The notes below the pieces were generated by a model. It was not told where the DNA came from. It was given only the letters and a program-made list of their open reading frames with translations, and searched no databases. From Candidatus Dormiibacterota bacterium (GTDB taxonomy: Bacteria; Chloroflexota; Dormibacteria; Aeolococcales; Aeolococcaceae): DNA of 38,194 bases. Position 1 is the stretch's first letter, and each line of letters begins with the position of its first letter. Made by a program: the position numbers and the translations under genes. The DNA lies in NCBI GenBank assembly GCA_003141695.1, contig PLNE01000155.1:20758-58951 (forward strand), given 5' to 3'. Positions 1-38,194 of the stretch are shown here, in pieces.

Positions 1-6
1 GTCGTC

Positions 7-2124
7 TTGCCAACGCCACCTTTCAGTGACGCGATTGTGATTATTTCGGCAGCCACATACGTAGAATATCTCGGGATGGGAACAGCCGCACCCTTTGTTA
101 AGCTCCTGCGACAACTCGCATCAGCCAAAGACGACTATCGGACTGGCGCGCTCGACATCACCTGGGACGGCGGCAGGGCGAGCCTGTTTCTCGTATTCGG
201 ACAGCCCAACCACGCGGTCCTCGAGGTCGGCGGTCGCCGCCTGGAGGGAGCGGAGGCCCTGGCGACACTTGTAACGCAGCTGCCACCGCGCTTCGAGCTC
301 TCCCCCTGGCGCAAGGAGGTGGTGCGGACCGAGTCGCTCAGTTGCACCCTGGACGAGCTGATGGAACCGTTTGCCCAGTTGGCCGGCGCCGCCTCGCCGG
401 GGGACGCGTCCCGGTCTGGATCGGGCGGATCGGGAGTCACCGACGGCGGCTCGGCGCCCGAGCCAGACTTCGGCCTCGCGGACTTTCCGCTGCTCCCCCT
501 CGGGCCGTCGCTCTGGGCTGACGCTTCGGCAAGCGTCGTCCATCTCGACGTCTTGATCCCCAGCCTGCCGGACACGCTGGTCATCCTCACCGGGCCCAAG
601 CTGCGCGCGGCGGCCGTCGTCGTCCGCCAGCAGGTCATCGACGCTGTCTGGGTCGACGAGGAGGACCGCATGGTGGGTGAGGCCGCCGCGATGGCCCTGA
701 TAGGGGCACGCGACGGCAGCGTCTCCGGCTATCGGCTGGAGACACCCAAGCTCGCCGAGGCCCTGACAATGCTCTGGCGCTGCCGGGCGGTTTTCCGCGA
801 GATGCCCGCCTCCTGGGTCAACGCCGACAGCCTCCTCGAGGACCTCGAGGGGCGCCGGCGCGACAGCGCCATCGTGGTGACCGGCGGCGTCCGCGGGGTG
901 GCCCTGGTGGCCGGCGGGGAGCTGCTCGGTGTGTACTCGGAGACCGACCGGCAACCGGTGGCGTCGCCCGAGAGACTGGCCGAGCTGCTGCGCGACCCGA
1001 GGGCGAGGGTCACCCTCCGCCAGAGCCCGGAAGAGCGGCAGATCAATCACTTCCCTGAGACCGCCTACCACGCCTTTGTCGAGGACGCCACCGAGGCGCC
1101 GGCACCGCTCTCCGAAGCGCTCGCCGCCATCACGTCGTACGCCCGCCAGGCGACCTCCGCGGACATTGCGATAGACCCGACCGGGCCAGCGGCGGCCGCC
1201 CAAGAGCCGGAGCTCACGCCCGAGGAGCCCGAACTCACCGCCGAGGAGACGGGGTTTGCGGTGGAAGAGGCCGAGGTAGCAGCCCAAAAGCCCGAGTTCG
1301 CTGCCGAGGAGCCCGAACTCATGACCGAGGGACCCCAGTTCGCCGCCGAGGAGCCGGAACTCACTGCCGAGGAGCGGGAGCTCATCGCCGATGAGCCCGA
1401 GCTCTCCGGCGAGGAGCCCGAGCTCTCCGCTGAGGAGCCCCGGTTCGCCGAGGAGCCCGAGGCCGCCGAGGCCGCGGCGAGTGCCGCACAGCCCCCCCCC
1501 GCACCGCTCGTGGTGCCGGCCAAGCTGGTGATGCCCGCGGACCTGATGGTCTCCGCCCAGGTCAGGGCTCCGGCAGACCCGGAGTGGCGCGCCGCTCCGA
1601 CCTCGGATCGTCCCGAGCCCTCTTCTGAGGCGGCTCCCATGGCATGGCCCTCGCCCCCGGTCGAGTCGGTCCCCACCGTCCCGGTGGACCTCGGGGTTGG
1701 CTCGGAAAACCCGGCGTGGCCGCCCATCCCCCTCACCGACGGGCAGGAGGAGGAGGGCACGCTGACCGCGTGGGGCCAAACGTACAGCCAGGCACCCGCC
1801 CCCAGCGCCGCCCCCACGTTCCCCCCGCAGTTCCCGACGTTCGAGTCGTCGCCCGCCCTCGAGGCCCTGGCGGCAGCCGACGCGAGTGCCGATTTCGAAG
1901 GGATGAAGGCGGACCTGATCCAGATCGGCTCCCTCTGGTTGGGCACGGACGGCGTGGCCCCGGTGGCCGAGATGCTCCGCCGGACGCGGCCGTCCATTCA
2001 GGATGTGATGGCCACCATCGAGGCGATCAAGCACATCGCGTTGCCCGGTTTCGAGACCTCGGTGGTCCAGGCGATGGCGCGCGAGATGCACTACCACGCC
2101 GCCGAGTACCTGAGCGGCCTCTGA
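7..2124 (+). CDS. DUF4388-like multi-module protein with heptad-repeat linker
   Basis: The N-terminal part (about residues 45-105) has the look of DUF4388/PATAN domains: a TGAL..I strand, a G.ASLFLVFGQPNHAVLE core, a G-AEAL helix and a final FEL strand. Two further stretches (about 190-255 and 285-345) follow the same pattern more weakly, so I infer up to three tandem modules. Residues 400-483 are twelve tandem seven-residue repeats of the type EPELxxE, acidic and probably extended. A Pro-rich linker follows, then a C-terminal helical domain (about 630-705). No signal peptide or membrane segment is seen, so it is probably cytoplasmic. DUF4388 proteins often accompany two-component and surface-motility systems, which fits the Tad/c-di-GMP neighbourhood. 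The reading starts at TTG 7, but ATG 76 (M24) is a more natural start; neither has a convincing ribosome binding site. The gene may be truncated by the window edge. Function is inferred only from domain resemblance. Confidence 0.75.
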   Translation: MPTPPFSDAIVIISAATYVEYLGMGTAAPFVKLLRQLASAKDDYRTGALDITWDGGRASLFLVFGQPNHAVLEVGGRRLEGAEALATLVTQLPPRFELSPWRKEVVRTESLSCTLDELMEPFAQLAGAASPGDASRSGSGGSGVTDGGSAPEPDFGLADFPLLPLGPSLWADASASVVHLDVLIPSLPDTLVILTGPKLRAAAVVVRQQVIDAVWVDEEDRMVGEAAAMALIGARDGSVSGYRLETPKLAEALTMLWRCRAVFREMPASWVNADSLLEDLEGRRRDSAIVVTGGVRGVALVAGGELLGVYSETDRQPVASPERLAELLRDPRARVTLRQSPEERQINHFPETAYHAFVEDATEAPAPLSEALAAITSYARQATSADIAIDPTGPAAAAQEPELTPEEPELTAEETGFAVEEAEVAAQKPEFAAEEPELMTEGPQFAAEEPELTAEERELIADEPELSGEEPELSAEEPRFAEEPEAAEAAASAAQPPPAPLVVPAKLVMPADLMVSAQVRAPADPEWRAAPTSDRPEPSSEAAPMAWPSPPVESVPTVPVDLGVGSENPAWPPIPLTDGQEEEGTLTAWGQTYSQAPAPSAAPTFPPQFPTFESSPALEALAAADASADFEGMKADLIQIGSLWLGTDGVAPVAEMLRRTRPSIQDVMATIEAIKHIALPGFETSVVQAMAREMHYHAAEYLSGL
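1204..1455 (+). repeat. 12 tandem 21-bp (heptapeptide) repeats
   Basis: Within the first gene, twelve seven-codon units encode variants of EPELxxE (for example EPELTPE, EPELTAE, KPEFAAE, EPELSGE). The register is kept without gaps, but the units differ at several codons, so this is an aged array rather than a fresh expansion. Confidence 0.9.
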
Positions 2125-2146
2125 CGGCCGACCTGGAGGCTCAACC

Positions 2147-2455
2147 GTGAATTCGGTGCTCAGTGCCATCACCGGGCACGCCGCCATCCTGCTGGCTGTG
2201 GTGGCAATCCTCGAAGGGGTGCTCGCCGCGTGGCTCTTCCGGCGCAACGACGAAATGCGGATGCAGCTGCGAAGAGCCCGCGATGCCGCCGACGAGGCGG
2301 CCCGGACCGCAGCGCTCGCCGCTCCAGGCGGCATCGACCCGGAGATCGTGATCCAACTCATTCGCTCCGGTCAGTCTCCGACGCTCGACGCGGTCCGCAC
2401 CCTCATGGACCAGCGGGAGAGTGCCGATGGTGCCGCGGATGCCGGGGAACCCTAA
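2147..2455 (+). CDS. small membrane protein, unknown function
   Basis: This is a 102-residue protein starting at GTG 2147, with a GGAG-type ribosome binding site about 8 bases upstream. It lies 22 bp after the DUF4388-like gene, so the two are probably co-transcribed. One hydrophobic segment (about residues 8-28, AAILLAVVAILEGVLAAWLF) is followed by RR and a charged helical region (about 30-60) that could form a coiled coil. That would leave most of the protein cytoplasmic. The C-terminal half contains an IDPEIVIQLIRSG stretch. No family is recognised. Its stop codon overlaps the stop of the convergent gene that follows. Confidence 0.6.
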   Translation: MNSVLSAITGHAAILLAVVAILEGVLAAWLFRRNDEMRMQLRRARDAADEAARTAALAAPGGIDPEIVIQLIRSGQSPTLDAVRTLMDQRESADGAADAGEP

Positions 2456-2970
2456 GCGTCCATCTCCCGGTGGGCGAGCACGGCGAGCTGCCACGTGAGT
2501 TGGGCAGCCTCCTCGCGCAACCGGTACAGCGTGTCCTCGGTCATTCGGAGCATCTGAACGCTCTGGCGGATAGACCAGCCGGAGCGTTCGGGTGTCGCCC
2601 GTCCACCGAGCCGGCGCGGACGGCTGATGGAGACGGCGGCACGGCGGCCCCATCCGGTGGGTGGGCCACCGCGCGAGCTGGGCATGGTCGCGACCTGGAA
2701 CTCGTCAGGCGGCTGGGGCGGCGTGGTCGGTCGGGCAGGCGGCCACTCGGCCGTCCCCTCACCTGGGCCACCGGCTGGCCCCGGAGAGGGGACGGAGACC
2801 CCGGAGAGCTCGAGCGCATCGACCGGCCAGACCATCTGGCCGCTCCCCAGCGCCGCCAGGGCGGTCGCGAGCTCCTCGCCCGTGTCGAAGACGCTGCCCT
2901 CGCCGAACCAGTCCTCTCCGAGGAGGTCGTCGGCGGCCGGCGAGGGGAATTCGAGTGGTGGCGGCGTCAC
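2452..2970 (-). CDS. hypothetical protein with C-terminal helical region
   Basis: The reading frame is open on the minus strand with strongly GC-biased third positions near its 3' end, which supports real coding. I chose GTG 2970 because a strong AGGGGAGG ribosome binding site precedes it; an in-frame ATG at 3045 without such a site would add 25 residues. The N-terminal two thirds are rich in Pro, Gly and Ala and contain a DDLLGEDWFGEG acidic patch. The last 45 residues (SIRQSVQMLRMTEDTLYRLREEAAQLTWQLAVLAHREMD) look like a helix or coiled coil. It is divergent from the CpaF gene at 3191. No family is recognised. Confidence 0.55.
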   Translation of the reverse strand: MTPPPLEFPSPAADDLLGEDWFGEGSVFDTGEELATALAALGSGQMVWPVDALELSGVSVPSPGPAGGPGEGTAEWPPARPTTPPQPPDEFQVATMPSSRGGPPTGWGRRAAVSISRPRRLGGRATPERSGWSIRQSVQMLRMTEDTLYRLREEAAQLTWQLAVLAHREMDA

Positions 2971-3190
2971 CGCACCCGCCTCCCCTCGCAGGGTGGGCTG
3001 CCTGGGCTCATGCAGAATTCCCGTGAACGGTGCTGAGGAGCACATGGTAGACGGGCCCGGCCCGGCGGCCAGGAAAAGATCGTGTATCGAATGTGTTGCC
3101 TTGCCCTACGATCGGTGAGGACGGGCGAGAATCGCCTGGGCGGTCCCTCAGCCTGATGGCCGTCCGTGGTGCCCAAGAGGAGTCCCATCT

Positions 3191-4483
3191 GTGAGCGTCG
3201 CCGCCAACTCCCGCCTCGACAACCGCTACATGGAGGCCCTGGGGCCGATTCGGCCGCTGGTCGAGGACGACAGCCTGACCGAGATCATGGTCAATGGTCC
3301 GGAGATGGTGTACGTCGAGCGCAAGGGCAAGATCCTGCTCACCGACATCCGCTTCGACGACGAGGCCCATCTCATGCGGGTCATCGACACCATCGTCTCG
3401 TCGGTGGGCCGGCGGGTCGACGCCCGGACACCCCTCTGTGACGCCCGGCTCCTGGACGGATCGCGTGTCAACGCCGCCATTCCGCCGGTCGCCCTCGACG
3501 GCCCCCTGCTGACCATCCGGAAGTTCTCGAAGGACCCCTACCAGGTTTCCGACCTGATCGGCTTCGGGACCATCACCCAGGAGGGCGCCTCCTTCGTCCA
3601 GGCGTGCGTCCTGGCCCGGGCCAACATCATCGTCTCCGGTGGCACCGGCACCGGGAAGACGACCCTTCTCAACGTGTGCTCCGGGTTCATCCCCATCGAC
3701 GAGCGGATCATCACCATCGAGGACGCCGCCGAGCTGCAGCTCCACCAAGAGCACGTGTGCCGGATGGAGTCGCGCCCGCCGGACGTCAACGGAGAGGGTC
3801 GCGTCAACATCCGCGACCTCGTGGTCAACTCCCTGCGGATGCGCCCCGACCGCATCGTCGTCGGCGAGTGCCGCTCCGGTGAGGCTCTCGACATGCTTCA
3901 GGCCATGAACACCGGACACGACGGGTCGATGACGACAATCCACGCCAACAGTCCTCGTGAGACCCTCTCCCGGCTCGAGACCCTGGTCCTCATGGCCGGT
4001 ATGGACCTGCCCCTGAAGGCCATCCGCCAGCAGGTGGCCAGCGCCATCAACCTGGTGATCCAGCTGGCGCGCCTCAAGGACGGCTCGCGCAAGATCGTCT
4101 CGATCACCGAGGTGGTGGGGATGGAAGGTGACACCATCACCATGCAGGAGATCTTCAAGTTCGAGTCCAGGGGCGCCGATCCCGCGACCGGGAAGATCGT
4201 GGGCGACTTCAACTCCACGGGCATCCGTCCGAAGATCATCGACCGGCTCTTCGACATGGGCGTTCCCCTGCCGCCGCGTCTGGCTCAGCTCTTCCCCGAT
4301 CGGCGCCAGCTTCAGCAGGAAGCTCTTGTGGCGGCAGCGGGCAGGCAGATGGGCAACGGCGCCGCGCAGCCCGCACAGCAGCCGCCGGGATTCGGTGGTC
4401 CTCCCGGGCTGGGGATGCCGCCCAGCATGCCTCCGGGGATGGGGATGCCGCTGGGCGGCCCCGGGGGATCGCGGGGCCGCTGA
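3191..4483 (+). CDS. cpaF: Tad pilus assembly ATPase CpaF/TadA (copy 1)
   Basis: This is a secretion ATPase of the PulE/VirB11 superfamily, CpaF/TadA branch, which powers Flp pilus assembly at the inner face of the membrane. The N-terminal domain (about 15-125) carries the LTEIMVNGPEMVYVERKGK signature. Walker A is GGTGTGKTT (about 150-158), the Walker B region is RIVVGECRSGE (about 221-231) and the His box is TGHDGSMTTIHANS (about 241-254). The start is GTG 3191, with AGAGGAG about 8 bases upstream. This copy lacks the long helical N-terminal region of the second copy at 7870-9615 and instead ends in a Gly/Pro/Met-rich tail of about 50 residues. Family assignment is firm; which copy drives extension is unknown. 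Confidence 0.95.
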   Translation: MSVAANSRLDNRYMEALGPIRPLVEDDSLTEIMVNGPEMVYVERKGKILLTDIRFDDEAHLMRVIDTIVSSVGRRVDARTPLCDARLLDGSRVNAAIPPVALDGPLLTIRKFSKDPYQVSDLIGFGTITQEGASFVQACVLARANIIVSGGTGTGKTTLLNVCSGFIPIDERIITIEDAAELQLHQEHVCRMESRPPDVNGEGRVNIRDLVVNSLRMRPDRIVVGECRSGEALDMLQAMNTGHDGSMTTIHANSPRETLSRLETLVLMAGMDLPLKAIRQQVASAINLVIQLARLKDGSRKIVSITEVVGMEGDTITMQEIFKFESRGADPATGKIVGDFNSTGIRPKIIDRLFDMGVPLPPRLAQLFPDRRQLQQEALVAAAGRQMGNGAAQPAQQPPGFGGPPGLGMPPSMPPGMGMPLGGPGGSRGR

Positions 4484-4555
4484 ACGGCGCTCCTCCACCG
4501 GGGACTGGGCGCGGCGTGGCCCCCCCGGCGCGCCCGCGCACCCGGATCCGGCGCC

Positions 4556-5749
4556 TCAGACCCCCAGGATCTTGAGGATGCGGCCCTCGTCGATCGGGGG
4601 GACCATCGGCCTCGCGATCAGGAAACCCTGGCCCTGGGTCACGCCGATCTCCTTCAGGGTACGCAGCTCAGCGTCGGTCTCGATGCCCTCGGCGACGATC
4701 GTCGTCCCGGTCTCGCGGGCAAACGCCACCAGGGCGCAGGAGAGGGCCCGGCGCGGCCGGTCGCTGTCGATCCCCCGGGTCAGCGAGATGTCGAGCTTGA
4801 TGATGTCCGGGACCAGCAACAGGATGTGGCGCAGGCTGGCGAAGCCCGCTCCCGCATCGTCGACGGCCACCCGGACACCCGCCTGACGAAGCGGTTGGAG
4901 GGCCCGGTTGAGTGCCTCGTAGTCGCTGACCGCGTAGTGCTCGGTCATCTCGATGACGATGCGCTCGAGAGGCACCGCCCCCAGCAGCCGGGCGACATCA
5001 CGGCGCAGCAGCGTGGACGGCGACAGGTTGAGGGAGAGATAGGAGTCGGTGGGCAGCGCGGGGAGGCCGGCCAGGGACACTGCCAGCGCCGACGCCTCCA
5101 GGTCCTCGCGGAGGCCCACGTCGGACGCCTCTTCGAACCACTGCAGAGGCATCCCCGTGTCGAAGCGGGAGAGCGCCTCGACACCGGTGACCCTACCCCT
5201 CGCAAGGTCGACGATCGGCTGATAGACGGGATGGATGCCTCCGTGCTCGATCACCTCCTGGACCCGGGAGAGCACCCGGGCCCGCTTGGCCTCGGCCTCC
5301 TCCTTTCCGGCCAGCTGGTCGCTCAGCTCGCGGACCACCGTGCTGGCCACCTCCGCAGAGAAGGCTGATTCGCCACGGAGGACGCGCTGGATGGTCTGGG
5401 TGACCTCGTCCGGCATCGATCCCTTGACCAGATATGCGGCCGCGCCGGCGCTCAGCATCTCCAGGATGCTGGCCCGGTCACCGTAGGCGGAGAGGGCGAC
5501 GATCCGGGTCTGCGGGCTCTCCGCGAGGATGCCGCGGGCCGCGCGGGGCCCACCACCTCCCGGCATCTTGACGTCGAGGATGGCCACGTCAGGACGCTCG
5601 CGAGCGGCCATCTCCACAGCCTCGATCGCATCGACCGCGACCCCGACAACCTCGAGGCCGTCCTCGGACTCGAGCAGCTCTCGGAGTGCCTCCCGGATGT
5701 TGGCATCATCGTCCGCAATCAGGATCCGGGCGACGACAGGGGGGGTCAT
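4556..5749 (-). CDS. response regulator with EAL c-di-GMP phosphodiesterase output
   Basis: An N-terminal receiver domain (about 6-125) shows the acidic cluster D13-D15, phospho-acceptor D59 (AILDVKMPG), S87 and K109. A linker is followed by an EAL domain (about 165-397). The residues usually needed for catalysis are visible: E191 (VEALSRF), N241 (LNLSP), E267 (IEMTEH), D297-D298 (VDDAGAGF), K318, E354 (AEGIET) and Q373. An active phosphodiesterase that hydrolyses c-di-GMP to pGpG is therefore expected. The start at ATG 5749 overlaps the TGA of the upstream kinase by 4 bp, implying translational coupling and a cognate pair. Compared with the canonical motif, DDFGTGYSSL is DDAGAGFASL here. It converges with cpaF copy 1. 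Confidence 0.93.
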   Translation of the reverse strand: MTPPVVARILIADDDANIREALRELLESEDGLEVVGVAVDAIEAVEMAARERPDVAILDVKMPGGGGPRAARGILAESPQTRIVALSAYGDRASILEMLSAGAAAYLVKGSMPDEVTQTIQRVLRGESAFSAEVASTVVRELSDQLAGKEEAEAKRARVLSRVQEVIEHGGIHPVYQPIVDLARGRVTGVEALSRFDTGMPLQWFEEASDVGLREDLEASALAVSLAGLPALPTDSYLSLNLSPSTLLRRDVARLLGAVPLERIVIEMTEHYAVSDYEALNRALQPLRQAGVRVAVDDAGAGFASLRHILLLVPDIIKLDISLTRGIDSDRPRRALSCALVAFARETGTTIVAEGIETDAELRTLKEIGVTQGQGFLIARPMVPPIDEGRILKILGV

Positions 5750-7785
5750 GACGCTGACCCGGGGCCGGACCGCGCCCCGACCAGGAGCGGTACCCAAGCG
5801 GTCACCGCCGTGCCGCGAGGGGCGCCGGACTCGACCCGCAGCCAGCCCCCGGCGACCTCGGTCCGCTGGCGCATGCTGGGCAGGCCGAGGTGGCCGGGTG
5901 GGTTGTCGACCGCTGCGCCGAGCCCGGCGCCGTCGTCCGTGATCCGCAGCAGACAGCCATTGTCCCGCTCCTCCACGGAGACGCCGATGTGGCTCGCCGA
6001 GGCGTGCTTGACCACGTTGGCGATGGCCTCCTGCGCGACCCGATAGAGCGTCACTCTCGCCGCGGTCGTCAGCGCTCCCGGTTCCGAACCCGCGAGGCTG
6101 TACTCGATGCCCTCGTCCTGCTGTACCTGAATCAGACGGTCGCGAATCGTGCCGAGCAGGTCGCCGTGGTCAAGCCCGGGAGGGCGCAGGTTGAACATCA
6201 GACCCCGGAGACGCGAGACCGCGGTCCCCACCATCTGCTCCACGGCATCGAGGGTGCCCCGGGCCGCCTCGTCGTCGACCCGCCGCCGGAGCGTGTGCAG
6301 CCGGAGCCCCACGGCGGCCAGGATCTGGAGGGAGTCATCGTGGATGTCGGCGGCGATGGTCCGGCGCTCATCCTCGTGAGCCTCGACAAGAAGGCGCATC
6401 AGCCGGAGGCGCTCTCCGCTGACGCGATTAAGCTCCTCCAGGCTGCGTGCGAAGTCGGCCTCGACGCGATGACGGGCCATGTAGGCACCGAGATAGCTTC
6501 CGAGTCCCGTGAGGTGGGCGACGTAGGCGTCATCGAAACCGACAGAGCCCAGAGCGCGAACCTCAACGGCGCCGACGACCTGCTGGCCGCTCACGACCGG
6601 GATGCCGAGCCAGTCCCCCAAGGGGTTCGCCGACCACGTCTCCGAGAACGACAGCCGCCCCCTTTCCAGCGCCCTGGCCACCACGGCGGGCGGGTGATCT
6701 GGCGGCGGGGACGGTACGACGTCGCCCGAGCCGTCGCGGCGCCAAGCTGCCAGGAGCTGCACCGCCCCCCTGGCGTCGACCTCCCAGAGCCTCGCCTCCG
6801 TTCCGGAGGCGCTCAACCCAATCTGCTCCAGCGCACCCATGAGCGCGACGTCGTCGCTGGACGACGCAAGGGCGCTGAGGATCGCGATTTCGTGTTCCCT
6901 CATGCGGTCCGCCCGCCACCGCTGGGTGACGTCGGTCAGGGAGAGGACGACCCCGGCCAGGTCGCCGCTCCGACGGATTGCCCAGACCTCGAAATGAAGG
7001 TGCTGGCCGTCACGCCGGCGCAGCCTCACCGGCAGGATCTGGAGGTTCGCCACTCTCTCGCCTGCCGCCTGGGTGATGGCAACGAGCAGCCGCCCCCCCA
7101 CCTTCTCGTCTCCCAACAGGTCGACAAGGTTCTGGCCGCGCGCCTCCGCCTGCGACCATCCCAGCAGGCGCTCCGCGGTCCTGTTCCACTCGGTCACCCG
7201 GGCGCCGAGGTCGACGGAGATCAGGGCGGCGGGGGAGCTTTCGAAGAACGCCCGCAGCATTGCTTCCCAACCCGCGGAGGCGGCCTCGAGTCGCGCCAAT
7301 CTCTGGGCCAGCGCCTCCCTCTCGACGGCGGCGCGGACGGCCACGGGAAGGCGTGCCAACCGGTCGGAGGCGAGGCAGTCGGCTGCACCGCCTTCCACCA
7401 AGGCGATCCCGGCGGTCTCGTGAGAGGGGGCGCAAACGACAACCACGGGGATGCTCACGCCGCACGCACGGACGTGGTCGAGAAGTGTCTGGGCCGACCA
7501 ACCAGACTCGCCGTCCTCAACGACCACGGCGTCCCATCGGGTTGCCAGGTCCTCGGGCAGCGACGCGAGCGTGGGCACCGCGAAGGTCTCGATGGCGGGG
7601 GCGGCCCCCGGACGGGTGAGTGCGCCGGTGATCGGGGACCCGTCGGCTACGCACACGAGCACCCGGACGGGCCGGTCCGCCCGGCGGCTCCGGGTATGGG
7701 GAGAGTAGGCGGCGCCAGCCGTCGGAGACGAGGACACTTCGCCACGAGTGTATGGACGGAGAGTCGGGGGTGGGACCCGACACAC
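5746..7785 (-). CDS. hybrid PAS-GAF sensor histidine kinase (HisKA_3 type)
   Basis: Domains in order: a receiver-like N-terminal region (about 40-150) in which a proper phospho-acceptor set is not obvious; a PAS domain (about 175-290, FFESSPAALISVD...WNRTAERLLGWS); a GAF-like domain (about 300-440); a HisKA_3 dimerisation domain with H482 in EDERRTIAADIHDDSLQ; and a HATPase domain with an N-box (QEAIANVVKHA) and G-box (DDGAGLG). No membrane segment is seen, so it is a cytoplasmic sensor. HisKA_3 kinases usually pair with NarL-type DNA-binding regulators, but here the overlapping downstream gene is REC-EAL. The GTG at 7785 and another GTG at 7737 are both possible starts, and neither has a strong ribosome binding site. 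It is co-directional with cpaF copy 2 upstream. Confidence 0.9.
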   Translation of the reverse strand: MCRVPPPTLRPYTRGEVSSSPTAGAAYSPHTRSRRADRPVRVLVCVADGSPITGALTRPGAAPAIETFAVPTLASLPEDLATRWDAVVVEDGESGWSAQTLLDHVRACGVSIPVVVVCAPSHETAGIALVEGGAADCLASDRLARLPVAVRAAVEREALAQRLARLEAASAGWEAMLRAFFESSPAALISVDLGARVTEWNRTAERLLGWSQAEARGQNLVDLLGDEKVGGRLLVAITQAAGERVANLQILPVRLRRRDGQHLHFEVWAIRRSGDLAGVVLSLTDVTQRWRADRMREHEIAILSALASSSDDVALMGALEQIGLSASGTEARLWEVDARGAVQLLAAWRRDGSGDVVPSPPPDHPPAVVARALERGRLSFSETWSANPLGDWLGIPVVSGQQVVGAVEVRALGSVGFDDAYVAHLTGLGSYLGAYMARHRVEADFARSLEELNRVSGERLRLMRLLVEAHEDERRTIAADIHDDSLQILAAVGLRLHTLRRRVDDEAARGTLDAVEQMVGTAVSRLRGLMFNLRPPGLDHGDLLGTIRDRLIQVQQDEGIEYSLAGSEPGALTTAARVTLYRVAQEAIANVVKHASASHIGVSVEERDNGCLLRITDDGAGLGAAVDNPPGHLGLPSMRQRTEVAGGWLRVESGAPRGTAVTAWVPLLVGARSGPGSAS

Positions 7786-7805
7786 TGACCGAAACCGATC
7801 GGTCA
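7786..7805. promoter_or_regulatory. inverted repeat upstream of the histidine kinase
   Basis: TGACCGA and TCGGTCA arms separated by 6 bases form a near-perfect dyad, with an inner ACCGATCGGT palindrome. It lies in the gap between cpaF copy 2 and the kinase gene, immediately upstream of the kinase GTG at 7785. It could be an operator for the kinase/REC-EAL pair or a weak hairpin after cpaF. No T-run follows. Confidence 0.35.
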
Positions 7806-7869
7806 GGAGGCCGTCACCCGCTCGGCATATCCTTCACACCCGGTCCGGTGCGGCGCACTGCGCGAGGGG

Positions 7870-9615
7870 TCACGCGGCGGCGAACATCTCCTCGGAAACC
7901 GCCTCGCCCTCGGCGCTCAGACGCTCCATCGCCTCAGGCACCACGCCGGTGGGGGCCAGCTCGCCGATGACCTTGCCGGTCTCGGGGTCGACCCCTGTCT
8001 GCTTGAAGGCGAAGATCTCCTGCATCACGACGCCGTCGGGGCCGGTGCCCAGAACCTCAGTGATGCTGACGATCCTCCGGGTGCCGTCGCGGAGACGCGA
8101 CTGATGGACGATCATGTTCACCGCCGAGGCGATCTGCTCACGGATCGCTCGTGACGGCAACTCCGCGCCAGACATCAGCACCATGGTCTCCAAGCGGCTG
8201 ACCGCGTCTCTCGGGTTGTTGGCGTGGAGCGTGGTCAGCGAGCCGTCGTGCCCGGTGTTCATGGCCTGGAGCATGTCCAGTGCCTCGCCGCCGCGGCACT
8301 CACCGACGACGATGCGGTCCGGCCTCATCCGGAGGGCGTTGATGACCAACTCCCGGATGGAGACAGCGCCGCGGCCCTCCACGTTGGCCGGCCTCGCCTC
8401 CAGGGTGACCACGTGCTCCTGGACAAGCTGCAACTCGGCGGCGTCCTCGATGGTGACGATACGTTCGTCCTCGGGGATAAAGCTCGAGAGCACGTTCAGC
8501 GTCGTGGTCTTGCCCGACCCGGTACCCCCGGAGACGACGACGTTCAGGCGGCCTCTGACGCAGGCCCTGATGAATTTCGCCATCTCGTCGGTGAGGGTGC
8601 CGAAGCTGACCAGGTCCTCGATGGTGAAGGCCTCCTTCGAGAACTTCCGGATCGTCACCGTCGGACCGCGAAGGGCAAGGGGAGGGATGATGACGTTCAC
8701 TCGGGAGCCGTCCTTGAGCCGGGCGTCGACCATCGGCGATGACTCATCCACGCGCCGGCCGATCGAGGAGACGATGCGATCGATCACCTGCATGAGCTGC
8801 TCGGTGCTCTCGAAGGTGACCGGGCTCCGGATCAGCTTGCCCTTCTCCTCAACGTAGATCTGGTTGGGGCCGTTGACCATGATCTCGGCGATGTCGGGGT
8901 TGGCCAGCAGGTCCTCGAGCGGGCCCAGTCCGAGGACGTCATGGATGAGCGTGTCGACCACCCGCAGGCGGTCCTGACGGCTCATGGTCAGACCCTGCTC
9001 GTTGATAACCTCGGTCACGAGCTCGGCGATGCGCTGGCGGATGACATCGGCAGGCGCGGAGTCCGTGTTACCGGCAAGCTCCTCGACGAGGCGCTGGTGG
9101 ACCCGGGATCGGAGCTGGGCGTACATGGCCCCGAGGTTTCCCCGGCCCTGCCCGGGACGGGCGGGGGTCCCGGTGCGGCTGAGCAGGGACGTGGGACGGC
9201 TGCCACCACCCGAGCCCCCGGCCTCACCGGTACGGTTCAGCAGCGAGGAGGCGCGGGTGCCGTCGGCCGAACCCGCGGAGTCGCCAGTCCGGCTGAGCAG
9301 GGACGCCGGCCGGTTGGCATCGCCCAGTCCGGGGGTTTCGGTGGGCCGAACCCGCAGCGGAAGCGGCGAGGTCTGAGCGGGCGCGGGGCGCCCGAATTGC
9401 GCCGGCTCCAGCGCTTGCCGTGGCGGGGCGACCGGGGCCGCAGAGTTGGCCAGCGAGGCACGCACCGACCAGGTCGGCAGCGCGGCCGGCGAGGCGAGCG
9501 GCGGGGATCCGGCGGACGGCAGCGCAAACGTCGGGGGGGTCGCGGGCTGCGCGGCCACGCCACCAGTTGGCGACGCGTCCTCAGCCTTCCTCTGGACGCG
9601 GTCGAGAAGCGACAT
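7870..9615 (-). CDS. cpaF: Tad pilus assembly ATPase CpaF/TadA (copy 2, extended N-terminus)
   Basis: This 581-residue protein begins at ATG 9615, preceded by AGAGG. The C-terminal 420 residues are a complete CpaF ATPase: a helical region (about 165-235), the IAEIMVNGPNQIYVEEKGK signature, Walker A GGTGSGKTT (about 363-371), the Walker B region RIVVGECRGGE (about 434-444) and the His box TGHDGSLTTLHANN. The first 160 residues are a Pro/Ala-rich extension. It contains three exact-period 19-residue repeats at 102, 121 and 140, each opening with RxxSLLxRTG, which echo the MSLLDRVQ start. The extension is probably disordered and may dock a partner. It differs from copy 1, which has a short N-terminus and a Gly/Pro/Met tail, so the copies are unlikely to be simple redundancy. 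Confidence 0.95.
   Translation of the reverse strand: MSLLDRVQRKAEDASPTGGVAAQPATPPTFALPSAGSPPLASPAALPTWSVRASLANSAAPVAPPRQALEPAQFGRPAPAQTSPLPLRVRPTETPGLGDANRPASLLSRTGDSAGSADGTRASSLLNRTGEAGGSGGGSRPTSLLSRTGTPARPGQGRGNLGAMYAQLRSRVHQRLVEELAGNTDSAPADVIRQRIAELVTEVINEQGLTMSRQDRLRVVDTLIHDVLGLGPLEDLLANPDIAEIMVNGPNQIYVEEKGKLIRSPVTFESTEQLMQVIDRIVSSIGRRVDESSPMVDARLKDGSRVNVIIPPLALRGPTVTIRKFSKEAFTIEDLVSFGTLTDEMAKFIRACVRGRLNVVVSGGTGSGKTTTLNVLSSFIPEDERIVTIEDAAELQLVQEHVVTLEARPANVEGRGAVSIRELVINALRMRPDRIVVGECRGGEALDMLQAMNTGHDGSLTTLHANNPRDAVSRLETMVLMSGAELPSRAIREQIASAVNMIVHQSRLRDGTRRIVSITEVLGTGPDGVVMQEIFAFKQTGVDPETGKVIGELAPTGVVPEAMERLSAEGEAVSEEMFAAA
8000..8010. other. placeholder-free note: no separate element inside cpaF copy 2 3' region
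   Basis: Nothing separate from the coding sequence is seen here. The entry carries no functional claim and can be ignored. Confidence 0.01.
9142..9312 (-). repeat. 3 tandem 57-bp (19-residue) repeats in cpaF copy 2
   Basis: Residues 102-158 of cpaF copy 2 are three 19-residue units beginning RPASLLSRTG, RASSLLNRTG and RPTSLLSRTG, each followed by a Gly/Ser/Ala-rich spacer of exactly the same length. The conserved SLLxRTG core suggests repeated short binding motifs. Confidence 0.85.
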
Positions 9616-10015
9616 CCTCTGTTCCAGCCTACCTATCTAAGGTATCTCGTTCCGTCGGTTTGCTCTGCCTGACGGTCTTTCGCAGGCTACACCCCGAACC
9701 TATTGCATCGAATTCACAGATTGCAACGATCGTGTCAAGAGCCGGCGGCCTACGTCGCTGCCAGCATCGTCCCCCGACCCCCCGGCTCCCATTCGGTCGC
9801 TCTGCAACGGGCTTGTCACGGACGGATGACGGCGCCGGGACATCCGGTCTGATGGGATCGTCTCTCGCCTCTTCCACTAGAGTCGCGGCCACGGACGCCA
9901 GATGCAGAGGGAGGCCGGCTCGCTGACCCAGCACCCTGCGACATACGCCTCGCCGCCCGCGGCCGCAACAGCGGGCGCGATCCCGACGGCGGGTGAGGCG
10001 CGCCGTGCACCGTCG
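9616..10015. other. divergent intergenic region, about 400 bp
   Basis: This region separates the minus-strand cpaF copy 2 from the plus-strand lipoprotein gene. The part next to cpaF (about 9625-9740) is clearly less GC-rich than its surroundings, as expected for promoters facing both ways. I see no RNA gene, and the open frames crossing it show no recognisable protein. If the lipoprotein gene used an upstream ATG at 9902, part of this region would be coding. Confidence 0.5.
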
Positions 10016-10621
10016 ATGCCGTGGCACCGGAGGGCCGGCCGAGCGATGCGTGTGCTCGCGATCGCGGCCATGAGCTCCGCCGCGTGCGGGAGCTCCCCCC
10101 CGACCACTCTCCACGGGAACCTGGGCGGCTATCTGATCACCCTCGACCAGCTCACCTCCCCGGACTTCATCGTCTACGAGGCGGTCGCATCAGTGGGCGC
10201 GGGCTGGCTGGACCAGGCCAGCTCGAGTGCGGTGCGGAAGGACGGCCTGGTGCGAGCCGCGGAGGTCGAGTACTACCGCAACGTGTCCTTCAGCACCAGC
10301 AACGGCCCGATCACGCTCACCGCGGCAGTCGCGGACTTCACGACCACGGCGGGCGCATCCACCGCCATGATCCGCCTCGACAGCGCCCTGGACTCCCGGG
10401 CCGGTGCCGTGCCCGTCTCCACCGGCCCGCTGGGCGACGGCGGGCATGCCATCACTACGCAGGGGACCGCCGCGGGCGTCGGAGCCCTCCAGGTCATCGT
10501 CGTGTGGCGGGTCGACAATCTGGTCAACAGCCTGGTGGCGGAGGGTCGGCTCGGCGGTCTCCAGCTCGACCAGATCCTCCCCCTCGCCGCGGTCCAGACG
10601 GCGAACGAGCGCGGTGGCTGA
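10016..10621 (+). CDS. putative lipoprotein, unknown function
   Basis: From ATG 10016 the product starts MPWHRRAGRAMRVLAIAAMSSAACGSS: a basic n-region, a short hydrophobic core and a lipobox-like SAAC. This is consistent with lipid attachment at the Cys and anchoring on the outer face of the membrane. The mature part of about 180 residues has a GGYLITLDQLTSPDFIVYEAVASVGAGWLD opening and several beta-prone stretches. I recognise no family. An in-frame ATG at 9902 would add 38 residues in front, which would spoil the signal peptide, and ATG 10046 would shorten it. It converges with the PAS-GGDEF-EAL gene 7 bp downstream. Localisation is inferred from the lipobox only. Confidence 0.7.
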   Translation: MPWHRRAGRAMRVLAIAAMSSAACGSSPPTTLHGNLGGYLITLDQLTSPDFIVYEAVASVGAGWLDQASSSAVRKDGLVRAAEVEYYRNVSFSTSNGPITLTAAVADFTTTAGASTAMIRLDSALDSRAGAVPVSTGPLGDGGHAITTQGTAAGVGALQVIVVWRVDNLVNSLVAEGRLGGLQLDQILPLAAVQTANERGG

Positions 10622-10628
10622 GCCGGCT

Positions 10629-12437
10629 TCAGGCGATCTGGATACCGCTCTCGGACCCGAGCGGCCGATCCTCGCGGAGGAGTCGAAGGATCTCCGCGGC
10701 CGGCACCGGCCGTGAGAAGAGGAAACCCTGGTAGGCGTCCAGGCCCTGGGTCTGCAGGCGGTGGAGCTGCTCCTCGGTCTCGACTCCCTCGGCGATGACC
10801 CGCAGCCCAAGGTTGCGGCCAAGGGTCACCACGGCGTGGAGCAGAGCCCCGGGATCCGCGGCGGGATTCGCCTCGTCCTCCAGGAGGAAGCTGCGGTCGA
10901 TCTTGATCGTGCTGACGGCGAGGTTGTGCAGCTTGCCGATGTTGGAATAGCCGGTGCCGAAGTCGTCCAGCGAGATGGTCACCCCCTGGCGCGCCAGCTC
11001 ACCGAGCACCTCGGCCGCGGCTTGCGCGTCGACCATGGCCGCCGACTCGGTGACCTCCAACTCCAGCAGGTGGGCCGGGAGCCCGGTCTCGTCCAGGCAC
11101 TCGAGCACGACCGCGACGAGGCTGCGGTCGGTCAGCTGGTGGGCCGAGACGTTGACCGCGACCCGCACGTCTCCCAGCCCGTCGGACCGCCACTGGGCCG
11201 CGTGCCGGACCGCGCTCCGCAGGACGAACTGACCGATCTCCGCGATCACCCCGATCTCCTCGGCGATGGGGATGAACCGGACGGGGGGAACCTCGCCGAG
11301 CACCGGGTGATGCCAGCGAGCGAGCGCCTCGAGCCCGACGATGCGGTGAGAGGCAGCATCGACCTCAGGCTGGAAGGCGACGCTGAGCTCGCCCCGCTCC
11401 AGGGCGAGGGGGAGCTGCTGCTCGATGAGGAGCCGGCCCTCGGCCTCCTGCGAGAGGGAGAGCTCAAAGCGGACCATGTGCTCCGCCGACATGCGCCCAG
11501 CGTGCTCTGCCACGGCGGCGTGCCGCATCAGCGTGGCCGGATTGTCCCCGTCCGACGGCGCCACGGCGATCCCGATCGCGGCGCTCAGCCGGAGGTGTGC
11601 GGTGGAGCCCGTGCAGGGAGCCGCAACGGTCGCCACGATGGAGCGCGCCATGTAGACGGCCTCCTCGGGGAAGACCAGGCCGGGGAGGAGGACGGCGAAC
11701 TCGTCGTCCGACCAGCGGGCGACCATCCACGCGTTCATCGGGTCGGCCGCGCCGGCAGGCAGCATGGACGACGGCGTGCGGCCGGCCGCAGCCTGGACAC
11801 AGTCCGAAACTCGCTCCGCCATCTCGGCGACCAGCTGCTCCCCCGCCTCCTGGCCGAGGGCCTCCACCACGGTGCGGAGCCGGTCGAGCGCGACCAGGAG
11901 CACGCCGGTCGAGCGTCCCGCGCGACGGCCGGCGCTCAATTCGCTGCCGAGCCGCCAGCGGAAGGTCGAGGCATTGGGGAGCCCGGTGAGCCGGTCGTGC
12001 GAGGCGTCGAAGTCCCTCTCCGCGGCCAGGCGATCGCGCTCCTCGGTCCACCGTGTGACATCGACCCCCACGGAGGTGACGCCGGTGGCCCGGCCGGCCT
12101 CGTCGAGGCTCGGCGTGGCCATCCAGGCCACGACCCGCACCCGACCGTCGCTGGTGCGGATCGGCGCCTCGACGCAGGCGGTCCCGTCCTTGCGGGTCAC
12201 CGCCCGGTCGAAGGCCCGGACCACGCGGCGCCGATGCTCAGGAGCGATCAGCACCTCATGCCAGAGACGGCCGCTCAGGTCGGTCCAGCGCCACCCCCCG
12301 AGAGCGAGCAGCTCACCGTTGGCGAACGCCAGGCGGCCATCAGCATCGGTGATCATGGCCAGGACGATCTGCCGCCCAGCGGTTCTATCGTCCCGACCTC
12401 CCGTCTCCGGGCGGCATCGCGGTCCCTCGGCAAGCAT
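10629..12437 (-). CDS. PAS-GGDEF-EAL protein, degenerate GGDEF
   Basis: The chosen ATG 12437 has AAGAGGT about 10 bases upstream; frames open further upstream would add low-complexity residues. The order is a PAS domain (about 25-130), GGDEF-like (about 140-320), then EAL (about 340-580). The GGDEF signature is RWSDDEF (about 241-247), so the two glycines are lost and cyclase activity is doubtful. The EAL half is intact: GLEALARW (about 368-375), NVSAHQL, EVTES, SLDDFGTGYS, IKIDRSF, AEGVET and a final YQGF. The likely role is c-di-GMP hydrolysis, with the GGDEF half perhaps a GTP-binding regulatory domain, as is known for several such fusions. No membrane segment is seen. It sits beside the TasA-like cluster and Tad genes, a common setting for c-di-GMP control of surface structures. 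Confidence 0.93.
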   Translation of the reverse strand: MLAEGPRCRPETGGRDDRTAGRQIVLAMITDADGRLAFANGELLALGGWRWTDLSGRLWHEVLIAPEHRRRVVRAFDRAVTRKDGTACVEAPIRTSDGRVRVVAWMATPSLDEAGRATGVTSVGVDVTRWTEERDRLAAERDFDASHDRLTGLPNASTFRWRLGSELSAGRRAGRSTGVLLVALDRLRTVVEALGQEAGEQLVAEMAERVSDCVQAAAGRTPSSMLPAGAADPMNAWMVARWSDDEFAVLLPGLVFPEEAVYMARSIVATVAAPCTGSTAHLRLSAAIGIAVAPSDGDNPATLMRHAAVAEHAGRMSAEHMVRFELSLSQEAEGRLLIEQQLPLALERGELSVAFQPEVDAASHRIVGLEALARWHHPVLGEVPPVRFIPIAEEIGVIAEIGQFVLRSAVRHAAQWRSDGLGDVRVAVNVSAHQLTDRSLVAVVLECLDETGLPAHLLELEVTESAAMVDAQAAAEVLGELARQGVTISLDDFGTGYSNIGKLHNLAVSTIKIDRSFLLEDEANPAADPGALLHAVVTLGRNLGLRVIAEGVETEEQLHRLQTQGLDAYQGFLFSRPVPAAEILRLLREDRPLGSESGIQIA

Positions 12438-12844
12438 CCGGTGGCGACCTCTTGAGTTATGCCGACCATCCCCGGGCATCCCCCCCCGGGGCATCGGCGG
12501 CAATGGTGGCCTGAAGGGATGGGGGGGAAAGACGCTTTCAGCCAGCCTGGGACGTCCAAGCGACAACAACGTCATCGTCACACGACCCCACCCTCCCGGT
12601 GTGACGGACGACGGCTCCCGGAAGAGCCCCGGGGGGCCCCACCGCGACGGCAGCCGGAGTGGGCGGAGCACCACGACGCCGCGAGGGTGAGTGCGGGGCC
12701 CGGGCACCGCAGTCGAGAGCCCTCCCCGGGCCAGGGGTCGGAATGGTCGGGTGGAGACGCGGTACGTCCCCGGCGCCCGACGGCGCGGGGCGGGGCGGCG
12801 CGGCTCACTGCACCCCGGGCCGCCCGGGGACCTGCCCGGGCCCT

Positions 12845-12880
12845 TCCTATATACCTATACCGAGCACTCCCTATATAGGA
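12845..12880. promoter_or_regulatory. AT-rich inverted repeat (possible operator)
   Basis: Perfect 9-bp arms TCCTATATA (12845-12853) and TATATAGGA (12872-12880) are separated by 18 bases. The arms are an AT-rich island in very GC-rich surroundings, so chance is less likely than usual. Arm centres lie 27 bp apart, about two and a half helical turns, which could suit a dimeric regulator. No gene is attached to it directly. Confidence 0.4.
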
Positions 12881-13021
12881 GACGCTCGCGAGCGACGGGC
12901 GGCGAGCGGCGGGTGACCGGCGGAGGTCGGCGAAGCTGAGCCGGAGACCACCCGCTCAGAGCGGTCTGCGGCACGGTCCCGTGACCTCGGCTCCGATGGA
13001 CCCCGAACGGATCAGATGCAT

Positions 13022-13047
13022 CGTTCGCGTTCACGGCTTCACGCGAA
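13022..13047. promoter_or_regulatory. inverted repeat upstream of TasA-like gene 1
   Basis: Perfect 8-bp arms GTTCGCGT (13022-13029) and ACGCGAAC (13040-13047) have a 10-base spacer. They lie about 50 bp upstream of the CCCCCCTAG box of the first TasA-like gene. The sequence just after it (CCCGTTACCCGCCTGT) recurs with one change before the third gene, but the dyad itself does not, so its role is uncertain. Confidence 0.3.
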
Positions 13048-13094
13048 CCCCGTTACCCGCCTGTCGCCCCCTCCGCGAGGGCTTCGTCAGATCA

Positions 13095-13132
13095 CCCCCC
13101 CTAGCCTGCTCCTTGCCGTCTAGTGCATTTGA
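13095..13132 (+). promoter_or_regulatory. shared bipartite upstream element, copy 1
   Basis: A C-run ending in CTAG (CTAG at 13101) is followed at exactly 19 bp by a second CTAG (13120) inside GTCTAGTGCATTTGA. The same two boxes with identical spacing precede the second and third TasA-like genes. The second box lies 57 bases before the ATG. The CGTCTAG core resembles -10 elements of some ECF sigma factor promoters, so a promoter or activator site is the likely reading, by inference. Confidence 0.65.
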
Positions 13133-13176
13133 CCTATCTGGCTAGAGCGGTCAGAGACTTTGAAGGAATGAGGATC

Positions 13177-13824
13177 ATGGAACGGAAGAGCAGACGATCG
13201 CTTCGGGTGGCCCTGGTGCTGGGTGCCGCCGTGGCCGGCACCGCCATGGTTGGGTTCGGCGGCTTGGCGGCATGGAACGCCTACACCGAGAACGCAGGCA
13301 ACAGCGTCGCGGCCGGCACCCTCGCCCACGCCAACGGACTGGCCTGCACGTCGAACCTGGGCACGATCCCGACCAGCGGGACCGGCTGGTGCGCCGCGAC
13401 GATCTCCGTCGCCGGCGTCGACCCGGCCACCTGGACGAACACCGTCGGCACCATCATCATCGCCAACACCGGCACTCTGAAGAGCACGTTCACGCTCAAC
13501 CTGCCGGCCGCGGCATCCGGCGGCCTCTGCGCCGACCTGACGCTCAAGGTGACTGACCTCAACTCCACCGTGCCGGACACCGGCACCGTGATAGCGACGA
13601 CCGCGCTGAGCAGCGCCGGCCTCACGACGCCCGTGAACCTCTATAGCAACGCCGGGACCCCCAGCCTCAACTGGACCAACGGCGGCGTGGCCGGCACCGG
13701 CACCGGGGTGACCGCGGACACCTACACCGTGACCGTGACCGCGGGCGCCGGATTCGCCAACAGCTTGTCGGACGCGGGCACGAGCTGCAGCTTCGGCCTC
13801 CTCTTCAGCCAGACAGCGGCCTGA
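13177..13824 (+). CDS. TasA/camelysin-like secreted protein 1 (SipW-type signal)
   Basis: A 215-residue product starts at ATG 13177 after a GAAGGA ribosome binding site. The N-terminus is RRSLRVALVLGAAVAGTAMVGFGGLAAWNAYTENAG, then NSVAAGTL. This matches the pattern of SipW-dependent substrates such as TasA: a basic start, a hydrophobic core, G-G-x-AAW/F, and an F/V-A-x-GTL strand soon after cleavage. The mature part is Thr/Gly/Ala/Asn-rich and beta-prone. It has four cysteines in positions shared with its three paralogues (LAC, GWC, GGLC, TSC) and ends CSFGLLFSQTAA. It is expected to be exported and processed by the SipW-type peptidase at 16704 and to form surface or matrix fibres; fibre formation is inferred. 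The codons for the signal region are almost identical to those of paralogue 2. A hairpin follows the stop. Confidence 0.85.
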   Translation: MERKSRRSLRVALVLGAAVAGTAMVGFGGLAAWNAYTENAGNSVAAGTLAHANGLACTSNLGTIPTSGTGWCAATISVAGVDPATWTNTVGTIIIANTGTLKSTFTLNLPAAASGGLCADLTLKVTDLNSTVPDTGTVIATTALSSAGLTTPVNLYSNAGTPSLNWTNGGVAGTGTGVTADTYTVTVTAGAGFANSLSDAGTSCSFGLLFSQTAA

Positions 13825-13842
13825 TCCTCCTAACGCCCCCAC

Positions 13843-13872
13843 GAGGCCGGGCAGGGCAACCTGCCCGGCCTC
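13843..13872 (+). terminator. hairpin after TasA-like gene 1
   Basis: A perfect 13-bp stem (GAGGCCGGGCAGG against CCTGCCCGGCCTC) with a GCAA loop starts 19 bases after the stop. Only a short pyrimidine tract (TCTATT) follows, so it may end or slow transcription or protect the 3' end. Confidence 0.65.
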
Positions 13873-14019
13873 CTCTATTGCCGAGGATGCCTAGCCCCGC
13901 GGGGGGCCGTCGCGGCGAGCCGGCCGGCGGCCGCGCTCAGACGCCCCGATCGCGTCACTGGGCCGGCCGACCTCCGTGACCCGGCTGTGGCCGGTTCCGC
14001 AACCCGTTCGTCTCACCGG

Positions 14020-14060
14020 CCCCCCTAGGCTGGCCAGAGCCGCCTAGTGCATTTGAACTA
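14020..14060 (+). promoter_or_regulatory. shared bipartite upstream element, copy 2
   Basis: CCCCCCTAG (14020-14028) is followed by CTAGTGCATTTGAACTA (14044-14060), with 19 bp from CTAG to CTAG, exactly as in copies 1 and 3. The second CTAG is 59 bases before the ATG at 14103. Similarity continues through CGGCCAGAACGGCCAGAAGG towards the ribosome binding site. Confidence 0.65.
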
Positions 14061-14102
14061 CTCGGCCAGAACGGCCAGAAGGCAGAAGAGGAAACGAGGA
14101 TC

Positions 14103-14753
14103 ATGGAAAACCGCAAGAGCAAGCGTTCGCTTCGGGTGGCCCTGGTGCTGGGTGCCGCCGTGGCCGGCACCGCCATGGTGGGGTTCGGCGGCTTGGCCGC
14201 ATGGAACGCCTACACCGAGAACGCCGGCAACAGCGTTGCGGCCGGCACTCTCCAGCACAACAACTACGTCAGTTCCAACTGCGCGTCCACCCTGGGCACG
14301 GCCCCGGTCGGCGTCGGCCCCGGCTGGTGCTCGGCGTTCATCACCGTCACCGGCGCGGACCCGGTCAATAACGTCCTGCCGATCACCGGCGCCGTCAAGA
14401 TCGATAACACCGGCAACCTGCAGAGCACCTTCTCAATGAGCATGCCGGCCGCGCCGACGGGCAGCCTCTGCACTGACCTCACGCTCAAGGTGGCGAGCCT
14501 CTCGGCTGGGGCGCCGGGCACCCCGTACCCGGTGACGGCCCTGACCTCGACCATGGGAGCGACCAGCGTGGACAACGACGCCGGCGCTCCGAGTGCGACC
14601 TGGTCGCCCAACGGTGTCGCCGGCACCGGCACCGGCGCGACGGGTAACACCTTCACCTTCACCGTCGCGTCCGGCGGAACCTTCCTGACCAACTCCGCCG
14701 ACTCGGGCCAGAGCTGCACCTTCAGCATCCTCTTCACCCAGACGGCCGCCTAA
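14103..14753 (+). CDS. TasA/camelysin-like secreted protein 2 (SipW-type signal)
   Basis: A 216-residue paralogue of the gene at 13177. From the basic start through AAWNAYTENAGNSVAAGTL the protein is virtually identical to paralogue 1, and at DNA level only a few bases differ over about 125, while the mature region has diverged strongly. The four cysteines are kept (SSNC, GWC, GSLC, QSC), as is the C-terminal SCTFSILFTQTAA strand. Conserved internal signatures include ITGAVKIDNTGNLQSTFSMSMPAA and DLTLKV. A ribosome binding site (GAGGAAACGAGG) precedes ATG 14103. The predicted role is an exported, SipW-processed fibre or matrix subunit. It has its own upstream element and its own downstream hairpin, so it is probably a separate transcription unit. 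Confidence 0.85.
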   Translation: MENRKSKRSLRVALVLGAAVAGTAMVGFGGLAAWNAYTENAGNSVAAGTLQHNNYVSSNCASTLGTAPVGVGPGWCSAFITVTGADPVNNVLPITGAVKIDNTGNLQSTFSMSMPAAPTGSLCTDLTLKVASLSAGAPGTPYPVTALTSTMGATSVDNDAGAPSATWSPNGVAGTGTGATGNTFTFTVASGGTFLTNSADSGQSCTFSILFTQTAA

Positions 14754-14771
14754 CCAACGCCTTGATCCGGA

Positions 14772-14802
14772 AGGCCGGGGCAGGATCTTCCTGCCCCGGC
14801 CT
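14772..14802 (+). terminator. hairpin after TasA-like gene 2
   Basis: A perfect 14-bp stem (AGGCCGGGGCAGGA against TCCTGCCCCGGCCT) with a TCT loop lies 18 bases after the stop. It is followed by CCTACTGT, not a strong T-run. It closely resembles the hairpin after gene 1, as expected if the whole unit was duplicated. Confidence 0.65.
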
Positions 14803-14950
14803 CCTACTGTCCGGGCCCTCCCGACGCGCTTCCAGCGCCCACCTCGAGGACCCGAAAGTGAACGGGGCAAACGCCGCTATCGCAATCACAGCATCAAGCG
14901 CATCCCGTTACTCGCCTGTGGCGGTATCGGGCGGGGCTTCGTGAGATCGA

Positions 14951-14992
14951 CCCCCCTAGTCTAACTAGAGGCGTCTAGTGCATTTGAACTAG
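14951..14992 (+). promoter_or_regulatory. shared bipartite upstream element, copy 3
   Basis: CCCCCCTAG (14951-14959) and CTAGTGCATTTGAACTAG (14975-14992) have CTAG starts 19 bp apart, identical to copies 1 and 2. The second CTAG is 59 bases before ATG 15034. Upstream similarity to copy 1 extends further (CCCGTTACTCGCCTGT and GGGCTTCGTGAGATC). Confidence 0.65.
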
Positions 14993-15033
14993 CTGCACAG
15001 AACGATCAGAAGGCACAAAAGGAACAGAAGATC

Positions 15034-15633
15034 ATGGAAAACCGCAAGAGCAAGCGATCCGTCCGGATGGCGCTCGTCCTGAGCGCGGCCGTGGCGGGCT
15101 CAGCACTGATCGGCTGGGGCGGCCTGGCCGCATGGCAGGCCTACACCCAGAACAACGGCAACGCATTCTCGGTCGCCAGCCTCTCCCACACCAACGTCGC
15201 CAACGGCGGCGTGACCTGCAACTCCACCAACTCCTCGGCCACCGCGGCCTCGACGCCCTGCAGCGTGATCGTGTCGGGCTCCAGCCTGACCTCCGGTTGG
15301 ACCGGATCCACCGGAACGGTCGTCATCACCGACACCGGCGCCCTCCCGAGCACGTTCTCCGTGAGCACCCCGGCAGCCCCGACCGGTGCCCTCTGCCCGG
15401 CCCTCAACCTGACCATCACGGGTGCGGACAGCGTCACGCCGTACGTCAGCCAGACGGGCATCGCGGCGATCAGCGCCACCCCGCTGAACACCAGCAGCGG
15501 GAGCACCGCCTGGGCCCAGACCACCAGCAACACCTTCAGCTTCCACGTGACCCCCGAGTCGGGGTTCAGCACCGACAACAGCGTCCCGGGTGAGAGCTGC
15601 AACTTCAACGTCCTCTTCACCCAGAGCGCGTAA
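15034..15633 (+). CDS. TasA/camelysin-like secreted protein 3 (SipW-type signal)
   Basis: This 199-residue paralogue opens MENRKSKRSVRMALVLSAAVAGSALIGWGGLAAWQAYTQNNGNAFSVASL. The signal region keeps the G-G-L-AAW pattern but is more diverged than in paralogues 1 and 2. The four cysteines are conserved (VTC, TPC, GALC, ESC), as is the terminal CNFNVLFTQSA strand; the shared core strand is GTVVITDTGALPSTFSVSTPAAPTG. It is Ser/Thr/Asn-rich. An AAAAGGAA ribosome binding site lies before ATG 15034. The expected role is as for the other paralogues: a secreted, SipW-processed structural subunit. A G/C hairpin follows the stop. Confidence 0.85.
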   Translation: MENRKSKRSVRMALVLSAAVAGSALIGWGGLAAWQAYTQNNGNAFSVASLSHTNVANGGVTCNSTNSSATAASTPCSVIVSGSSLTSGWTGSTGTVVITDTGALPSTFSVSTPAAPTGALCPALNLTITGADSVTPYVSQTGIAAISATPLNTSSGSTAWAQTTSNTFSFHVTPESGFSTDNSVPGESCNFNVLFTQSA

Positions 15634-15655
15634 CACCCCCAACCATGATCTGAGG

Positions 15656-15684
15656 GGGGCCGGGAAGAGCGCCTTCCCGGTCCC
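15656..15684 (+). terminator. hairpin after TasA-like gene 3
   Basis: A 12-bp stem (GGGGCCGGGAAG against CTTCCCGGTCCC, one G-U pair) with an AGCGC loop is followed by TTTCTCC. It is the third member of the set of hairpins that close each TasA-like gene. Confidence 0.6.
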
Positions 15685-15813
15685 TTTCTCCCCCAACCAG
15701 CCAGCCAGGGCGAGCGCGGCGCCGCCCTTCACCAAGAGCGCCGCGACCGTCTCCTCCCGTCCCACCCCCCGGAGGCGGTGTCGCCCACCGCACCCCAGTC
15801 TTGGAGGTTTCCC

Positions 15814-16458
15814 ATGTCCATCGAGCGGAAGAGCTCCGACCGCAGGCAGCTGCGTGCCGGGATGGTCTTCGTCCTGGTTGTCGCCGGCACCGCGCTCATC
15901 GGATGGGGCGGATTGGCGGCATGGCAGGCGGTTACCCAGAACAACGGAAGCACCGCCAGCACCCTGGGCGTCCACATGTCCAACACCGCGACCGTTGCAG
16001 GCAGCCTCAACCCGGTCACCTGCAACGACGAGAGCTTGCCCACCGCCTGCGGCGCCATCTTCGACGTCGGCGGCATCACCCCCGGCTACGGCCTGACCTC
16101 TGTCGGCACCGTGGCCATCACCAACACCGGCACCGAGGCGTCGACCTTCCAGCTCTCGCTCAAGTCGGCCACGGTGAGCGGCGACGACAGCTACTACACG
16201 TCGAGCGACACCACACTCTGCAGCGACCTCCAGCTCACGGTCAAGAACTCCCAGCCCACGCCGGTGGTGGTCTACACGGGCTCGCTGGCCTCGATGACCA
16301 CCCCGATCAACATCACCGACAACGCCGGGACCTTGGTCTGGGGGCCGGGCGCCAGCGACACCTTCACGTTCAGCCTGGCGCTCCCCTCCAGCAGCCCGAA
16401 CACCGACGAGGACTCGATGTGCACGGCGGCCTTCACCTGGGGCCAGAACGGAGCGTAA
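15814..16458 (+). CDS. TasA/camelysin-like secreted protein 4 (SipW-type signal)
   Basis: The start is ATG 15814 with TTGGAGG about 6 bases upstream, giving 214 residues. The signal region MSIERKSSDRRQLRAGMVFVLVVAGTALIGWGGLAAWQAVTQNNG keeps the GWGGLAAWQA core of paralogue 3. Four cysteines are conserved (VTC, TAC, TLC, SMC), and the protein ends CTAAFTWGQNGA, a changed version of the C-terminal strand. The internal strand GTVAITNTGTEASTFQLSL matches the paralogues. Unlike genes 1-3 it lacks the CCCCCCTAG/CTAGTGC element, so it may be expressed differently or by read-through, and it could be a minor, initiating or anchoring subunit (inference). Confidence 0.83.
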   Translation: MSIERKSSDRRQLRAGMVFVLVVAGTALIGWGGLAAWQAVTQNNGSTASTLGVHMSNTATVAGSLNPVTCNDESLPTACGAIFDVGGITPGYGLTSVGTVAITNTGTEASTFQLSLKSATVSGDDSYYTSSDTTLCSDLQLTVKNSQPTPVVVYTGSLASMTTPINITDNAGTLVWGPGASDTFTFSLALPSSSPNTDEDSMCTAAFTWGQNGA

Positions 16459-16478
16459 CCAGCCTCTGACCAGCGTGT

Positions 16479-16509
16479 GAGGGGACGGCGGCCCACCCGC
16501 CGTCCCCTC
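16479..16509 (+). terminator. hairpin after TasA-like gene 4
   Basis: A perfect 13-bp stem (GAGGGGACGGCGG against CCGCCGTCCCCTC) with a CCCAC loop lies 20 bases after the stop. It has no T-run. It would separate the substrate genes from the signal peptidase gene. Confidence 0.6.
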
Positions 16510-16703
16510 CTCGCCCTCAGGGTCGCGACCGCCGGCCTCGGCCACCACCGAGCCGGCGGTCGTCTCATGCCCGGGGGTGCCCACGTGCCCGCAACCGATT
16601 CGTTGCGCCCCGTTGCACGAGGCGCCGCCTGGGGGGGCCGACAATTGGGCGGCCGGCTCAAACCGCCGTCGACGGCGTGCGGGAGCAGCAGGGGAATTCG
16701 CTA

Positions 16704-18005
16704 GTGGGCAACGTGAGGGTGACGCTCCCCGAGGAGCTTCACGACTTGGTCAGGGACGTCGTGGCGGATCTCGAGTCCGCCACCGGCAGCCTCGGCCTGG
16801 GCGGCGCCCAACCTGCCAAGCGCGCCCCCCGCCGAGAGCGCAGGCGGGTCACCCAGGCGACGATCCTCCGGCTGCCCGAGCCGGCGGCGGCGCCTCCGGT
16901 TTCCCTGCCGGCGACCTCGGTGCCACCTCCCCCAGCCGCTCCCCGGCCGGCTCCCCCTCTCGCGGTACCAGCCTTCGAGAGCTCCGTACCGGTCCCCCCC
17001 GCCGCGCCGCGGCGGCGCGCCTTCCTAGCCCGAATGGAGGTCGCCTCGACCGTCCCCAACGTCGCCCTCCCGGCGCGCACCCGCCGCCTCCAGGTGGCCT
17101 GCCGGCGCGCCTCTCCGCTCGACGCCACCCGCATCTCCCGCATGCTGCGGGTGGCGGTGCCGGCGATCCCGGTGGCCCCGGCCGCGCTCACCTCACCGCC
17201 CGCGTGGCTGCTCGCCGCCATGGCGCCGTCCATACCCGCTCCCCTCCCCGAGGTGCCGACCGCTGCCCAGCCGGAGGCGACCACGGTGATGCTCGCGGGG
17301 CGGACGGCACCGATCCCGACCGAGACGGACACCCCTCCGGCCACCGTAGCTGCCACTACCGTGGCCGCCCCCACTGTGCCCGCCCCCCTCCCCGTCACCC
17401 TGCCGGCCACCCTCCCGCCGCTCCCGATGGAGGAGCTCCTCCCGGTCTGGCGGGCAGTCGGCGGCCACGTCGTCAACCTCCTGATCGCCGCCGCCCTTGG
17501 CCTCGTCACGATCTTCTGCGCCATCGTGGTCGGCCTGGTGGTCACCGGGCACCACCTGGAGGAGGTGGTCACCGGGAGCATGCAGCCGGTCATCCCGATC
17601 GGGTCCCTGGTCGTGACCGAGAGCCTGCCGGCGGGCCAGCTCCAGGTCGGCGACATCATGGTCTTCCCCAACCCCAACGACACCAAGCTCACCATCGTCC
17701 ACCGCATCGTCTGGCTGAGCCACGACCAGAGCGGCGACGTGCTGGTGCGGACCAAGGGTGACTACAACGCCCTCCCCGACCAGTGGACCCTGAAGCGGGC
17801 GGCGAACGCCGAGGCCGACAAGGTCATCGAGATCCTCCCCGGCGCCGGAACGGCCGCGGGCTACCTCCAGACGATCGGCTTCGCAGGCCTGGTGCTGCTG
17901 ATCGCCGGAGTCATCGTCTACTACGGAATCCGCAAGGTCCGCCAGATCCTCCACGAGGACGATCTCGATGAGGACGGGCTGGGTGCCGCGGAGCGCCTGA
18001 CATGA
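16704..18005 (+). CDS. sipW: SipW-type signal peptidase I with long N-terminal extension
   Basis: The C-terminal 190 residues are a SipW/ER-type signal peptidase: a membrane segment (about 252-279), box B TGSMQPVIPIGSLVVT with catalytic Ser292, box D VHRIVWL with His333 in place of the usual bacterial Lys, and box E TKGDYN with Asp353. A second membrane segment (about 388-409) is followed by an acidic tail. The Ser-His-Asp set is the hallmark of peptidases that process TasA-like proteins, and four such substrates lie directly upstream. The first 240 residues are a Pro/Ala/Thr-rich extension opening with VRVTLPEELHDLVRDVVADLE. SipW of Bacillus has no such extension. GTG 16704 is chosen because AGGGGAA lies about 9 bases before it; GTG 16677 is the alternative. 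The stop overlaps the next start by 4 bp. Confidence 0.92.
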   Translation: MGNVRVTLPEELHDLVRDVVADLESATGSLGLGGAQPAKRAPRRERRRVTQATILRLPEPAAAPPVSLPATSVPPPPAAPRPAPPLAVPAFESSVPVPPAAPRRRAFLARMEVASTVPNVALPARTRRLQVACRRASPLDATRISRMLRVAVPAIPVAPAALTSPPAWLLAAMAPSIPAPLPEVPTAAQPEATTVMLAGRTAPIPTETDTPPATVAATTVAAPTVPAPLPVTLPATLPPLPMEELLPVWRAVGGHVVNLLIAAALGLVTIFCAIVVGLVVTGHHLEEVVTGSMQPVIPIGSLVVTESLPAGQLQVGDIMVFPNPNDTKLTIVHRIVWLSHDQSGDVLVRTKGDYNALPDQWTLKRAANAEADKVIEILPGAGTAAGYLQTIGFAGLVLLIAGVIVYYGIRKVRQILHEDDLDEDGLGAAERLT

Positions 18006-19825
18006 GCTACGACACCCTCGGGATGATCCGGCGCGGCTGGCAGGACGGTGTCGCCACGGTGGCTCCTCACGTCCCCGGGCTCGCCGACCTTGTCGAGCAG
18101 CGGCTCGCCGAAGCCATACGTCTTGGCCGGCTCGACGAGGCCGGACTGCTCTCCATCGTCGACGCCGCCACCCAGCTGGCGGCCGACATGGGCGCGGTCG
18201 ACATCGCCCCAGCGCTCAGCAAGCGGCTGCGCCGCCACGTGTACGAGTACCTTCTCTCCCTCGATGCGCTGAGCAGCTCCGAAAGGAACAGGGCCGCCGG
18301 ACAGGCTCCCACCCCGGGCGACCCGGAGGCGACGAATGGAGCCGGCCGGGCCGCCGGGCTTGCCGAGATGGGGTTGGCCGAGGTGGACACCTCGATTCCC
18401 GAATCCAACGGCGGCGGACCTCACCGGTTCCCGCCCGTCTACCCCTTTGCGGAACCGAGCCATCCCCTCACCGAACCCACCTTTTTAGATTCCGAGTCGA
18501 CGTACGCCGACCTCGAGCCCACGTACCCCGGGCCGGAGTTCAGCTACCCCCAACCCGAGGCCCCGTATCCCCTTCCCGAGTCGCCGTACCCCCTGGCGGA
18601 GTCCCCCTATCCCCTTCCCGACGTCACGTACCCCCTGCCGGAGGAGGATGGGGCCAGCGGCGCGGGGGAGGGCGGCTCCAGATCGTCACCTCCTCAGTTC
18701 AGCTTCCACCTCGGCGATCCGGACGACGTCATGGCGAGCCGGGCACCGCAACCGGAGCAGGGCGCTCTGGTGGAGCCGGGGGGGCCCCGCGGAGCGTTCA
18801 ACGCCGATGAGGAGGTCCAAGCGCCGGCGGAGGTTCGGGTCCCGCCGAGCCGCCGAGCCTCATTCTCCGACCCCTCGACCTGGCCAAAGCCGGTGACGCC
18901 CACGCTGAGGGGGGCCCGCGATCCGCTCGCAGAGGGTCTCCGTGACGAGCCGCTCTCGCCCGACGACCTACCGGTGCCGTCCGCCCCTGACGGGACTCGC
19001 TTCCAGGATGTGGGACCGCGGCCCGCGGCTCCCGCCGCTGATCCACCGCACCGGAGCGGGCCGCCCGACGTCGCCAGATGGTCGTCCCCGTGGCCGTCTC
19101 CCGAGACGCCGCCGGTCGGACGGCGCGAGGCGCCGGTCACCGGCGCGTCGCCCGCACCGGGGAGCGCGGACTTCGAGCCAGCGACCGGGCCCGCTCACCG
19201 CGAGGTGCGCGAGGACTGGCGCGACGCGACCCAGGCATGGCTCCCCGCCAGCCCGTCCAATGGCGGCGGCGCCGCCCCGCCCGAGATCGCAGCGGGGTGG
19301 GCGGTGCGGCAGCCGGAGGCAGTGGAGCTGCACATGACGCCGGCGGGGGGCGGTGCAGCACCCGCAGCATCGGCCAATGACGTCCCCGAGCGTGACCTCG
19401 TCGCCCTCCGCTCCAGCGTGGACCAAAGGCTGCGGAAGAAGCGGTGCGACGATGTCGCCGCGGTGCTCCAGCAGGCCGCCCAGGAGCTGGGGGGCCAGGC
19501 CGTCGCCGAGCTCGCCCTCGACGCGGGCGATCGGTGCCGCAGCCTGGGCAAACGCAACGCGGCGCTCAACTGCTACCTGGCGGCATCCCGCGCCGACCCG
19601 GTCTACGAGCCCCCCCTCGCGCGCCTTGCGGACATCTGCATCGACGACCAGGACATCGATCTGGCGGTTTCATACCTGGAGCGCATCGCACGTCTCACCC
19701 GGCTACGCGGAGACAACCACGGCGCACTCCGAATCTACCGCAAGATCGCGACCATCGCCCCCTATCGGGACGATGTCCTCGAGATGCTGATGCGGGCCCA
19801 GACCACCGGTAGGATGGACCCATGA
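18002..19825 (+). CDS. TPR-like protein with Tyr-Pro heptad repeats, coupled to SipW
   Basis: ATG 18002 overlaps the TGA of the signal peptidase gene (ATGA), so translation is coupled. Of 607 residues, the first 100 form a helical domain (LADLVEQRLAEAIRLGRLDEAGLLSIVDAATQLAADM). Residues 145-214 are ten seven-residue repeats converging on xxYPLPE. A disordered Pro/Gly/Ala-rich linker (about 215-455) leads to a C-terminal helical repeat region (about 465-600) with TPR-like helix pairs such as NAALNCYLAASRADPVYEPPLARLADI and GALRIYRKIATIAPYRDDVLEMLM. No signal peptide is seen, so it is probably cytoplasmic. A scaffold or chaperone for the secretion module is a reasonable inference, but no function is known to me. 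The 168 bp that follow hold no obvious gene before cpaB. Confidence 0.8.
   Translation: MSYDTLGMIRRGWQDGVATVAPHVPGLADLVEQRLAEAIRLGRLDEAGLLSIVDAATQLAADMGAVDIAPALSKRLRRHVYEYLLSLDALSSSERNRAAGQAPTPGDPEATNGAGRAAGLAEMGLAEVDTSIPESNGGGPHRFPPVYPFAEPSHPLTEPTFLDSESTYADLEPTYPGPEFSYPQPEAPYPLPESPYPLAESPYPLPDVTYPLPEEDGASGAGEGGSRSSPPQFSFHLGDPDDVMASRAPQPEQGALVEPGGPRGAFNADEEVQAPAEVRVPPSRRASFSDPSTWPKPVTPTLRGARDPLAEGLRDEPLSPDDLPVPSAPDGTRFQDVGPRPAAPAADPPHRSGPPDVARWSSPWPSPETPPVGRREAPVTGASPAPGSADFEPATGPAHREVREDWRDATQAWLPASPSNGGGAAPPEIAAGWAVRQPEAVELHMTPAGGGAAPAASANDVPERDLVALRSSVDQRLRKKRCDDVAAVLQQAAQELGGQAVAELALDAGDRCRSLGKRNAALNCYLAASRADPVYEPPLARLADICIDDQDIDLAVSYLERIARLTRLRGDNHGALRIYRKIATIAPYRDDVLEMLMRAQTTGRMDP
18434..18643 (+). 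repeat. 10 tandem 21-bp (heptapeptide) repeats
   Basis: Within the SipW-coupled TPR-like gene, ten seven-codon units run without gaps from PVYPFAE through APYPLPE, SPYPLAE and SPYPLPD to VTYPLPE. Later units are more alike than earlier ones, suggesting growth at the 3' end of the array. Confidence 0.88.
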
Positions 19826-19993
19826 GCGCCCTCGGGGGAAGTGGAGAAGGCGCACTCATCTGTTACCGGACAGTGACATTCAGTTCGCCGGTCTCGGTCA
19901 CACTCGGGCGACCGGCCTCAGCCGAACCAACCGTGTCCCGCACCGCACCCAGACCGGGGTAACGGCGGCGCGGGTACCAGCAGAGGAAAGCAA

Positions 19994-20908
19994 GTGGCGA
20001 TCCCCTCCAACAAACCTCAGAACCGGATACTCCTCGTTGGCGGCATCATCTTCGCCCTGCTCGCGGGCGTGGTGGTCTTCATCGCCGTCTCCAAGTCGTC
20101 GAGCACACCTCCGGCCCAGCCCGAGACCCCGGTGGTCGTGGCGGAGACGGCCATCACCGCCGGCTCCCAGCTCTCGGCGGCCAATCTCACGACTCGCGAG
20201 TACCTGAACATCGACCTTCCGACCAACTACTACACGACCACCACTCAGGTGGTCGGAAAGACGCTCCCGGTCGCCGTCTCGGCGGGGACCCCGATCACCG
20301 AGCAGTTGCTGCAAACCACCGCCGGCGCGGGCGGCACCTCGACGCTGACCACTCCGGCCAGCCAACTCCCGATCGCGAACAACGACGTGGCCCTGGCCAT
20401 TCCGGCCCACGGCGCAACGTCGGACACCACCGTCGATCAGATGACCGTCGGCTACTACATCCTGGCCGGCGACCAGATCGACATCATCGGTGACCTGGGT
20501 AGCAGCACGTCGACCAGTCACCAGATCCAGTACGTCTTCCAGGACATCCCGGTGCTGGCGGTGGGCTACCCGGCAGCCACCACCACCACCCCGTCGGGTG
20601 GAACGGCGACGACCACTGCGGCACCGGCTCTGTCGGCGCCCAACTACTTCGTGGTCGAGATGACCAGGGCGCAGGCCGAGGAGATGACCGCGCTGCTGAC
20701 CGGCAACTACACCGCGGTCGCAGCTGGCAACCCCGCGCTCGTCCTCAAGTACGTGCTCCGTCCGACCAGTGAATACGGCACCACCAACTCGGCCGGCGAC
20801 TTCGTCCCGAAGACCGAGAACATCTCCGGCCCCGACACGACCATCCCGCCCGCAACCGACCAGCCCGTGACCCCCCAGTCGCTGTCCGGGGCGTTCACGA
20901 ACTCGTGA
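19994..20908 (+). CDS. cpaB: Flp pilus assembly protein CpaB/RcpC
   Basis: This 304-residue protein starts at GTG 19994 with GAGGAAAG upstream. A short polar start is followed by one membrane segment (about 12-32, LLVGGIIFALLAGVVVFIAV), then an SAF-like domain (TPVVVAETAITAGSQLSAANLTTREY, with VGKTLPVAVSAGTPITEQLL) and an RcpC-type region (VALAIPAHGATSDTTVDQMTVGYYILAGDQIDIIG). CpaB proteins act outside the membrane in Tad pilus assembly; in secretin-bearing bacteria they work with CpaC, which is absent here. It has a Thr-rich insert near 200 and a Thr/Pro-rich C-terminal tail. It is followed by tadB and tadC in the same direction with short spacing, so they probably form an operon. Confidence 0.9.
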   Translation: MAIPSNKPQNRILLVGGIIFALLAGVVVFIAVSKSSSTPPAQPETPVVVAETAITAGSQLSAANLTTREYLNIDLPTNYYTTTTQVVGKTLPVAVSAGTPITEQLLQTTAGAGGTSTLTTPASQLPIANNDVALAIPAHGATSDTTVDQMTVGYYILAGDQIDIIGDLGSSTSTSHQIQYVFQDIPVLAVGYPAATTTTPSGGTATTTAAPALSAPNYFVVEMTRAQAEEMTALLTGNYTAVAAGNPALVLKYVLRPTSEYGTTNSAGDFVPKTENISGPDTTIPPATDQPVTPQSLSGAFTNS

Positions 20909-20949
20909 TCCGAGGAGTGCCGAAGGGTACACGGACGTAGGGCACGGCA

Positions 20950-21930
20950 ATGACCGACTTTCTTCCCCTGCTCGCGGCGGTTCTGGTGGCCTGCTTCCTG
21001 CTCTGCTGGGTCGCCCTGATCGCGACCCGGAGCCGGACTGAGGCCGACGAGGTCGCCCGGCGGCTGAGCGCCTACATGGGCGGTCAACGGCCCCCGCAAC
21101 CCGAGCGGGTCAGGTCCGGAAACCCCCTCCGCGACGCGCTCGACAGCTTCACCGACGCCCTCAGCCCGGTGGTCAACCGAGGCTCCTACGCGGGCAAGCT
21201 CGCCGAGGACCTCCAGAAGGCCGGGTTGCGGCTCAAGGCCTCCGAATGGATGCTGATCGTCGCCGGCCTGGGGGTTGTGGTCGGCGCCATCTTCTGGCTG
21301 CGCTTCGGGACGGTCTTCGCCTTCATCCCGTGCCCCATCGTCATCTGGATCGCGAGCGGCATCTTCCTCCGCTTCCGTCAGACCCGGCGCACCCGCGCCT
21401 TCGAGGGTCAGCTCGGAGACACGATCATCCTGCTCAGCAACGCGCTCAAGGCCGGTCTCTCCTTTGCCCAGGCCATGAACACGGTGGCGAAGAACGCGTC
21501 GCCACCCATCTCCGAGGAGTTTGGTCGCGCCACCCGCGAGATCGCGCTCGGCATCCCCGTCGACGACGCTCTCCAGCACATGGTGCAGCGCAACAAGTCC
21601 GAGGACTTCGACCTGATGGTCACCGCGGTGCAGATCCAGCGCGTGGTCGGAGGCAACCTGGCGGAGATCCTCGACACCATCGCCTACACGATTCGCGAGC
21701 GGGTGCGCATTCACGGTGAGATCCGGACCATCACGGCGCAGGCGCGGATGTCCGGCATGATCATCACGCTCCTCCCCGTCGGTCTCGCCCTCTTCCTCTT
21801 CTTCGTGGAGCCGTCTTACTTCGCCCCGATGGTCAAGGAGACCCTCGGCTGGGTGATGCTGGCCTTAGGTTCCATGAGCATCTTGGTGGGGACGGCGATC
21901 ATCCAGAAGATCGTGAGGATCCAGGTGTGA
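20950..21930 (+). CDS. tadB: Tad pilus inner-membrane protein TadB
   Basis: This 326-residue polytopic protein of the T2SF/GspF superfamily is a platform protein of the Tad pilus. An N-terminal membrane segment (about 4-24) is followed by a cytoplasmic stretch, two membrane segments (about 97-135), the T2SSF domain (LLSNALKAGLSFAQAMNTVAKNASPPISEEFGRATREIALG, then DALQHMVQRNKSEDFDLMVTAVQIQRVVGGNLAEILDTIAYTIRER), and two C-terminal membrane segments. It begins 41 bp after cpaB. The last four bases (GTGA) overlap the start of tadC, a sign of coupled synthesis in stoichiometric amounts. Confidence 0.93.
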   Translation: MTDFLPLLAAVLVACFLLCWVALIATRSRTEADEVARRLSAYMGGQRPPQPERVRSGNPLRDALDSFTDALSPVVNRGSYAGKLAEDLQKAGLRLKASEWMLIVAGLGVVVGAIFWLRFGTVFAFIPCPIVIWIASGIFLRFRQTRRTRAFEGQLGDTIILLSNALKAGLSFAQAMNTVAKNASPPISEEFGRATREIALGIPVDDALQHMVQRNKSEDFDLMVTAVQIQRVVGGNLAEILDTIAYTIRERVRIHGEIRTITAQARMSGMIITLLPVGLALFLFFVEPSYFAPMVKETLGWVMLALGSMSILVGTAIIQKIVRIQV

Positions 21931-22859
21931 TTGCCTACGTCGCCGGCGCACTGGCAGCCTGCTCGGTCGCCCTGCTGGCGCTCTGGCTCCGTCAGGCCCA
22001 GTCGCCCCAGGCGGACCTCCTGGAAGCCCGCCTCGCCCAGTTCACCGAGTCCGGACGCGCCGTCCAGAGTCTGGCCGAGGTGGAGATGACCCTGCCGTTC
22101 TTCGAGCGGGTCTTCCGGCCCACCCTGGATCGCTGGGGCCGCCGTCTGACCGCCCGGAACAACCAGCTGCGCACCCAGGCCCTGCAGGAGAAGCTCAACC
22201 TGGCCGGGAGACCCTGGGGGCTCACTGTGGGCGGCTTCCTTGTCCTGCGAATCATCGGAATCATCCTGGTCGGCTTCTTCGGGCTCGCCCTGGCCGCCCT
22301 GCTCCAGATGCACGTGCCCCAGCTCCTGCTCGGCCCGGCGGCCGGCCTCGTCATCGGCTACCTGCTGCCGGACGCCACCCTCTCCCGCCGGATCAGGGCC
22401 AGGCAGAAGGACATCCTGCTGGCACTGCCCTCGGCACTCGACCTCCTCACGATCAGTGTCGAGGCCGGGCTCGGCTTCGACGCCGCCCTGGGCCGGGTCT
22501 GCGACAAGTACCGCAACGCTCTCGCCTCCGAGTTCAACCAGGTGCTCAACGAGATCCGCCTGGGACGCCCGCGCATCGAGGCGCTCGACGACATGGCGAG
22601 GCGCAACAAGGTGGATGAGCTGAACGGCTTCATCCAGGCGATCATCCAGTCGGAGCAACTGGGCGTCGGCATCGCCAACGTGCTGCGCATCCAGTCCGAG
22701 GAGATCAGGCGGCGCCGCCGCCAGCGGGCCGAGGAAACCGGTCAGAAGGCCCCGTTGAAGATGCTCTTCCCGATGGCCTGCTGCATCTTCCCCACCCTCT
22801 TCGTCGTCCTTCTCGGCCCCGCCGCCCTGCAGGTTCTCCAGGAGTTCGGGGTCAAGTGA
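21927..22859 (+). CDS. tadC: Tad pilus inner-membrane protein TadC
   Basis: This 310-residue T2SF-family protein is the partner of TadB in the pilus platform. The start GTG 21927 overlaps the tadB stop by 4 bp. It has an N-terminal membrane segment (about 2-22), a central pair of segments (about 105-150, FLVLRIIGIILVGFFGLALAALLQM then a second), and the T2SSF domain (ALPSALDLLTISVEAGLGFDAALGRVCDKYRNALASEFNQVLNEIRLGRPRIEALDDMARR). A C-terminal segment follows (MACCIFPTLFVVLLGPAALQVL). The QxAPLKMLFPMACCIFPTLFVV ending is typical of TadC. It converges with the unknown gene at 22903. Confidence 0.93.
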   Translation: MIAYVAGALAACSVALLALWLRQAQSPQADLLEARLAQFTESGRAVQSLAEVEMTLPFFERVFRPTLDRWGRRLTARNNQLRTQALQEKLNLAGRPWGLTVGGFLVLRIIGIILVGFFGLALAALLQMHVPQLLLGPAAGLVIGYLLPDATLSRRIRARQKDILLALPSALDLLTISVEAGLGFDAALGRVCDKYRNALASEFNQVLNEIRLGRPRIEALDDMARRNKVDELNGFIQAIIQSEQLGVGIANVLRIQSEEIRRRRRQRAEETGQKAPLKMLFPMACCIFPTLFVVLLGPAALQVLQEFGVK

Positions 22860-22902
22860 GCCCGGACCGGACGCCCGGGGTCGATCCCGACGGCCGGAGT
22901 GG

Positions 22903-23751
22903 TCAACCGGAGCGGATGGTCTCCAGGACCGCGATCGCCTCGGCGAGGCGGCGGTCGAAGCGGATGCGCCAGCGTTCGCGGAGCACGGGGCTCGAGCGAT
23001 AGACGGCGGGGCCCGGCAGCTGGTCGCGGCGCAGCAGCTCCGCCAGGTGCCTGAGGTCGGGTTCGAGCTCGGTCAGTCCCAGCCGCGCGACCACGTGGAC
23101 CGCCGCCCCGACCCTCAGCAGCTCGCCTGACACCAGCCAGTCGTGGACGGCTGCGACGATGCCCTCATGACCTTCCTCCGCAAGAGCACGCGTGTAGACG
23201 AGGAGATCCGCCTCCAGGGCGTCGGCAGCGTCCTCCAGGCGGCGCTCGAAGGCGGCCAGCACGGCGTCCCTGGCACCCTGGTGGGCCAGCACGGCAGCGA
23301 GGCCAGGGGCGGCCCGCCCGAGGAGCAGCTTCTCGAAGGGCGTGAACTCCACATAGCCGATGCGATCCGCGGCGATCGAGACGATCCAGGGACTGCCGTC
23401 GGCCCGGAGCAGGCAGAGGTTCTCCGGAAGACCCGGCTGGCGCCAGGCGAAGAGCCCCGACACCTCGCCGAGCACGTCGATGCACGCCTGGCTGAACTCG
23501 TAGCGGAGGATCCGGACATGGCCGCTCCGGCTCTCGGAGCGAAGCTGGGTGGCCAGACGGTCGACGAGCTCCTGGCCGCCGGGGTCGAGGTCGCGGTTGG
23601 TGTCGAGGCTCAGCACCGCGGTATCGCACTGGGCGCGGGCACAGACGAGCATGGCTCGGTAGTCATCGCCGGTGGGTTCGTCGACAAGGTCGTACGTTTT
23701 GCGACCGGAGACGTCGACACCGCTGAGGCGGGCGATGAAGCTCCTTTCCAT
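22903..23751 (-). CDS. hypothetical protein, unknown function
   Basis: This 282-residue protein begins at ATG 23751 (GAGGAG about 14 bases upstream) and has no signal peptide or membrane segment. It opens MERSFIARLSGVDVSGRKTYDLVDEPTGDDYRAMLVCARAQCDTAVLSLD. A middle part (LCLLRADGSPWIVSIAADRIGYVEFTPFEKLLL) looks like a beta-rich fold, and the C-terminal half is mostly helical with many Arg, Glu and Leu. I recognise no family. It sits between tadC and a CvpA-like gene, convergent with the first and divergent from the second. A role linked to the pilus is possible but is suggested only by position. Confidence 0.7.
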   Translation of the reverse strand: MERSFIARLSGVDVSGRKTYDLVDEPTGDDYRAMLVCARAQCDTAVLSLDTNRDLDPGGQELVDRLATQLRSESRSGHVRILRYEFSQACIDVLGEVSGLFAWRQPGLPENLCLLRADGSPWIVSIAADRIGYVEFTPFEKLLLGRAAPGLAAVLAHQGARDAVLAAFERRLEDAADALEADLLVYTRALAEEGHEGIVAAVHDWLVSGELLRVGAAVHVVARLGLTELEPDLRHLAELLRRDQLPGPAVYRSSPVLRERWRIRFDRRLAEAIAVLETIRSG

Positions 23752-23871
23752 GCTCGTGACCGGGGCTCCTCGAGAATGGCGTGTTCGGCGACCTGGCCGC
23801 GATGGTACCAGGGGCCGAGCCGATGCACAGCCACCTCGACGCCTGGGGCCTCGCCATGGCCACCCAGCGAC

Positions 23872-24504
23872 ATGGCCGTCACAGATTCATTGGCTCCCGG
23901 TCGAAGGCTGGCCGGCCGTGCTAAGTTCGCGCGTGCCGTGCCAGGGTACGGGCTCAACGAGGCCCTTGCCGACTTGATCCTCGTCCTGATCGTGGGCGTC
24001 AACTGCTTCGTCGGTTGGCGCTACGGTCTGGTTCGCCGTGCCATCGCCGGTGTCGCGGTCTACGCCGGCATCCTGGCCGCCTACTACGTGGGCGACCCCC
24101 TGGCCGGGACGCTCGGGGACGCCAACCTGACCGGCAACGCGTGGGCGTTCATCGCCGTATTCGGGGTGGCAGTAGCGATGATCGAGATCCTCGCCGCGCT
24201 CTACTCCGACCTGATCAAGAGAACTCTCACCGTCATGTTCGACCGCGTCGCCGGGCTCGCGGCCGGGCTCGTGGTCGGGGTGCTCGAGCTGGGAGTGGTC
24301 CTCCTGGTGATCCAGGCGGTCGCGGACGCTCCCCCGTCAACCGCCAACGTCTCCTCGGCGGCCCGAGCCACCCCGGCCATCGCCGTGGACCACGGCGTCC
24401 TGACACAGGTCGTCGTCGATCTGGAGCCGGGGATACAAAGGCTGCTCAGCCCCGCCATCCCCAGCAACATCGAGAATCGCCTGGACCAGTACTCCGCCGG
24501 CTGA
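23872..24504 (+). CDS. CvpA-family membrane protein
   Basis: The product (210 residues from ATG 23872) has four hydrophobic segments between about residues 33 and 155, starting LNEALADLILVLIVGVNCFVGWRYGLVRRAIAGVAVYAGILAAYYVG. This is the pattern of CvpA (colicin V production) proteins: a small-residue-rich first helix, the RxGLxR motif after it, and a later helix ending near a DRVAGLAAGLVVGVLELGVVLLVIQ stretch. The start is uncertain: no good ribosome binding site is seen, and GTG 23937 would give a shorter product. Its C-terminal region of about 55 residues is soluble and would face outward. CvpA homologues are linked to secretion and biofilm traits in other bacteria. Confidence 0.75.
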   Translation: MAVTDSLAPGRRLAGRAKFARAVPGYGLNEALADLILVLIVGVNCFVGWRYGLVRRAIAGVAVYAGILAAYYVGDPLAGTLGDANLTGNAWAFIAVFGVAVAMIEILAALYSDLIKRTLTVMFDRVAGLAAGLVVGVLELGVVLLVIQAVADAPPSTANVSSAARATPAIAVDHGVLTQVVVDLEPGIQRLLSPAIPSNIENRLDQYSAG

Positions 24505-24527
24505 TCCGGGGATCGCGGAGGGTGCTG

Positions 24528-24917
24528 TCAGGCGGGCACGGGCTGGTCGGACCCAAAGAAGGAACGCACCACCGACCCCAGCCCGACCAGGTTGAACGGC
24601 TTGGTGATGAGGTGGTTGGCCCCCGCGAGGCGGGCGCGCTCCACGTCGTCGTCGCCGGAGAGAGCGCTGAACATCAGGACGGGGATGTCGGCGGTGACCG
24701 GGTTGCCACGGATCCGCCGGCAGGCCTCCAACCCGTCCATCCCGGGCATCATGATGTCGAGGATGATCAGATCGGGGCGTTGGGCGTCGACCTCCCGGAG
24801 ACCCTCCTCGCCGTTGGAGGCCGTCCTCACCTCATAGCCCTCGATCCCCAGGTACATCTCGACGATGTGCAGCAGCCGGGGATCGTCGTCCACGACGAGG
24901 ATGCGTCGCTGGCTCAC
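24528..24917 (-). CDS. single-domain response regulator (CheY-like)
   Basis: GTG 24917 gives a 129-residue receiver alone, opening MSQRRILVVDDDPRLLHIVEMYLGIEGYEVRTASNGEEGL. The acidic pocket (DDD), phospho-acceptor Asp (LIILDIMMPGMDGLEACRRIR), Ser (MFSALSG) and Lys (ITKPF) are all present. GGAG lies upstream. With no output domain it must act through protein contacts or phosphotransfer. No kinase is adjacent; the nearest is at 5746-7785. Longer upstream frames contain no recognisable sequence and are rejected as part of the gene. It converges with the CvpA-like gene. Confidence 0.9.
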   Translation of the reverse strand: MSQRRILVVDDDPRLLHIVEMYLGIEGYEVRTASNGEEGLREVDAQRPDLIILDIMMPGMDGLEACRRIRGNPVTADIPVLMFSALSGDDDVERARLAGANHLITKPFNLVGLGSVVRSFFGSDQPVPA

Positions 24918-25056
24918 AGGAGCGGCTCCAGGTGAGGCGCGGGGGGTGCGGGACGGATGGTCGACATCACTCTTTGTGGGGATGATTCTGGACGCTTGGC
25001 ACCCGCAGCGGTGCTGGCGGCCATCAGGATAATGGAGGAAGGTGCTCTTCTGACCA

Positions 25057-25818
25057 TCACGGACGCTGAAGCACCGGCTCCGCGGCATCGCGGACCCCCG
25101 CGACGACCGGCCTGCGGTATCCCTCGCGCTCCATTCCCCGATGGATGATGCCGAGAAGGCGGCGATTGAAGTCCTTGCGTCGCTGAGCGTCGACCTCGGG
25201 CGGCGGCACGGAGCCGTGGAGCCGCTGGACGATCCAGGGCGGGGTGACGCGATCCACGATCCCCGCATTGACCCGGACCGCGATCTCGGCGTCCGCGCAC
25301 TCCTCGACGAGGAGCGAGATCCGGAGGCTCTGCCCGGAGTGGTCCACCAGCTTCCACGCCCGCTCCCAGGCGCGGCGCCGGTCGCAGCCGATGAAGACCA
25401 GGTAGACGGGGTCGGTCACCAGCTGGACGCGGTGATCGCTCAGCGCGGCGAGGAGCAGCTGCCGGATGTCGGCATCGACCTCCCGGGCCACCCAGCTCAC
25501 CAGGGAGGGCGCGCGCGTCTCCAGGTCGGGCATCGGTGCGGTGTGGCCGACATAGCCGACGGGCAGGGCACTGACCACGCCCGCGTGCCGGCGGCAATAC
25601 ACTCGCCCGTCGATGACGAGACGATGGTCGGGGCACCACGCCGTCCGGCAGTCGTGACCACGGCGATCCACGTACTCGCAGGCCAGACCGGTTGTCCTCC
25701 CGCATCCCGGCTGGGTGCAGGGCTGGTCCCCGGCCAGGTCCACAAGGAGGGCGGCGCCGCGCTCGGATCCGACCCCGGGAATGATGACGGGCTGTCTCGA
25801 CCTGCTCCACGAGGCCAT
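25057..25818 (-). CDS. hypothetical Cys/His-rich (putative zinc-binding) protein
   Basis: ATG 25818 follows an AAGGT ribosome binding site and gives 253 residues. Residues about 30-80 hold a Cys/His cluster: CTQPGC, GLACEYVDRRGHDC, TAWCPDH and YCRRH. The spacing would suit one or two zinc-binding knuckles. The rest is a mixed alpha/beta region (LVSWVAREVDADIRQLLLAALSDHRVQLVTDPVYLVFIGCDRRRAWERAWKLVDHSGQSLRISLLVEECADAEIAVRV), ending in a basic tail (DFNRRLLGIIHRGMEREGYRR). I recognise no family; DNA, RNA or protein binding are all open. It is divergent from the flp pilin gene. The 139 bp to the response regulator gene show nothing definite. Confidence 0.65.
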   Translation of the reverse strand: MASWSRSRQPVIIPGVGSERGAALLVDLAGDQPCTQPGCGRTTGLACEYVDRRGHDCRTAWCPDHRLVIDGRVYCRRHAGVVSALPVGYVGHTAPMPDLETRAPSLVSWVAREVDADIRQLLLAALSDHRVQLVTDPVYLVFIGCDRRRAWERAWKLVDHSGQSLRISLLVEECADAEIAVRVNAGIVDRVTPPWIVQRLHGSVPPPEVDAQRRKDFNRRLLGIIHRGMEREGYRRPVVAGVRDAAEPVLQRP

Positions 25819-26052
25819 GACGGTGACCTTAGCACCGGCCGGCGACCTCACCCGACGCCTTCACCGAGCCGTTGAAGCCGGTGCCCCGGGCGGGGTTTCG
25901 GCGCTTCCCGGAGGCCCCCGGAAGATGTCGGATCGCTTGTTACCGTCCCTTCGCACTTCACGCATGCCAGGACGGAGCGATCGGAGCATGCTTCAAAAGA
26001 GCCACCACCACGGCGGCCACTCTAGGTATCACAAGGAGGTGAAATAGCCAAA

Positions 26053-26253
26053 ATGCTGAACAACCTTTATCAGCGCCTTCGTGGGCTCATGGTCCGCAAG
26101 ACTGAGCTCGAAGAGAAGGAGAAGGGGCAGGGTATGGTTGAGTACGCCCTGATCCTCGTCCTCATCGCCATCGTTGTCATCGTCATCCTGACGGTCGTGG
26201 GCCACCAGGTCAACAACATCTTCTCGAACATCAGCAGCACCCTGGGCACGTAA
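26053..26253 (+). CDS. flp: Flp-type pilin
   Basis: This 66-residue prepilin has a charged leader (MLNNLYQRLRGLMVRKTELEEKEKGQ), a processing site at KGQ-GMVEYALIL, and a hydrophobic helix (about 30-52, ALILVLIAIVVIVILTVVG). The G before the cut and the E at position 5 or so of the mature part fit Flp pilins. The mature protein is about 40 residues, small as expected for Flp. A strong AAGGAGGTG ribosome binding site lies 11 bases before ATG 26053, and a strong terminator lies just after the gene, so it is a short, highly expressed unit. The prepilin peptidase that would cut it is not in this window. Confidence 0.95.
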   Translation: MLNNLYQRLRGLMVRKTELEEKEKGQGMVEYALILVLIAIVVIVILTVVGHQVNNIFSNISSTLGT

Positions 26254-26272
26254 TCCACCAGGGCACTTGCCG

Positions 26273-26305
26273 AAAAGGGGAGCCGCGCCTGCGGCTCCCC
26301 TTTTT
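26273..26305 (+). terminator. Rho-independent terminator after flp
   Basis: A 10-bp G/C stem (GGGGAGCCGC against GCGGCTCCCC) with a GCCT loop is flanked by AAAA on the left and TTTTT on the right. This is a textbook intrinsic terminator 19 bases after the flp stop. It insulates the abundant pilin message from the cpaE genes downstream. Confidence 0.93.
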
Positions 26306-26359
26306 CATTTGCCCAGCTGAAGGGCCGCGGGCTGCCGGATTCGGTGCTTTCGACGTACC

Positions 26360-28093
26360 ATGCCGCCAATGCAGTACGGTCCCTCGGGCGGCGCCGTGCG
26401 AGTGGTCATCGCCAGCGACGCACCCCAGGCGGTGGCCGAGCTGGACAAGCTCGCCGGCTATGCCGATCACGTGAACCTGGTCGGCTTCATCCGCCATGCC
26501 GCCGATCTCGATGAGGACCTCGACGCGCTCGGGCCCGACCTGGTCCTCCTCTATACCGGCTTTGGCGGCCTGGACACCGTGAGCCTGGCGGCCGACCTGG
26601 CCTCCCGATCGGCCCTGCTTCGGGTCATGGTCGTGGTCGATCCGGCGGACGAACCGTTCATCACCCGGCTGGAGGACGTTGGCGCGGCTACCGTGCCTGC
26701 GAACGCCAGCCCAGTGGCCCTGGTCACCGCGATCCGCGGCGCTGCGGCGACCGGGCCGCCCCCATTCGAGTTGATCGCGCCCCCGGCGGCCTCCCGGCCC
26801 GGGATGGACGCCGCCATCGTCTCCCCCGAAGTGCCGCTGGCTGATCCGTTCGCGTGGGAAACGCCGGAGATGCTCGCCGCCCCGCCCCCGGCGGTCAGCG
26901 AGCCTCCTCCGGAAGCTCCCATCAGCGAGTCGCCCGCGTGGGCGGAGCGGGCCCCTGCCGCCGGACCCACGGACGCCAACGGGGGGGTGGAGCAGCCCCC
27001 TCCCGCCAGCCCCACCGGCACCACCGCGTGGCCAGAGCGGCTCCCTGGCACCACCACCACCGCCTGGACCGAGCCGGCCGCGCCGGAGGTGGCCTTCCCC
27101 AGCTCCGTGCCGGTCTTCCAGCTGGACACCGCCGCCTTTGAGGCACCCCCGGCCGGCGACCCCGGGTCGGGGCCGGAATGGCCCGGCGTCCCGGTGGCGG
27201 TCGCGGCCTCACCGCCGGCCTCTGTGGAACCGGAGCCGGAGCCGATCGAGCCGGTGCGCCCGCGACCGGTTCGCCGCCGGTCACGTGACCACGCCGAACT
27301 GGTCGTCGTCTTCTCCGGCAAGGGTGGGGTGGGCAAGTCCCTGATCGCCACCAACCTCGCGGTGGCCCTCGCCGCCGACGGAGAGCGGTCTGCGATCGTC
27401 GACCTCGACCTTCAGTTCGGCGATGTGGGCGTGATGCTCCATGCCGAGAGCCACCCGACGGCCATCGACGCCCTCGCCCAGCAGGGCGAGCAGGTCGACG
27501 CCGAGTTCATCGAGGAGGTCATGGCCACCGGGCCTGAGGGGGTGCGCGCCCTGCTTGCGCCGGCGAGTCCGGAGTTCGCCGATCTCGTCAACACCGCCAA
27601 CCTGCGTGCCATCCTGCGGGAGCTGGCCAAGGTGTACGACCACATCGTCGTGGACACCCCGTCTCACCTCGAGGAACGCAACCTGGAGGCCATCGAGATG
27701 GCCGATCAGATCGTCGTCGTCACCAGCTTCAACTTAGCCGCCATCAAGGACACCAAGGTCACGCTCACGCTGCTCCAGTCTCTGGGCGTCGACCGGGATA
27801 AGATCTGCGTGGTCCTCAATCAGACCCGGGCCAAGGTCAGCTTCCAGCGTTCAGAGGTCGAGGAGAGCCTCCGGTTCCGGGTGCTCACGGTGCTCCCCTT
27901 CGAGCCGCGGTTAGACGACTTCATCGACAACGGGCAGCAGATCGTGACCGCCGAGCCGAAGGCGGAGTTCAGCCGGCAATTCCGCCTGCTCGTGGATCAC
28001 ATCGCGGGGGGCGAGGATGACACCTCGGCAAAGGAGCCGGACCGAGCCCGAGCCCGGGTCAACCGCCGGCGATTCTCACTCGGGCGCGGCTGA
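26360..28093 (+). CDS. cpaE: CpaE-like ParA/MinD ATPase (copy 1) with long linker
   Basis: This 577-residue protein has an N-terminal receiver-like domain (about 12-130, VRVVIASDAPQAVAELDKLAGYADHVNLVGFIRHAADLDEDLDALGPDLVLLYTG) lacking a clear phospho-acceptor Asp. A disordered Pro/Ala-rich linker of about 170 residues follows, then a ParA/MinD-type ATPase with deviant Walker A KGGVGKS (about 321-327), DLDLQFGDVGVML and the HIVVDTPSHLEERNLEAIEMADQIVVV block. CpaE proteins place the Tad machine at the pole or other sites. The long linker is specific to this copy. ATG 26369 is a possible alternative start. Confidence 0.9.
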   Translation: MPPMQYGPSGGAVRVVIASDAPQAVAELDKLAGYADHVNLVGFIRHAADLDEDLDALGPDLVLLYTGFGGLDTVSLAADLASRSALLRVMVVVDPADEPFITRLEDVGAATVPANASPVALVTAIRGAAATGPPPFELIAPPAASRPGMDAAIVSPEVPLADPFAWETPEMLAAPPPAVSEPPPEAPISESPAWAERAPAAGPTDANGGVEQPPPASPTGTTAWPERLPGTTTTAWTEPAAPEVAFPSSVPVFQLDTAAFEAPPAGDPGSGPEWPGVPVAVAASPPASVEPEPEPIEPVRPRPVRRRSRDHAELVVVFSGKGGVGKSLIATNLAVALAADGERSAIVDLDLQFGDVGVMLHAESHPTAIDALAQQGEQVDAEFIEEVMATGPEGVRALLAPASPEFADLVNTANLRAILRELAKVYDHIVVDTPSHLEERNLEAIEMADQIVVVTSFNLAAIKDTKVTLTLLQSLGVDRDKICVVLNQTRAKVSFQRSEVEESLRFRVLTVLPFEPRLDDFIDNGQQIVTAEPKAEFSRQFRLLVDHIAGGEDDTSAKEPDRARARVNRRRFSLGRG

Positions 28094-28103
28094 GGGACAC
28101 GCC

Positions 28104-29375
28104 ATGATCCGCGTCCTCCTTGCCGACGAATCGGCCCGCATCATCGAGAACCTGAGCAAGCGCCTCGGCCAGGAGGAGGATCTGACGGTTTGCGCGATCG
28201 CCGGGGACGGTGACACGGCCCTCCAAGAGGCACTGCGCACCCAACCCGAGGTGGCCGTGGTGGACGCCGGGCTCCCCGGCATGGACGGCATCCAGACCAC
28301 CGAGATGCTGGTGCAGTACCTGCCCAACACGGGCGTGATCCTGCTCTCCATGGAGGCCGAGAACGAGGCCTTCCGGCGCGCCATGCTGGCCGGGGCCCGT
28401 GAGTTCCTGCAGAAGCCCTTCAGCGGCGACGAGCTGGTGGCCGCCATCCGCCGCGTGCACACCTATGGGCTCCGGAAGGGGACCCCGGCGTCCTCGCCGG
28501 CCGCCGGCGCCGGCGCTGGCGGCGCACCCGCACCCGGGGGCAAGCTCTTCACCGTGGTCGGTGCCAAGGGCGGAGTGGGGAAATCGGCGATCGCCGCCAA
28601 CCTCGCCGTCTCGCTCGGCCGCACCTGCCGGGTGGCCCTGGTGGACTGCTCGCTGCAGTTCGGCGACATCGGCATCCTTCTGGACGTCACAGCCGAGCGC
28701 ACCATCGCCGACCTGGCGGCCAACAACGCGGTGGCGGATCATGACGTGGTCGAGGAGGTGATGGTGGACGGGCCCGGCGGCGTGCGGGTGCTGGCCGCGC
28801 CCGTCAGACCCGAGCTGGCCGACTACGTCACCACCCAGCACCTGCGGGGCCTGATGGAGCAGCTGCGGCGCACCTACGACTGCATCGTGGTCGACACCGC
28901 CACCCACCTCAGTGAGATCAGCCTGGATCTCGTTGAGATGGCCGACAAGGTTCTGGTGATCACCGACCTGAGCGCCACCGGAGTGAAGAACGCCCGCCTG
29001 CTCCAAACGGTCATGGGGGTGCTCAAGGTTGACCCGGGACGCTTCGTGCTGGTGATCAACCACCGGGACGGGGCCGGCGAGCTGGAGCGTGGGTACGTCG
29101 AGACTGTCCTGAAGACCGCGGCGACCGTCGAGATCCCGTACGACCCGAACGTGGTCGCGACCTCGATCGCCCGCGGTGTGCCCTTCGTCCTCTCCCAGCC
29201 TCAGAGTCAGCCGGCGCTCCGCATCGCCGGACTGGCCGACCTCCTCGCCCCCGCTTCGGCGGGGCACACCCGCCCGGACGCCGACCCGGCGCCGCCCGAT
29301 CCCCCGAGCCCCAAGCGGCGGCGGCGGCTGGGCATGGGCCGCGCCCGGTCCGACCAGGCAGCCGCCTCGGACTGA
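28104..29375 (+). CDS. cpaE: CpaE-like REC-ParA/MinD ATPase (copy 2)
   Basis: From ATG 28104 (GAGGGA upstream) the product is 423 residues. A proper receiver domain (about 1-120) has D8-E9, phospho-acceptor D54 (AVVDAGLPGMDG), S82 and K104 (LQKPF). A short Ala/Gly/Pro linker leads to a ParA/MinD ATPase with Walker A AKGGVGKS (about 154-161), DCSLQFGDIGILL and IVVDTATHLSEISLDLVEMADKVLVI. It starts 10 bp after copy 1 in the same direction, so the two are probably co-transcribed. Its receiver seems able to accept phosphate, unlike copy 1. The C-terminus is a basic KRRRRLGMGRARS tail. It converges with copy 3, whose stop is only 6 bp away. Confidence 0.93.
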   Translation: MIRVLLADESARIIENLSKRLGQEEDLTVCAIAGDGDTALQEALRTQPEVAVVDAGLPGMDGIQTTEMLVQYLPNTGVILLSMEAENEAFRRAMLAGAREFLQKPFSGDELVAAIRRVHTYGLRKGTPASSPAAGAGAGGAPAPGGKLFTVVGAKGGVGKSAIAANLAVSLGRTCRVALVDCSLQFGDIGILLDVTAERTIADLAANNAVADHDVVEEVMVDGPGGVRVLAAPVRPELADYVTTQHLRGLMEQLRRTYDCIVVDTATHLSEISLDLVEMADKVLVITDLSATGVKNARLLQTVMGVLKVDPGRFVLVINHRDGAGELERGYVETVLKTAATVEIPYDPNVVATSIARGVPFVLSQPQSQPALRIAGLADLLAPASAGHTRPDADPAPPDPPSPKRRRRLGMGRARSDQAAASD

Positions 29376-29381
29376 CCCCCG

Positions 29382-30614
29382 TCAGCGGCCGAAGATCCCG
29401 CGCCGGCGCTTCTTGTCGCCGCCGGCCAGCGCCGGCTGCTCCTGGGGGACCAGCCGGAAGACGAGCTCTCGGATCGCCCGGCTGATCTCCGCCTCCGGCT
29501 GCGTCTCCACGAACGGCTTGCCCTGGTTCCAGGCGTCGGACACCGCCTTCGGGTCGTGGGGGATCTGGACCGTCACCGGCACCCGCAGGTACTGCTCCGT
29601 GGCCTCCTTGTTGAAGTCGGAGTAGCCGTCGACCCGGTTGACGACCAGCAGGACGCGCTCGGGGTCGATGTTCAGCGACTCGAGTACCCCCAGCGTGAGG
29701 CGCGCGTTCTTGACGCTCGGGATGGTGAGGCCGGTGACCACCAGGATCTTGCTCGCCATCTCCATCACCTGCAGGATGGACTCCCCGAGATGGCTCGAAG
29801 CGTCGACCACCACAAAGTCGCAGAGCTTGCGCACCTCGGCAAAGACGGTGCGGACGTGGTCCGGTGTCACCAGGTCGGCCAGCTCGGGCTTGACGGGTGC
29901 CAGCAGGACCCGAATCCCAGCCGGCCCGACCGCGAGAATGTCGTCGAGGACCTCCGCGTCCAGATGGTCTTGGGCGTCCACAACGTCGGTGATGCTGCGG
30001 GAATGGTTGAGGTTGAGCATCACCCCGATGTCGCCAAACTGAAGGTCGAGGTCGACCAGCGCGACCTTCGCATCGGTCTCCCGCGCGAGAGCCACAGCCA
30101 GGTTGGCGGCGATGATGGACTTGCCGACGCCGCCCTTGGCGGAGAAGACGACGAAGACCTCACCCGGGCCGGAGCGGCCCGACGTCAGGAGCGGTGGGGG
30201 TTCCGCGGTCCGGGTCAGGAAGGTGCCCTTCTTCAGCTCCATGGCGTAGACGCGCCGGATCGCCGCCACCAACTCGTCGTGGCTGAAGGGCTTGATCAGG
30301 AACTCGCGCGCCCCCGCCTGCATGGCCCGGCGCAGGTAGTCCCGCTCGCCCTGGACCGACATGATGATCACCGGGCTCGCGGGGAGATCCTGGGTGAGCT
30401 GCTCGGTCAGCTGGATGCCGTCCATGACCGGCATGTTCACGTCGGTGAGGACGATGTCCGGGTGGAGCCTCTGAGCCTCCTCCACCCCCTGCTTGCCGTC
30501 CCCGGCCGTGCCCACCACCTCGATGTCCTCCTCGAAACTGAGGAGCTTGCGCAGGTTGTCCCGTGTCGACTGGATGTCGTCGACGATGAGCAGGCGGATG
30601 GGCTGTTCAGCCAC
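29382..30614 (-). CDS. cpaE: CpaE-like REC-ParA/MinD ATPase (copy 3), in ribosomal-protein operon
   Basis: A 410-residue protein with the same plan as copy 2. The receiver domain (about 5-125) has D11-D12, D58 (IVLTDVNMPVMDG), S86 and K108. The ParA/MinD ATPase shows KGGVGKS (about 160-166), DLDLQFGDIGVML and FVVVDASSHLGESILQVMEMASKILVV, and the protein ends in a basic KKRRRGIFGR tail. Its start lies only 7 bp downstream of the rplA stop on the same strand, so it is probably transcribed with rplK-rplA, an unusual place for a pilus localisation gene. A short basic C-terminal tail is shared with copy 2 and might bind membrane or DNA. Confidence 0.92.
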   Translation of the reverse strand: MAEQPIRLLIVDDIQSTRDNLRKLLSFEEDIEVVGTAGDGKQGVEEAQRLHPDIVLTDVNMPVMDGIQLTEQLTQDLPASPVIIMSVQGERDYLRRAMQAGAREFLIKPFSHDELVAAIRRVYAMELKKGTFLTRTAEPPPLLTSGRSGPGEVFVVFSAKGGVGKSIIAANLAVALARETDAKVALVDLDLQFGDIGVMLNLNHSRSITDVVDAQDHLDAEVLDDILAVGPAGIRVLLAPVKPELADLVTPDHVRTVFAEVRKLCDFVVVDASSHLGESILQVMEMASKILVVTGLTIPSVKNARLTLGVLESLNIDPERVLLVVNRVDGYSDFNKEATEQYLRVPVTVQIPHDPKAVSDAWNQGKPFVETQPEAEISRAIRELVFRLVPQEQPALAGGDKKRRRGIFGR

Positions 30615-30621
30615 GGCGGAG

Positions 30622-31332
30622 CTATGCCACCTGGAGCTTCGATGCCTGTGCAGGATCGACCCTGATAGCCGGCCCGTGGGTCGTGCAGAGTGTCACCGTC
30701 TTGAGGTAGGTGCCCTTGGCGCCCGCGGGCTTGGCGCGGATCACGGCGTCCATGAGAGCCGCGAAGTTCTCCCCGAGCCGGCCATCGTCAAAGGACGCCT
30801 TGCCGATCACCGCATGGAGGTTGCCGAGGCGATCGTTCCTCACCTCGATGCGGCCGCCCTGGACCTCCCGGACGGCCTTTGCGATGTCGAACGTGACCGT
30901 CCCCGCCTTGGGGTTGGGCATCAGTCCCCGGGGGCCGAGGATCTTGCCGATGCGGCCGACCAGCCCCATCACGTCGGGGGTGGCCAGGGCGACGTCGAAG
31001 TCGATCTGGCCTGCCTGGACCTGCTTGACCAGGTCCTCGCCGCCGACGAGGTCGGCTCCGGCGTCGAGCGCCTCGCGCGCCTTCTCGCCGGTGGCGAAGA
31101 CGGCAATGCGACGCGTCCTGCCGGTGCCGTGGGGAAGCACCACGGTGGTGCGCACGGCCTGATCGGCGTGGCGGGGGTCGATGCCCAGGCGGAAGTGAGC
31201 TTCGACGGTGGGGTCGTACTTGGTCATCGAGGTCCCACGGACCAACTCAACCGCCTCCCGGGGCGGGTAGAGGCGCCCGGCCTCGACCTTCTCCGCGGCC
31301 ATGCGGTAGTTCTTGCCGAATTGATGGGGCAT
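30622..31332 (-). CDS. rplA: 50S ribosomal protein L1
   Basis: Start ATG 31332 is preceded by GGGAGAA and gives 236 residues, the usual L1 length. Family signatures include [54 protein letters not shown], the [21 protein letters not shown] block and a closing [20 protein letters not shown]. It lies just downstream of rplK, as in most bacteria. L1 often represses its own operon by binding the message; I do not see a certain binding site here. Confidence 0.97.
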
Positions 31333-31417
31333 CACCGTTCTCCCTGTGGTCCTGGCGGGCTCGGTGAGCCCTCCCACTTGCTGCGCAGGCGCTGGCCTGC
31401 GGATCTTCCTTGGATGG

Positions 31418-31846
31418 CTACGGCTGGACTGTCAGGCCCATGGAGCGGGCGGTGCCCTCGATGGTGTGCATCGCCTGCCCGATGTCGAAGGCGTTGAGAT
31501 CGGCGAGCTTGACCTCGGCGATCTCCCGGACCTGGGCCGCGGTCACGGTCCCGACCTTGTCCCGGTTGGGCTGCGCCGATCCCTTCTCGACGCCGGCCGC
31601 CTTCTTGAGAAGGTCGTAGGCCGGCGGCGTCTTGGTGATGAAGTTGAAGCTGCGGTCCTCGTAGACCGTGATCTCGGCCGGGATGACCATGCCGGCCTGA
31701 GCGGCGGTGCGCTCGTTGTAGGCCCGGCAGAACTCCATGATGTTGATCCCGTGCGGGCCCAGCGCGGTGCCCACCGGGGGAGCCGGGGTCGCCTTGCCGG
31801 CCTGGATCTGGAGGCGGACGACCGTCTTGACCTTCTTCTTACCCAT
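31418..31846 (-). CDS. rplK: 50S ribosomal protein L11
   Basis: This 142-residue protein starts at ATG 31846 after GGAGAG and shows the L11 signature from the start: [47 protein letters not shown]. The C-terminal RNA-binding domain ([50 protein letters not shown]) is complete. It binds 23S rRNA in the GTPase-associated centre. It is between nusG and rplA in the standard order. Confidence 0.98.
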
Positions 31847-31860
31847 TTGCTCTCCGTCCC

Positions 31861-32427
31861 CTAGCGAAGCCGCTCGACCTGAAGCAGGTCGAGCTCCACC
31901 GGCGTCTCCCGGCCAAACATGTTGACGAGCACCTTGAGCTTGCCCTTCTCGGCATTGATCTCGGTGACCTTGCCATGGAAATCGGTGAAGGGCCCGTCCA
32001 CCACCCGCACGCTCTCGTCGACCTGGTACTCGACGGAGACCTTGGTCGGGGCCTCGGCCTTCACCTGCTTCTGGATGCCCCGGATCTCGCTCTCCGCGAG
32101 CGGCACCGGCTTATTGCCCGATCCGACGAAGGAGGTGACCCCGGGGGTGTTGCGGACCACGTACCAGGACTCGTCGGACATGACCATGTTGACCAGGATG
32201 TAGCCGGGGTAGATCCGCTTGGAGACCCTCCGGCGCTGGCCGTCCTTGATCTCCATCACCTCCTCGGTGGGGACCAGGACCTCGAAGATCTTGTCGTGCA
32301 TGTCCATCGATTCCACACGCTTCAGAAGGTTGTTCTTGACCTTCTCCTCGTGCCCGGAATAGGCGTGGATGACGTACCAGCGGGCGTCGCTGGCCTGCGT
32401 CGTGGTGGCGGTGTCGCTCATGGTCAT
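31861..32427 (-). CDS. nusG: transcription antitermination factor NusG
   Basis: This 188-residue protein has an NGN domain (about 15-115, [26 protein letters not shown]...[33 protein letters not shown]) and a C-terminal KOW domain (about 135-188, [48 protein letters not shown]). It binds RNA polymerase and affects pausing, Rho and ribosome coupling. Two near-by starts exist (ATG 32427 and ATG 32421). It lies 14 bp before rplK. Confidence 0.97.
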
Positions 32428-32445
32428 CTCAGTGTGGCTGGTCCG

Positions 32446-32799
32446 TCAGCTCGAGGCGCTCGCCGAGGGCGAGGCGGAGGGAGTCGCCGAGGCGCTGGCG
32501 CTCGGGGTCGCGGTGCTCGCCGGCTCCGCCGGGGAGCTGGTGGTGCTGTTGTTGGTGTTCTGAACGTAGATCGGCTTGACCGCGTACCCCAGCGCGTAGT
32601 CCGCGCCTCCGATCAGGAGGCTGAAGAGGACCACGGTCACGACCACCACGCCGGTCATCCGCGTCAGCTCCGGCCAGGTGGGCCAGACGACCTTGCGCAG
32701 CTCCTCCCAGACACCCCGAAAGTAGGCGGGCAGGCGTCGCGGGCGGCGTCCTCCGCTCCCACCCGGCGGGAGCCCGGTCCTGGCCGGCGATCTGGCCAC
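32446..32799 (-). CDS. secE: preprotein translocase subunit SecE with Ser/Ala-rich tail
   Basis: GTG 32799 with GGAGG about 10 bases upstream gives 117 residues. After a basic start comes the SecE core: YFRGVWEELRKVVWPTWPELTRMTGVVVVTVVLFSLLIGGADYALGY, with the conserved WP and one membrane helix. About 45 residues then extend to the outside (VKPIYVQNTNNSTTSSPAEPAST...), almost only Ser, Ala, Pro and Thr. Single-helix SecE proteins normally end soon after the helix, so this tail is unusual. The position between tRNA-Trp and nusG agrees with the assignment. Confidence 0.93.
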   Translation of the reverse strand: MARSPARTGLPPGGSGGRRPRRLPAYFRGVWEELRKVVWPTWPELTRMTGVVVVTVVLFSLLIGGADYALGYAVKPIYVQNTNNSTTSSPAEPASTATPSASASATPSASPSASASS

Positions 32800-32858
32800 G
32801 TCCTCTATCGACCTCCAACGCTCGACCCGGGCCCTACCCGGCCGGGTCCGACCCGAGA

Positions 32859-32934
32859 TGGCAGGGGCGGCAAGATTCGAACTCGCGACCCTCGGTTTTG
32901 GAGACCGATGCTCTACCAACTGAGCTACGCCCCT
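32859..32934 (-). tRNA. tRNA-Trp (anticodon CCA)
   Basis: Read on the minus strand, acceptor arm AGGGGCG pairs with CGCCCCT. The D-arm has GCTCAGTTGGTAGAGC, the anticodon loop is CTCCAAA between TCGGT and ACCGA stems, and the T-arm has GTTCGAATC. G and the encoded CCA end close the molecule. The anticodon CCA reads UGG. It lies between rpmG and secE, the common place for tRNA-Trp in bacteria. Confidence 0.97.
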
Positions 32935-32999
32935 GTGGCCCGTCAGCATAGCGGCCTGCGAGGCCGGCTTCCCACATTGCTTGTCTTCTCGTGGCGGGG

Positions 33000-33167
33000 C
33001 TACTTGGTTTCGCGATGGCGCGTGTGGGCGCGACACCGCGGGCAGAACTTGCTCAACTCGATCCGGTCCGGATCGTTGCGCTTGTTCTTGACGGTGGTGT
33101 AGTTCCGCTCCTTGCAGTCAGGACACTGCAGGGTGATGATCGAAGTGCCGCCTTTAGCCGTGGCCAC
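33000..33167 (-). CDS. rpmG: 50S ribosomal protein L33
   Basis: GTG 33167 gives 55 residues, the normal L33 length; a GGGG ribosome binding site lies about 8 bases upstream. The sequence has the L33 pattern [44 protein letters not shown], with two CxxC pairs, i.e. the zinc-binding (C+) form. It is the first gene of the rpmG-tRNA-secE-nusG-rplK-rplA-cpaE block. Confidence 0.97.
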
Positions 33168-33182
33168 GTTGAAGCCCCAACA

Positions 33183-33210
33183 CAAATAAGACCTAGCCGC
33201 GCTAGGTCAA
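33183..33210 (-). promoter_or_regulatory. candidate promoter with palindrome for the rpmG operon
   Basis: On the minus strand, TTGACC (33210-33205) and TATTTG (33188-33183) are 16 bases apart, close to a -35/-10 pair. A perfect dyad GACCTAGC-CGC-GCTAGGTC (33190-33208) overlaps the -35 box and fills the spacer. The distance to GTG 33167 would leave only a very short leader, so the -10 assignment is uncertain, but the dyad is clear and suggests a regulator site. Confidence 0.4.
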
Positions 33211-33396
33211 GCGGATGATACCACAGGCCCGGTCGGCGTCAAACGCCGCTGCCGCCGAACGGAGGTCTACCTTACCCCGCCGGAGGGCGCCGGCGGAGGG
33301 CGACGGCGCGGGTCCGGCCGGGCGAGCGGCGCGGAGCGCCAGGTGGAACGCGCCCCAGCCGTGGCAGGCCCGTCATCTCGGTCATGGGAATGTCCA

Positions 33397-33443
33397 TTGA
33401 CACGCTGAGCTTGGTGTGCCACATACTTTAGGCACCTGAGTAT
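33397..33443 (+). promoter_or_regulatory. promoter and operator candidate for the marR-MMPL-MFS operon
   Basis: TTGACA (33397-33402) is a perfect -35; CATACT (33422-33427) could be the -10, though the 19-base spacing is long. An imperfect palindrome ATACTTTAGG-CA-CCTGAGTAT (33423-33443) overlaps the -10 and lies just before the gene for the MarR regulator. That is where such proteins usually bind to repress themselves and the pumps behind them. Confidence 0.5.
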
Positions 33444-33458
33444 CCGAGGAGTTAACAA

Positions 33459-33947
33459 TTGGCCAACGAGCCCACCCCCCTCTCCAAGCGGGAGGACCTT
33501 CTCCACCGCCTGACCTGCCTGCAACCGGCGCTCCGGCACCGCTTCCGGGCCACCATCCCGGCGGACGCCCGGGCCACCATGCAGGAGGCTATGGAGGACG
33601 TGACCGCCGCCCAGCTGGAGGCGCTCATGCTCCTCCACCAGGCGGGCTCCGCGGTCTCCATGCACCAGCTCGCCGAAGCCCAGTCGATCACCCCCAGCTC
33701 GGCCACCCAGCTCGTCGACCGGCTGGTGAGGATGGGGCTGGTGGAGCGCCTGCGCGAGGACGAGGACCGACGGCTGGTCCGCGTGCAGCTCTCCGAGGCG
33801 GCCCGCCAGAAGTTCGAGGAGATGATGCGGCTGCACCTGCGCAGCCTCGCCGCGGTGACCGAACAGCTGAGCGACGACGACCTCCGAACCCTCGTTGATC
33901 TGCTCGCCAGACTGGCTCAGCCGGCGAGCGCGGAGATCCGGGCGTGA
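33459..33947 (+). CDS. MarR-family transcriptional regulator
   Basis: TTG 33459 with GAGGAG 8 bases upstream gives 162 residues. The winged helix-turn-helix (about 55-125) is AQLEALMLLHQAGSAVSMHQLAEAQSITPSSATQLVDRLVRMGLVERLREDEDRRLVRVQLSEAARQ; the DxRRxxVxLxxxA wing is typical of MarR. Flanking helices would form the dimer. Its stop overlaps the start of the MMPL transporter (GTGA), so it is the first gene of a coupled efflux operon and probably senses a toxic small molecule. The ligand is unknown. Confidence 0.93.
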   Translation: MANEPTPLSKREDLLHRLTCLQPALRHRFRATIPADARATMQEAMEDVTAAQLEALMLLHQAGSAVSMHQLAEAQSITPSSATQLVDRLVRMGLVERLREDEDRRLVRVQLSEAARQKFEEMMRLHLRSLAAVTEQLSDDDLRTLVDLLARLAQPASAEIRA

Positions 33948-36241
33948 GGCGGCTCTACTCGCGCCTCGGCAAGTTCGACGTCCGCTTCCGGTACCTCATC
34001 GTGGTCGCCTGGGTGGTCATCACGGTCGTCTGCGTGAGCACCCTGCCCGGGCTCGGCTCGGTGGCGAAGGACACCGAGAGCGGCTTCCTTCCGGCGAACT
34101 CCCCGAGCATGCACGCGGCTCAGCTGCTCGACCCCTTTGAGAACTCCAATCTCGCCACCGCCACCCTGGTGGCCTCGCGCAGCGGCAGCCCGCTGACCGC
34201 CACCGACAAGCTCGCGGTCACCGCCCTCCTCGCCAAGATCGAGGAACTGCCCAACGTGGTCACCGCGCACTCCCTCGGGACATCGAGCGACGGCGAGGCC
34301 ACCCAGGCTCTGATCCAGGCCAATGTCCCCCAGTACGGCGGTGGTACCGGAACGACGCTCGTCGACTCGATCCGGAGCGACTTCTCGAAGGTGGGAGCCC
34401 CCGGCGGGCTGCAGTTCAACCTGACCGGGCAGCTGGCGACCGCCGCGGACGCCGACACCGCCTCCTCCCACTCCCAGAACGCCACCCAGCTGCTCTCGGT
34501 CGTGTTCATCATCATCCTGCTGCTCTTCGCCTTCCGCGCCCTGCTCGCGCCACTCGTGACGCTGCTTCCGGCGGGCCTGGTCCTGGCGCTCGCCGGGCCG
34601 GTGATCGCGGCCGCCTCCCACATCGGTGTCCAGGTCTCGGTGATCACGGAACTGATCCTCGTCGTCCTCATCCTGGGGGCCGGCACCGATTACGGCCTCT
34701 TCCTCGTCTTTCGAGTCCGCGAGGAGATCCGGCGCGGCCTCGCCCCCCGTGACGCGGTGGTGCGCGCCGTCGAGACCGTGGGGGAATCGATCACCTTCTC
34801 CGCGCTGATCGTGATCGGCGCCCTGCTCAGCCTGGTGATCGCGCAGTTCGGCTTCTACCAGGGGCTCGGCCCTGCGCTCGCCATCGGCATCGCTCTGATG
34901 CTCCTCGCCGGTCTGACCCTGCTCCCGGCGCTGCTCGCCATCCTGGGCCGTGCCGTCTTCTGGCCGAGCAACCTCGAGGTCCGTTCGACCCCGCAGGTCG
35001 GCTTCTGGGGGCGGGTTGCCGCCGCCTTTGTTCGGCGCCCCATGGTGACCGCGATCGCGGGGATCGGGATCTTCGCGGCTCTCGCCGTGGGTTCGGTGGG
35101 GACGACCACCGCCGGATTCGGCGACGAGGCCTCGGGGCCGGCGGGCAGCGACTCCGCGGCCGGCCAGGCGGTCCTCAACAAGCACTTCCCCTCCGCCGGG
35201 ACGATCAGCTCGACCGAGGTGGTGATGAAGTTCTCCAGCCCGGTCTTCGACGATCCCGCTGAGCTGGTGACGGCCCAGCACAGCCTGCAGGCGTCGCCTG
35301 GTTTCAAGAGCGTGATCGGGCCGCTCGACCCCAACGGCCCCACCGGCGTGACCCTGACGGCGACCGAGATCGCGGCGCTGCACCAGGAGTTGGGCTGGCC
35401 GCTGAACCCCACCGCCCTCGCCGCCCTGCCCCCGGCGGCGGCGCAGGTGGACGGCGCCCTGGCGAGCTTCGTCAGCTCCGACGCGCGGACGGTGGTGTTC
35501 GCCGTGGTCCCCACCGTCGGACCGGCGGGAAGCCCGGCGGCGAGCTCCAACATCCCGGCGCTCCGCGTGGATACGACCGCCGCGGCCCGTGCCGCGGGCG
35601 CCAGCGACAGCGGGATCTTCAGCCTCGACTCGTTCGCCTATGACGTCGAGAACATCTCCCAGAACGACCTCATCCACATCATCCCGACGGTCGCGATCAT
35701 CATCGCCCTGCTCCTCGCCATCGTCCTGCGCAGCGGCATCGCGTCCCTCTTCCTGGTCCCGAGCGTCGTCCTCTCCTACCTCGCCGCCCTGGGCCTGGTG
35801 GGTCTGGTCTTTGTGCACCTCGGGGGCCAGAGCGGCGTGCAATTCATCATGCCCTTCCTGATGTTCGTCTTCCTGATGGCGCTGGGCTCGGACTACAACG
35901 TGCTGGTGATGACGAGGATCCGCGAGGAGTCTCATGCGCTCCCCCTGCGAGAGGCGGTGACGAAGGCCATAGGAGTGACGGGGACGACCGTCACCACGGC
36001 CGGGCTGGTGCTCGGCGGCACCTTCGCCGTGCTCGGCGTCGCCGCCGGAGGGTCGTCGCAGGCCGGGGAGATCCAGCAGGTCGGATTCGGCATCGCCGCC
36101 GGCATCCTGATGGACACCTTCTTCGTCCGCACCATCATGGTGCCCGCGTTCGTCGTGCTGGTCGGTCGCTGGACCTGGTGGCCCTCGCGCCTCTACCGGC
36201 GGCACTCCCAGCTCGCCACCGTCGAGGAGACCGCGGCATGA
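33944..36241 (+). CDS. MMPL/RND-family transporter
   Basis: A 765-residue membrane protein with two MMPL domains. Each has a first helix, a large outside loop (about 35-165 and 390-555), and a bundle of five more helices, giving 12 in all. Signatures include ILVVLILGAGTDYGLFLVFRVREE in the first half and FLMFVFLMALGSDYNVLVMTRIREE in the second, the two Asp-Tyr sites linked with proton use in this family. MMPL proteins export lipids, siderophores or drugs. GTG 33944 overlaps the marR stop, and the end overlaps the MFS gene by 4 bp (ATGA), so all three are translationally coupled. Confidence 0.93.
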   Translation: MRRLYSRLGKFDVRFRYLIVVAWVVITVVCVSTLPGLGSVAKDTESGFLPANSPSMHAAQLLDPFENSNLATATLVASRSGSPLTATDKLAVTALLAKIEELPNVVTAHSLGTSSDGEATQALIQANVPQYGGGTGTTLVDSIRSDFSKVGAPGGLQFNLTGQLATAADADTASSHSQNATQLLSVVFIIILLLFAFRALLAPLVTLLPAGLVLALAGPVIAAASHIGVQVSVITELILVVLILGAGTDYGLFLVFRVREEIRRGLAPRDAVVRAVETVGESITFSALIVIGALLSLVIAQFGFYQGLGPALAIGIALMLLAGLTLLPALLAILGRAVFWPSNLEVRSTPQVGFWGRVAAAFVRRPMVTAIAGIGIFAALAVGSVGTTTAGFGDEASGPAGSDSAAGQAVLNKHFPSAGTISSTEVVMKFSSPVFDDPAELVTAQHSLQASPGFKSVIGPLDPNGPTGVTLTATEIAALHQELGWPLNPTALAALPPAAAQVDGALASFVSSDARTVVFAVVPTVGPAGSPAASSNIPALRVDTTAAARAAGASDSGIFSLDSFAYDVENISQNDLIHIIPTVAIIIALLLAIVLRSGIASLFLVPSVVLSYLAALGLVGLVFVHLGGQSGVQFIMPFLMFVFLMALGSDYNVLVMTRIREESHALPLREAVTKAIGVTGTTVTTAGLVLGGTFAVLGVAAGGSSQAGEIQQVGFGIAAGILMDTFFVRTIMVPAFVVLVGRWTWWPSRLYRRHSQLATVEETAA

Positions 36242-37905
36242 ATGCCCAGATCGCCGCGCTGAAGATCGAGCGCCGGAGCGTCGCCGAGCGGCGCCGGCTC
36301 ATGGTGGTGTTTGGCGCCCTGATGCTGGCGATGCTGATCGCCGCGCTCGACCAGACCATCGTCTCCACCGCCCTGCCCACCATCGTGGGCGACCTCGGCG
36401 GCCTCACCCAGCTCTCTTGGGTGGTGACGGCCTACATCCTGACCTCGACGATCTCCACGCCTCTCTACGGGAAGATCGGCGACCTCTACGGGCGCAAGCG
36501 CATCTTCCAGGGCGCGATCGTCATCTTCCTGGTCGGATCGATGCTCTGCGGCCTTTCCCAGAACATGGCCGAGCTGATCGGCTTCCGGGCCCTCCAGGGC
36601 GTCGGTGCAGGGGGACTGTTCGTCGGCTCACAGGCGATCATCGGCGACATCGTCTCCCCTCGCGAGCGCGGCCGCTACATGGGGTACTTCGGCGCCGTCT
36701 TCGGGTTGGCCACCGTGGCCGGGCCCCTCCTCGGCGGCTTCCTCGTCGACCACGCCACCTGGCGCTGGGTCTTCTACATCAACGTCCCCATTGGGGTGGC
36801 CGCCCTGGTGGCCACGGGCCTTGTCCTGCACCTCCCGCGGCAGCGCCGGGAGCACCGCATCGACTACCTGGGAGCCGCCCTGCTGGGCGCCGGCGTGACC
36901 TGCATCGTCCTCCTCACCACCTGGGGAGGGACCGAGTACCCCTGGGCCTCGGCCCAGACGCTCGGACTCGGCCTGGGGGCGCTGGTGCTGCTGGGAGCCT
37001 TCATCCAGGTGGAGCGGCGGGCAGTCGAGCCGATCCTGCCGCTGCAGCTCTTCCGCAACTCCGTTTTCGCGGTGACCAACGCGGCCGGCTTCATCATCGG
37101 CCTCGCCCTCTTCGGATCCATCGTCTTCCTGCCCCAGTACCTGCAAATCGTCAAGGGCGAGGGGGCCACCAACTCGGGCCTGCTCCTCGTCCCGATGATG
37201 GTCGGCCTGCTCATCACCTCCATCGTGAGCGGCCAGCTGATCAGCCGGACCGGGCGGTACAAGGTGTGGCCGATCCTGGGCACGGCGATCACCGTCGTCG
37301 GCCTCTTCCTCCTCTCCACCATGGGCGCGGCCACGCCCCAGGTCGTCACCGCCGCCTACATGGTGGTGCTGGGCCTCGGCCTCGGGGGCGTCATGCAGGT
37401 CCTGGTGGTGGTGGTGCAGAACAGCGTGACTCAGAAGGACATCGGCGTCGCCACCTCGACGGCGACCTTCTTCCGCTCCATGGGCGGCTCCATCGGGGTG
37501 CCGATCTTCGGCGCCATCTTCAGCAATGTGCTGATCGCCAAGCTGGTCACGGACCTGCCCAAGGGATTCCACCTCGGCGGGCTGTCGGGGGGCATCGGCA
37601 ACGCCAGCCCGCAGGTCCTGGACAAGCTGCCGGCCGCGATCCACAGCGGCGTCGTGCACGCGTTCTCCCAGTCGCTCGGTTCGGTCTTCCTGGCCGGCGT
37701 GCCGTTCGCGGTCATCGCCTTCGTGCTGGTCTGCTTCATCAAGGAGGTCCCGCTGCGCACGCGGGTCGCCCCGGTGCTGGAGGGGGTCGACGAGAGCTTC
37801 GGCTACACCGAGATGCCGGCGGACACGGCGACCGGTACCGAGGGCGCATCGCTCGGCCCGGTGCCCGCGGGGGATCGGAACGCACGAGGCGGTACCAACC
37901 ATTGA
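36238..37905 (+). CDS. MFS multidrug efflux transporter, DHA2 (EmrB/QacA) type
   Basis: ATG 36238 gives 555 residues with the spacing of a 14-helix DHA2 transporter. Motif D1 appears at the first helix (ALDQTIVSTALPTIVGDLGG), motif A follows helix 2 (GKIGDLYGRKR), and motif C lies in helix 5 (GAVFGLATVAGPLLGGFLVDH). The protein keeps WVVTAYILTSTISTPLYGKIGDLYG and RALQGVGAGGLF, typical of EmrB/QacA. It would export amphiphilic toxins by proton antiport. It overlaps the MMPL gene, and a MarR regulator leads the operon, the classical arrangement for inducible drug efflux. Confidence 0.95.
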   Translation: MNAQIAALKIERRSVAERRRLMVVFGALMLAMLIAALDQTIVSTALPTIVGDLGGLTQLSWVVTAYILTSTISTPLYGKIGDLYGRKRIFQGAIVIFLVGSMLCGLSQNMAELIGFRALQGVGAGGLFVGSQAIIGDIVSPRERGRYMGYFGAVFGLATVAGPLLGGFLVDHATWRWVFYINVPIGVAALVATGLVLHLPRQRREHRIDYLGAALLGAGVTCIVLLTTWGGTEYPWASAQTLGLGLGALVLLGAFIQVERRAVEPILPLQLFRNSVFAVTNAAGFIIGLALFGSIVFLPQYLQIVKGEGATNSGLLLVPMMVGLLITSIVSGQLISRTGRYKVWPILGTAITVVGLFLLSTMGAATPQVVTAAYMVVLGLGLGGVMQVLVVVVQNSVTQKDIGVATSTATFFRSMGGSIGVPIFGAIFSNVLIAKLVTDLPKGFHLGGLSGGIGNASPQVLDKLPAAIHSGVVHAFSQSLGSVFLAGVPFAVIAFVLVCFIKEVPLRTRVAPVLEGVDESFGYTEMPADTATGTEGASLGPVPAGDRNARGGTNH

Positions 37906-38044
37906 ACAGGGGAAGCTGACATGCCGGAATCCCAAGCCTCGCGGCGGCGCGCAGCTCGCACGACCATCTGAAGGGACGACCTGAGGAGCGTCTTCCCCGG
38001 TTTCTGACCCGCAGCCTCCGGCGGCGCCCCGACGACCTCCAGGT

Positions 38045-38194
38045 TCAGCGGGTGCTGCGGCTGTACAGGCGGACGCAGATCGGCGCGACGACGATGATGA
38101 TCACCATCGCCAGCCCGAAGGTGGTCGCGATCGGGTGCTCCAGCGACCAGACCCCGGAGGGCGGCGGCCCGATGGTGTTGCCGAAGAGCTGGCG
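38045..38194 (-). CDS. ABC-2 type transporter permease, C-terminal fragment (partial)
   Basis: The right edge cuts this gene; 49 residues and the TGA stop (38047-38045) remain. The visible end is RQLFGNTIGPPPSGVWSLEHPIATTFGLAMVIIIVVAPICVRLYSRSTR, with one membrane helix followed by a basic tail. The pattern W-x-L-E/Q-H-P, helix, then VRLYxRxT is usual at the end of DrrB-like ABC-2 permeases. It converges with the MFS gene. Assignment rests on this short end only; an ATPase partner would be expected beyond the window. Confidence 0.6.
   Translation of the reverse strand, partial: RQLFGNTIGPPPSGVWSLEHPIATTFGLAMVIIIVVAPICVRLYSRSTR

Follow-up and report, generated by a model that had tools for sequence, protein, structure and literature searches.

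A SipW-linked cassette of TasA-like proteins, candidate subunits of a surface fibre, within a Tad pilus locus of Dormibacterota

The locus analyzed here raises the question of why several secreted, TasA-like proteins and a SipW-type signal peptidase are encoded in the middle of a Tad pilus locus, and what their product might be. The window, i.e., the whole stretch of 38,194 nucleotides that was analyzed, lies on contig C34 of a draft MAG of Candidatus Dormi(i)bacterota (G000). The host lives in soil and belongs to the uncultured phylum Dormibacterota. Database records list the relatives that share these genes as Candidatus Dormiibacterota or Ca. Changshengia MAGs, and the isolate names of many of them contain bog, fen or palsa. 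The genomes compared were draft MAGs with a completeness of 58–98%, and genes in the relatives were called with a simple script.

Four ORFs on the plus strand encode the TasA-like paralogues A (13177–13824, 215 aa), B (14103–14753, 216 aa), C (15034–15633, 199 aa) and D (15814–16458, 214 aa), the last of which adjoins the peptidase gene. Identity to B amounts to 59% for A, 45% for C and 31% for D, in agreement with the initial annotation, which had described four paralogous genes with SipW-type signals. All four were placed in the family alignment; A (as an orthologous group), C and D were further assigned by their position in the tree, and B and D by structure models. The peptidase gene (16704–18005, plus strand, 433 aa, GTG start) is followed by a gene for a TPR protein (18002–19825, plus strand), which was identified by its profile match and by the gene order in relatives. 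Further downstream, also on the plus strand, are cpaB (19994–20908; SAF above the cut-off, TIGR03177 just below it at 69.7 versus 71), the T2SSF genes tadB (20950–21930) and tadC (21927–22859), both found by profile match, and the gene of the Flp major pilin (26053–26253; PF04964 above the cut-off). On the other side, profile matches revealed two tadA/cpaF copies (3191–4483, plus strand; 7870–9615, minus strand), and a gene for a PAS-GGDEF-EAL protein (10629–12437, minus strand) is divergent from the cassette, which lies between it and the TPR gene. Thus, all the components by which a Tad locus was recognized, TadA, CpaB, TadB, TadC and the Flp pilin, are present around the cassette, and the flanks named initially, cpaF copies and cpaB-tadB-tadC, were recovered.

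Three consecutive CpaE/ParA-like genes, two of them with response-regulator receiver domains, occupy positions 26369–30614 of the window, and GGDEF-EAL and receiver-EAL proteins are encoded in the same Tad locus. The presence of CpaE/ParA-like, receiver and GGDEF-EAL genes points to control of the Tad pilus by c-di-GMP and a phosphorelay. No riboswitch or other RNA between the paralogues matched above the gathering score, and neither sigma-70-type promoters nor intrinsic terminators were found within positions 12400–20100.

The start of the TPR gene overlaps the stop of the peptidase gene by ATGA, as had been noted, and the TPR protein, in which no signal sequence was seen, is probably cytoplasmic. 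It had also been regarded as a coupled part of the fibre system, and this part of the initial annotation had to be abandoned. In seven genera (g2, g5, g6, g7, g10, g11 and g14) the TPR gene comes before cpaB and is accompanied by neither a TasA-like nor a SipW gene, while in G010 it follows a GGDEF-EAL gene after about 250 bases, which is the same order minus the cassette. The TPR gene therefore belongs to the Tad genes, and TasA(n)-SipW forms a cassette separable from it. In another relative (G006) the TPR gene lies in pieces in different frames (L031, 3253–4835), which is either real or an assembly error.

The motif GGLAAW is invariant in an alignment of 20 relatives. The putative cut in VGFGGLA/AWNA aligns gap-free with that of TasA (VGGGTWA/AFND), whose mature N-terminus was confirmed from the 8aur chain. 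Trp at P2' of the putative cleavage site (mature residue 2) and four Cys are invariant in 36 of 36 family sequences. An aromatic residue at P2' is cut poorly by the LepB-type peptidase; TasA, with Phe in this position, is a substrate of SipW (PMC10269814). The paralogues combine the two features by which SipW-dependent secreted proteins were recognized, an aromatic P2' and a gene adjoining a SipW. Their signal and early mature part is 35% identical to TasA 11–47, with a weak hhalign match in the N-terminal part only (probability 3.4, E 0.013). The signal pattern described initially, GGLAAW followed by GTL or a similar strand, is real, except that D has no clean GTL and reads STLGV; the hydrophobic pattern of the early mature strand is conserved in the family. 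Among 633 predicted genes of the loci collected, the SipW-type signal plus early mature strand pattern matched 27: 24 family members, two proteins beside another SipW, and one unrelated CvpA-like membrane protein (by chance). Since many of the matching genes are orthologues, this count shows specificity and not independent events. TIGR04088, the profile of the SipW-cognate signal, matched none of A–D in a search of their own genome, in which it had matches elsewhere.

The peptidase was assigned to the ER-type signal peptidases I, as it scored 65.5 with TIGR02228 (cut-off 51.85), also passed PF10502, and has Ser/His/Asp in place of Ser/Lys. The residues Ser292/His333/Asp353, which had been pointed out initially, are invariant in an alignment of seven sequences. 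With NF046067, the equivalog profile for SipW of Bacillus, the peptidase remained under the cut-off (51.6 versus 190 bits). It carries a proline-rich N-terminal extension of about 240 residues (window positions 16704–17560), in which the beginning and the part preceding the membrane segment contain conserved blocks; 262–333 residues precede the catalytic Ser in the Tad-linked copies, compared with 30–99 in the other ER-type peptidases compared. This extension may have a regulatory or docking role. In a SipW tree, the Tad-linked copies of g1 and g13 form a clade, and the remaining branches lack resolution. As to the origin of the Tad-linked cassette, g1 and g13 again group as a clade but g8 is a long unplaced branch, so that the cassette may have arrived once or may have been lost in between. 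A dedication of the peptidase to the paralogues, as proposed initially, is plausible, although the genome encodes four ER-type peptidases.

By profile, A–D are outside the known families: PF12389 (TasA/camelysin) matched none of them even at E ≤ 1, and no sequence-only link of the paralogues to solved structures was found. Predicted mature structures were therefore compared by fold, using Foldseek against 350,542 PDB chains. For the model of mature D (pTM 0.78), the best match was the TasA fibre solved by cryo-EM (8aur; probability 1.00, TMq 0.56, with a marginal E of 1.1e-3), and Pyrodictium CanA/cannula subunits appeared at ranks 2, 7 and 27 and the donor-strand pilin CfaB at ranks 12 and 24. 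The model of mature B (pTM 0.69) has a beta-sandwich core with low confidence for most of residues 1–41 and gave generic jelly-roll-type matches, including lectin or CBM types, with TasA absent from the best 50 matches listed. In both monomer models the mature N-terminus is of low confidence, as expected of an unpaired donor strand; simple disorder would also fit. The TasA-like nature claimed initially was thus supported by one of the two monomers modelled, D. We call the paralogues TasA-like on the basis of the predicted D fold and the signal design, and not members of PF12389, as they do not match its profile.

Gene content, conserved gene order, the catalytic triad, the restriction of the paralogues to one taxonomic family and the TasA-like predicted fold of D suggest that the cassette probably encodes a Sec-secreted, SipW-processed heteropolymeric surface fibre of the donor-strand (TasA) type, whose genes lie with those of the Tad pilus and may be regulated together with them. 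A–D would be exported via Sec and processed by the co-encoded ER-type peptidase, which would cut before A33-W34 (B numbering) and leave mature peptides starting AWNAYTENAGNSVAAGTL. This cut would free an N-terminal strand, AWxAYTxN...AGTL, which could pair into the beta-sandwich of the next subunit by donor-strand polymerisation and give a mixed fibre or matrix, with D, an old orthologous group of its own, as the candidate starter or anchor. Placed ahead of the TPR gene within a conserved Tad locus, the cassette is probably co-expressed with surface-attachment functions. In TasA, the N-terminal strand 28–38 completes the next subunit through contacts of F29, I32 and F39 (PMC9674648). For most paralogues, the counterparts of these residues are W34, Y/V37 and V/F45. 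The closest precedent for a mixed fibre is the TasA-CalY heterofilaments of B. cereus, whose subunits share a SipW (PMC13082335; PMC4292775). The second surface-fibre or matrix system proposed by the initial annotation is hence upheld by the D fold and the pairing with the peptidase, without the TPR protein as a part. Neither of the two findings that the initial annotation had named as refuting it, structures devoid of a TasA/camelysin-like jelly roll and relatives whose paralogues never accompany the peptidase, was encountered, although the B model did not retrieve TasA and two orphan paralogues have no SipW close by. Cooperation with the Tad pilus may be inferred from gene position only. The literature searched contained no fibre data for Dormibacterota and, beyond a review, nothing in which SipW and Tad pili are treated together.

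It is rather unlikely that the paralogues are SipW-processed surface proteins of the TasA fold that do not polymerise and serve as wall- or membrane-associated adhesins or coat proteins. Such a function would fit the four invariant Cys, which suggest disulphide-stabilised monomers, the existence of orphan single copies and the resemblance of the B model to lectin or CBM-type jelly rolls. However, it is TasA in its polymeric form that D matches best by fold, with other fibre subunits next, and the hydrophobic early mature strand is conserved.

The paralogue family is confined to the taxonomic family of the window (f1), bar weak matches in two other genomes of the phylum; the contigs were scanned once, with short conserved stretches, and similar cassettes in other phyla may exist. 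Nine genomes from five genera have TasA-like genes next to one SipW, which bears out the proposed pairing of paralogues and peptidase, while two orphan paralogues of G000 have no SipW nearby. TasA(n)-SipW lies directly upstream of the TPR gene in three genera only, with two to four paralogues. The initial annotation had proposed a search for the same gene order in related genomes: four further species of g1 (G002, G003, G004 and G006) and G018 (g13) have TasA(n)-SipW-TPR-cpaB-tadB as well, the contigs of G001 and G005 break within it, and one contig of G013 (g8) carries TasA x3-SipW-TPR. In G012 and G044 a TasA-SipW pair lies away from Tad, and after it comes the gene of a third protein, whose signal is SipW-like. 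G005 contains two copies of the Tad region including peptidase and TPR genes (L030 and L168, on C90 and C92), which reflects either a duplication of recent date or a MAG assembled from more than one strain.

This distribution also bears on a distinctly unlikely alternative, that the proteins are accessory subunits or tip adhesins of the Tad pilus which are exported separately and bind to Flp filaments. While the cassette does lie inside a Tad locus, overlaps a Tad gene by ATGA and is found at the same site in three genera, the Tad loci of seven genera lack it, and TasA-SipW occurs alone outside Tad in G012 and G044. Moreover, TadE-type minor pilins and prepilin peptidases are encoded elsewhere in the genome, and the paralogue signals pass no cut-off of the class III prepilin profiles. 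A replacement of missing TadE pilins by the TasA-like proteins was also considered and weakened, as TadE-type genes are present in 32 of 32 family genomes. A more elaborate form of the fibre, in which the four paralogous subunits build a defined hetero-fibre with physical or temporal coupling to the Tad pilus and the peptidase extension links processing to the Tad machine, appears quite improbable. Camelysin has this type of signal and fold, yet a role as camelysin-type metallopeptidases, which the name of PF12389 would suggest, is hardly conceivable for A–D, given that the HExxH motif is absent from all four and that PF12389 has no match.

In a tree of 36 mature sequences, D (together with the orthologue from G018), C, B, A and two orphan groups are separate from one another, and it is D for which a second genus has a clear orthologue. 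The split between D and the others predates the divergence of g1 and g13, which favors distinct roles over a recent expansion in copy number. The two orphan paralogues of G000 lie on C72 and C64, far from any SipW, and would need processing in trans. These single copies (L072, 9511–10158; L073, 9769–10407) are syntenic across the genus, and the L073 orphan adjoins a prephenate-dehydratase-like gene, as is also the case in G018 (L079).

Compared with known systems, the B. cereus sipW-tasA/capP/calY system (PMC13082335, PMC4292775) is the nearest model, with several TasA-type paralogues per SipW and co-assembling subunits. It differs in having two TasA-type paralogues plus CapP and no Tad locus, and its sequences belong to the known TasA/camelysin family, to which A–D do not belong by profile. 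The cassette shares with B. subtilis tapA-sipW-tasA (8aur, 5of1; PMC9674648, PMC10151520) the ER-type peptidase and the aromatic P2', and the TasA fibre is the best match of the predicted D fold, but the cassette has four paralogues, a signal that TIGR04088 does not recognize, shorter mature chains than TasA (about 170–185 aa) and the four invariant Cys. No TapA candidate was seen on inspection of the cassette genes; even in the genus Bacillus, TapA is not conserved (PMC10151520). Archaeal TasA-like or donor-strand fibres, i.e., bundling pili (AbpA) and Pyrodictium cannulae (CanA, 9h8b), are built from beta-sandwich subunits, CanA being the second-ranked match of D, but they are archaeal and no sequence relation to A–D was detected. 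With two TadA genes, CpaB, TadB, TadC, Flp and CpaE-like genes around the cassette, the locus otherwise resembles Tad/Flp loci, those of seven related genera differing in the absence of SipW/TasA genes. If A–D do build such a fibre, matrix fibres of the TasA type would also occur in an uncultured phylum of soil bacteria, made by a family that is missed by Pfam and NCBIfam. The locus would also be a natural case of a donor-strand fibre cassette within a Tad pilus locus, in which joint action of two surface fibres becomes testable.

A second SipW locus is present outside the window on the same contig, at about 61.6–64.7 kb of C34 (L023, 3614–6724). Here, beside the SipW at 63–64.5 kb, a TasA-like protein matches both PF12389 and TIGR04088, the latter at 64.4 kb; the locus encodes a SipW of 203 aa and a protein of 534 aa with a SipW-like signal and NHL/lactonase propeller matches. 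The same gene order is seen in G002 (L027) and, in part, in G001 (L032). In a distant genome of the same phylum (G061; L165, 7886–14149), two SipW-type peptidases are interleaved with three proteins carrying SipW-like signals, one of them 998 aa long.
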